This document shows positions 1-43,498 of a DNA stretch of 43,498 nt, piece after piece. Positions within the stretch are counted from its first letter, which is position 1; every line of letters begins with the position of its first letter. The notes below the pieces were generated by a model. It saw only the letters and a list, made by a program, of their open reading frames with translations. It was not told the origin of the DNA and did no database searches. A program made the translations under genes and the position numbers. Source of the stretch: a virus; IMG/VR virus record IMGVR_UViG_3300033153_007852, positions 1 to 43,498 of that record. One strand, 5' to 3'.

Positions 1-114
1 CGGGCGCTTCCTGGTATGTAACAGGTGCCGGTGCCGGGACTTTCGGAGCTTTTATCACAACGGGAACAACCCTTCTTGGTGACGGGACGGATACGGTAGC
101 CGTTAACAGTTCCA
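1..114. repeat. Terminal direct repeat, left copy (circular contig overlap)
   Basis: Bases 1-114 are identical to 43385-43498 at the far right end. The copies lie exactly at the two ends, and the fibre reading frame continues through the join (left codons start at positions divisible by 3, matching the frame of the ATG at 42658). The simplest reading is an assembly overlap of a circular or circularly permuted genome, leaving 43,384 unique bases. A true short terminal repeat is possible but would cut the fibre gene. Confidence 0.93.
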
Positions 115-1868
115 GTTGGGACATATCTACGGCAGGCGCGTTTACCGGGGTGACAACCGTGAATATGTCGGGCGATCTGACCAATAGCGCGGGCGATATA
201 ATCCTTGCCACCGGCAAAGGCGTTAAAAGTTCGACAACAACCGCTCACACAGTGGGAATGTATGGTTATGACGTTGATGGCACATCTTATGTTGGTTCTA
301 TTCTTTTGACCAACGCCAATACCATAGCGGCCACTATCGGTACAGGTGTAGAAACTGTGGCGGTTGACTCAACTACGTGGGACGTTTCTACCGCAGGCGC
401 TTTTTCCGGGGTTACGTCCATAGAGGCTTCGAGCGATATTGCTTTCACTTTCAGCGCCAATACTGAGGAAATGACAATTTTAACAACCGCCGCCGATTAT
501 GCGACCGGCAGCGGTATTGTTGAAATTTATGATGACTCGACGGGCCAAAGTAACGCGAGTTACCTTACCCGCTTTATGCGGGAGGCCGACGCCGACGCAC
601 AGTGTCATTTTATTATCTGTCAGGACAATTCTACCGGAGCGGATAATGACGGTGACGCTAAATTTCAAGTTGACAGCGGCGGTGAAACGACGTGGACGCT
701 TGACCCTGCCGCCGATGTGATAATTACGGCGGCGGATCATACGGCGGCCACTGGCGCTTTCGACATTGATTTTGATGGTAACACGGACGGTTCTGAGGCC
801 ATAAACGTCAAGGCCACTTACGATACCGGAGGTGGAGCCGCGGAAACAATGTCGGCTATTTATATCGATCTCGACGACGACGCTGACGCCGCTGGATCGC
901 TTTACGGTATAAGAATCGTACCTACTGATGTCGATGGTTCTGCGACTGTAATCGGACTTCAATTAGCGAGTAATATCGATGATGGTATTATCGCTTCGGT
1001 GGGAGCCGCCAGTCAGGCTTTAATAATTGACGCAGCCGCTGTGGATCATACCGGAACCGACGGCGTTGTCGATATTGAATTCGATTCCAAAACCGCAGGT
1101 GCCGAGGCTCTTAATATCAAGGCGACACATCTTACGGGCGGTTCAGGGCAGGAAGTTGCCGGAATTGAGGTCGAACTTGATGCCGATTCTGGCAATTCAA
1201 GCGATTTGCTCGTTGGTTTGATTATCAACGCAACTGATACGACAGCGACAGGTAAAGTCGACGGCATTCAGGTCACGGGTACGGGAATTCAGCGTGCCTT
1301 CCAAAGTGAATTCGGTTACGTTCAAATCGGAACAGGTGGTTCGCCTTCCGAAACACCCGGTGATGATGATTTATATGTTGAAGGAACAGCCGAATTTGAC
1401 GGTATAGTTTATGCCGATGCCGGTGTCGAAATCGACAATACCCTGCTTATGGTGGCGACAGTTGAAATTACCAACGCTTCTATTAAGTCCCTCGTCGCGG
1501 ACCCTGTGCAGTTGGTTGCGGCTCAGGGGTCGGGTTCTTTGATCGAATTCGTAAGTGCTATTCTGATCCTCGATTACGGTGGAACGAATGTATTTACGGA
1601 AACCGATGATAATCTGGCTATCGAGTATGATGATGGTTCCGGGGTAGCGGTTTCCGAGACTATTGAAATGACAGGTTTCATTGACCAATCTGCGGATACT
1701 ATTACGAGAGCCATACCAGTCAAAGACCCGATAGACGCCGCAGGTGACATCGTAAACAAGAACCTTGTCTTAGCTGGAACGAGCGGCGAAATCGTAGGCA
1801 ACGCAGGCAATGACAACACGATGACGGTGATAGTTAGTTATCGAGTACATGATACGTTAGGGCTTTAG
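1..1868 (+). CDS. Long tail fibre/adhesin, C-terminal part (starts at 42658 across the circular join)
   Basis: This is the 3' part of a gene whose 5' part is 42658-43498; joined through the overlap it encodes 864 residues. The body is low-complexity Gly/Ala/Thr/Asp-rich beta sequence typical of phage fibres. A module containing a WD(I/V)STAGAF motif occurs twice (about 96-150 and 357-415). A roughly 100-residue unit is repeated in tandem (about 732-1034 and 1038-1290, each with DHT..(T/D)G and (I/L)N(V/I)KAT motifs). The last ~120 residues (about 1495-1868) are clearly related to the C-terminus of the fibre at 16614-18827, so they probably form a shared trimerisation or receptor-binding tip. 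No enzyme domain is visible. It lies directly after the capsid cement gene, so it may be a head- or tail-bound fibre; which one is not decidable here. Confidence 0.85.
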   Translation, partial: GASWYVTGAGAGTFGAFITTGTTLLGDGTDTVAVNSSSWDISTAGAFTGVTTVNMSGDLTNSAGDIILATGKGVKSSTTTAHTVGMYGYDVDGTSYVGSILLTNANTIAATIGTGVETVAVDSTTWDVSTAGAFSGVTSIEASSDIAFTFSANTEEMTILTTAADYATGSGIVEIYDDSTGQSNASYLTRFMREADADAQCHFIICQDNSTGADNDGDAKFQVDSGGETTWTLDPAADVIITAADHTAATGAFDIDFDGNTDGSEAINVKATYDTGGGAAETMSAIYIDLDDDADAAGSLYGIRIVPTDVDGSATVIGLQLASNIDDGIIASVGAASQALIIDAAAVDHTGTDGVVDIEFDSKTAGAEALNIKATHLTGGSGQEVAGIEVELDADSGNSSDLLVGLIINATDTTATGKVDGIQVTGTGIQRAFQSEFGYVQIGTGGSPSETPGDDDLYVEGTAEFDGIVYADAGVEIDNTLLMVATVEITNASIKSLVADPVQLVAAQGSGSLIEFVSAILILDYGGTNVFTETDDNLAIEYDDGSGVAVSETIEMTGFIDQSADTITRAIPVKDPIDAAGDIVNKNLVLAGTSGEIVGNAGNDNTMTVIVSYRVHDTLGL

Positions 1869-1881
1869 AATTTTTTTGGAG

Positions 1882-1905
1882 ATGGGGCGGAGAAATCCGC
1901 CCCAT
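1882..1905 (+). terminator. Perfect 10-bp hairpin with GAAA tetraloop after the fibre gene
   Basis: ATGGGGCGGA (1882-1891), loop GAAA and TCCGCCCCAT (1896-1905) form a perfect stem 14 bases after the fibre stop codon. There is no T-tract downstream (acttctaatgg follows), so it is not a classical intrinsic terminator on the + strand. It may instead stabilise the 3' end of the late mRNA or reduce read-through into the membrane-protein genes that follow. Confidence 0.6.
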
Positions 1906-1912
1906 ACTTCTA

Positions 1913-2080
1913 ATGGCCGGTAACTGGAAAAAGAGAAGAATGCTGCGAACGGTTAAGGAATATGTCCTGATGTTCAATTCTCTTTTTTTATTGCTGGCAT
2001 TTTTTGCGGTTTTTATTGTCGGATTATGGACTTCGGGAAAATGGATAATCGGATTGTTAAAATATCTTGTTTCGTCCTGA
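1913..2080 (+). CDS. Small single-span membrane protein overlapping the ligase gene
   Basis: This 55-residue frame starts eight bases after the hairpin at 1882-1905. It has a basic N-terminus (MAGNWKKRRM) and one strong hydrophobic segment at about residues 22-43. Its last 55 bases overlap the start of the O-antigen ligase-type gene (2026) in another frame, which suggests translational coupling. No family is recognised. A small partner or leader protein of the ligase is one option; a non-functional frame is the other, since no clear ribosome binding site is visible. Confidence 0.45.
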   Translation: MAGNWKKRRMLRTVKEYVLMFNSLFLLLAFFAVFIVGLWTSGKWIIGLLKYLVSS

Positions 2081-3690
2081 TTGCCGCCATTTTTATATTT
2101 GGTTCTTTTTTCGGCAGCTCACGGACGGAGGATAAGCTGATTCCGGCACGTCAATTGGTATGGGTATTCTTTACTTTCATTTTATTTATGATCGTAACGA
2201 TAAGATTAGCCGCAAAACCACAAAGCGTCAACATCGCCGACTATGTCAAACGCCCCGTTTTTGTTTTCATGATTTTCTTTCTGGCGGCGAATATCTTTTC
2301 TTACAATGGAGCAATCAATAGAAGCGAAAGTCTTTATGAAATCCAACGGCTTTTTCTTATGATGACTTTCATAATGCTGATTTGGTTGTCCGATATAAAG
2401 TCTATCCTATTTGAGCGTCTTTTCGTCCTCATAACTTTAGGTTCGGTCGCAATCGCGTTTTATGAATTGAATATAAGATCGGTCGATGCCTCCTATGGTA
2501 CTATGGGAAGCAAGAATTTGTTTGCCGCCGCCATGATGTTTACATTACCACTTTGTATAAAAAACGCTTTTACCGACAGGAAATTATATAGAGTGTTTTC
2601 GTGGATAGCGGTTTTGACTGCCTTGGTCGTATTCGTATTCCTTAGAGCAAGGTCGGTTTATGCCGGTATGGTATTGGGGATTATGACCGTAATTTTAATG
2701 ACCAAAAAATATCGCGTACCCATTCTGTGCGCAGTCGTTGTCATGGGTTCGGCTGTAGCGATTTACAACGGCAAAGAAGTGATGAACACAATTTCAATTT
2801 CAAACAGAATGAAGATATGGAAATATTCGCTCGTTATGTTCAACGAGAATAAAATTTTTGGAATTGGGGCGGGTAACTGGAAATTAAAAATTCTTAACGC
2901 GGGCGCGGATTTGGAAATTCCGGGGTCCTACGAAAAATCTACGTACAAATCTTCGCACAATGATTATGTCGGTGTTCTGGCCGAAACCGGACTAATAGGT
3001 TTTATTTCTTATGTGGCGATATTCGTCGCCGCCTTGCATCAGGCTGTAAAAAGAAAAAATATCGCGATAGCTTCGGCTCTGGTCGGCTATATGACGGTTG
3101 CTTTTTTCTCTTTTCCGAAAGATAGAGCATATCACACTATAGTCCTGTGTCTATTGTTAGCGATGAGTTACGAAGGATGCGTCGGACGCAAAAAAAAGTT
3201 TAACCCCAGACCTGTCGCGAGATACCTGACTGCGCTAACCGTTTTTGTTTTTCTCTATCTGACGTTATTTTGTTTTTGCTGCCGTTACAGATCGGAGTGT
3301 TCGGTCAAAAGAATGAGAGATAATCCTGCAAACTGGAAGATGCATTTATGGGAAAGAAGAAATTATAGTCGGTTTTGCACGCTCAATACATATTGTACTC
3401 CTTTGCACTTTTATTACGGTGTTGCCAACGTGAAACTTGGAAACATCAGGGAAGGGCTTAATGATTTTCTGATTGCCAGAAAACACAGTCCGTCGGACGC
3501 TTACGTTCTTACTAATTTAGGAAATTGTTTCTCGAAGCTGGAACAGCAGGCTAAGGCCTCTTGGTGTTTCAGAGAGGCGGCGAGACTGCATCCTGAAATT
3601 GAACTTATCTCGAATAATATGAAAATATACGAATCTTCACGGAATTTTCAACTTCTCTGTGACAGTATAGGAAACAAGATACTGAAATAA
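2026..3690 (+). CDS. O-antigen ligase/polymerase-type (Wzy_C family) membrane protein with TPR tail
   Basis: This 554-residue protein has about ten to twelve hydrophobic segments over residues 10-430. It carries the signature of the WaaL/Wzy family: an Arg-rich loop (RARSVYAG), then the large-loop motif with W, GIGAGNW and HNDYVGVLAETG (near residues 265-330), where the His is the conserved catalytic-type residue. Residues ~465-540 look like two tetratricopeptide repeats (FYYGVANVKLGNIREG; YVLTNLGNCFSKLEQQAKA). Family members join or extend lipid-linked glycans in the inner membrane, facing the periplasm. It is co-directional between two fibre genes, which suggests a role in changing the host surface that fibres recognise, for example superinfection exclusion. 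ATG 2041 is an alternative start. It is probably host-derived. The fold is secure; substrate and exact reaction are unknown. Confidence 0.83.
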   Translation: MDFGKMDNRIVKISCFVLIAAIFIFGSFFGSSRTEDKLIPARQLVWVFFTFILFMIVTIRLAAKPQSVNIADYVKRPVFVFMIFFLAANIFSYNGAINRSESLYEIQRLFLMMTFIMLIWLSDIKSILFERLFVLITLGSVAIAFYELNIRSVDASYGTMGSKNLFAAAMMFTLPLCIKNAFTDRKLYRVFSWIAVLTALVVFVFLRARSVYAGMVLGIMTVILMTKKYRVPILCAVVVMGSAVAIYNGKEVMNTISISNRMKIWKYSLVMFNENKIFGIGAGNWKLKILNAGADLEIPGSYEKSTYKSSHNDYVGVLAETGLIGFISYVAIFVAALHQAVKRKNIAIASALVGYMTVAFFSFPKDRAYHTIVLCLLLAMSYEGCVGRKKKFNPRPVARYLTALTVFVFLYLTLFCFCCRYRSECSVKRMRDNPANWKMHLWERRNYSRFCTLNTYCTPLHFYYGVANVKLGNIREGLNDFLIARKHSPSDAYVLTNLGNCFSKLEQQAKASWCFREAARLHPEIELISNNMKIYESSRNFQLLCDSIGNKILK

Positions 3691-5687
3691 TGAAAAGATT
3701 TATATCGATATTGCTGATTATATGTTGTCCGTGTTTTGGGAAGATTTTGCAGTCCCGCTCTGTCGGTCATGACCCCAATCCTGACATAGGGCGACGAATA
3801 AAATCGGCCATATATGAACCTGTATCCGTATCTCTTGAGTTGGGGTCCGCACAAGGACAGATGTTGTATTGGGACACTACCAAGCCAAGCTGGAAGATTA
3901 CAACGACTCCGCCTTCCGCCGACAGAATTTTATTTTGGGACAATTCCGAGACGAAGGCAAACTGGCTTACGGCCGGAACGGGATTAAGCATAGCCGATAC
4001 TGTTATGGCCGTAAATGTTGCGAGCGTTGTCGCCAGTATAGACCATGGCGGCATTTCAGGGCTTGACGATGCCGCCGATCATCTTTGGGCATTGCTCACC
4101 GATGGTACGAGAGCTTTAGCGGGTGACTGGTCGATTGATGACTACAATCTAACAAGTGCAGGCAATATCACAGGTTCGGATGTTGATGTTAATGCAGGGA
4201 CGGGCGATTATTGGACAAGCGGTTCTGTAACAGCTACGGCTTTTGATATAGGTGATAATTCCCTTACAACAACCGAATGGGCACATCTTGACGGTTTGGA
4301 TCAACCATTAAAAACTACTGATATACCTTATTTTGGTGCTGCCACCGCCACTAATTTTATCATGGGAAGTGGGGCTTGTGCTAATATGAGTGGGATGACT
4401 AGTAGCCTTGTTATTGGTTATGAAGCGGGTGATTATGCAAGTGGTGACTATAATATATATTTAGGTTATCGTTCTGGCAAGGGTGAAACAGACGGCAGCA
4501 ATCAAGGTAATTACAATATTGGTATCGGTTATGATGCTTTGCGAAGATGTGATGATTCCGATTACAATACGGGGATAGGTTTTTATGCTCTTGACAGTAT
4601 TGTAGACGATGGGACAGGCAATACTGCTATTGGCCCTTATACTTTGTGTGCTTTGACTGGAGCTTCCGCCAATTATAATACTGCCATTTCTTATAATGCC
4701 CTAAGAGACCTGACTGGTGGCGAGCAAAATTTATCTATTGGGTTTAATTCAGGTCGCTACAATGTTATTGGTGACAAGAACACATATATTGGATGTCGTG
4801 CGGGGGAAGGGATAACTACTAAATCAAATCACGGCAATACTTTTATTGGGTATTATGTCGGCTTTGATGTAGGGACAAATGGCAATTATAATACATTTAT
4901 AGGATACAAGGCTGGTGAAAACATTGACACTGGTGATTACAATATTTTTATAGGTAGGTCAACGGGAGATTTAACCACAACGGGTAGTAGTAATATTTTA
5001 ATTGGTGATGCGGTTAATGCTTCCGCCAATAATACAACCAACGAGCTTAATATCGCAGACATAATATATAGTGCTGACTATACTTCAACTGTGCAGATTG
5101 GTGACGGTCTGAACGATGCTAACTATACCCAATTCTCCGCGACAACCGGCTTACAGACATTGCACGGTGACGCAAGAGTAACGAAATATGAATGGATAAA
5201 TGCTTCATCTATAAATCCGTTGGGGCCAGGCGGCGCAAACGCAGCAAAGTTGACTCTTTCAACAAACGGTTGGGTAATTATAGAATTTACCGAAGGAACG
5301 GATGATTATATTCAAGCCAATATGAAGATACCGGATGATATGGATTTGTCTGCTGTTAGTTATGTATGTATTGGCTGGTCGTCTGCCGATGCTGACGGTG
5401 ATGATTGTGTCTGGGGATACAAATATTTTATTACAGCCGCGGGCGACGATACGGACGTGGTGGGAACCTCCGGTACGGCTACGATAACCGATGACGCTTC
5501 CGTAGATGGCTTGGTAACTATGCCAATCTTAACAATTGCGGGAGGGACGATACAATCGGACGAGATTTGTATTCACCTGCAAATATACAGAGATGGTGAT
5601 AACGCTGCTGATACCATAACGGGTAATGTCGATATGCACGGTATAGCTCTTCAATACATAGCGGATAAACATGGGACGGCTTTATGA
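3690..5687 (+). CDS. Tail fibre/adhesin with signal peptide and IGY-type repeats
   Basis: The 665-residue protein starts with a Sec-type leader (MKRFISILLIICCPCFGK; basic end, hydrophobic core, predicted cut after CFG). Then come beta-rich fibre modules (GQMLYWD, RILFWD, DHGGISGLDD). From about 4390 to 5000 there is a run of 20-30-residue repeats of the type (Y)N(T/I)xIGYxAG, a pattern seen in trimeric adhesin and fibre stalks with left-handed beta structure. The last ~170 residues are non-repetitive and unlike the tip shared by the other two fibres, so this is probably a different receptor-binding head. ATG 3690 overlaps the upstream TAA as TAATG, indicating coupled translation with the ligase gene. 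It directly precedes the tail tubular genes, so it is most likely a virion fibre. The signal peptide is unexpected for one. Confidence 0.82.
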   Translation: MKRFISILLIICCPCFGKILQSRSVGHDPNPDIGRRIKSAIYEPVSVSLELGSAQGQMLYWDTTKPSWKITTTPPSADRILFWDNSETKANWLTAGTGLSIADTVMAVNVASVVASIDHGGISGLDDAADHLWALLTDGTRALAGDWSIDDYNLTSAGNITGSDVDVNAGTGDYWTSGSVTATAFDIGDNSLTTTEWAHLDGLDQPLKTTDIPYFGAATATNFIMGSGACANMSGMTSSLVIGYEAGDYASGDYNIYLGYRSGKGETDGSNQGNYNIGIGYDALRRCDDSDYNTGIGFYALDSIVDDGTGNTAIGPYTLCALTGASANYNTAISYNALRDLTGGEQNLSIGFNSGRYNVIGDKNTYIGCRAGEGITTKSNHGNTFIGYYVGFDVGTNGNYNTFIGYKAGENIDTGDYNIFIGRSTGDLTTTGSSNILIGDAVNASANNTTNELNIADIIYSADYTSTVQIGDGLNDANYTQFSATTGLQTLHGDARVTKYEWINASSINPLGPGGANAAKLTLSTNGWVIIEFTEGTDDYIQANMKIPDDMDLSAVSYVCIGWSSADADGDDCVWGYKYFITAAGDDTDVVGTSGTATITDDASVDGLVTMPILTIAGGTIQSDEICIHLQIYRDGDNAADTITGNVDMHGIALQYIADKHGTAL

Positions 5688-5709
5688 ATTATGTAAGAGG
5701 ATAAAAAAA

Positions 5710-6312
5710 ATGGCAGCAAGTAAAACATCAATAGCGAACGGTGCTTTGCTGGAATTGGGGCAGGAGACTATCGGTTCGATAGAGGACCAAGACCCTAACG
5801 CCGTAAAGATAAAAGCGATATATGATTTGGTTCTGTATGAATTACAGAGTCAGGACTGGTTTTTTACGAGAGACAGAGTTGAGCTGTCAAGACTTGACGA
5901 TGCCCCCGCATTCGGTTCGTACGACTATCAGTATAATCTACCCGACGATTTGGTAAATATCGTCGCTACAGTAGACGAGTATTCCGACGAAATTAAATAC
6001 AGATATAAAAGGGAAGGACGGAAAATTCTTTCTAACAGAGAAGAGATATTCTTAATTTACAATCAGTTAATTACTCAGGTCGGGTATATGCCGCCGTGGT
6101 TTGTCAGGCTGTTTGAGATGTCGCTCGCCGGTCGTTTAGCTCCAAAAATAGTAAAAGACGAAATTATCATCAAACGAATTGAAACACATTTAGTAGATGC
6201 GTGGGACGATGCCAGAAGCGGTAACGCACAGGATTCTTATTTTGAGGACGAACATGGCGATACTGATGGTAACAAAGATTGGGCCTACGGCGAAAGGGAA
6301 CCCTATATATGA
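5710..6312 (+). CDS. Tail tubular protein A-like (T7 gp11 type gatekeeper/adaptor)
   Basis: The 200-residue protein fits the T7 gp11 family: an N-terminal helix (ANGALLELGQ), then a YxxxxxxLLxxxxWxFT-type segment (YELQSQDWFFTRDRVEL), and the YQYNLPDDLV motif. In this family the protein forms a ring between the portal and the nozzle. ATG 5710 is chosen because AGAGG lies at 5696-5700; ATG 5671 in the same frame is inside the fibre gene and lacks a site. Size is close to T7 gp11 (196 residues). Unlike the next gene it has no signal peptide. Confidence 0.87.
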   Translation: MAASKTSIANGALLELGQETIGSIEDQDPNAVKIKAIYDLVLYELQSQDWFFTRDRVELSRLDDAPAFGSYDYQYNLPDDLVNIVATVDEYSDEIKYRYKREGRKILSNREEIFLIYNQLITQVGYMPPWFVRLFEMSLAGRLAPKIVKDEIIIKRIETHLVDAWDDARSGNAQDSYFEDEHGDTDGNKDWAYGEREPYI

Positions 6313-8627
6313 AAAGAATAATTATATTTCTAATGTTATGTTCGGTTTGCTTTAGCAAAAATTTGTCTTTTACGTTCAATGGCGGTGAAATTTCCCCGTT
6401 GTTCAAATACCGGATAGATCAGGAGAAGTATTACTCTTCGTGTCTTACGTTAGAAAATATGATACCTTTACCGTTGGGAGCGGCGATACGCAGGCCGGGC
6501 ACTAAATATGTCGCGACAACCAAAGGGAGCGGGCGGGTAAGGCTCTTTTCCTTTGAATACGACACAACCGACACTTACATTATAGAGGCGGGCAATCTTT
6601 ATATGAGATTCTTTAGAAACGGCGGGCAGATACTTGACGACAACGATAATCCCTACGAGATAACGACAGTTTATACCACCGCGCAATTAAGGGACATTCA
6701 CGCCGTACAGATAAATGATGTTATGAAGATGGTGAGTCCGGACGTTCATCCCCAGACTTTAACGAGATTCGGTCATACGAATTGGACCATCGCCGATACT
6801 GCGTTCACGCAGGGACCTTTCAACAAAGAAAATTCCGACACGACAACTATAACACCGTCGGCGGCGACAGGCACGATTACCCTAACGGCCTCCGCCGATC
6901 TTTTTACGGAAGACCACATAGGTTCGCTCTGGAAGCTGATACACATTAAAGAAGCCGAATCGATAGAAGGTTCTTTTACGAGCGATGCGAATTCAAGTGA
7001 ATTAGCGATCGAAGTCAACAGGGAATGGGAATTCGTTACACACGGTGTCTGGACAGGTAAGGTTTTACTCGAAAAGACCTACGACAGCGGCACTAACTGG
7101 CTGACCGAATATACTATCGATTCAAAAGATGATGACAACCGACAGGAAGTTGGTATCGAGGAAGAAAAGGACGCGAGTTACAGGGTACGGATGACAAATT
7201 ACAGTTCTGGGACCTGTACTTATTCTTTACTCGCTTACGCGCATCCGATAGACGGAGACGCCACAATAACGAAAGTACATTCCGGGACCGTCGCAACGGC
7301 TACCGTCAACAACACATTCGGCGGTACAAACGCAACCGTTCGATGGGCGGAAGGTAAATTTAATCCGGAGAACGGCTATCCGAGGGCTGTCGGTTTATTC
7401 CAGCAGAGGGCGGTATACGGCGGTACGCTTGACGATCCGGCCGGATTGTGGCTGAGTGCGTCGGCGGGTGATTACGATAATATGTATCTGCCGACGGCGG
7501 CCCCGGACGATGATGATGCTATTGTCTATACCGTCGCGACGGCCAAACAAAATCCTATACAATGGATTTACGACGCCGACAATATCATAATGGGGACGAA
7601 TGGCGGTGTGATTCAGGTGGGCGTTCTCGATTCGTCGGCGGCACTAACAGGTACAAATATAAACAGCAGGTCGCAGGCCGGTATCGGCAGCGCCCACATA
7701 CAGCCTGTCACTATTGAAAACGCGAATATATTTATCGAGCGTAACGGCGTTAAGGTCCGGCGGCTTACATACAGTTTCGAATCCGACGAATACAATGCCC
7801 TTGATATGACGATACTTGCCGAACATTTTTTCGATTCCGAGATAGTCGAAATGGCGGTTCAGAACAGACCGGAGCCTATCCTTTGGTGCGTACTGGCCGA
7901 TGGTACTTTGTTGGGTATGTCATACCAGCAGGAACATGACGTAATAGCATGGCACACGCATCCCATTGACGGTAATGTTGAAAGTGTGGCGGTCATACCG
8001 GGCAGCGATGAGGACGAAGTATGGCTGGCTGTCGAGAGGACTATACTTGACACTTCTCAAAGATATATTGAACAGATGCAGCCGCAGAACTGGGGGGGCG
8101 ATAATAACGATATTTGGTTCGTTGATTCGGGGCTTGCCTATGACGGCACGGCTACGGCGACATTGACCGGACTCGAACATCTCGAAGGTGAGACGATTCA
8201 GGTTTTCGGTGACGCCGGATTTTTTCAGGAAGTCGTAGTAAACGACGGAGAGGTCACAATAAATCAGACAATAAGCAAAGGTGTCGCCGGGCTGGGTTAT
8301 ACTTCCTTACTCGAAACGATGCCTGCGGAGATACAAGGGAGAGAGGGTCCTACGGTCGGACACACAAAACGCATCATTGGCGGCGGTATCGGATTCTACA
8401 ATAGTCTGCAAATCGAATACGGCTACACAGACGGCGATATGTACCCTGTTAAAATGTACGAATCGAGCGGATCGCTTTCGAGCAAAGCGCCTGATTTAGT
8501 GAATAGATTTATCAACGTACCTTTTCACGGCAGGAATAACGTGGAAGCCGCCATGTTGTTAAGGCAGGCCAAACCTTACCCGATGGGAATAACAGCTATT
8601 ACGATGGATTTAACTTATGGAAATTAG
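6309..8627 (+). CDS. Tail tubular protein B-like (T7 gp12 type nozzle) with N-terminal signal peptide
   Basis: The 772-residue product matches the gp12/nozzle family in length and layout. The segment right after the leader contains FNGGEISP, Y.....C..(L/M)EN..PLP.G and RRPGTKYVA, the usual start of these proteins, followed by FSFEYDTTDTYI-type beta-propeller sequence. The nozzle closes the end of the short tail. Its N-terminus is MKRIIIFLMLCSVCFSK, a well-formed Sec signal peptide with predicted cleavage after CFS, which T7 gp12 lacks. ATG 6309 overlaps the gp11-like stop (ATGA), so translation is coupled. The leader cannot be dropped without losing this coupled start; the next ATG in frame lies inside the leader. 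Function is inferred with good confidence; the purpose of the leader is unknown. Confidence 0.88.
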   Translation: MKRIIIFLMLCSVCFSKNLSFTFNGGEISPLFKYRIDQEKYYSSCLTLENMIPLPLGAAIRRPGTKYVATTKGSGRVRLFSFEYDTTDTYIIEAGNLYMRFFRNGGQILDDNDNPYEITTVYTTAQLRDIHAVQINDVMKMVSPDVHPQTLTRFGHTNWTIADTAFTQGPFNKENSDTTTITPSAATGTITLTASADLFTEDHIGSLWKLIHIKEAESIEGSFTSDANSSELAIEVNREWEFVTHGVWTGKVLLEKTYDSGTNWLTEYTIDSKDDDNRQEVGIEEEKDASYRVRMTNYSSGTCTYSLLAYAHPIDGDATITKVHSGTVATATVNNTFGGTNATVRWAEGKFNPENGYPRAVGLFQQRAVYGGTLDDPAGLWLSASAGDYDNMYLPTAAPDDDDAIVYTVATAKQNPIQWIYDADNIIMGTNGGVIQVGVLDSSAALTGTNINSRSQAGIGSAHIQPVTIENANIFIERNGVKVRRLTYSFESDEYNALDMTILAEHFFDSEIVEMAVQNRPEPILWCVLADGTLLGMSYQQEHDVIAWHTHPIDGNVESVAVIPGSDEDEVWLAVERTILDTSQRYIEQMQPQNWGGDNNDIWFVDSGLAYDGTATATLTGLEHLEGETIQVFGDAGFFQEVVVNDGEVTINQTISKGVAGLGYTSLLETMPAEIQGREGPTVGHTKRIIGGGIGFYNSLQIEYGYTDGDMYPVKMYESSGSLSSKAPDLVNRFINVPFHGRNNVEAAMLLRQAKPYPMGITAITMDLTYGN

Positions 8628-9021
8628 AGATTTTAAGATGTCGGATATTGATTCGCTGACTCTTGATAATGAGTTTGAGCATCAGTTCAGGGTTCAATTG
8701 AAAACCGACAAATCCTTTACGGCTTTGATTGACGGTAAGGTTATTTTCTGTGCCGGCATTAGAATATTTTGGTCCGGAGTAGGAGAGGCATGGTTCAGTT
8801 TGGCCGATGATTCTTTTCCTGTATCAACAATCAGAACGGCGGCCAATTTACTTGTGGATAAAATCGTAGAATACGGCCTTTGGCGGGTACAGACAGTAGT
8901 GAGAGCAGACAATAAAAAGGCTCAAGGCTTTATGGATATACTTGGTTTCGGTGATAAACATATCTTGAAAAAATTTAACAGCGATAAAACAGATTCGATA
9001 CTTTATAGTCTGGTGATTTGA
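8617..9021 (+). CDS. GNAT-like protein in the T7 gp13 position
   Basis: The 134-residue protein has the rough GNAT acetyltransferase layout: an N-terminal strand-helix (MEIRDFKMSDIDSL), a central beta sheet around a GxGEAWFSL stretch and a C-terminal helix-strand ending (VRADNKKAQGFMDILGF) of the A/B-motif type. In many T7-like phages a protein of this type sits between the nozzle and internal virion genes. It overlaps the nozzle stop by 11 bases. The acetyl-CoA loop motif is weak, so it may be structural or an assembly factor rather than an active enzyme. Confidence 0.7.
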   Translation: MEIRDFKMSDIDSLTLDNEFEHQFRVQLKTDKSFTALIDGKVIFCAGIRIFWSGVGEAWFSLADDSFPVSTIRTAANLLVDKIVEYGLWRVQTVVRADNKKAQGFMDILGFGDKHILKKFNSDKTDSILYSLVI

Positions 9022-9579
9022 ATGAATACACTTGCAAGAATAGGACAATTCGCAACGGCCAATGCCGGTAATATACAGGCCATTGCAGGTGCGTTGGTAG
9101 AAAGCAGGGCGGAGAAACGTGTCGCTCAAATATCTGAGGAAATCGCGGCTTATAACGCCGAGAATTTGGAACAGCAGGCCAAAGCCGCAATTCAGAAAGG
9201 CAGATTTGAGGCTTTGAAATTAAAGAGAGCGGCAAGAAAAAGAATGGCGGCCAATATCGCCAAAGTCGGGGCGGGCGGCGGACTTCTGACAGGGTCAAAA
9301 TTACTGCTAATAGCCGACGATGCGGCGGAAGTAGAGAGGGAGGCACAACAGATATTACTTAATGCGCAGATAAAGGAAGCCGCATTTTTAGGCAAAGCGG
9401 ACGTAACGAGATTCAGAGGCAGACAATTCGCGGCAGCAGCCAATATAAGGGCAAGGCAGGCTAAATTCGGCGCGATAGGTCCCCTGTTCTCGACAGCGGC
9501 CAACCTTGCTGCGGGTCTGACTAAAAAACAGTTAAAAACTCAACCGAAACAACCAAATCCTTTTCTAAGAATAGAATGA
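9022..9579 (+). CDS. Internal virion protein, T7 gp14-like
   Basis: The 185-residue protein starts at the base after the previous stop. It is Ala-rich and helical, with a small-residue N-terminal segment, a long coiled-coil stretch (QISEEIAAYNAENLEQQAK) and a KVGAGGGLLTGS turn, then further amphipathic helices. This is the composition and size of gp14-like ejection proteins (T7 gp14 is 196 residues), which leave the head first and form a channel in the outer membrane. Order between the gp13-like and gp15-like genes supports the call. Confidence 0.75.
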   Translation: MNTLARIGQFATANAGNIQAIAGALVESRAEKRVAQISEEIAAYNAENLEQQAKAAIQKGRFEALKLKRAARKRMAANIAKVGAGGGLLTGSKLLLIADDAAEVEREAQQILLNAQIKEAAFLGKADVTRFRGRQFAAAANIRARQAKFGAIGPLFSTAANLAAGLTKKQLKTQPKQPNPFLRIE

Positions 9580-9583
9580 TAAG

Positions 9584-11260
9584 ATGGCAAATGCGCTTGA
9601 AATTCATGCAAGGTCGATAGCACCGACAATACCTCAAACGGTAAAAATAGATATAGATATTGATACCGCTACATTCCCAGAGAGGACACAGGCGGCTGTC
9701 GGCAAACAAATTCGGGCAGAGGGACTAAAAGAGCAGAAACGTATCACCGCCAAGGGCAAGGCTTTGGCTTTGAAGGCGGAACAGTCACAGACGATGGCCG
9801 AAGTCAATAAGTACAAAGTCAGTGTTCTAAGTGCCCAAAATGAATTATTCGACAAGATGCGCGACAACAGGGACAATCCGACCAAGTTTGAGCAATTCAG
9901 GGAAGAATATACCAAGCAGGTTGAGGGTTTCAATAGCATACTAACTACGCCGGACGCCAAAGACAGAGGTGGTCAATGGTCGGCTCTTCAGGATGTTGCA
10001 GTTCGTGGTGAAGTGGCCTTGCAAACAGATGAGGATTCTGTTGCCAACGCGGTCGCTTCCTACAAAGCAACCGCTAAACACGCTATAAATTCAAACGATC
10101 CAGAACTTTTTAACGATGCTGTCGATGACGCGATTACTTTGGGTGTTTTCGTTACCCAAAAGCAAGCTAACTTTGTTCGCAAAGAAGGTCTGCGGAACAT
10201 TCAGGAAAAAATTGAGAGAGAAAATAAAGTTGCTGCCGACGAAGCGGAACAGGCAGCGAAAGACGTAGCTATTGGACAAGCATTCACTATCTACGAACAG
10301 GCCATTGAAGCAGGCAAAACAGAACCAGAAGCAACAAGAGAGGCTTTAGATTTTGTGAATAAAGCAGACGTAATACCAGGTGGGGAAAAACAAGAAGCCG
10401 AGCAGGATGTAATTGCAAGAATAAACTATCGCAAAGCAAAAGATACTGTTGAAAAAGAGCAGGCAAGAGAGAGAGATAGAGATTCGATAAATAAGCTGAT
10501 GTATGTAGATAAGGATTACGGTGCGGCTTCCATAGCTATTGAAAACTCCACCCTTGACGAAAAAGAGCAAAGAGAATTATTAAGAGAATCTAACAACAGA
10601 GCGATTGCCGCCGCTAAAGCCAAGCCCAAGGTAAATATACCATCTGCTGTAGATAACATCACTACAGCCATTGCACAAGTCGGAAATGACACATTGTCGT
10701 TAGCAGAGGCGAAAAAGATTTTAAGAGACAATCAAGCTAAACTGAAAGACGAAAAAGTTATTGAATTAATAGAGGAACTGAATAAGGAATTCGACAGAAG
10801 TACGGATACGGCCTTTTCCAGAGTAAGGTCGGACGTTAGAAAATTTGCTGTTGGCAGAAGCGAAAGTCTCATAGACAGGCTTCTCGGAATACTCGCACAA
10901 GAAGAAGATGAGATTAAGCAAAAAACAACTGAAAGCAGAATAATAACCGAAAGAGAAAAGTTTAATTTGGAACTCGAAAACTTCAATAGATGGGAGGATT
11001 CTATGCGAGCTTGGCGACGACAAGAGCAAAATAGAACTGCGTCGCCAGAAGCAATACAAAAGGAAGGGATCAGGTTGTGGCGGACTGATTTTGCAGGCAA
11101 GAATATCAACCAATTAAGAGAAGAATCGGAGCTTGAAACTAAACAATTTAACAGAATTAGAGTTAGATTACCCGATGGTAGAATAGCGGTTGGGCCACGT
11201 AACCAACTTGAAAAGGTAAAAAAAATATTTGGCGCTGTTGAGATCGGTAATGGCAAATAA
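9584..11260 (+). CDS. Internal virion protein, T7 gp15-like
   Basis: The 558-residue product is almost entirely charged alpha helix (Glu, Lys, Ala, Gln), without signal peptide or membrane segment. Its early DIDIDTATFPERTQ segment is followed by long coiled-coil stretches. Position between gp14- and gp16-like genes, and size below T7 gp15 (747), fit the inner-core/ejection protein that forms a periplasmic tube. Sequence alone gives no catalytic motif. Assignment rests mainly on gene order and composition. Confidence 0.68.
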   Translation: MANALEIHARSIAPTIPQTVKIDIDIDTATFPERTQAAVGKQIRAEGLKEQKRITAKGKALALKAEQSQTMAEVNKYKVSVLSAQNELFDKMRDNRDNPTKFEQFREEYTKQVEGFNSILTTPDAKDRGGQWSALQDVAVRGEVALQTDEDSVANAVASYKATAKHAINSNDPELFNDAVDDAITLGVFVTQKQANFVRKEGLRNIQEKIERENKVAADEAEQAAKDVAIGQAFTIYEQAIEAGKTEPEATREALDFVNKADVIPGGEKQEAEQDVIARINYRKAKDTVEKEQARERDRDSINKLMYVDKDYGAASIAIENSTLDEKEQRELLRESNNRAIAAAKAKPKVNIPSAVDNITTAIAQVGNDTLSLAEAKKILRDNQAKLKDEKVIELIEELNKEFDRSTDTAFSRVRSDVRKFAVGRSESLIDRLLGILAQEEDEIKQKTTESRIITEREKFNLELENFNRWEDSMRAWRRQEQNRTASPEAIQKEGIRLWRTDFAGKNINQLREESELETKQFNRIRVRLPDGRIAVGPRNQLEKVKKIFGAVEIGNGK

Positions 11261-14200
11261 AAAGATTAGTGAGTTTGGATTTGAATTTGAAACTTCGGTA
11301 GATATTTTAGTATCGGACGAAGATTTTGAAAGACTGGCCCGTAACGACAAAGTGGAATCGTTTGGATTTGTCTTTGAGAAAGAATTTGTCGACCCGAATA
11401 TAAGCACAACAATAGACAAGACTTTTGAAATAGGAAAAAAGAAACAGTTCAATCAAGTGAAGTTTACTAATGATGTGTTGGATATGCAATTTGAAACGGT
11501 CGAGCCGCAGGATATAGCCCAAGAAGAAGGAATTGAAAAAGGGCTTTTGGTTGGGGCGTTCAGCGACATTCCAGATGTTAATAACTCAATAGTCTTTTTG
11601 AGGCAAAATCCTTTTCCGCCGAAATTCAATCCCAATACCGATACAAAAGAATCATTCACTGACAAACAAATTAAGTGGATGGAATCTAAGACGATAGTAG
11701 AGAACTGGATAGAAGGCGTTACACCCATGGGCATAACGAGCATTCCTTTGACGGAAACAGAAATTGAGGAGCAAGCGTCCCTTGAAAGAAGGCTGGCTGT
11801 TGAGAAGTTTATACAAGAAAGACCGGAAGATGTTAAGGTTCTTATTAGAAAATCGGAAGATGAACTTATTAAAACTTTTCTGAAAGAAAAAGGCGAGCCA
11901 ACTGTAATGGGAATTGGTAAACTTTTAGGTTTTCCAGAAACAACGGAAGGTGTAGCAGATAGATTCAGGAGACCATTGCTATTAAAGAAAGCACAGGAAC
12001 ACGAATTAAATAAACTTGAAGAAGAAGGGGTTATACCATCCCGAAGAAAATCAAGAGGATTTTTTAGTGAGTTTGGCAGATCGCTTGGTAAGAGTACATT
12101 AGACAGAACGAGTCAGGTTTTAACTTTCATTGAACGATTCACCGCACCGGCAAGTGTTTTTGAGCCTGAATTTTTCAGTGACTTAGCTGATAAAGCAAAA
12201 AAGGCTTCCGAAAGTCCGAGTCTAAATGTTGGCAAAGGTACGCCTATAAGATCATTTGTAGCATCTTCCATTGCCGATGGTATTACGTTTACAGGAGCAA
12301 CTATAGCAGCAACATTAACAGGGGGGCCGGTGGCTGGATTGTCAGTTGCGTTTGTGGTCGAGGGCGAATCTACATACGAAGAAATCATAGCTGCTGGCGG
12401 AACCGAAGAACAGGCAGCTTGGGGAATGTTAGTTGTTGGTGGTATTAACGCGGCACTTGAACAGTTAAGGGTCAATCAGATCATTTCTTTTGGTAGAGGT
12501 GGAGCCAACACATCTTTCAAGAAAGTGGCGGATGCGATAAAAAGCAAATCTTTTGAAAAGATAGCTGCTGTTGGAGGGGATATATCAAAAGACGTGGCCG
12601 TAAATGCTATTTCAGAATCTATACAGGAAGTTTTACAAGAAGCCGACAGCCTTATTGTTCCTGCTATATTGGGTGTGAAATTGGCAACTTTTGAGGAAGC
12701 TGTAACCAGAGTAGCTAAAGCCGGTGCTGGTGGTGCTATTGCTGGCCCTGTAGTCGGCGGTGGCGGTGCGATAGCTGCTGCATTGGTAGAATCTGGCATA
12801 AGCCAAGACAGAGCCGACCTCGTGGAGGATATGCTTGCACGTGGGGAATCCGTAGAAACTATCGTAGAATCGGCCAAAAGCCCACAAAGGCGATTAGTAG
12901 GTCCTGCTGGCGAAGATGTGGAAAGAGGTCCATCTGGCAAGCCTCTCATAAGTGAGCTATTTAAGCCCACAGAGCCATCACCAGAGGCCCCTGTAGCTCC
13001 GTCAGTCACCGAACCCGCACCAGAGGGTGTCGCAATACCCCTGAAACAGATAGCGGAAGAAAAGAAGGCCATAAAACGCCTTAAAAAAGAGGTTGAAGAA
13101 GAAGTACGAAACGACCCCATATTCGAGATTGAGAGTGAAGCGAAAGATATTACCGACCGGCTTACCGACATTGGAGTGATTAGTATACCACCGAATTTCC
13201 GAGGTGAAGCTGAGGCGGCAATAGAGAGTTTTCCGCAGTTGAAATTTCATATTACGTTTGATCCGCAAAAAGGCAAGGCTCCTGATACTTTTATCGCGGA
13301 GGCTTTAGGTCGCAACAAACTTGAAGGCGATATCGCCGAAACCCACGGGCACATGAACATTGAAGATTTTCTTGAGCTTGTGGGTGAAAGTCTTGAGGGC
13401 CGCAAAAAGATCGGCGGTATCCCTGAAGTGTTATTGAATAAAATGAGGGAAAGCGGTAATCCATTTAGTGAGATAACAGCCTTGAAGCATACAATGTTGC
13501 ACGATGGGTTTACTGTTGATGAGATAAACGATAGCATTAAAGAGCTTGAATTTGACCCAGAATTTGATATAGATATTGAACCATTACTATTAAAGGGTAA
13601 AACCGATGTCGAAAAGAAGCAGAGAATTCCTGAAAAAGTGGAGGATAAGGACAAAGGAATTGAGAGACAGGGTCGCAAGGAGGAAGGCGAAGAAGGACTT
13701 GCGGAGTTAACTCTCCCAGAAGTACCACCAGAGAAACGAATCATATCACGAGATGCGTTTGAGGCGGCCAAAAAGAGACTGATTGACCCAACGATATTGC
13801 GAGCAGGGTTAGACCCTCAACAGTTAAAAGATGCTGTTATTGTTGGCGGTTTTTTGGTAGAGAGTGGAGTTAGAAAATTTGCCGATTGGTCGGTTAGAAT
13901 GGTTAAGGAAATTGGCGAGCATATCCGACCGCACCTTAGAACTATATGGAATAGTCTACAGGCAGAAAAACCAACAGAAATAGATCGCGTTTCCGAAGAA
14001 GCACAACAGAAGGTTGTTACTGACATTGCCAGAGTGAAGTCGTTACCAAAACAACAACAGCGACAAATTGAAACCGAATCAGTAGCTAAGGTCAAAGAAA
14101 GAATCAGTTTCAAAAAGCCAAAGGTGTCTATACGCCAACATTTCAAGAATTTGTTATTCAAAACAGACAAAGCATTTAGGGACGAGTTTGCTGGTTTGAG

Positions 14201-16601
14201 GCGGGTTGTAGAAGCTGCCGGAGCAGAAGAACTTGCTCCTGCGGACGATCCCGTTCAACTCGCTGTAGCTTTTACGCAGAAATCTTCCGCAAAGACCAGA
14301 AGTTTTGTCATGGAATCTACTACCGATTTGGCCGGTAATAGAAAAAGCAAGAGCTTGAAACAGATATTCACGCCATTGATAAAAGATGGTGGCAAAAAAA
14401 GGTTTGAGGATTTTGTTACTTATCTTGTGGCAGCCAGAGACTTGAACCTACAGAAACGAAATATAGAAACAGGCATAGACCCCGTTGCTTCACAGTTAGC
14501 TTTTGATGCCTTGGATTCACCGGAATTTGCACGGGCAGTGAGAGAGGTTACCGAATGGAACCAAAAGGGAATTGATCTACTTGTCGAATCGGGAAGGATA
14601 ACGCGAGAATCTGGCGAGGCTATAAAACTCGCAAATCCTATCTACGCACCATTTTTCAGAGAATTTGAAGAAGAGCCAGGTATTGCGAGAAAAGGCAAGA
14701 AATTTACGCCCAAGAGAATAAAAGGCTCTAAGAGAAAAATAGTAGACCCGATAGAGGGCATGATACAACAGATGGAAGCCACTATATCCAGTGCTCAAAG
14801 GGCGGCGATAGAAAGATCAATGGCAAATCTTGCTACCGAAAACCCAGAGGCGTTAGAAGATTTTATAACTCCAACGAGAGCACCGGTTGTGCCAACTAAA
14901 TTGACAGTCAAGGAAATTAAGGCGGAACTTGAAGAAATAGGTATTGATTTTTCCGGTGTCTCAAACGAGGACTTAAATGAATTGCTTACTATCTTTAGGC
15001 CATCGGCTTTTCCTGCTACTCAGGGTGTCATAAAACTAAAAGTAGCAGGTGAGAACAAATTTTTCAAAGCGGAAAAGGAATTGTTAGAGATATTAGATGG
15101 TCTAGATGTTTACAAACTTGGGCCATTTTGGGATTTTGTAGTTGGCAAGCCAACTCGATTATTGAAATTGGGTGCAACTGGATTAAACGCAGCTTTTGGT
15201 TTGATAAGGAATCCAGCAAGGGATATACAGACGTTTTTTGTTACTTCAAAATTTGCTAAGGCTGGCCCGTTTTCGGCGATTAGTGGCGTATTGAAAGACA
15301 TCAAAACAAAAGCGGCGGGCGTTGCCGAAAATTTCGGATTCAATAGTTTAAAGAAAAGCGAAGATCTGGTAAAGTTTGCAGCGTTAGGTGGGGAAATGTC
15401 GGGGTTTATCACACAAGATCGGGCGGGAACCAAACACCTTCAACATGATATGCTTGCCAGCAATGGTATTCGTTATACTATTAACACTTTCGCCCACCCC
15501 ATAGATGCGTTACGAAACTTGATTAGTGTTACCGAAATTGGAGTAAGAATAGGGGAGTTTTCTCCTGCATTAAAAGAGGGTGAAAGACTGTATGGAAAGG
15601 GAAGTTTATCCGCTTCGGTTTTTGCTCTAAATGCAGCACAAGACGTTACAACTAATTTTTCCAGGCATGGTCAGATTGGAAAGCAACTTAATCAGATTAT
15701 TCCGTTTTTTAATGTAGCCATACAGGGGCCGGACAAAATTATTCGTTCTTTCAGAGAAAGACCGTTCAAATCTACAATAGCTGCTGTTAGCAGCATGACA
15801 ATTCCAGCCTTATTCTTTTGGTGGAGAAATAAGGACAAGCCTTGGTATCAAAACATGACAGCCCACGAAAAAGCAAATTACATACATTTCGAGTCACCGA
15901 GTGACGAAACAGTTATTATGCGATTCCCTGTTGCTTTTGAATTAGGCCATATATTCCAAGCAGTACCAGTAGCTTTTCTTGATGCCGTACATAATAGCAG
16001 GCCGGAGGAAATTCTTGATATTTTAAAAGCTACGTTAAAAACAGCCAATCCCTTAGATTGGCCCTCGTTGATAGGTCCGATCATAGATATAAAAGCTAAT
16101 GAGGATTTCGCAGGCAGGCCAATAGTTTCCCGTTCTGATGAAGGTAAATTGCCGGAAGATCAATTTGGGCCGCATACTACAGAACTGATGAAAGTAATTG
16201 GCAAGACCTTAAATATGTCTCCATCGCAGATAGAGCATGCTGTCAATTCTTATTCTGGTGGCATTTACAACAGGGTTGCTCGAATGTTAAAAAATAACGA
16301 CACCGAAAAACAGCCTGCTGATATTCCTGTTATTGGTACTTTGTTTCTTAGGGACCCGTTTGCTCCCAGAAAACAAGTAGAAAAATTCTATAAAGAACGT
16401 GAAGAGTTGAACAAAAAATTTCAATCCAAAAAGATAACCACCAAAGAAGTTCTTAGGAGGGTTGTAATCAATAATATAGCGTCCGTATTGAATGTTAATT
16501 TCGATAAACTTAAAAATGTCAAAACGACAAAACAAAGAAAGAAAATATGGTCTGAAATAGGACGGGCCATCGAATTAAGTAATAAATTAGCACCCAAATA
16601 A
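11250..16601 (+). CDS. Very large internal virion/ejection protein, T7 gp16-position
   Basis: The 1783-residue protein is the largest in the genome. ATG 11250 overlaps the gp15-like stop; an upstream TTG at 11229 is less likely. It is helical and charged, with a Gly/Ala-rich hydrophobic region around residues 340-400 and another near 480-530 that could insert into membrane, a Pro-rich linker at about 565-600, and a segment near 1080-1140 (RFEDFVTYLVAARDL...LANPIYAPFFREFEE) resembling the large polyvalent-protein-associated domains of phage ejected proteins. T7 gp16 is 1318 residues with a lytic transglycosylase at its N-terminus; I cannot find an ESG...GxxQ-type catalytic motif here, so peptidoglycan cleavage may be done by another protein. 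The C-terminal third (W-rich, WWRNKDKPWYQNM) resembles gp16-like tails. Confidence 0.78.
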   Translation: MANKKISEFGFEFETSVDILVSDEDFERLARNDKVESFGFVFEKEFVDPNISTTIDKTFEIGKKKQFNQVKFTNDVLDMQFETVEPQDIAQEEGIEKGLLVGAFSDIPDVNNSIVFLRQNPFPPKFNPNTDTKESFTDKQIKWMESKTIVENWIEGVTPMGITSIPLTETEIEEQASLERRLAVEKFIQERPEDVKVLIRKSEDELIKTFLKEKGEPTVMGIGKLLGFPETTEGVADRFRRPLLLKKAQEHELNKLEEEGVIPSRRKSRGFFSEFGRSLGKSTLDRTSQVLTFIERFTAPASVFEPEFFSDLADKAKKASESPSLNVGKGTPIRSFVASSIADGITFTGATIAATLTGGPVAGLSVAFVVEGESTYEEIIAAGGTEEQAAWGMLVVGGINAALEQLRVNQIISFGRGGANTSFKKVADAIKSKSFEKIAAVGGDISKDVAVNAISESIQEVLQEADSLIVPAILGVKLATFEEAVTRVAKAGAGGAIAGPVVGGGGAIAAALVESGISQDRADLVEDMLARGESVETIVESAKSPQRRLVGPAGEDVERGPSGKPLISELFKPTEPSPEAPVAPSVTEPAPEGVAIPLKQIAEEKKAIKRLKKEVEEEVRNDPIFEIESEAKDITDRLTDIGVISIPPNFRGEAEAAIESFPQLKFHITFDPQKGKAPDTFIAEALGRNKLEGDIAETHGHMNIEDFLELVGESLEGRKKIGGIPEVLLNKMRESGNPFSEITALKHTMLHDGFTVDEINDSIKELEFDPEFDIDIEPLLLKGKTDVEKKQRIPEKVEDKDKGIERQGRKEEGEEGLAELTLPEVPPEKRIISRDAFEAAKKRLIDPTILRAGLDPQQLKDAVIVGGFLVESGVRKFADWSVRMVKEIGEHIRPHLRTIWNSLQAEKPTEIDRVSEEAQQKVVTDIARVKSLPKQQQRQIETESVAKVKERISFKKPKVSIRQHFKNLLFKTDKAFRDEFAGLRRVVEAAGAEELAPADDPVQLAVAFTQKSSAKTRSFVMESTTDLAGNRKSKSLKQIFTPLIKDGGKKRFEDFVTYLVAARDLNLQKRNIETGIDPVASQLAFDALDSPEFARAVREVTEWNQKGIDLLVESGRITRESGEAIKLANPIYAPFFREFEEEPGIARKGKKFTPKRIKGSKRKIVDPIEGMIQQMEATISSAQRAAIERSMANLATENPEALEDFITPTRAPVVPTKLTVKEIKAELEEIGIDFSGVSNEDLNELLTIFRPSAFPATQGVIKLKVAGENKFFKAEKELLEILDGLDVYKLGPFWDFVVGKPTRLLKLGATGLNAAFGLIRNPARDIQTFFVTSKFAKAGPFSAISGVLKDIKTKAAGVAENFGFNSLKKSEDLVKFAALGGEMSGFITQDRAGTKHLQHDMLASNGIRYTINTFAHPIDALRNLISVTEIGVRIGEFSPALKEGERLYGKGSLSASVFALNAAQDVTTNFSRHGQIGKQLNQIIPFFNVAIQGPDKIIRSFRERPFKSTIAAVSSMTIPALFFWWRNKDKPWYQNMTAHEKANYIHFESPSDETVIMRFPVAFELGHIFQAVPVAFLDAVHNSRPEEILDILKATLKTANPLDWPSLIGPIIDIKANEDFAGRPIVSRSDEGKLPEDQFGPHTTELMKVIGKTLNMSPSQIEHAVNSYSGGIYNRVARMLKNNDTEKQPADIPVIGTLFLRDPFAPRKQVEKFYKEREELNKKFQSKKITTKEVLRRVVINNIASVLNVNFDKLKNVKTTKQRKKIWSEIGRAIELSNKLAPK

Positions 16602-16613
16602 TAGGAGTCAAAA

Positions 16614-18827
16614 ATGAAAACTAAAATACTAATTTTACTACTGTTGTGCGGTATGTGTAGGGGTGTTGTGAACACTACGAGCACAAGAGCCGGACCATAC
16701 GCAGGCAATGGGAGTAACACTACCTTTACTTTCAGTTTTAGTTTCACGGACACTTCGGAAATTGTAGTCAGGACTCGTACATCGGGTGTTGAATCTGATC
16801 CATTGACGGAAACTACGGACTATTCGGTGAGTGCGGCCAGCGACACGGGCGGAACCGTGACATTCGTTACCGCTCCGGCCAGTGGAACTACCGTGACTAT
16901 CAACAGGGTGTCCACAGCCACGCAGAGCAACGATATAGACGCGGCATCCTCAATATCATTCACATCTCTGGAAGCCTCCCACGACCGAGCTATGCGTCTC
17001 ATTCAGGAGGAACAGGCGGTAGGTAACAGGGCTATCGTAATGCCGATAAGCGATGATCCAGATTTGGATATGGTATTGCCGAGTTCAAGCAGCAGGGCTT
17101 CAAAGGCTCTTATGTTCGATTCAAGTGGCAATGTAATCGCAGAAGGCACTACCCCCAACGCTTTAAGCGATTTCAGTTTTATTGATGATAGTACGGGTTA
17201 CGCCGACCTCAATACGGCTGTGGCGGCAATAGGCACAACCCAGACAACGCTTTATATCACTGCCAATACTACGGTTACGGATAATTTAACAGTACCCTCT
17301 ACGATTGAATTAAGATTCCAAAGACAGGGTAAATTGACCATTGCCGCAAATAAAAATGTGACGATAAATGGTCCGATGACGGGCGGTTTATCTCAAAGAT
17401 TTGACGGAGACGGGACCGTATCTTTCGGTGACGGCTATATTTTTGAAGTATTCCCGCAATGGTGGGGAGCGGTAGCAGATGATTCTACCGATGACGCTGA
17501 TGCAATCACAGCCTGTATCTTAGCGGCTAATACTGATAACAGCAGGATAAGAGTTACCTTCCCGACCGGTGTTTACAGGATAGTTGACACCACGCTTAGC
17601 ATGACGGCTTATGATAATTGGGTAGGGGCGGGAAAGAGATGTACTGTACTTTCGTTTGAAGGTGACACTTCCGGTATTGATTGCAATGACAATATCACTT
17701 TACGCGATATGACCTGTCGCGGAGACGCAACATTAGGTGACGGCATGATTGGGCTGGATTGTACAAACGATGGAACTCTTAACATAACCAATGTTCGATT
17801 TGACGGTTTTGATGTCGGAGTTAATCTCAATACGACTTTCACCGCATCTTTTAACAATTGTGAATTCAGAGATAACACGACATCGGGCATAGGCGCAAAT
17901 GGCAGTACGAATAACGGCATTCATTTTAACGACTGTTACATAGGCAGCAATCCGACCGGCGCTTTGATACGGGGCAATCTGATGTCTTTTATAGGTTGCA
18001 CGATTGAAGGCGGTACGAATTACGGTATCAGAGCAACGTCGCCACAAAGTAAACTTCTAATTATGTCTTGTCACATCGAGACGAACGGGACAGGGGGTGA
18101 GATAAGCATTGAAGGCGGTGGCGACGGCTTAACTGTAATAAATAATACAATCGCTATAGAAGCAAGCGGCAAAGGTATAAATATCGAAGGGGTACGCCTT
18201 AAGGGAGCAGTCATTCAAGGCAATAGATTTACTCACGGCGCAGATGGTACGGCGATTATATTTGACCCAAATGTAAGATCACCTCTTTTGATAAAAAACA
18301 TATATGATAATACGGGTACTGATATAACCGATAATTCAACAACTGGTTATTGTACGCTTGCGGACGCTGGAAGTCAGGATATAGTAGCGGCCGGTTTATT
18401 GCAAGGGGACAATCTCGTAACGGTCAACGTAAATATGTCTGATGTATCGGTAAGATTATTACATACTACGCCGTTTCAACTGGTTGCCGCCCCCGGAGCG
18501 GACAAATTTTTGGAATTTGTAAGCGCTACTCTTTATATGGATGTCACTACACCTTTCGATAACGCGGCAGGTGACGGCAACTTGAAAATCAGTTTTGTAG
18601 ACGAAAATGGTACGGTAGTATCGAATACTATTGAGGGCGATGACTTTATTGACACAACTTCCGACAGGATAACAAACGTAACGCCTTTGAGCGATGTAGA
18701 CGTAGCGGCCTCAAATTCCATAAACAAAGCTTTGGTTATCTTTAATGATGGAGGGGCATATTCGAGCGGTACTGATTCGGTATTGTCGGTCAAAACAACT
18801 TATCGAGTACACACGGCAGGATTTTAA
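16614..18827 (+). CDS. T7 gp17-type tail fibre/tailspike with signal peptide and beta-helix
   Basis: The 737-residue protein has AGGAG upstream of ATG 16614. Residues 1-18 (MKTKILILLLLCGMCRGV) form a Sec-type leader. Residues ~25-130 match the T7 fibre N-terminal attachment domain (GNGSNTTFTFSF, a TVTINRVSTATQS strand, ASHDRAMRLIQEEQ). Then WWGAVADDSTDDADAI and FPTGVYRI mark the start of a pectate-lyase-like right-handed beta-helix to about residue 600, as in depolymerase tailspikes. The last ~120 residues (18466-18824) are homologous to the tip of the fibre ending at 1868. It probably binds or cleaves surface polysaccharide; no catalytic residues can be assigned from sequence alone. A signal peptide ahead of a virion-attachment domain is unusual. 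Confidence 0.88.
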   Translation: MKTKILILLLLCGMCRGVVNTTSTRAGPYAGNGSNTTFTFSFSFTDTSEIVVRTRTSGVESDPLTETTDYSVSAASDTGGTVTFVTAPASGTTVTINRVSTATQSNDIDAASSISFTSLEASHDRAMRLIQEEQAVGNRAIVMPISDDPDLDMVLPSSSSRASKALMFDSSGNVIAEGTTPNALSDFSFIDDSTGYADLNTAVAAIGTTQTTLYITANTTVTDNLTVPSTIELRFQRQGKLTIAANKNVTINGPMTGGLSQRFDGDGTVSFGDGYIFEVFPQWWGAVADDSTDDADAITACILAANTDNSRIRVTFPTGVYRIVDTTLSMTAYDNWVGAGKRCTVLSFEGDTSGIDCNDNITLRDMTCRGDATLGDGMIGLDCTNDGTLNITNVRFDGFDVGVNLNTTFTASFNNCEFRDNTTSGIGANGSTNNGIHFNDCYIGSNPTGALIRGNLMSFIGCTIEGGTNYGIRATSPQSKLLIMSCHIETNGTGGEISIEGGGDGLTVINNTIAIEASGKGINIEGVRLKGAVIQGNRFTHGADGTAIIFDPNVRSPLLIKNIYDNTGTDITDNSTTGYCTLADAGSQDIVAAGLLQGDNLVTVNVNMSDVSVRLLHTTPFQLVAAPGADKFLEFVSATLYMDVTTPFDNAAGDGNLKISFVDENGTVVSNTIEGDDFIDTTSDRITNVTPLSDVDVAASNSINKALVIFNDGGAYSSGTDSVLSVKTTYRVHTAGF

Positions 18828-18840
18828 GAAAGGAAACGGT

Positions 18841-19155
18841 ATGGCAAAGAACAATAAACTAAAATGGCTGGTAATTATAGTCCCCATAATGGTCTTATTC
18901 GCGGGCGTTGTTGGAACGTGGGCAATTTACGGCGAGGATATAGAGGACAACCAAAAGGCCGTTACGGGCGCTTTTAAGGCCGTCAAAGAGGCTAAATCGG
19001 AATGCAAAGAGCAAATATCCATATTAAAAAAAGACGGCTGTGATCCTGCCCGTGATCATAAAACGGAAATAGCGGTCCTTAAATCTACCATGAAAGTGAT
19101 GCAGATTGAGCAACGGGAAGGATTTAAGGCTATTCTTGAAAGGCTGCCAAAATGA
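18841..19155 (+). CDS. Membrane-anchored coiled-coil protein, i-spanin (Rz)-like or holin
   Basis: The 104-residue protein has a short basic N-terminus, one membrane segment at about residues 9-30 (WLVIIVPIMVLFAGVVG), then a charged helical periplasmic-type domain with two Cys. Single N-terminal span plus coiled coil is the layout of inner-membrane spanins. The lipoprotein gene 160 bases downstream would be its partner. Good ribosome binding site (AAAGGAAA) before ATG 18841. A one-span holin is an alternative. First gene after the fibre, in the usual lysis position. Confidence 0.6.
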   Translation: MAKNNKLKWLVIIVPIMVLFAGVVGTWAIYGEDIEDNQKAVTGAFKAVKEAKSECKEQISILKKDGCDPARDHKTEIAVLKSTMKVMQIEQREGFKAILERLPK

Positions 19156-19394
19156 AAGCTACAGACTATTTAGGTAAGATACTGGACTTAATTAACGAGT
19201 TATACGTTAAAGGCCTTGTCGATGCCCCCGATGAGTTTACCGCCGTTAATGAAATCGAGCAGGCTATATACAGGGCAAGGCAGGTATTTGAAAGTCAGAT
19301 TAAGGAGCCTAAAAATGAAAAGGTTAATATGTTTATTCGTATTTATCGTTTTTGTCAGCAGTTGTGCCAAAGTTGGAAAACTGGCCGATGGTAG
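19152..19394 (+). CDS. Small hypothetical protein between spanin genes
   Basis: 80 residues; ATG overlaps the previous TGA (ATGA), and the last 80 bases overlap the lipoprotein gene in another frame. It is soluble, with an acidic helical first part (DYLGKILDLINELY) and an aromatic, basic end. No family is recognised. Tight coupling on both sides supports it being translated, possibly to drive translation of the lipoprotein. Confidence 0.55.
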   Translation: MKATDYLGKILDLINELYVKGLVDAPDEFTAVNEIEQAIYRARQVFESQIKEPKNEKVNMFIRIYRFCQQLCQSWKTGRW

Positions 19395-19545
19395 TATTTA
19401 TTACGAAAGAATAGGTCCACAAAAACTTGACGGCGTAACGATGACTTTGGGCGATGGAAGCTCGTTATCTTTTGAAAAACAGGAGGCCGACGTCACTAAA
19501 CTAATTGACGCTTTTATAGCTTTTCTTCAGCAATTAAAGAAGTGA
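19315..19545 (+). CDS. Small lipoprotein, o-spanin (Rz1)-like
   Basis: 76 residues with a type II signal peptide: basic MKR, hydrophobic core and lipobox ending VSSC at residue ~17, giving a mature lipoprotein of about 60 residues. AAGGAG lies seven bases before ATG 19315. Overlap with the upstream gene resembles the nested Rz/Rz1 arrangement. Spanin pairs fuse inner and outer membrane at lysis, which supports a Gram-negative host. It is not especially Pro-rich, so the spanin role is inferred from lipobox, size and position. Confidence 0.65.
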   Translation: MKRLICLFVFIVFVSSCAKVGKLADGSIYYERIGPQKLDGVTMTLGDGSSLSFEKQEADVTKLIDAFIAFLQQLKK

Positions 19546-19722
19546 AAATTTTAGCAAATTACTAAGAAGTAAATGAAAATTTTTCAACTCTTCTTCTTTA
19601 TTTGCCTCAAATTTACTAAATTTATTGATTTTTTAATTTTTCGTAAGTGCAATTATAGTATAGTTTTAGGCATATTATAAAAAAATATTTCAAGAAAATC
19701 AGGAAAAATCCCAATTTTTTCC
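19546..19722 (+). other. AT-rich non-coding stretch with hairpins (end of late transcript)
   Basis: No gene is seen here. The stretch is very A/T-rich compared with its neighbours. AAGAAG (19564-19569) pairs with CTTCTT (19590-19595) around an inner TGAAAA-T-TTTTCA stem, followed by a T-rich tract, which could end the late transcript. A second hairpin, GGAAAAAT (19702-19709) with ATTTTTTCC (19714-19722), abuts the -35 box of the promoter candidate that follows. Terminator and operator roles are inferred. Confidence 0.4.
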
Positions 19723-19750
19723 TTGCAATTTCTGAAAAATTTGCTATGTT
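19723..19750 (+). promoter_or_regulatory. Candidate sigma70-type promoter at start of the post-lysis/early region
   Basis: TTGCAA (19723-19728), 16-base spacer, then TGC-TATGTT with TATGTT at 19745-19750, an extended -10 form. Transcription would begin around 19757-19758, on or next to the ATG of the following small gene, so that mRNA may be leaderless. Set in AT-rich DNA after the late genes. Confidence 0.42.
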
Positions 19751-19757
19751 GATAATC

Positions 19758-19940
19758 ATGGATTGTCAGAATCACAATAGAATCAAGATAAAAAAGCCGC
19801 CTGCGGAGAGCAATTCTTGTTGTGTGGACGACAATCCAACTTCAAAGGCGGCTTCTTATAAAAGAGAACATGACCCAAATTATACTTTGATTTGGTGGAT
19901 GATACAAAAAGCTATAAAAGATGGGAAAGTTTTGGTTTGA
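19758..19940 (+). CDS. Small hypothetical protein, possibly from a leaderless mRNA
   Basis: A 60-residue frame starting MDCQNHNRIK; the in-frame ATG 19746 lies inside the -10 box and is unlikely. It contains one CC pair and an aromatic C-terminal helix (YTLIWWMIQKAI). No family is recognised. A 9-bp perfect inverted repeat, AAGCCGCCT (19794-19802) and AGGCGGCTT (19846-19854), lies inside it, so this transcript could instead be a structured RNA. Confidence 0.35.
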   Translation: MDCQNHNRIKIKKPPAESNSCCVDDNPTSKAASYKREHDPNYTLIWWMIQKAIKDGKVLV

Positions 19941-19962
19941 AAAATTATAGGAGAAATGAAAA

Positions 19963-20313
19963 ATGGAAGAATTAAAAACAATCGTGGAAATGCTACAAGG
20001 CATGACAAATACCGCGTTGTGGGGATTCATTGCTTATCTTGTAACGGCTAAAATCGTTGTATTGGTTTTAGGATGGTCGGGCGGAATAGCATTGGCTTGC
20101 ATTTTGTCCAAAAGGATATGTGAGTTAGTCAGTAATTATAGTGCCTGTATTCAAAATTATAGTGCCTGTGTGCAAATAGTTAAAACTATAAGAAATATGG
20201 CTAATTTAGGCGGACCTGGCGAACTTACTGATTCAGAGGTAAGTAATATACAAAATGTAATCGGTGATATTGTAAGCGCCTGGAAAGAAAAACAAAGCTC
20301 TCTTAAAAATTAA
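19963..20313 (+). CDS. Small membrane protein, holin candidate
   Basis: 116 residues; TAGGAG precedes ATG 19963. Residues ~18-55 are hydrophobic and can form one long or two short membrane spans with Gly/Ala turns (LGWSGGIALACI), followed by a short duplicated Cys motif (NYSAC(I/V)Q twice, from DNA repeats at 20134-20148 and 20155-20169) and a charged tail. Size and topology fit a holin close to the lysis cassette, but this is only inferred. Confidence 0.5.
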   Translation: MEELKTIVEMLQGMTNTALWGFIAYLVTAKIVVLVLGWSGGIALACILSKRICELVSNYSACIQNYSACVQIVKTIRNMANLGGPGELTDSEVSNIQNVIGDIVSAWKEKQSSLKN

Positions 20314-20317
20314 GAAT

Positions 20318-20385
20318 GCCTCCCAATGAGGCCGGACGCTTTCCTTTCCGCGTGGCTCTTCAAGTCCGGCCTCAATAATGCCGGA
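20318..20385 (+). promoter_or_regulatory. Mutually exclusive RNA hairpins (attenuator-like)
   Basis: Three helices share strands. A: GCCTC (20318-20322) with GAGGC (20328-20332). B: TGAGGCCGGAC (20327-20337) with GTCCGGCCTCA (20364-20374), an 11-bp perfect stem. C: TCCGGC (20365-20370) with GCCGGA (20380-20385). B excludes A and C, the geometry of a switch or attenuator. No T-tract follows directly. Regulatory role is inferred. Confidence 0.45.
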
Positions 20386-20389
20386 TATG

Positions 20390-20411
20390 AGCAGGGTTAT
20401 AAGCAGGGTTA
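20390..20411 (+). repeat. Direct repeat AGCAGGGTTA, operator-like
   Basis: AGCAGGGTTA occurs at 20390-20399 and 20402-20411, 12 bases apart, roughly one helical turn, so a protein could bind both on one face. The flanking 20412-20468 shows no gene. Confidence 0.35.
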
Positions 20412-20468
20412 ATCTTTGTAATACTCCAACTAATCATAAATTGCTTTCATCCGACACCCTCCTCCTAA

Positions 20469-20510
20469 AGCCGGCCCGGTCACGGATTGCCTGATCGGGC
20501 TGGCTGTTTT
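20469..20510 (+). terminator. Intrinsic terminator-like hairpin, structured unit 1
   Basis: Bases 20469-20482 pair with 20492-20505 in a 14-bp stem with two G-U pairs and a 9-base loop, followed by GTTTTG. This is the best intrinsic terminator candidate in the region. Its downstream flank (TTTTGAAAAGTTAAT) is repeated after the next unit. Confidence 0.6.
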
Positions 20511-20521
20511 GAAAAGTTAAT

Positions 20522-20620
20522 ATGCCATGTGAGCGGCGGCATTGCCAAGCACTTCCCAGTCTTGGCAAGATTCGTGGGTGGAAGATGCCGGACAACCCAT
20601 ACGCTCATTCTGGCATTTTT
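20522..20620 (+). ncRNA. Multi-branched structured RNA, unit 2
   Basis: ATGCC (20522-20526) pairs with GGCAT (20612-20616) and TGAGCG (20530-20535) with CGCTCA (20602-20607). Inside are two hairpins: TTGCCAAG (20542-20549) with CTTGGCAA (20561-20568), and TGGGT (20575-20579) with ACCCA (20595-20599). The outer stem runs into TTTTTGAAAA, so the whole fold could act as a terminator or a processed small RNA. Arm lengths do not match a tRNA. Confidence 0.45.
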
Positions 20621-20634
20621 GAAAATTGAATAAC

Positions 20635-20706
20635 GGCAGCGGCGAAACAAAACAGTAAACGGCAGGAATAACTACGCAGGCGAGTGGCCTGGCCGCTGCC
20701 ACTTTT
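20635..20706 (+). ncRNA. Structured RNA, unit 3, just upstream of the early operon
   Basis: GGCAGCGGC (20635-20643) pairs perfectly with GCCGCTGCC (20692-20700). An inner hairpin CAGGC (20677-20681) with GCCTG (20687-20691) stacks directly under the closing stem. ACTTTTAGGG follows, then the ribosome site of the next gene. With units 1 and 2 this makes three T-tailed structures in about 240 bases. Confidence 0.42.
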
Positions 20707-20725
20707 AGGGAAAGGAAAATGAAAA

Positions 20726-20926
20726 ATGTCAAACGGAAAACTAATTTGTGAGTCTCATGTCAAGGAATATGTGAAGCTCAAAGTCAAAAACTTACGTCCC
20801 GGTTGGGATTGTCGTTTTGTTTCACAAAATGCACTTGATGTGATTGACGCGAAACTACGAAACATTGTCATAAACGCTATTAAGCGTCATCCAACAAAAG
20901 GCAAAACATTCAGATATGTCCAATAA
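20726..20926 (+). CDS. Small protein with possible single histone fold
   Basis: 66 residues, AAAGGAAA upstream. The pattern resembles short bacterial and archaeal histones: VKEYVKL helix 1, then FVSQNALDVIDAKLRNIVI as a long central helix, AIKRHP, and GKTFR in the place of the family's G(R/K)(K)T loop. Single-histone proteins of this size bind and bend or coat DNA as dimers. It is the first gene after the structured leader, so expressed early. The match is by pattern only; another small helical DNA-binding or hypothetical protein is possible. Confidence 0.45.
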   Translation: MSNGKLICESHVKEYVKLKVKNLRPGWDCRFVSQNALDVIDAKLRNIVINAIKRHPTKGKTFRYVQ

Positions 20927-20947
20927 AAAAAGGAAAGGAAAAATAAA

Positions 20948-21235
20948 ATGAAAACTAAATTACTTAATCTAATTTCGGACAAGGTAGTACCCCTCAAGAT
21001 TACCCTAATAACGTTTGTTGGAGCATTTATCTGCGGATTTGCCGCCTGTTTTTGCTGGCAGTTATTCGCAGATTGCGGTGTTGATCCGCACGTCAAAGAT
21101 CGCGTACCGAGCCTTGAGGAGATACAGACAAAAATCGGTGCGGAACCGGATGGTATCTTCGGACCGGAGACACGAGAAAAGTGGAACAGGGCGATCTGCA
21201 ATCAGTTTGCGGCCCCTTATCATAGAGAGAATTAA
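20948..21235 (+). CDS. Membrane-anchored protein with peptidoglycan-binding-like domain
   Basis: 95 residues; AAAGGAAA before ATG 20948. One membrane span at about residues 18-42 (ITLITFVGAFICGFAACF), then a C-terminal stretch (SLEEIQTKIGAEPDGIFGP, then ETREKW) with the PDGxFGPxT hallmark of PG_binding_1 domains. It would face the periplasm and hold cell wall. Roles in lysis, or in protecting the infected cell envelope, are both possible. Confidence 0.6.
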   Translation: MKTKLLNLISDKVVPLKITLITFVGAFICGFAACFCWQLFADCGVDPHVKDRVPSLEEIQTKIGAEPDGIFGPETREKWNRAICNQFAAPYHREN

Positions 21236-21239
21236 AACA

Positions 21240-21548
21240 ATGAACGATTCAATCAGCCAAATGGTTATGGACTTTTCGACAGCGAGCAGGAAGTCGCACC
21301 CTGATACTTGCCGAATCGCGGAGGAATCTATTACAAAGTCCGGCAGAAGGCGGAAACACTGTCAGATAATCTTGAATGCCTTGCGAACTCACAACGGCTC
21401 GACAACCAAAGAGCTGGCGGAATATCTGCGTGGCGTTCTGCGGTACGATCAAATATGGCGGCGGATGAATGATTTGGTAGAAAACGACTATATTAGACGT
21501 GATGACAAAATTAAGCGGGAAGGGTGCTCTGTATGGTGGATTATATGA
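21240..21548 (+). CDS. Winged-helix DNA-binding protein
   Basis: 102 residues. The C-terminal ~70 residues have the pattern of a winged helix: ILNALRTHNG, TTKELAEYL (recognition pair), RRMNDLVENDYIRR wing. This type is common in phage early regions. It is the only clear transcription-factor-like gene and could act on the structured region or repeats upstream. Targets are unknown. Confidence 0.6.
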   Translation: MNDSISQMVMDFSTASRKSHPDTCRIAEESITKSGRRRKHCQIILNALRTHNGSTTKELAEYLRGVLRYDQIWRRMNDLVENDYIRRDDKIKREGCSVWWII

Positions 21549-21572
21549 AACAATTACTGGAAAGGGAAAAAA

Positions 21573-23528
21573 ATGGAAATCAAACTAAACAAACTAACTA
21601 TTGAGAACTTCAAAGGAATCAAGTCTTTTGAGGTGGAACTGGAAGGTGACAACGCTGTAATAACCGCCGAGAATGGTGCGGGTAAAACAACCATCTACGA
21701 TGCTTTTCTGTGGCTTTTGTTCGGCAAGAATAGTGAGGGCAGGAAGGACTTCAGCATAAGACCGCTCGACAAAGACAATCAACCGATAAAAGGGCTTGTC
21801 GTATCGGTAGAGGCCTTTATTAACATTGACGACGATCAGCATAATTTCCGAAAAGAACACCACGAAAAAGTAGTCAAAGACCAGTTGCGAGGTTATGAAA
21901 CCTACTGTTGGTTTGATGAAATTCCTAAGAAGATCGGAGAATTTCAGGAGATTGTCGATGATATTATCAGCGAGGAAACATTCAAATTATTGGCAGACCT
22001 GACCCACTTTAATAGCAAACTTCACTGGAACGATCGCCGGAAAGTTTTGATGGACATAGCGGGCGAAGTTACTCTACCAAAAACAGAAGCGTTTACCGCA
22101 CTTGCGGAGACCCTTAATGGCAGGAACATTAAGGATTACAAAAAGGTACTGCGTGATCGCAAGAAAAAATACACCGATGAGCTGAATGAGATCAATCCCC
22201 GCATCGACGAGTTGCAAAAGGGGCATGAGGGATATGTTGTAGATGAAGGTATCGCCGATATTCAGGCTGATCGTGAAGAGCGAAACGCCGAACTTGCCGA
22301 GCTTGACGAACAACGCAAAACGCTGCTGACTTCGGAGCAGGAACGGCAAAAGAGAGTTGAGCAAATAAATGTTCTGAAAAACAAACTTGCTAACCGTGAG
22401 CGTGAACTTGCGAACGATACCAGCGACATTCAGGCTTTGCTTGATGAGAAAAACAAGGCAAACATTGCCTGCGGATTACTCCAAGAAACAACTCAACAGT
22501 TGGCAAATACGTTAAAACTTTTGGAGGGACAATCGGATACAGCAAAAGCACAACTCCAAGAATCTATGAAAATTGTCGCTACAAAACAACGTGAGTACAA
22601 AACAGCTTCGGAGAAACCAGTAGACGAGAACTGTTACGCTTGCGGCCAAAGATTGCCAGCAAATAAATTGGCTGAGGTTGAAGAAAAACGCACAGCAGAA
22701 TTAGCCGACATAACTAAAAGAGGCGAGGAAGTCTTTGCTGAGGTCCAAACAGGAAAAGAAGAATGTGCTAAGTTCGATGCCAAACTCAAAGAACTAAGAA
22801 AATTGCATGATGAAGGTGTTGCAAAATATATAGCTGCACGTGAGGAGGCAGACGAACGCTTTGCAGAGATAGACGAGGCCATCAGTAATCGCAAAGCCCC
22901 GGATTTCACACAGGACCTTGCTTGGAAGAAGATCACCGCTGAGATTAAGACAGTCGAGGGTGAGATCGGGGATCCGCTATCGGACCAGATACAGAAGATG
23001 GACGATAAGCGGAATATTTTGGTGAACGACATCGCACAACTCGACAAGGCCCTCGCCCATGCGGACCGGATGAAGCAGGACAGGAAACGTATCACTGAAT
23101 TAGAGGCTAAAGAGAAAGAGCTTGCCCAACAGATCGCCGACATCGACAAATTGTTTGACGATATATCCGAATATGAAATGACCGAAAGCAGGCTCGTCGA
23201 AGAAAAGGTCAACGGGCTGTTCGAGTACACGACTTTCAAGTTGTTCAAATATCTGTTGAACGAATCCATCGAGCCAAAGTGCGAGGCCATGTTTAACGGT
23301 GTGTCTTACTCTGATATGTCGACCGGCCAAAAGATACTCGTCGGGCTGGATATTATCAATGTGCTATCAGAGCATGAAGACGTTTCGGTATGTCTGTTTA
23401 TCGACCACATTGAATCACTGACCTTACCGCTTGAAACGAAAGCACAAGTAATCGGCTTGAAAACCGTAAAAGGTGTTAAAAAACTTACCGTAGAAAAAGT
23501 TGAATCTAAAGAAAGGCAGATAGCATAA
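21573..23528 (+). CDS. SbcC/Rad50/RecF-like recombination ATPase
   Basis: 651 residues. Walker A AENGAGKTT at residues 32-40, long coiled coil, a CYAC zinc-hook motif near residue 350, coiled coil again, the ABC signature MSTGQK near the C-terminus and a Walker B-like CLFIDHIESL. This is the Rad50/SbcC architecture in a short phage version. Such proteins process DNA ends, usually with a nuclease partner; no SbcD is visible, but the metallo-beta-lactamase-fold gene two genes on could supply nuclease function. Position beside RecT supports a recombination role. The residue after the Walker B Asp is His rather than the usual Glu. Confidence 0.85.
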   Translation: MEIKLNKLTIENFKGIKSFEVELEGDNAVITAENGAGKTTIYDAFLWLLFGKNSEGRKDFSIRPLDKDNQPIKGLVVSVEAFINIDDDQHNFRKEHHEKVVKDQLRGYETYCWFDEIPKKIGEFQEIVDDIISEETFKLLADLTHFNSKLHWNDRRKVLMDIAGEVTLPKTEAFTALAETLNGRNIKDYKKVLRDRKKKYTDELNEINPRIDELQKGHEGYVVDEGIADIQADREERNAELAELDEQRKTLLTSEQERQKRVEQINVLKNKLANRERELANDTSDIQALLDEKNKANIACGLLQETTQQLANTLKLLEGQSDTAKAQLQESMKIVATKQREYKTASEKPVDENCYACGQRLPANKLAEVEEKRTAELADITKRGEEVFAEVQTGKEECAKFDAKLKELRKLHDEGVAKYIAAREEADERFAEIDEAISNRKAPDFTQDLAWKKITAEIKTVEGEIGDPLSDQIQKMDDKRNILVNDIAQLDKALAHADRMKQDRKRITELEAKEKELAQQIADIDKLFDDISEYEMTESRLVEEKVNGLFEYTTFKLFKYLLNESIEPKCEAMFNGVSYSDMSTGQKILVGLDIINVLSEHEDVSVCLFIDHIESLTLPLETKAQVIGLKTVKGVKKLTVEKVESKERQIA

Positions 23529-23530
23529 TC

Positions 23531-23755
23531 ATGGATTCCAAATTTTACAATAGTCACAATGAAAAATTTTTCGTGGGCAAAAAGGTACAAACTGCCGTCA
23601 AAATGCAAAATGGCTTGATGGTTATACCTGCGGGTACGATATGTACGATAACCCGTAAATTCAATGGTTTCAATCTCACAGCCGAACCATGCCCCACCTG
23701 TAAAGTACAAGTACGTATTAGTCGAGTGCGTCGTCAGGATGTATTCTTGCTATAA
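23531..23755 (+). CDS. Small hypothetical phage protein
   Basis: 74 residues, beginning three bases after the ATPase stop. Beta-rich (VQTAVKMQNGLMVIPAGTICTITRK has an SH3-like look) with one CPTC pair. No family is named with confidence. Sits between the recombination ATPase and RecT in one operon. Confidence 0.6.
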   Translation: MDSKFYNSHNEKFFVGKKVQTAVKMQNGLMVIPAGTICTITRKFNGFNLTAEPCPTCKVQVRISRVRRQDVFLL

Positions 23756-23776
23756 CTCAAATTGAAGGAGAAAATC

Positions 23777-24907
23777 ATGGCAAAGAAAAAGAACACATTA
23801 GCATTAGTAAAAAACGTAAATGCCTATATGGAACTACCTGATATTACCAACAGGTTGAGTGAAAAACTGGGGTTGGACGAGGCAATGAAGTTCAAGGCCG
23901 CTTTATCATCGGCAATATCAACAAATCCTGTTCTGGCGAATGAGTGCGATCCGGGGAGTGTTATCAACTGCGGTCTTATAGGCTATAGCTTGAAACTTCC
24001 GCCAAGCCCGCAATTGGGATATTACTACATGGTCCCTTATAAAAATAAGAAAAAGAACTGTAAGGAAGCGACATTCCAGATGGGTTATAAAGGATATATA
24101 CAGCTTGCTCTGCGCAGCGGCTACTACCGAAAGCTGAATGTTACCAATGTTAAGGAAGGCGAATTCGTAAGCTGGGAACCTTTGACCGAGAATCTGAAAG
24201 TTAATTTTATTGAAGATCCCGACAAAAGAGAGAAGGCAAAAACTGTCGGCTATTGTAGCTTTTTTGAGTACACCAACGGATTTACTAAGATGCTATACTG
24301 GACGCTGGAACGGGTAGAAAGGCACGCAGATAAATATTCTCCGGCATACAGCCTCAAACAACACAAGCTCTTGAAAGCCGGTAAAATTCCACCAAAAGAC
24401 CTATGGAAATATTCAAGCTTTTGGTATTCGGATTTTGACAGCATGGCTAACAAGACTATGCTACGTCAATTGTTGAGCAAGTGGGGTTCGATGAGTGTAG
24501 AGATGCAAGTTGCATACGAGGAAGATTTGAAAAGTGAGCGTGTTTCATTTACACAAGCACAAGAAACGGCTACGAAAACGATCCAAGATGAGACTGGCAG
24601 CGAGGATGTTACCTTTGAACCAATAAACGAACCGGACCCCGAAAAGGAAGCCGAATTCAAAGAAAAACAAGCAAGGGCGAAAAAGAAATTGCAGGAAGCA
24701 AAAGACAAAAAGGGCAAGGCCGGGAAGCCTGCCTTCATGGAAGGAGCGGACGAATCAGTTAACACTTTCAAAGAAGAGGAAGTATTTACTTACGTCTGCG
24801 AACGGTGTGATAAAATCTTTGAACTTACAAAAAAGCAAGGCGTAAATGCGATCTGCGAAGCGGACTGTCTCGGCAAACTTTATTTACAAGAGCCGCAAGC
24901 CGAATGA
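23777..24907 (+). CDS. recT: RecT-family single-strand annealing protein
   Basis: 376 residues; AAGGAG before ATG 23777. The RecT core is plain: ISTNPVLANECDPGSVINC, then LGYYYMVPYKNK and ATFQMGYKGYIQLALRSGYY, the hallmark block of the family. A charged linker follows and the C-terminal ~35 residues hold CERC and CEADC, a zinc-finger-like extension that standard RecT (269 residues) lacks. It anneals complementary DNA during phage recombination, probably with the SbcC-like ATPase. Confidence 0.92.
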   Translation: MAKKKNTLALVKNVNAYMELPDITNRLSEKLGLDEAMKFKAALSSAISTNPVLANECDPGSVINCGLIGYSLKLPPSPQLGYYYMVPYKNKKKNCKEATFQMGYKGYIQLALRSGYYRKLNVTNVKEGEFVSWEPLTENLKVNFIEDPDKREKAKTVGYCSFFEYTNGFTKMLYWTLERVERHADKYSPAYSLKQHKLLKAGKIPPKDLWKYSSFWYSDFDSMANKTMLRQLLSKWGSMSVEMQVAYEEDLKSERVSFTQAQETATKTIQDETGSEDVTFEPINEPDPEKEAEFKEKQARAKKKLQEAKDKKGKAGKPAFMEGADESVNTFKEEEVFTYVCERCDKIFELTKKQGVNAICEADCLGKLYLQEPQAE

Positions 24908-25629
24908 CCTTTGACCAACTATATTCCAGCAGTACGGGCAATCTTTACGTGGTGACGGCCAACAACAGCGAACGCCTGCTCATAGAGTGCGGTGTAGCGT
25001 GGCCTAAGCTGATTAAAGCCCTGAATTATAATTTGGAGGGTATCAAGGGGTGTCTGCTAACACATGAGCACATAGACCATTCTAAGGCCATTCACGACGT
25101 TATTAAGGCGGGTATTGATGTATTCGCAAGCAAAGGAACTATTGATGCGATTGATATTAAAGGTCGGCATATCAGATATATCAAGAATAGGGACGTAGGC
25201 TTGATAGGCAACACTTTACGATTCAAGGCTTTCAACACAAATCATGACGCAGCCGAACCGTTGGGTTTCATAGTCCACGAAATAGCAACCGGCGAAAACC
25301 TTTTGTTCGCTACCGACACCTCTCACATAACCCAAAGATTCAAACTGAAATTTGACATCATAGCAATCTGTTGCTCCTACAACGGCGAATATCTGGCAAA
25401 GCGTGTCAAAGAGAAAACGATAAACGAAACAGTCGCAAAACGGTTGCTGACCGCTCACATGGAACATAATGAAACCAAAAGGTATCTATCCGAATTTTGC
25501 GATTTGTCCAGAACACGAGTGCTACATCTTTTACATCTTAGCCACGATAATATCAATAAGAAGAAGATTAAGGCCGATTTTGAGAAAACTTTTTTTATAC
25601 AGACCGTCATAAAAGGCCTTGACAAATGA
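24904..25629 (+). CDS. Metallo-beta-lactamase-fold hydrolase/nuclease
   Basis: 241 residues; ATG overlaps the recT stop (ATGA). HEHIDH near residue 58 is the HxHxDH zinc site, followed by NTNHDA, FATDTSH and a C-terminal HLSHDN, giving a full two-metal set. Similar phage proteins accompany RecT and probably act on DNA, taking the exonuclease place. RNase or phosphodiesterase activity cannot be excluded. Confidence 0.82.
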   Translation: MTFDQLYSSSTGNLYVVTANNSERLLIECGVAWPKLIKALNYNLEGIKGCLLTHEHIDHSKAIHDVIKAGIDVFASKGTIDAIDIKGRHIRYIKNRDVGLIGNTLRFKAFNTNHDAAEPLGFIVHEIATGENLLFATDTSHITQRFKLKFDIIAICCSYNGEYLAKRVKEKTINETVAKRLLTAHMEHNETKRYLSEFCDLSRTRVLHLLHLSHDNINKKKIKADFEKTFFIQTVIKGLDK

Positions 25630-25645
25630 AAACCGACAGTCTACA

Positions 25646-25736
25646 ATTGTGTGTGGATAGGGTAGCCCCCGAAAAGGCGGTGCATCTCGAACCGCCCTTC
25701 CACACAATAATATCGAGAAATACTACGAGAGGTATT
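25646..25736 (+). ncRNA. Three-way-junction RNA with loop-tail pseudoknot in the HNH gene leader
   Basis: P1: ATTGTGTG (25646-25653) with CACACAAT (25701-25708), extended inwards by three pairs. P2: GGG/CCC (25660-25668). P3: GGCGGT (25676-25681) with ACCGCC (25691-25696). The P3 loop bases TCTCGA (25685-25690) are complementary to TCGAGA (25713-25718) downstream of P1. AATAC (25719-25723) and GTATT (25732-25736) form a final hairpin that encloses the AGAGG ribosome site at 25728-25732. This could control translation of the endonuclease. Paired by eye, no covariation tested. Confidence 0.5.
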
Positions 25737-25739
25737 AAA

Positions 25740-26231
25740 ATGAAACATATCGCATTAACACAAGGCAAGATTGCAATAGTTGACGATGCAGACTATGACG
25801 AATTAGCACAATATAAATGGTACGCATGGCAACATTGCGGAACTTATTATGCTGTTCGAAATACCGGAAGAAAGCCTTTTCAGGATGCCGAGAAAATGCA
25901 CCGAAGAATAATGAAGGCCAAAAAAGGTCAAGAATTAGATCACATCAATCATTGCGGATTAGATAATAGACGAATCAATCTGAGGTTTTGCACACGTTCG
26001 CAGAATATGGCCAATATAAGGACAGGCCGAGGATCATCGAAATATAAAGGTGTTTCTTGGGACAAGAGAAATAAGAATTGGCGAGCACGTATTGGGTTTA
26101 ACTACAAACAAATAAGTATAGGTTCTTATAAGAACGAAGTAGAGGCAGCTAAAGCATACGATGAACAAGCGAAAATTCTATTTGGTGAATTTGCTTGTCT
26201 TAACTTTCCGGAGGTCGCGGACAATGGCTAA
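25740..26231 (+). CDS. HNH homing-type endonuclease with AP2 DNA-binding domain
   Basis: 163 residues from ATG 25740, which has AGAGG at 25728-25732. The N-terminal half has a WYAWQH segment and the HNH motif MHRRIM...LDHINHCGLDNRRINLR; the C-terminal half has an AP2 domain (YKGVSWDKRNKNWRARI, then AYDEQAKILFGEFACLNFP). This is a standard free-standing mobile endonuclease in phages. An in-frame ATG at 25626 overlaps the upstream stop, but the 38 extra residues coincide with the structured leader and look non-coding. Confidence 0.88.
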   Translation: MKHIALTQGKIAIVDDADYDELAQYKWYAWQHCGTYYAVRNTGRKPFQDAEKMHRRIMKAKKGQELDHINHCGLDNRRINLRFCTRSQNMANIRTGRGSSKYKGVSWDKRNKNWRARIGFNYKQISIGSYKNEVEAAKAYDEQAKILFGEFACLNFPEVADNG

Positions 26232-26640
26232 AACCTTCCGTATAAAAGACAAGATCGGCTTACAACCCGTCTTAGAGGTCCCTATAACGGACGTATGGGC
26301 TGTTTGTATGGCTGGTGGGGCTATTAAAGTCTTATCGCCGGTGGAATTGCATACGGACAGGCAAAGACGCTGGTATAAGGGGATATGCTTGCGTAGTTTG
26401 TCCGACTGGAATGGTGATACTATCGGTGAATGGGATTTACGGTTAAAAGCTCTTTGCGGTGGTAACGAGTTGTTGAAAAAAGAAACAATCTACATCGGCA
26501 AAGGCCAGACCTGTGAACGGCTTACAATTGTCGGCGTCAGTAAAAAAAACATGACTCAATATATCGAGAACATTCTATCGCTGGCGATAAAGGAAGATTG
26601 GCCGGTGACGCCGCCTGACCCGGAATTAAGAAGCGGATAA
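26224..26640 (+). CDS. Hypothetical early protein, possibly NinB-like
   Basis: 138 residues; GGAGG at 26210-26214 inside the HNH gene end, ATG 26224 overlapping it by eight bases. The middle (HTDRQRRWYKGICLRSLSD, then a W-G-D-E-W-D run) recalls the QNRKLWACL-type helix of NinB/Orf recombination mediators, but the likeness is loose. Its position in the recombination/replication operon fits. Confidence 0.5.
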   Translation: MAKTFRIKDKIGLQPVLEVPITDVWAVCMAGGAIKVLSPVELHTDRQRRWYKGICLRSLSDWNGDTIGEWDLRLKALCGGNELLKKETIYIGKGQTCERLTIVGVSKKNMTQYIENILSLAIKEDWPVTPPDPELRSG

Positions 26641-26656
26641 ATTTTTCCCTTTTCTT

Positions 26657-26693
26657 GGGCAGGTAGTGAGCGATCCTTGTTGCCTGCCCTTTT
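26657..26693 (+). terminator. Hairpin with T-tail, same layout as the 20.5 kb units
   Basis: GGGCAGG (26657-26663) pairs with CCTGCCC (26683-26689), then TTTTG. The flank TTTTGAGGATTTGAAATG recalls TTTTGAAAATTGAAT after unit 2. It lies between two early operon blocks and provides the GAGGA ribosome site for the small frame that follows, so partial termination before the replication genes is likely. Confidence 0.5.
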
Positions 26694-26704
26694 GAGGATT
26701 TGAA

Positions 26705-26800
26705 ATGAAGCACGGAAGTGAAAGACGAACCGGCAGAAAGCCAACAGAGTGGGGCGGAAGATTACATAAGGATAAAAGGAAATGCCACAGGGCAGGATAG
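26705..26800 (+). CDS. Tiny basic peptide gene
   Basis: A 31-residue frame starting at ATG 26705 with GAGGA eight bases upstream, rich in Arg/Lys (MKHGSERRTGRKPTEWGGR). It ends inside the initiator gene that begins at 26782, so it may act as a leader peptide that couples translation. No family known. Confidence 0.35.
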   Translation: MKHGSERRTGRKPTEWGGRLHKDKRKCHRAG

Positions 26801-27531
26801 TACTAAAATCAATATGTCAGAGCAAGAAACTGGCTGCGTTAAAAACGGATGGTGCGAGGCTGTTATATACCTGGCTTATCCCAAATCTCGATGTCAACGG
26901 TTGTTTCCACGCCGACCCCGAAATTCTGAGAGGTCAAATCTTTACAAGACTTAAAAAGACAAACAAAGCAATGCGGTCTTATCTTGACGATTTAGTGAAC
27001 GCCGGTCTGGTTGTTGTGTATAAATCTAACGAGGATATATACTTACACGTGCCGGACTTCGCAGACAAACAGCCGAGACTTAACCCAAAAAGGGAAGGAG
27101 AGCCAACCATACCTCCACCTACTCCAGACCAACTCACGAGTAACTCACGAGTAACTCCCCCTGAAGTAAAGGAAAGTAAAGTAAAGGAAAGTAAAGTAAA
27201 GGAAAGTAAAGTAAAGGGAAAAAAAGAATATAGTCAAAACTCCTCGGAGTTTCGACTTGCTAAATTATTATTCGATGAGATCCGAAAGAGAAAATCAGAC
27301 TACAAAAAGCCAAATTTACAGAAATGGGCGGAGCACATTGATTTGATGATTCGGATAGATAACAGAAAACCGCAAAAGATAGCAAACATCATAGCGTGGT
27401 GTCAACAGGATGACTTCTGGCAGAACAACATTTTATCAACTACAAAGTTGCGAAGACATTTTGACAAATTGGAGATGCTGAAAAATGCAAGATCCGGAAA
27501 AGATCAAAGCACAGGCCCCCATATCAGATAA
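26782..27531 (+). CDS. Replication initiator, O/DnaD-like
   Basis: 249 residues. Residues 1-90 form a winged helix (LAALKTDGARLLYTWLIPNL, CFHADPEILRG, YLDDLVNAGLVVVY), the DNA-binding part of phage initiators. A low-complexity linker with KESKV repeats follows, then a helical C-terminal domain (FRLAKLLFDEIRKRK ... FWQNNILSTTKLRRHF) typical of the loader-binding end. The 3' end overlaps the DnaC-like loader gene by 47 bases. The linker DNA holds origin-like repeats, as in lambda O. Confidence 0.8.
   Translation: MPQGRIVLKSICQSKKLAALKTDGARLLYTWLIPNLDVNGCFHADPEILRGQIFTRLKKTNKAMRSYLDDLVNAGLVVVYKSNEDIYLHVPDFADKQPRLNPKREGEPTIPPPTPDQLTSNSRVTPPEVKESKVKESKVKESKVKGKKEYSQNSSEFRLAKLLFDEIRKRKSDYKKPNLQKWAEHIDLMIRIDNRKPQKIANIIAWCQQDDFWQNNILSTTKLRRHFDKLEMLKNARSGKDQSTGPHIR
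27132..27220 (+). repeat. Iteron-like repeats, probable replication origin inside the initiator gene
   Basis: Two tandem 11-bp copies of ACTCACGAGTA (27132-27153), each with ACTC/GAGT dyad symmetry, are followed by three perfect 15-bp copies of GTAAAGGAAAGTAAA (27166-27210) plus a partial copy, then an A-rich purine tract. Dyad iterons followed by an A/T-rich purine run inside the initiator gene is the layout of the lambda origin. Confidence 0.58.
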
Positions 27532-28192
27532 GTGCGAAAAGTGCGGCCTTCGACCTAAACACAGAGAACAACATTGGAAAGGGGACGAAATAAAAATACG
27601 GAAATGGTGTAACCGTTGCATTGAACGCAACAGGCGTCCGGAATTTTCTGAGATAACCATATTGAACACGGTCGAGTATCTGTATCAAGATGCAAGGCTG
27701 CAAGACTTGGCGGGGTTGGGGATTGTCGAGCAGATTAGCAGCAAACCTCCGGAGCAAGATGTTTATTTCTATGGTCCACCCGGCATTGGAAAGACTCACG
27801 CAATGGCGGCGTTTATTCGTTATTACATGAATAAAAAATATAGTTGTAAGCGTATAAACTTTGATGATTTCTGTTGCTTGGTAAGGTCTACAATGAGTTC
27901 GGCGTCAAAACAAACAGAATGGGATTTAGTACAACCATTGAAAGATGTTGATATTCTTTTCATTGATGATCTTGGGCTGCGATCGAAGCAGGAAACAGAT
28001 TTTGCTTATATCACTTTGTACTCGATACTCAACAAGCGGCAGGAAAGAATGTTGCCGACCTTTTTGAGCAGCAATAAAGATTTGGACCGCTTGCGACAAG
28101 CGTTTGATGAACGGATAGTGAGCCGCCTACGAACAGCATTGCAAATAGAAATGAAGGGCGCGGATCGACGCAGGAAGGAAAAAAAAGAATGA
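27485..28192 (+). CDS. DnaC/IstB-like helicase loader ATPase
   Basis: 235 residues. N-terminal zinc-finger-like pairs (CEKC, CNRC), then AAA+ core: Walker A GPPGIGKTH, Walker B DILFIDDLG, and sensor-like FLSSNKDLDRL and the R-finger-type DERIVSRLRT. Loads the host DnaB helicase on phage DNA together with the initiator. Starts inside the initiator gene end. Confidence 0.88.
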   Translation: MQDPEKIKAQAPISDKCEKCGLRPKHREQHWKGDEIKIRKWCNRCIERNRRPEFSEITILNTVEYLYQDARLQDLAGLGIVEQISSKPPEQDVYFYGPPGIGKTHAMAAFIRYYMNKKYSCKRINFDDFCCLVRSTMSSASKQTEWDLVQPLKDVDILFIDDLGLRSKQETDFAYITLYSILNKRQERMLPTFLSSNKDLDRLRQAFDERIVSRLRTALQIEMKGADRRRKEKKE

Positions 28193-28818
28193 GTGAGACC
28201 GAAGAATGGGATTACAAACTGGTTGTGCCGGGACAACCCAAACCGCAGGGCAGGCCGAGGACGCGGATTGTTAAATGGAAGTTGGGCATAGAGGAGTTGG
28301 TTCGCAACTTAAAAATCAGAATCGCAGCGATAGGACAACCGAACGAACCCGCCGACTGGGCACAGGAGATCCGACAGATGAACGAAGTGCTGGCGGCGTC
28401 GAAGAAAAAGATATTCGCCGTGATCTACGAAGACAAAAAAGACAAAGCCGCAAAGCTGGTTGTGGTAAGGCACGTTAAAGATAAAGCACCGAAAGAATTA
28501 CTGGAGGGACCTTTGCGGGTAGACCTTCACTTTTATTTCCGTCGGCCACTATCACATTACGGAACGGGGAGAAACGCGGGGGTACTTAAACACACAGCAC
28601 CTACCCGCCAAACAACAAAGGTGGATAGGGATAATCTCGACAAACTTATACTGGATGCCTTGACCGGAATTTTCTGGAAAAACGATTCGAGAGTGTGCGA
28701 AGGGTGGATACAAAAAAGGTATTCGGACAATCCGAGGACCGAAATTTACATAAAACTTTTAACAGAAAAGGAGCAAAATAATGGCAAAGGAAAAGAACCA
28801 AGACTCTTTGAAGAATGA
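28189..28818 (+). CDS. rusA: RusA-family Holliday junction resolvase
   Basis: 209 residues, longer than RusA (120) owing to an inserted region at about 25-95. PGQPKPQGRPR near the start and DRDNLDKLILDALTG followed by WKNDSRV near the end are the family's metal-binding signature. Cleaves branched DNA before packaging or after recombination. ATG overlaps the loader stop (ATGA). Confidence 0.9.
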   Translation: MSETEEWDYKLVVPGQPKPQGRPRTRIVKWKLGIEELVRNLKIRIAAIGQPNEPADWAQEIRQMNEVLAASKKKIFAVIYEDKKDKAAKLVVVRHVKDKAPKELLEGPLRVDLHFYFRRPLSHYGTGRNAGVLKHTAPTRQTTKVDRDNLDKLILDALTGIFWKNDSRVCEGWIQKRYSDNPRTEIYIKLLTEKEQNNGKGKEPRLFEE

Positions 28819-29098
28819 AGCCGGAGAACAACTCGACCTTATTGATGTCACCCCCGAAAACGCCAAATCCATCATAAGGGAAGCAAGGCTTTATAAAAAG
28901 TTCCAAGCCGAACGCCTTGCGGTGTTGAAAAACGAAATCGAGCAGAAACACAAGGTTCTTGAGCTTGTGAAAGCAGCAAAGCTACAATCTCTCGATGGAG
29001 GCAAAATCAGATTCGAGCATGACGGGGTGATAATCTCAATTACGCCACGCGATGAACTTGTTAAAATAAAAGAAAAAACAACGCTTGAAGATGAGTAA
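28781..29098 (+). CDS. Small coiled-coil hypothetical protein
   Basis: 105 residues; AAGGAG before ATG 28781, inside the rusA end. Charged helix (KFQAERLAVLKNEIEQKHKV) then a short beta C-terminus. No family recognised. Position in the replication block suggests DNA metabolism. Confidence 0.6.
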   Translation: MAKEKNQDSLKNEAGEQLDLIDVTPENAKSIIREARLYKKFQAERLAVLKNEIEQKHKVLELVKAAKLQSLDGGKIRFEHDGVIISITPRDELVKIKEKTTLEDE

Positions 29099-29147
29099 AG
29101 GCGGTTAAAAGATTCTTTCCAACTCCAAAGTCGAAAAGAGAAAGACA

Positions 29148-29999
29148 ATGAGCAAAATAGAATGGACCGAAAAGACCTGGAATCCGGTTTCGGGTTGTAG
29201 TAAGGTCAGTGTGGGCTGTGCAAATTGTTATGCGGAACGAATGGCTAAACGTCTGAAAGCGATGGGGCAGCCGCGTTACAAAAATGGATTCAGGGTTACA
29301 CTGCATCCGGAGGCACTTGACGAACCTTATCGCTGGAAAAAACCGCGTATCGTGTTTGTTAATTCTATGAGCGATTTGTTTCATGAAAAAATACCTGTCG
29401 ATTTCATACAGAACGTTTTTACTGTAATGAATGAAAATCCGAGACACACTTTTCAGGTACTGACAAAGCGGCCGGAAAACGCACTTCGTTATTGCTATCA
29501 CTGGCTGGAAGCCGGCGAAAACCCCCCGCATAAATTGCCGGACAATGTATGGTTCGGCGTAACCGCCGAGAATCAGAAATGCTGGGACGAAAGAAAAGAG
29601 GCGTTTTTTGCGATACCGGCGGCGGTACATTTTGTCAGCAACGAACCGTTACTGGGCGAATTACAATATATGAACGACGAACTCCGACAGTTGGACTGGA
29701 TAATCGTCGGCGGCGAATCGGGACCCGGGGCAAGGCCGATGCACCCGGACTGGGCCAGGGATATTCGCGACCAGTGCCAAGCCGCCGGCGTGCCGTTGTT
29801 CTTTAAACAGTGGGGGAAATACTTTCCACGCTGTCAATGGGAAGATAATCCGGACCTGATTTTGCCTGACGACGGCGATTATGAACATGATGGCAAAACG
29901 ATCATACTCGAAGATCATACCCCGATGCACCCGGTCGGCAAAAAGAAAGCTGGCTGTCTGCTGGACGGGCAGGAATACAGGGAATATCCGAATAGCTAA
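29148..29999 (+). CDS. Phage Gp37/Gp68 family protein (DUF5131)
   Basis: 283 residues. Starts with the family hallmark WTEKTWNPVSGC then CANCYAE, giving Cys at 17, 24 and 27 (CX6CX2C), likely an iron-sulfur or zinc site; later FVNSMSDLFH, QVLTKRPE, VGGESGPGARPMHPDWAR and FKQWGKY are all family blocks. The fold is related to radical-SAM-type barrels. It is widespread in phages and mobile elements but its reaction is not established. GAAAAGAGAAAG upstream serves as ribosome site. Confidence 0.88.
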   Translation: MSKIEWTEKTWNPVSGCSKVSVGCANCYAERMAKRLKAMGQPRYKNGFRVTLHPEALDEPYRWKKPRIVFVNSMSDLFHEKIPVDFIQNVFTVMNENPRHTFQVLTKRPENALRYCYHWLEAGENPPHKLPDNVWFGVTAENQKCWDERKEAFFAIPAAVHFVSNEPLLGELQYMNDELRQLDWIIVGGESGPGARPMHPDWARDIRDQCQAAGVPLFFKQWGKYFPRCQWEDNPDLILPDDGDYEHDGKTIILEDHTPMHPVGKKKAGCLLDGQEYREYPNS

Positions 30000-30032
30000 T
30001 ATGGGGGACATAAAGAAAAAAGGGACAGTAAA

Positions 30033-30647
30033 ATGAAAATCAGATTTATATTTCATACGGGCAAAGGCTCTGATATTAAAAACGGTAAATGGCGATGGTT
30101 AAAGTCTAAGGCTATTTCGACAGGTATAATTGCTTGGACGTGGGTACTTGCATTTGTGAGTTTGCAGTGGAATCGGTTGAAATATAACTTTAGTCATTGT
30201 GAGATTTGGTTTCCTGACGAAAAAGCAGGATTTGAAAAACGCCGCGATGGAATTGATTTATCACAACCCGCAGGCCAATGCTTTTCATCAACTACGAGAG
30301 GTGGAGCAAAGGGTGTAAGATTCGCTCCGGCAAGTGAGGTTTTGAAACATCCGGAGCGATGGAAATATATTGAAGTTGAAGTTGACAAGAATAACCTAGA
30401 GAATGAGAAAAATTGGGCTAAATGGCTGATTGGCGAAACTTATGATTATTGGGGCTTGTTTGGTTTTTTTTGGCCTTTTTGGAATGTTCAGAATAGTAAA
30501 AAATGGTATTGTTCAGAGATATGTGCTGTGGTAGCTTGGCATTTGGGTTTGTTAAAAAAGGGAGAATCTCGTATTTCTCCCCGCCGCTTTGCCAAGATAT
30601 TGGCTAAAAAATACCACGACCCGAAACCATTGAAGGCTGACAAATGA
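30033..30647 (+). CDS. Permuted NlpC/P60 (YiiX-like) cysteine hydrolase
   Basis: 204 residues. FSHCEIWF (about residue 52) provides the catalytic His and WYCSEICAVVAWHLG (about residue 155) the Cys, in the circularly permuted order of the YiiX/YaeF amidase group; YDYWGLFGF lies between, and ISPRRFAKIL near the end is usual. A hydrophobic stretch at residues 30-48 may bind membrane. Such enzymes cut amide bonds in peptidoglycan or lipids. In an early operon it may alter the envelope; as no classical endolysin is seen, it could also be the lysin. Confidence 0.75.
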   Translation: MKIRFIFHTGKGSDIKNGKWRWLKSKAISTGIIAWTWVLAFVSLQWNRLKYNFSHCEIWFPDEKAGFEKRRDGIDLSQPAGQCFSSTTRGGAKGVRFAPASEVLKHPERWKYIEVEVDKNNLENEKNWAKWLIGETYDYWGLFGFFWPFWNVQNSKKWYCSEICAVVAWHLGLLKKGESRISPRRFAKILAKKYHDPKPLKADK

Positions 30648-30886
30648 TAAAGCTAACAAAACAGCAAGCTCAAGAACTCTTTGAAAAAGTGCAGGGCGAT
30701 CCTGTCTTAAAAATGACGCTCGTAAAATTTCTCCGACACTTTAGATGGTTGAGAGAGGGGCAAGAAATAAGGGAGGCCAGCCACGAAGTTGGCAGTGAAT
30801 TTTCTATAAAACTCAATAATGCTAAAACGATTGAGAATATAATAGCTGTGCTATGCGGGAAGGAATCCGATGGAGCTGCCGGTTAA
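30644..30886 (+). CDS. Small hypothetical protein
   Basis: 80 residues, ATG overlapping the upstream stop (ATGA) and end overlapping the methyltransferase start. Helical, with TKQQAQELFEKV and FLRHFRWLREGQ. No family recognised. Confidence 0.55.
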   Translation: MIKLTKQQAQELFEKVQGDPVLKMTLVKFLRHFRWLREGQEIREASHEVGSEFSIKLNNAKTIENIIAVLCGKESDGAAG

Positions 30887-31667
30887 TCAAATTATTTGTG
30901 GTGACTGCCTCGAAGTCATGCGGGACTGGCCTGATGAGTCTGTGGATTGTTGTGTGACCTCACCGCCGTACTGGAATCTACGCGATTATGGTATTGCCGG
31001 TCAATTGGGGTTAGAGAAAACACCGGAAGAATACGTTGCCAAAATGGTCGAGATATTTGCCGAGGTCAGGCGGGTACTCAAGAACGAAGGCACGTTGTGG
31101 ATAAATTTGGGGGACAGCTATGCTGGGAGTCGTGGGACCGGCGGCAACCCGGGCGACAAGCAATACACCCATCCGGGCAGCCGAAGCGTCCGAACAAGAC
31201 CAGATGTACCAGTGAGCCTCAAACCTAAAGACCTGTGTGGCATACCTTGGCGAGTCGCATTAGCCTTGCAGGCGGACGGCTGGTATCTTCGTCAGGATAT
31301 TATCTGGTCGAAGCCCAATCCTATGCCGGAGAGTGTCAGGGACCGATGCACAAAGGCCCATGAGTATATATTTTTACTTACGAAGAAGCCTCGATATTAT
31401 TACGATGCGGACGCGATAAGAGAGCCAAAAAAAGACCCCGAAGGTGATATTAGAAGGATTGAGCAAGCGGCGAAATATAAAACGAATACTGGCAAAAATG
31501 TAGCTAGGGTAGATGGTTGGAAATTAAATCTTAAGCACGCTACGCAAGGTCGCAACAAACGCTCTGTCTTTAGTTGTCCCACCCAATTCTCTAAAATGCG
31601 AGATGATTTATCTACTGGAAAAAAGAAAATACTTGTTGCGGAATTATTAAAACGTGGTATAATATAA
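30870..31667 (+). CDS. DNA methyltransferase, N-terminal half (split gene)
   Basis: 265 residues. Class beta layout: IICGDCLEVM near the N-terminus, catalytic TSPPYW at residues 30-35 (SPPY form, typical of N4-cytosine and some N6-adenine enzymes), LWINLGDSYAGS, LCGIPWRVALALQADGWYLR, PMPESVRDR and HEYIFLLTK. After GRNKRSV, where intact relatives continue with W.V.TKP, the frame runs into about 35 unrelated residues and stops. The missing second half is at 31929. The two proteins may work as subunits; otherwise the enzyme is broken. Confidence 0.85.
   Translation: MELPVNQIICGDCLEVMRDWPDESVDCCVTSPPYWNLRDYGIAGQLGLEKTPEEYVAKMVEIFAEVRRVLKNEGTLWINLGDSYAGSRGTGGNPGDKQYTHPGSRSVRTRPDVPVSLKPKDLCGIPWRVALALQADGWYLRQDIIWSKPNPMPESVRDRCTKAHEYIFLLTKKPRYYYDADAIREPKKDPEGDIRRIEQAAKYKTNTGKNVARVDGWKLNLKHATQGRNKRSVFSCPTQFSKMRDDLSTGKKKILVAELLKRGII
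31636..31663 (+). promoter_or_regulatory. Internal promoter with consensus -10
   Basis: TTGCGG (31636-31641), 16 bases, perfect TATAAT (31658-31663). The expected start at +7 is the A of ATG 31670, so the inserted gene would be read from a leaderless mRNA. Sits inside the insertion that splits the methyltransferase. Confidence 0.5.
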
Positions 31668-31669
31668 AT

Positions 31670-31927
31670 ATGAAAACTTGCAACCGTTGTAAAATAGAAA
31701 AGCCCATATCGGAATATTATCTTGATAGGGGTGTTGCTCGTGGTATTTGTAAAGTATGTGTTAAGTTGGCACGAAAATCTTACTATGAAACGCATCGAGA
31801 AGAAACATTGGCTGCGGTTTATAAGTACAATCATTCGCCCGAAGGTGCTAAAAAACGCAAAGAATGGTTAGCTAAAAGAGCAAAAACACCAAAGCAACCT
31901 GTAACAGCAAGAAAAAGGATAAATTGA
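31670..31927 (+). CDS. Zinc-ribbon small protein inside the split methyltransferase
   Basis: 85 residues. CNRC and CKVC pairs in a CxxC...CxxC ribbon with KPISEYYLDR, the front part of many phage HNH endonucleases and their zinc-only relatives, then a basic helical tail. I see no HNH catalytic core, so it may be a remnant or a DNA-binding partner. Its place inside a methyltransferase suggests mobile origin. Confidence 0.65.
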   Translation: MKTCNRCKIEKPISEYYLDRGVARGICKVCVKLARKSYYETHREETLAAVYKYNHSPEGAKKRKEWLAKRAKTPKQPVTARKRIN

Positions 31928-31928
31928 T

Positions 31929-32507
31929 ATGAGTATTATTCTTGAAACAAAAGATATACCTCTCGATTTACTTGAATATTTTGAGCCGATCAATGAAACA
32001 AAAAAAGATGTTTGGCGTGTAACCACAAAGCCCTACTCCGAGGCCCACTTCGCCACGTTCCCGCCGGACCTCGTTGAGCCTTGCATACTGGCGGGCTGCC
32101 CCCAACAAGTCTGTAAGAAGTGCGGCAAGGCAAGGGTGAGGATAGTTGAGAAGAGCGGTGGCTCTACAGGCAAAAGTTGGCATAATCATAATAACGATTT
32201 GGGTGCTGGTATGAGCCAAACTGGTAAAGATGAATTAGAAAAACTCGGCGGTGAATACAAAGTACAAACTACCGGCTGGACAGACTGTGGCTGTGGTGCC
32301 GGATTCAGGGCAGGAATTGTAGCGGATATTTTCATAGGTAGCGGCACGGTTGCGGAGGTGGCGGTAAAAACCCGTAGAGACTATGTAGGTTGTGAACTTA
32401 ACCCGAAGTATATCAAGCTGGGCAGAGTTGAAGCGGTGGAGTCCGGCGTACCTATTGCAGAGCGTAAGCACGGACAAAAAGGATTATTCGACAAGGATGT
32501 TGGCTAA
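31929..32507 (+). CDS. DNA methyltransferase, C-terminal half (split gene)
   Basis: 192 residues. KDVWRVTTKPY, then AHFATFPPDLVEPCILAG, a zinc-type insert (CKKCG ... CGCG), and the AdoMet motif DIFIGSGTVAEVA followed by YVGCELNPKYI. These are the second-half motifs of class beta methyltransferases, missing from 30870-31667; both halves lie in the same frame. The first ~23 residues match no family block and may be recruited sequence giving a new start. Restriction escape or epigenetic marking if active. Confidence 0.83.
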   Translation: MSIILETKDIPLDLLEYFEPINETKKDVWRVTTKPYSEAHFATFPPDLVEPCILAGCPQQVCKKCGKARVRIVEKSGGSTGKSWHNHNNDLGAGMSQTGKDELEKLGGEYKVQTTGWTDCGCGAGFRAGIVADIFIGSGTVAEVAVKTRRDYVGCELNPKYIKLGRVEAVESGVPIAERKHGQKGLFDKDVG

Positions 32508-32558
32508 ATCAATCTAGCTCTCTTTTTTTTCTCAAAAATAATTTACAATAAAATGCCC

Positions 32559-32573
32559 ATATTAGCCTAATAT
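32559..32573. promoter_or_regulatory. 15-bp palindrome, operator candidate
   Basis: ATATTAG-C-CTAATAT is a perfect inverted repeat about 40 bases before the first -35-like box of the packaging operon. GCCCAT upstream of it and ATGGGC at about 32601-32606 can also pair around it. The rest of 32508-32750 holds no gene. Confidence 0.4.
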
Positions 32574-32611
32574 CAAGGGTTTTGTAATCATTTAACAAAA
32601 AATGGGCGGAA

Positions 32612-32653
32612 TTGACAAAATATATCTTGACTTTTGCAAGAAAAGATTATACC
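32612..32653 (+). promoter_or_regulatory. Candidate late (packaging) promoter
   Basis: Two -35-like boxes, TTGACA (32612-32617) and TTGACT (32627-32632), precede TATACC (32648-32653); the second has a short 15-base spacer. The leader then carries hairpins TCTTC/GAAGA (32674-32688) and AGAGTCGC/GCGGCTCT (32698-32720) before the small terminase gene. Confidence 0.35.
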
Positions 32654-32750
32654 TTAATCCTATATTTAGCTCATCTTCCACGAGAAGACGGAGTAAGAGA
32701 GTCGCTTAAAACGCGGCTCTATCTTATTCTTAATTAAAAAAGACGAAGAT

Positions 32751-33209
32751 ATGAGTGTTTCAGAGAAAGCAACAAAAAAAAGTAAGCACGCCGTGGGGAG
32801 GTCTACAAAATACAAACCTGAATTTTGCGATAAACTAATCAAATATTTTGACGCAGAACCCTGGAAAATCGTAGAAGGAAAAAGAGCTTACAGGCGCATG
32901 CCAACTATTGAAGGATTTGCAAAGCGCATAAAGGTGTGTATATCAACAATTTATAATTGGATCGACAAAGATCATGCCTCTTTTCAACCTGAATTTTTGG
33001 ATGCTTACAATAAAGCAAAGCAGTTAAGGAAGAATTGGTTGATCGACGTAGGCCTTTCAGGACTTTCACCGGCGAATAGTTTTAAATTTGTAGCGGTAAA
33101 TTGTACTGATATGAGAGACAAGGTACAAGAGGAACATACAGGTCCGGGTGGCGGGCCTATAGAATTAAAAGTTGTGGAATATAATGCGATTGACAGAGAC
33201 AATACCTAA
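32751..33209 (+). CDS. terS: Terminase small subunit
   Basis: 152 residues. Basic N-terminus, KYKPEFCDKLIKYF, then a helix-turn-helix (TIEGFAKRIKVCISTIYNWI) and LSPANSFKFVAVNCTDMRDK, the standard small terminase plan. Recognises phage DNA for packaging. First gene of the late block; its end overlaps the large subunit. Confidence 0.85.
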   Translation: MSVSEKATKKSKHAVGRSTKYKPEFCDKLIKYFDAEPWKIVEGKRAYRRMPTIEGFAKRIKVCISTIYNWIDKDHASFQPEFLDAYNKAKQLRKNWLIDVGLSGLSPANSFKFVAVNCTDMRDKVQEEHTGPGGGPIELKVVEYNAIDRDNT

Positions 33210-34647
33210 CGACAGGTTTAATAACCACATTGAGAAGCACGAGAAGGAAGTATTGGCTGCTTTTGATAGACTTGACCGATGGTTTGTCTTGGAATGGCAC
33301 AGAAGAGCGCGAAAAACTTCACTTGCAATAAATCTGTTAATTCGGGAGTGCTGTCGCAATAATAAGGCTAAATATATTTATGTAGCACCAACGCAAGTTT
33401 GGGCGAGAAATATCGTCTGGGATGATCCTACGATGATTTGGGATGCTATGCCCACAAAAGAAGCTATTTTCTGGAAGAAATCAGATCAGAAAATGTTACT
33501 TACATTTGCTAATGGTTCTATGTTGAAGGTGGCGGGTAGCGACGAGCCGGATGCGATTCGGGGAATTGACGCGAGTGGGGCAGTATTTGATGAATGGGCG
33601 CTGCACAAACCGGCGGTATGGACGGAGGTATTTCGCTCGATAATGGCGGGAGAGCCGATTGAAGGAGCGAAGCACGCGCGCTGGGCGATGTTTCTGTACA
33701 CGCCTAAAGGCACAAATCACGCTACACAAATGTTCGATTACGCTGCGTGTATTGAGAGCGAGGTTGATTTACCAGTCACCGGCAAAGCTGAGAAGTGCAA
33801 GCCTGAATGGTTTGCGAGTCGGCTAACTGCCGACGAGTCTGGGATAATACCTCAACGAGAGCTTGATAAAATGCTTGAAGACGTCGAGAATGGTATTATT
33901 ACTCGCATTGAATACGAGCAAGAAATGCGATGCAAGCGGGTGACAGATGAGGAGCGTACTTTGATAACTTCCGCTATGCTCGATAAGTTGAGCCGAATTG
34001 ATAGAGAGCTTTTAAAGTTAAATGAAGGGGCAAAGAGGCGTATTGTTGCCATCGACCCAGCTTTCGGTGGTGATGTATGTGCTATCAAAGGGTTTGAAGA
34101 CGGCAGGGTAGTCGCAGAAAAGAATGTACATCATACATTAACCAGTGAAGTTATCTTCGAGGCCAAAGAGATGGCGAGGAGGGTTAAGACACCGAATTTC
34201 ATTGTTGACTGTATTGGTGTCGGCAAAGGTGTCGCGGATGGGCTTCATAATGACAAAGCTAATTACAACGTGCAGTATTTTAATAGTGCCGGTAAGGTCA
34301 AGGATTCTGATTTATTCGCTAATTTGAAGGCGGAGGCGGTTTATTATTGTGCCCAGAAGATCAGGAGATTTGAAGTCGGGCCCGTAAAGGATAAGATTAC
34401 CAAGCGTCAGTTAATCGCTTTATCTCGTTACAAAATACAGCCCGGTTCCGGCTTAATGATTATGATTTCGAATGATGATGTTAAAAAAGAGATAGGCAAC
34501 AGTCCCGATCAGGGATTGTGTTGGATTTATGGTATTTACGGCTTGCAATTTGTCAAGCCGTTGGAGGATTTTATCAGGGAGAGCGAGGAGGAGTTCACCA
34601 CGGCGGGTTCAGGTTCGTTAACGAGTTATGACTGGGAGCCGAGTTAA
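33184..34647 (+). CDS. terL: Terminase large subunit
   Basis: 487 residues from ATG 33184 (TTG 33172 possible). ATPase: WHRRARKTS at residues 38-46 as Walker A, AVFDEWA as Walker B, and a YTPKGTNHA-type coupling motif. Nuclease: VAIDPAF, FIVDCIGVGKGV and a late DQG aspartate supply the RNase H-fold metal ligands. Motor that fills the head and cuts DNA. Confidence 0.94.
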   Translation: MRLTETIPNDRFNNHIEKHEKEVLAAFDRLDRWFVLEWHRRARKTSLAINLLIRECCRNNKAKYIYVAPTQVWARNIVWDDPTMIWDAMPTKEAIFWKKSDQKMLLTFANGSMLKVAGSDEPDAIRGIDASGAVFDEWALHKPAVWTEVFRSIMAGEPIEGAKHARWAMFLYTPKGTNHATQMFDYAACIESEVDLPVTGKAEKCKPEWFASRLTADESGIIPQRELDKMLEDVENGIITRIEYEQEMRCKRVTDEERTLITSAMLDKLSRIDRELLKLNEGAKRRIVAIDPAFGGDVCAIKGFEDGRVVAEKNVHHTLTSEVIFEAKEMARRVKTPNFIVDCIGVGKGVADGLHNDKANYNVQYFNSAGKVKDSDLFANLKAEAVYYCAQKIRRFEVGPVKDKITKRQLIALSRYKIQPGSGLMIMISNDDVKKEIGNSPDQGLCWIYGIYGLQFVKPLEDFIRESEEEFTTAGSGSLTSYDWEPS

Positions 34648-34690
34648 TGCTAAATCTAATCGCAAAATCTTCTAATTGGTGGTTATTTAA

Positions 34691-35026
34691 ATGGGCTTTT
34701 TCTCATCAATAGCAGGAGCAATATCGACAGTGTTTGGAGGGGTAGCGGCCGTTATCGGTCCGATTTTATCTGCTGGACAAGCCATAAATTATTTATTCGG
34801 AGGTAGGAAGAAAAAAGGAGGCGTACCTGTCCCTAGAACGGTTGAAAGATTAAAAACAGGAGTTCAGCCCCGTTCGGTTATTGAAACAGAATCTGCGGAA
34901 AGACGCAGACAATCGGTTTTTCGGCGTGTCGAGAGGTTGCGCAGATTAACCTTAAAGAGCAAGCGTGGCGAGCCGGAGCCGAATATATTAAGCAAGCAGT
35001 TGGGCAGGCCGGGAGGTATGGTTTGA
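34691..35026 (+). CDS. Small hypothetical protein with hydrophobic N-terminus
   Basis: 111 residues. Residues 1-37 are Gly/Ala/Ile-rich and hydrophobic, then a strongly basic half (RRRQSVFRRVERLRR). No clear ribosome site. Genes of this type occur between terminase and portal in many podoviruses. A membrane-active or DNA-associated minor virion protein is conceivable. Confidence 0.55.
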   Translation: MGFFSSIAGAISTVFGGVAAVIGPILSAGQAINYLFGGRKKKGGVPVPRTVERLKTGVQPRSVIETESAERRRQSVFRRVERLRRLTLKSKRGEPEPNILSKQLGRPGGMV

Positions 35027-35138
35027 TACTACTTGAAAAAATCATAATGTTGTATTGGATATATATGTTTTAATTCTTGTATTATAGTGAGAACGAGAAA
35101 AGAGAGAAATATCACTATTTGGGAGTATTTGATGTAAA

Positions 35139-35198
35139 ATGGCTAATAAAGTAAATGAAATAATAGAGCGACTTGTAAGAATTTGCAATTGGAGATAA
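35139..35198 (+). CDS. Possible 19-residue leader peptide before the portal gene
   Basis: MANKVNEIIERLVRICNWR, preceded by GGGAG at about 35121-35125, ends four bases before the portal ATG, and its last codons carry the portal ribosome site (GGAG 35191-35194). The rest of 35027-35202 is AT-rich and shows TATTAT near 35081 as a weak -10. Translation unproven. Confidence 0.3.
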   Translation: MANKVNEIIERLVRICNWR

Positions 35199-35202
35199 TT
35201 TG

Positions 35203-36882
35203 ATGGGCATAATCAAGGACATTTTAACCCGTCAGAATCGCATGGAAGATGCGAGGGAACCGTACGAGGGCTTGATGAACTGGAATATCCGCGTGGCTGT
35301 TCCGGCGAGGGAGAAGATTAGCGATTACGAGATAGATGACAAGGGGAACATAAAAGGCAAAGGTATATGGGATCCAACTGCGGCGGCAAGTCTTGAGACA
35401 TGGAAGAACGGCATATTGGGTTGGCACACACCGTCTAATTTACCTTCCGGCTGGTTCAGGGAGGCGGCGAATGACAGAGAACTCCGGGAAAATCGGAGAA
35501 TCCGCAAGTTTTTACAGGAGGTGGATGAGCAGCTTAATTTTGCTCTTGACCGTTCGAATTATTACGAAATGAAGGGCGTTCGGCTTACTGATTCGGGAGG
35601 TATCGGTCCGAGCTATATGTTCGCTGATGAGGATGTGGAGACTGGTAAAATCAATTTCAGAGTACCGCACCCGCGTCAATTATGGCACGAACTTGATTTC
35701 TTTGGTGTTGTCAATAAGATGCATTATCGTTACGAATTGCCTTTGAGGGAGGCGATCAGGACGTTCGGGCGGGATTGGCTTACATATACACAAGACCAGA
35801 CTGAGAAGACCCAACCGGACCAGAAGATAAGGATAATTCAGGCGATTTACAAAAATTATGAGTTTGACGCCGACAAAGAGAGTGTGGGCATGAACAGGCC
35901 GTGGCTGTCTTATACGGTGAATCTTGACGGTACAGAGGTTGAGGGCGGTACTTTGATGCAGCAGAGCGGCTATAATACGGTTAATCCGATCCCTTGGCTC
36001 TTGAATCGAGCAACACACGAATTATATCCTCGAGGTGTTGTGGGCCAGTTTTTGATTGAGATAATCACCTCGAATTACATGATGCGGGATATGCTCATGG
36101 CTTCGCAGAGGGCTGTCAGGCCCGCTATGATCGCTTTAGATACTCTAAAACACAAGTTAAAGCCCCAAGCGGGCGGGTATACATGGGTAGACAGGCATGA
36201 TTTTCAGGCAGTTGGCAACGCTCCAATTGCCAAGCAGTTATTTGACCGTGTGGATTATCCATTTGCTTTTGAGGTAGTAGACAGATTCCAGTCAGTTATA
36301 GAATCTCGATTCGGTGTCCCGTTCTTTTTATTAATGAATAGGCTTGAGACCCCTACTAAGACCGCCACGGAAATTTTGCAGAAGCAGGGAGAGCGTGCGG
36401 TTTTGATGGCTCCTTTTTTAGGAATACTCAATGCCGTAACGGACATGGAGCTTGACCGAATAACGGACATTGAATTTACGGGTGGCAGAATGCCGGAGAT
36501 ACCGGAAGAATTTTTGCTTGCGAGGAATAAGAGGATTGATATACAATATACCGGACCTTTGCCGCAGCTCATAAAGCAGTATTATGAGGTCAACCGGATT
36601 CAGGCGGCGGTATCACAGGTTGCTTTTATGATGGAAGTTGACGAGAAGGCGATATTCAATATAGACACAGACGTAATGACGCAGGAATTATTGAAGGCTT
36701 CCGATGCTCCGGCCGACGGTATTGTACCTTTGGAGAATGTCAAAGAGATAAGACTTGCTCTGGCGCAGGCTGAGGCTGAGCAACAGATGGTTAATCAGGC
36801 CGAGCAGTTGGACAAAATATTACCTCAACTCGACAAGGCCCCTGAGAAGGGGTCTGCGGTTGAACAGTTACAGACGGCATAA
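35203..36882 (+). CDS. Portal / head-tail connector (T7 gp8 type)
   Basis: 559 residues from ATG 35203 (GGAG nine bases upstream). Family blocks: NRMEDAREPYEGLMNWN start, GWHTPSNLPSGWF, IGPSYMFADED, VPHPRQLWHE, YPRGVVGQFL and TPTKTATEILQKQGER, as in head-to-tail connecting proteins (T7 gp8 is 536). Forms the dodecameric DNA gate. The Gln/Glu-rich C-terminus is usual. Confidence 0.92.
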   Translation: MGIIKDILTRQNRMEDAREPYEGLMNWNIRVAVPAREKISDYEIDDKGNIKGKGIWDPTAAASLETWKNGILGWHTPSNLPSGWFREAANDRELRENRRIRKFLQEVDEQLNFALDRSNYYEMKGVRLTDSGGIGPSYMFADEDVETGKINFRVPHPRQLWHELDFFGVVNKMHYRYELPLREAIRTFGRDWLTYTQDQTEKTQPDQKIRIIQAIYKNYEFDADKESVGMNRPWLSYTVNLDGTEVEGGTLMQQSGYNTVNPIPWLLNRATHELYPRGVVGQFLIEIITSNYMMRDMLMASQRAVRPAMIALDTLKHKLKPQAGGYTWVDRHDFQAVGNAPIAKQLFDRVDYPFAFEVVDRFQSVIESRFGVPFFLLMNRLETPTKTATEILQKQGERAVLMAPFLGILNAVTDMELDRITDIEFTGGRMPEIPEEFLLARNKRIDIQYTGPLPQLIKQYYEVNRIQAAVSQVAFMMEVDEKAIFNIDTDVMTQELLKASDAPADGIVPLENVKEIRLALAQAEAEQQMVNQAEQLDKILPQLDKAPEKGSAVEQLQTA

Positions 36883-36886
36883 TAAA

Positions 36887-37147
36887 ATGAATAATTGCAT
36901 ACGAGATAAAAAAGGACGTTTTACAGGTCATCAATTTGATATGACTTTATATCAGGCCTGTGCCGCAAATGCCGAATACAGAGAATGTTTGAAATGTGGA
37001 TTACGACGTAGAGTTCTTAATTTAGTAAATTTAGCATTATCGCAAAAATCTTTTTTGCCGGAAATAGCTGAATCAATGAACGCAAAAAACGAAGTAATAG
37101 CCGATTTGCCTTTTGAGGAAGCAGCGGCATTGGAGAAAACCACATGA
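36887..37147 (+). CDS. Small hypothetical protein with CxxC
   Basis: 86 residues starting right after the portal stop. Basic start (MNNCIRDKKGRF), ECLKCGLRRR and helical end. Not recognised. Overlaps the next gene by ATGA. Confidence 0.55.
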   Translation: MNNCIRDKKGRFTGHQFDMTLYQACAANAEYRECLKCGLRRRVLNLVNLALSQKSFLPEIAESMNAKNEVIADLPFEEAAALEKTT

Positions 37148-37305
37148 ACGGAGTCAGCAAAAAGTTATGTATCACGGCGTTGAGCATAGGGGCTATTGTT
37201 CAACTGTCCGCGGATGCTCAAGATAAACTGCCTTACGCTGTTGTGATAGGCGCTGTTTGTGTGATATACAAACTGGTTCAGGGCTTTATTGACTGGAAAA
37301 AATGA
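37144..37305 (+). CDS. 53-residue membrane protein
   Basis: ATG overlaps the previous TGA. Two hydrophobic stretches (ALSIGAIVQL; YAVVIGAVCVIYKLVQGF) with a short polar link DAQDK, ending DWKK. Short two-span layout resembles small holins, though placed in the head module. Function unknown. Confidence 0.5.
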   Translation: MNGVSKKLCITALSIGAIVQLSADAQDKLPYAVVIGAVCVIYKLVQGFIDWKK

Positions 37306-37314
37306 GGTGAAACG

Positions 37315-37455
37315 ATGCCTAAAGGTACAAGAGTTCATAAAGTATACACGGCCCTTCGGCGTCGGGGCAAGAGCAAGGCGAGCGCCGCTCGGATAGCCCA
37401 GAGCAGGACAGGTCAGTCTCTAAAGACGGGCAGGCGTCCGAAAAAGAAAAGATAA
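37315..37455 (+). CDS. Small basic conserved phage protein (MPKGTRVH type)
   Basis: 46 residues, GAGGTGA upstream. MPKGTRVHKVYTALRRRG, then AARIAQSRTGQSLKTGRRP: a pattern seen in many phage genomes as a tiny basic protein of unknown role, probably DNA- or RNA-contacting. Confidence 0.65.
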   Translation: MPKGTRVHKVYTALRRRGKSKASAARIAQSRTGQSLKTGRRPKKKR

Positions 37456-37483
37456 TTATCAATACACAACACAGGAGATTAAA

Positions 37484-37801
37484 ATGCCAAACATAGTATT
37501 AACAAAAACAGGCGGCGGTCGATTGTTGTTGGATTCGGAGAGGATAGCTCACGCTCAAGATGAGAAAGGCAACCAGAGGATAACCAAGATTATTTACGAA
37601 ACGACGCGGAATACCACGGATAATTTCAGCGTCATGGAAACGCCGGACGAGATAGCGATATTGGGTGCAGGTGGTACGATTCCGACAACTATAACAAATA
37701 CAACGTTGGAACTGGCTGAAGTGATCCATGAGGACACTCCGCCGAAAAGCAAAAGGAAGAACATTAACGCAAAAAAAAGAAAGAAAGGAATCATAAAATG
37801 A
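37484..37801 (+). CDS. Hypothetical protein with basic tail
   Basis: 105 residues, AGGAGA upstream. Beta-rich first 80 residues, then a Lys-rich end (KSKRKNINAKKRKK). Not recognised. Overlaps the next gene by ATGA. Confidence 0.6.
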   Translation: MPNIVLTKTGGGRLLLDSERIAHAQDEKGNQRITKIIYETTRNTTDNFSVMETPDEIAILGAGGTIPTTITNTTLELAEVIHEDTPPKSKRKNINAKKRKKGIIK

Positions 37802-38247
37802 AACGAAATCTATTATGTTTTATAGTGATATGCGCAGTCAGTCTGCTTGGTACTGTGATTTTGCTGGCAGCGACCGGCGATGAGACTGCGGCCTTGACGA
37901 GTTCTGTCGAAGAGAGGGTTGAGGTAAATCCTGTCTGGGAGATAGTCGTTACCGGGACTTACGATGAGGATGATACGGGCGATGTCACCCATTCTATGCC
38001 TCACAACGGGATATTGCAGAAAGTGATATTGACAGTACCCGATACTACGTCGGACCCGGCCTGTGAGGTTGAGATACTCGACAACGGCGACAATAAAGTA
38101 TTCGATTCCGGCGATCAGGCAGCGGGTGCTTCCTACTTTTACAACGTCACGGAGCCTTTGAGCGGTACGATTGATATTGTGATGGGGCCTGCAAGTGCTA
38201 TGAGTACGGGCGGCGGCAGTATCGTTGTTACTTTACGAGGGATATGA
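37798..38247 (+). CDS. Exported-type beta protein of the head module
   Basis: 149 residues. N-terminal MKRNLLCFIVICAVSLLG is signal-peptide- or anchor-like; the rest is a beta sandwich of the sort found in phage decoration proteins (EIVVTGTYDEDDTGDVT, then ILQKVILTVPDT, ending SGGGSIVVTLRG-like). Coupled to its neighbours. Virion decoration or surface-binding protein is likely. Confidence 0.6.
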   Translation: MKRNLLCFIVICAVSLLGTVILLAATGDETAALTSSVEERVEVNPVWEIVVTGTYDEDDTGDVTHSMPHNGILQKVILTVPDTTSDPACEVEILDNGDNKVFDSGDQAAGASYFYNVTEPLSGTIDIVMGPASAMSTGGGSIVVTLRGI

Positions 38248-38248
38248 T

Positions 38249-39025
38249 ATGAAACAACTCATTCTCATATTGTTGTTGTGTAGTTTGTGTTTCAGCAAAA
38301 CCGCCAAGTATGTCAAGCCGGAAATTTCCAGCAAAAATATCGTAATGGATATGCCTTTAGACGCATGGTTTAGCAGTGGTCAGACTACGGTATATGATTA
38401 CGCGGGTTCGCTTACGGGAGCGGTGACAGGGACTTCGATAGTACCCGCATATCCGGGGTTTGATTTTGCCGGTAACGATGAGTATATCGACACTACGAGC
38501 GCTTTTCAGGCCATTTTCAGGGGCAGTTTTACTATCTCTTTATGGTTTAAGGCCGACGACGGTCGACCTTCGGGGGTTAAATATTTGATTGGCGCAAATA
38601 ACGCGGCACATGAGGACAACATCACCGTAAGAATTAACTCTTCGGGGGATTTGCAGTTTTCCTATGTATCAAACAGTAACCTAACATCGGCGATAAGTAA
38701 TACCGCAAATCTTAATAATGGTCAGGAGTCATGGCACTATATTTGTTGTGTAGCCGATTCGACTATTGGCGGGGTCGGTGGTTTGAAAATATACTTCGAC
38801 GGTACGGTTGTGACTTTGGGAACATCCGATGGTGACACATCCGGTATCACCTTTGCGGATTACACAAGTGCCGATGAAGTTTATATCGGGGCTAATGACA
38901 ATGATGGTACGGCTGAATACTGGTTTGCCGGTCGGATAGCGGAGGTCAAGATTTTCTCTTCGCCCAAGACGGCTGTCGAGGTCAAAAACATATTTGAGAT
39001 TGAGCGAGGAATGTTTGGGATATAA
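38249..39025 (+). CDS. LamG/concanavalin-like domain protein with signal peptide
   Basis: 258 residues. Leader MKQLILILLLCSLCFSK (nearly the same as that of the nozzle protein), then a LamG fold: MDMPLDAWFSS, FDFAGNDEYIDT, FTISLWFKAD, WHYICCVAD, LKIYFDGTVV and AGRIAEVKIFSS. LamG domains bind glycans. Set among head genes, it may be a capsid-displayed carbohydrate-binding protein, or exported to the host surface. Confidence 0.82.
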   Translation: MKQLILILLLCSLCFSKTAKYVKPEISSKNIVMDMPLDAWFSSGQTTVYDYAGSLTGAVTGTSIVPAYPGFDFAGNDEYIDTTSAFQAIFRGSFTISLWFKADDGRPSGVKYLIGANNAAHEDNITVRINSSGDLQFSYVSNSNLTSAISNTANLNNGQESWHYICCVADSTIGGVGGLKIYFDGTVVTLGTSDGDTSGITFADYTSADEVYIGANDNDGTAEYWFAGRIAEVKIFSSPKTAVEVKNIFEIERGMFGI

Positions 39026-39261
39026 TGGGAATTGAAGCCAAATACAGGGCGGTTTTCAGGAATCAGTTGGGGCAGGAAGTCCTTGACGATATATGTCATC
39101 GAGGTCGATTACTTGACGAATGTATGACGCAGGAGCATTTAGGTCGGGAGAATTTGGCCAAAGAGATATTATCTTTGGCGTTGAGTAACGATTCGGGCAT
39201 GGTTATGCGGGAGAAATTTATTAAACTTTTAAGGCGAATACGAAAGAAAAAAAAGAAATGA
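39025..39261 (+). CDS. Bbp19-like small phage protein
   Basis: 78 residues. YRAVFRNQLGQEVLDDICHRG near the start is the hallmark of the Bbp19-like family found beside portal and capsid genes in BPP-1-type podoviruses; Lys-rich end. ATG overlaps the LamG stop (TAATG). Function not established. Confidence 0.7.
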   Translation: MGIEAKYRAVFRNQLGQEVLDDICHRGRLLDECMTQEHLGRENLAKEILSLALSNDSGMVMREKFIKLLRRIRKKKKK

Positions 39262-39596
39262 AAACAAAAATGATTATCATGGTATTGCTGTTGGCGGGTC
39301 TTGTTATGTGTCAGGTTGGACGGTCTGTAATGCCGCTTGTGAAAAATAATCAAAAAGAAATTGATGATGAGAGTTGTTTAACAGTTACTTCTTGCGCCAA
39401 AAAGCACACAGTTCGTTTTCAGGCTCTTATTACAATGGGTGGTGATGTTGAATTGGAGTGGGGCGACTATATTGTTCAGGCAGATCACCTTGCTTTTTAC
39501 GAATGGTTTGACAACTTGACTATCAAAGAAATCCGAGATAATTGGGGGTATGATGTTGTTAGGTACGAAGAAATTGTAAAAGGAGAAAAGAAATGA
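39258..39596 (+). CDS. Small exported-type hypothetical protein
   Basis: 112 residues, with hydrophobic leader MKTKMIIMVLLLAGLVMCQVG, coupled to the gene before (ATGA). Mature part has two Cys (ESCLTVTSCAKK) that could form a disulfide, which would fit a periplasmic location. Not recognised. Confidence 0.6.
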   Translation: MKTKMIIMVLLLAGLVMCQVGRSVMPLVKNNQKEIDDESCLTVTSCAKKHTVRFQALITMGGDVELEWGDYIVQADHLAFYEWFDNLTIKEIRDNWGYDVVRYEEIVKGEKK

Positions 39597-39892
39597 AGAA
39601 GCTGATTTTGCCGATATTGGCGGCTATATGTCTGTCGGCTGTGTATGCCGGATGGGACTACGCACCAAGAAAAGCGGTGTCGAAGGATTTGGTGGAGTAT
39701 CTTTTGCCTGCACCAAAGAAAATCGTAGACGAACACGGCTATCTTGAAAGAACGACGGTTCTTTATAATCTGATAGTCATTAAGGGAATTTGTGAAAATC
39801 AGGAGAAGCGTATTACGGCTCTTGAAACTCACATCAAATCATTGAAAGACGCAAACGGGATACCTGCGGAACAACCCGCAGCCCCTAAATAA
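39593..39892 (+). CDS. Small exported-type coiled-coil protein
   Basis: 99 residues with a textbook signal peptide (MKKLILPILAAICLSAVYA, cut before GWD), then a helical section with a short coiled coil (NQEKRITALETHIKSLK) and a Pro/Ala tail. ATGA-coupled to the previous gene. Unknown function. Confidence 0.62.
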   Translation: MKKLILPILAAICLSAVYAGWDYAPRKAVSKDLVEYLLPAPKKIVDEHGYLERTTVLYNLIVIKGICENQEKRITALETHIKSLKDANGIPAEQPAAPK

Positions 39893-39903
39893 AGGAGAAA
39901 AAA

Positions 39904-40170
39904 ATGAAAGTGATATTAGGAAAAACTTATAAAGATTCGATTAGCGGTTTTGAGGGTATAGCAACTGCTCGTACTACATATCTTTATGGTTGTGTCCGAG
40001 TTTTGTTAGTACCAATAAGTCTCAAACCGGACGGCGATTTTCTACCTGATTGTTGGTTCGATGAACCGCAAGTCGAAGCTGTTAGGTCTAAAAAGAAAAT
40101 CAAGAAATCAACCGATGAAGGCCCTGGCGGACCATCACGTTCAATTCCACCAAGTAGGGACCCGATTTAA
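39904..40170 (+). CDS. Conserved small phage protein, SH3-like
   Basis: 88 residues, strong AAAGGAG site. LGKTYKDSISGFEGIATAR, YLYGCVRVLL and CWFDEPQ form the pattern of a small phage family usually beside scaffold genes; the end (GPGGPSRSIPPSRDPI) is also typical. Role unknown, probably head-related. Confidence 0.68.
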   Translation: MKVILGKTYKDSISGFEGIATARTTYLYGCVRVLLVPISLKPDGDFLPDCWFDEPQVEAVRSKKKIKKSTDEGPGGPSRSIPPSRDPI

Positions 40171-40185
40171 TAAAGGAGAAAACCA

Positions 40186-40977
40186 ATGTTTGATTTATTC
40201 AGAATCTTACCGTTTTTGATGGCGGAAGGCGATGGGGGTAATGGTGATAGTGGTAATGATGGTGATGGTGATGACGCTCCATATTATGAAAGTTTCGAGA
40301 ACGAAGAAACGCGGAACTGGGCAAAGAGTAAAGGTTACAAAAGCCCCGAAGAGCAGATGGCAGGACATCACGAACTCGAAAAGATAATGGGTACAATGAT
40401 AAAGCCTCCAACCGCCGAATCAACAGACGAAGACTGGGCGGCTATCGGCAAAATAATAGGTCCCGAATCCGTGGATGCCTACAAAGTCGAAATACCGGAA
40501 GGCATGGAAGCGTATTTCAATCAGCCCCTTATCAACTCAATCAAGGAAGAATGCTTCGCCGACGGCATACCGGCACGATATGTCAATAAGATATTCGAGC
40601 GGTATATCGCGGGTACCAAAGAGAGCATTGACGCTTTGAACGCGGAGGCTCAGAAAATCATTGATGCCGATATTGCCGAATTAAAAAAAGACTGGAAGGC
40701 CGATTATGAGAAAAATGACGAATATCAGAGGCGAGGCTGGGACAAAGTTGCTGAGAAAGCCGGAATCAAGAAAGAGGACTTCGCTCAATTCGCCAAAGAA
40801 ACCGGGTGGGATACTCATCCGATAATGAAAAAGATAGGCATGGTCATAGGGCGATTGTACGCCGACGCTTTCCCGAGCGGTGGCCCCGACGATAATGAAG
40901 CGAGTGATGGACTGAATGAGCCTTTGATATTAGGAAAAGATTTTTACAAAAAGACGGATTCGCAAATACAAGTATAA
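40186..40977 (+). CDS. Scaffold / capsid assembly protein
   Basis: 263 residues, strong site AAAGGAG. Short hydrophobic start (MFDLFRILPFLMA), Asp/Gly-rich stretch, then acidic helical sequence (WAKSKGYKSPEEQMAGHHEL, IIGPESVDAYKVEIPE) as in T7 gp9-type assembly proteins. Directly precedes the capsid gene. The hydrophobic start is too short for a good signal peptide. Confidence 0.78.
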   Translation: MFDLFRILPFLMAEGDGGNGDSGNDGDGDDAPYYESFENEETRNWAKSKGYKSPEEQMAGHHELEKIMGTMIKPPTAESTDEDWAAIGKIIGPESVDAYKVEIPEGMEAYFNQPLINSIKEECFADGIPARYVNKIFERYIAGTKESIDALNAEAQKIIDADIAELKKDWKADYEKNDEYQRRGWDKVAEKAGIKKEDFAQFAKETGWDTHPIMKKIGMVIGRLYADAFPSGGPDDNEASDGLNEPLILGKDFYKKTDSQIQV

Positions 40978-40990
40978 AATGGAATAAGCC

Positions 40991-41114
40991 CGAAAGGATA
41001 CCTTAAACTGTTATAAATATAGTCAGACACCCCGAAAGGGCCTGATGCTTAGCTGTTAAAGTAACAGCCGGTTAGACGCCGCAGTGTCAGGAGAGCCGGA
41101 AACGACACCTCTCC
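40991..41114 (+). ncRNA. Structured leader RNA of the major capsid gene
   Basis: Between scaffold and capsid genes. TCAG (41023-41026) pairs with CTGA (41042-41045) over a CCC-GAAA-GGG hairpin (41031-41040); GCTGTTA (41052-41058) pairs with TAACAGC (41062-41068). GTGTC (41084-41088) and GGAGAG (41090-41095) are followed by their complements GACAC (41104-41108) and CTCTCC (41109-41114), interleaved, so either a pseudoknot or two alternative hairpins form. The capsid ribosome site lies 24 bases on. Not matched to any family I know. Confidence 0.5.
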
Positions 41115-41151
41115 GAAATGAAATATTAACATTTTTGGAAAGGTATTGACG

Positions 41152-42162
41152 ATGGCAGAATATAATGCTAATCAACGTTTCACTTTGTTAGACAGGGCGA
41201 ATCGCACTAAGGATGGTAAGACAATTTTACCAATAATTAGTGTCATGTCCAAAAAAGTGAGCAACTTTCTTGACGACATTCCTTACATGGAAGCCAATAT
41301 GGGGCTTCAACACAGATTTGTAAGGGATGTAGGGATGTCGGCGAGTACCAGACGCAAATTTTACGGTGGTGTCGCCGCATCGAAACGAGATTCCCAGACA
41401 ATCTTCGAGCCGGTAGCTTTACTTGAACGCCGGTCGGAGGTTGACGAGGATCATCTCGACACTCTTGCTAACCCGATACAAGAGCGTGAGAATCAGGATG
41501 TCGGGCATATCGAAAAGTTGGGCGAGGACTTGTGTAACAATCTGTTCCATGACGATCCCGCAAACGGCAGTGAGAGAATTCATGGCTTGGATCCGAGACT
41601 TAATAATCTCAGCCAAACGCTCAACAACACCTACGATGGTGGTCACAGCACGGCTTCTTCATGTTCCAGTATTTACATTGTGGAATGGAATACGAGGGAC
41701 GGTGCTTTCGGTATTTACCCGCCCGGAGCGGCCAAGAATACTACATTTGGTATTTCGGTTCGCAACAAGGGCAAAGAACATCTGGCAGATGAGGACGGCA
41801 ACACATACTATGCGTATGTAACGCAGTTCAAGATGTGGCAGGGTTTGGTGGTTATTAACGAGCGGAAGATCGCTCGAATCGCCAATTTTAACTCCGAGAT
41901 AGGAGCTTCCAACAGCTTTACCACAAGCGGTCAGGAGCTTCTCATTGAGGCATTGAATAAAGGACGTTTCGACAAGGGCCGTACCCGTATCTACATGAAC
42001 GAGACGATGAAAACTCAAGTCGACATCGATGCTGAAAAAAAGAATAACGTCAGTCTCAAAATCGAAATGGCGTTCGGCAAGCCTATCGAGACAATTCACG
42101 GTGTCCCAATTCGTGTCGTTGACGATACCATTTTGCTAACCACTGAGAACCCGATTACTTAA
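41152..42162 (+). CDS. Major capsid protein
   Basis: 336 residues from ATG 41152, GGAAAGG at 41138-41144. Sequence such as RRKFYGGVAASKRDSQTIFE, EDLCNNLFHDDPANG-SERIHGLDPR and YVTQFKMWQGLVVINERKIARIAN matches the HK97-fold capsid proteins of BPP-1/Bcep22-like podoviruses. Follows the scaffold, precedes a cement protein. No signal peptide or delta-domain. Confidence 0.9.
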   Translation: MAEYNANQRFTLLDRANRTKDGKTILPIISVMSKKVSNFLDDIPYMEANMGLQHRFVRDVGMSASTRRKFYGGVAASKRDSQTIFEPVALLERRSEVDEDHLDTLANPIQERENQDVGHIEKLGEDLCNNLFHDDPANGSERIHGLDPRLNNLSQTLNNTYDGGHSTASSCSSIYIVEWNTRDGAFGIYPPGAAKNTTFGISVRNKGKEHLADEDGNTYYAYVTQFKMWQGLVVINERKIARIANFNSEIGASNSFTTSGQELLIEALNKGRFDKGRTRIYMNETMKTQVDIDAEKKNNVSLKIEMAFGKPIETIHGVPIRVVDDTILLTTENPIT

Positions 42163-42184
42163 TAGGGTAGAAAGGATAATTATC

Positions 42185-42640
42185 ATGGCGCAGCAAGATA
42201 AAACACTAATTTTTAGTGACGGTCAAACAATTACAGCAGATGCTTTTAGTACGAATGTAATTGACCTCGAAGAAGGCTCTGTTGCGGATCAGCAGGTAGG
42301 CCCCGCATGGTTAATCGCAAGAGTTGTCGGTGCCTCATCAGTAGGTGGTTGTACCGAAGGTCTTAGTATCAGAATGGTTGACAGAGACGATACGAGTTTT
42401 GCCAATGACGGGACAATTGACGCCGACGAACGAATTATAGCCGCAATCGAACAGATACCAGTCGCCGAACTTGTGGATGGTGCGGTTTTCTGTGTCGGTT
42501 TCCTGTGGGATGATTTGAGACGTTACGTTAAAGGCCAGTATTTCACGAACGGTGACGCTGTAACCGGAACTCTCCCATTTGATCTCTACATTAACGATCA
42601 ACCGCCAACGAAGCTAAAAACCCAGAAATTCCCAAGCTAA
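42185..42640 (+). CDS. Bbp16-like capsid cement/decoration protein
   Basis: 151 residues. FSDGQTITADAFSTNVIDLE near the start, then a beta sheet (GPAWLIARVV, LSIRMVDRDD) and YVKGQYF are the blocks of Bbp16-type cement proteins that stabilise the capsid. Directly follows the capsid gene. AAAGGAT upstream. Confidence 0.82.
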   Translation: MAQQDKTLIFSDGQTITADAFSTNVIDLEEGSVADQQVGPAWLIARVVGASSVGGCTEGLSIRMVDRDDTSFANDGTIDADERIIAAIEQIPVAELVDGAVFCVGFLWDDLRRYVKGQYFTNGDAVTGTLPFDLYINDQPPTKLKTQKFPS

Positions 42641-42657
42641 AGAAAGGAGTACCTATT

Positions 42658-43498
42658 ATGAAGTTTAAGAAAATAATAACTTTAATCTTTTTGCTTGTAA
42701 TGGCTGGTGTTTGCGACGCCGCAATGACGAATTCGGCGACAACCATCGATTACGGGTCGAGCGATACGTATTCGGATGTCGTTGACAATCCGCTGGATTT
42801 GTTTTGCGAAGAAGTCGAGACGATTATCGAGGCGTGGACGCTCGAAGGGTCGGCGGGCACTCTGACTTTCACAAACGGTGCGGTCATCAGTAACGCCACC
42901 AACGGCACACTTGGTTTCAGTGAGGCTTCCGAAGATTTCAACTGGATATTTACCTCGAACACCATAACCGCTTCGACTACAACAGGAACGGTTCTTTTTG
43001 ACTTCGATACTATAGTGCCGGCGGCCAATCAGTTTCTTTGTAATCCTGTCACGGATGCGGTTGGTACTGTCGAAGGTACGATATATTACGACAGCGACGA
43101 CGACAACCTCTACGTGAGGACGACGGCCGGGCTTGTGGATTTAACGGCAGGTGCCGGTTCCGTAACCGATTTGGATACGGCTTATAACGGCGGTGTCTCG
43201 ATTACCGTTGACAACGGAGCGGTTGCCATGACAGCAACCAACGCCGCGAATAATGCGGTATTAAGTCTTACCCAGCAGGATACGGCGTCGTCGACAGCCC
43301 TGCTGATTACAGGCAGTCAAGCGACAGCCAACGCTATTAGTATCGACATCGATTCTCAAACGACAGGCCGTGACATTGAAGGTACGGGCGCTTCCTGGTA
43401 TGTAACAGGTGCCGGTGCCGGGACTTTCGGAGCTTTTATCACAACGGGAACAACCCTTCTTGGTGACGGGACGGATACGGTAGCCGTTAACAGTTCCA
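42658..43498 (+). CDS. Long tail fibre/adhesin, N-terminal part (continues at position 1)
   Basis: AAAGGAG before ATG 42658. The first ~21 residues are a Sec-type leader ending LLVMAGVCDA, with predicted cut after CDA. Then beta-rich fibre sequence, including WTLEGSAGTLTFTNGAVISN and a DTIVPAANQFLCNPVTDAVG module. It reads without a stop to the end of the window and on through 115-1868 across the circular join, giving 864 residues in all. Same leader type as the other two fibres. Confidence 0.85.
   Translation, partial: MKFKKIITLIFLLVMAGVCDAAMTNSATTIDYGSSDTYSDVVDNPLDLFCEEVETIIEAWTLEGSAGTLTFTNGAVISNATNGTLGFSEASEDFNWIFTSNTITASTTTGTVLFDFDTIVPAANQFLCNPVTDAVGTVEGTIYYDSDDDNLYVRTTAGLVDLTAGAGSVTDLDTAYNGGVSITVDNGAVAMTATNAANNAVLSLTQQDTASSTALLITGSQATANAISIDIDSQTTGRDIEGTGASWYVTGAGAGTFGAFITTGTTLLGDGTDTVAVNSS
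43385..43498. repeat. Terminal direct repeat, right copy
   Basis: Identical to 1-114. Marks the circular overlap; see the left copy. Confidence 0.93.

Follow-up and report, generated by a model that had tools for sequence, protein, structure and literature searches.

The window analysed here, the whole 43,498 bases of the IMG/VR virus contig IMGVR_UViG_3300033153_007852, encodes a T7-type nozzle, a T7-gp17-type fibre and further proteins that begin with leaders resembling signal peptides. Judged by sequence comparison, these leaders are very probably conserved, translated, of the Sec type, and confined to accessory proteins and the distal tail. The explanation towards which we lean is that the distal tail would be exported through Sec and would reach DNA-filled heads only at a late stage, probably lysis. 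The general view is that podovirus nozzles assemble inside the cytoplasm; to our knowledge the same is taken to hold for tailed phages as a whole, and we know of no tailed-phage precedent for an exported tail. No description of a signal peptide on a podovirus nozzle or fibre was found in the open-access literature, of which our coverage was incomplete. Assembly split between compartments, with late tail attachment, is a directly testable alternative to cytoplasmic assembly and, if true, bears on the maturation of short tails and on why some phages keep receptor-binding parts outside the cytoplasm.

Leader-bearing proteins of the window genome

Positions 1-114 of the window are identical to 43385-43498. 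This exact 114-bp direct terminal repeat indicates that the record covers a whole circular molecule, 43,384 bp long, and the circular junction makes two mechanically called open reading frames (42658-43498 and 3-1868) a single 864-aa gene. On the evidence of its gene content (terminase, portal, scaffold-like, capsid, gatekeeper, nozzle, ejection and fibre genes), the window genome is that of a complete circular podovirus, with homologues of portal, adaptor, nozzle and fibre occurring together (phrog_332, 394, 376 and 1640; 8ck1). The window genes whose bounds are given in this section, and the Wzy_C gene treated below, lie on the forward strand.

Signal peptides were called with a hand-made rule-based predictor which, tried on 45 Escherichia coli genes, picked out 12 that encode exported proteins or lipoproteins and none that encodes a cytoplasmic protein, while missing appA and the Tat substrate hyaA. 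The window holds seven leaders supported by a ribosome site, where the frequency in leaderless relatives would predict about one (binomial P ~4e-5). Five leaders had been noticed in a first-pass annotation, which assigned them to virion-type proteins, and we confirmed all five with ATG starts. The assignment is well supported for two of the proteins. The tail nozzle of T7 gp12 type (6309-8627; phrog_376, E 2.5e-195; PDB 8ck1, E 2.6e-167) starts with the leader MKRIIIFLMLCSVCFS (6309-6356, predicted from the translation to be cut before K); its match to the 8ck1 'Tail Nozzle' was obtained with an A3 profile of the nozzle family and aligns from profile position 20. The fibre at 16614-18827 combines a T7-gp17-type N-terminal domain with a beta-helix (phrog_1640, E 3.7e-16; PF13229; PF03906 below cut-off) and has the translated leader MKTKILILLLLCGMCRG (16614-16664, cut before V). 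Support is fair for a 665-aa tail spike or virion structural protein (3690-5687; phrog_4636, E 7.6e-22; leader MKRFISILLIICCPCFG in translation, 3690-3740, cut before K), whose start is resembled, by eye, by that of a leader-bearing protein at 4211 in L089. It is weak for the protein at 38249-39025, which has a LamG domain only (PF13385, E 6.7e-17; leader MKQLILILLLCSLCFS, 38249-38296, cut before K). The fifth protein, encoded by the fibre-like gene that reads in frame across the terminal repeat, is without homology support, as neither its 5' part (42658-43498; leader MKFKKIITLIFLLVMAGVCDA in translation, 42658-42720, cut before A) nor its 3' part (3-1868) has a family match; the gene at the same place in the relative L130 (contig 44064) is also leader-bearing. 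Beyond these five, translations revealed three small leader-bearing proteins (MKRNLLCFIVICAVSLLGTVILLAA, 37798-38247; MKTKMIIMVLLLAGLVMC, 39258-39596; MKKLILPILAAICLSAVYA, 39593-39892), and a lipoprotein-type leader lies near 19288. For annotation, a signal peptide does not rule out a role in the virion.

The remaining morphogenesis proteins are leaderless. These are the gatekeeper/adaptor of T7 gp11 type (5671-6312; phrog_394, E 5.4e-33), a gp14-like internal virion protein (9022-9579; phrog_418), a putative ejection protein recognized by position, with no family match (9584-11260), a large ejection protein of 1782 aa (11253-16601; LPD38, besides which one stretch resembles DarB-like antirestriction proteins), the terminase large subunit (33184-34647, by homology), the portal (35203-36882; phrog_332, E 2.1e-54), a scaffold-like protein (40186-40977; phrog_3742) and the major capsid protein (41152-42162; BPP-1-type capsid homologues).

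The leaders have a positively charged n-region, an uninterrupted hydrophobic core and small residues at -1 and -3, as expected for Sec and signal peptidase I. A lipobox ([LVI][ASTVI][GAS]C) was sought in the five leaders and not found, the residue preceding a leader Cys being L, V, I, C, P or M and never G, A or S; VSSC near 19288 does fit a lipobox, and belongs to a separate, lysis-type protein. As first described, Cys stands at -3 in all five leaders and four contain C-x-x-C. As a mark defining the set, however, Cys at -3 does not hold, being present in 7% of 98 leaders from related phages and in 9% in a Phycisphaerae contig; it is peculiar to this window and not lineage-wide. The idea of a leader module copied between genes fared no better, since the leader DNAs differ as much as their peptides permit: those at 6309 and 38249 agree at 29 of 48 in-register bases, despite 10 identical residues out of 16. 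Recent copying was therefore rejected, there being no likeness beyond that imposed by similar peptides.

Leaders among related phages

Relatives were gathered by scanning viral and genome contigs with alignments; among the matches listed, this gave 284 nozzle loci. Single-protein scans with the nozzle or with Wzy_C had no match in viral contigs, whereas alignment queries matched; an OmpA query against plasmids returned nothing useful. About 32 of these 284 nozzle loci, among the matches listed, are leader-bearing and about 250 nozzles are leaderless. The leader-bearing set consists of 30 called nozzles with L233 and L214 added by eye, L245 probably belongs to it, and some calls have an uncertain leader start (e.g., L224). 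The closest cultured relatives, judged by nozzle, terminase and capsid among the matches listed, are podoviruses of the Pelagibacter HTVC and Bordetella BPP-1 types, whose nozzles start with MARVAAQLSNFTAGELSP or similar and are leaderless, in contrast to the window nozzle. The alignment with nozzles of cultured phages (Pelagibacter, Bordetella BPP-1 and others) begins no earlier than window residue 22-23, the leader being an N-terminal extension placed exactly ahead of the conserved homologous start.

In a nozzle tree built without the leader (a quick tree, with SH-aLRT support only), the leader state needs six changes compared with 24 in shuffles, and the window nozzle falls within a 13-row clade in which all 13 members are leader-bearing. 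Signal peptides were called on 137 of 463 open reading frames (30%) in leader-nozzle loci versus 83 of 3331 (2.5%) in the remaining loci. In a hand-made list of 26 nozzle cleavage sites, the residue at -1 is G, A or S every time, mostly after F or L. One class of leader on unrelated tail parts, as the first-pass annotation had it, is thus found conserved in related phages. Absence of the leaders in close relatives, which would have spoken against their significance, was looked for; they are retained throughout the nearest clade, and a single coordinated loss was seen.

We then counted homologous families within dereplicated leader-bearing loci. A leader is present on 27 of 30 nozzles and on all seven T7-gp17-type fibres, and in three further families on 18 of 23, five of seven and four of four members. 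It is present on no gatekeeper (0/26), acetyltransferase (0/16), scaffold (0/14), capsid (0/13) or portal (0/12), and on two of 23 gp14-like proteins; over all loci, among the matches listed, one of 282 gatekeepers was flagged. During T7 assembly the adaptor is added first, then the nozzle and then the fibres at the adaptor-nozzle junction, and the closed portal retains the DNA before tail addition (PMC6702177). Going by these counts, the leader boundary is the same as the T7 tail-assembly boundary, between adaptor and nozzle. The mature nozzles carry no disulfide or compartment signature: they are not poor in Cys, and usually have an odd number of these residues. In leader-bearing phages the nozzle exceeds that of near relatives in acidity by about 3 charges per 100 aa, but so does the leaderless gatekeeper, and composition therefore lends no support to export; the shift is lineage-wide and unrelated to the leader.

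Nozzle and fibre change state together. Among the matches listed, 104 loci have a recognisable gp17-type fibre, and leaders are on both proteins in 10, on neither in 94 and mixed in none (Fisher P 4e-14, a statistic that ignores kinship, the relatives not being independent). The circular 46.8-kb phage contig G179:C12, whose source genome shares its class with the Phycisphaerae MAG in which L130 was binned, has a leaderless nozzle and a leaderless gp17-type fibre, with leaders on other proteins at 13424 (by eye), 17798 and 30078. Its nozzle starts MKISPTITSFNTG, compared with FG|YSPGITSFNTG in L130, and is close to the mature nozzles of L130 and L237. On this comparison we interpret G179:C12 as a case of natural leader deletion in which the mature product stayed the same; with both nozzle and fibre leaderless, it indicates that export is not indispensable for such virions.

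G179:C12 is one of several relatives (with L377, L284, L098 and vir555) in which leaders occur only on fibre- or beta-helix-like accessory proteins and the nozzle is leaderless. Clusters of leaders on such genes lie at 10339-14905 in L377, 30278-34897 in L003 and 1711-6604 in L284, in each case with a leaderless nozzle. Export of accessory receptor-binding proteins may, on this distribution, be the wider and perhaps older state, to which fibre and nozzle were added here. As a separate observation, a 917-aa protein annotated with a caprin-2 domain (24671-27424 of L318, Manatee Spring podovirus MW202898) also has a signal peptide.

Proposed export and late joining of the distal tail

We infer from the exact placement and conservation of the leaders, from the partition between head and tail proteins and from the concerted nozzle-fibre state that the leaders would be genuine, cleavable, host-type Sec signal peptides. 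The distal tail, comprising nozzle, T7-gp17-type fibre and other fibre- or spike-like proteins, would be made as precursors, which host Sec would move across the cytoplasmic membrane and signal peptidase I would trim. Head, portal, gatekeeper and ejection proteins, all leaderless, would remain in the cytoplasm, where DNA would be packaged and the gatekeeper then added. Contact between the two halves would have to await failure of the inner membrane, with nozzle and fibres joining gatekeeper-closed heads at or after lysis. The first-pass annotation had taken the common leader class to suggest a shared export or membrane destination, to which the comparisons also point; its further step to a dedicated route goes too far, as the leaders resemble ordinary host Sec signal peptides, for which host Sec and signal peptidase I would suffice. 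We are more tentative, and slightly on the doubtful side, about the strictest form of the proposal, assembly of the virion in two compartments, with DNA-filled, gatekeeper-closed heads cytoplasmic and the entire distal tail periplasmic until the membrane breaks and the two can join, and with a boundary that lies exactly between adaptor and nozzle and moves concertedly in evolution.

Virion proteins with cleavable Sec signal peptides are familiar from the coat proteins pIII and pVIII of filamentous phages. Inoviruses are, however, extruded through the membrane, whereas the window phage is a tailed dsDNA phage with packaged heads, and the terminase, portal, capsid and scaffold genes in its genome do not fit the membrane-extruded (filamentous) type. 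The module homologous to the T7-type tail (gp8 portal, gp11 adaptor, gp12 nozzle, gp17 fibre) includes the nozzle (also similar to 8ck1), the gatekeeper and the N-terminus of the gp17-type fibre; T7-type nozzles and fibres are without export signal, whereas in the window lineage the parts distal to the adaptor carry one. Sec-exported phage endolysins and Lom-type surface proteins use host signal peptides (PMC8951688, PMC12309495), but they have lysis or host-surface roles, in contrast to the core virion parts exported, on our proposal, in the window lineage.

Uncleaved or slowly cleaved leaders could instead hold the tail parts at the cytoplasmic membrane, where virions would be completed before lysis. 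The distal parts do have a hydrophobic N-terminus, leader residues 2-15 are predicted to be helical in an AlphaFold nozzle model of low overall confidence (mean pLDDT 45.6), and assembly at the membrane is how filamentous phages are made. Against such a tether, which we consider unlikely, stand the cleavage sites, in which a small residue consistently precedes a polar start of the mature protein, and G179:C12, which begins at the mature N-terminus and shows that the leader is not needed structurally. Equally unlikely in our estimation is a partial or leaky export, with most nozzle and fibre folding and assembling in the cytoplasm and an exported fraction acting outside the host by receptor blocking, glycan degradation or help in lysis. 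The same-group phages with leaders on accessory fibre- or beta-helix-like proteins alone would agree with it, but it leaves unexplained both the leaders on nozzles, which have no known function outside the virion, and the perfect agreement between nozzle and gp17-type fibre.

It is improbable that the tail proteins are exported for periplasmic O-glycosylation by a phage-encoded, PglL-like enzyme, which would use a protein and not lipid A as acceptor. The candidate is a Wzy_C membrane protein of the O-antigen ligase/O-oligosaccharyltransferase superfamily with a C-terminal TPR (2026-3690; PF04932, E 1.1e-18; weak similarity to the solved polysaccharide polymerase/ligase 7tpg). In the window its gene is flanked by leader-bearing genes inside the tail module; L255 has the same Wzy_C-TPR combination directly upstream of its gatekeeper gene, and the L232 record has a Wzy_C match upstream of its gatekeeper; both L255 and L232 have leader-bearing genes there. 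Wzy_C is, however, found in only two of 27 leader-bearing viral records, the association (3/30 vs 0/25) is not significant (P 0.24), and a change of the host O-antigen is an equally likely role for the protein. At two of 27 viral records it is too rare to be a general reason for the leaders, and was rejected as such; in the few Wzy_C phages, periplasmic glycosylation of exported tail proteins is worth testing.

That the start codons are wrong or the N-termini hydrophobic by chance is highly implausible and already contradicted by the sequence evidence: although only 18 of 29 leader-bearing nozzles have a strong ribosome site at the leader start, signal peptides are 12-fold enriched over leaderless relatives, the leader is kept across nozzles of only ~30-41% identity, and just two of the 29 offer a further start codon downstream that has a ribosome site, none being usable in the other 27, so the leader must be translated and is not an annotation artefact.

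Host and neighbouring genes

The relative L130, complete and circular with a 127-bp end repeat, was binned in a Phycisphaerae MAG of similar GC content (0.452 versus 0.473), and nearby leaderless nozzles come from Lentisphaerota MAGs. The host may be a member of the Phycisphaerae, binning being weak evidence. A PVC host as the cause of the leaders was rejected, as nozzle relatives from Planctomycetota and Verrucomicrobiota are leaderless where the start is readable; the nozzle relatives in PVC genomes that lie on megabase contigs are probably prophages.

At 18745-19545 of the window, a transmembrane protein is followed by a lipoprotein-like open reading frame, both with no family match; the pair is possibly a two-part spanin and, if so, would imply a host with an outer membrane. 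A metallo-beta-lactamase-fold protein is encoded at 24904-25629, with a weak, below-cut-off match to the anti-Pycsar protein Apyc1.
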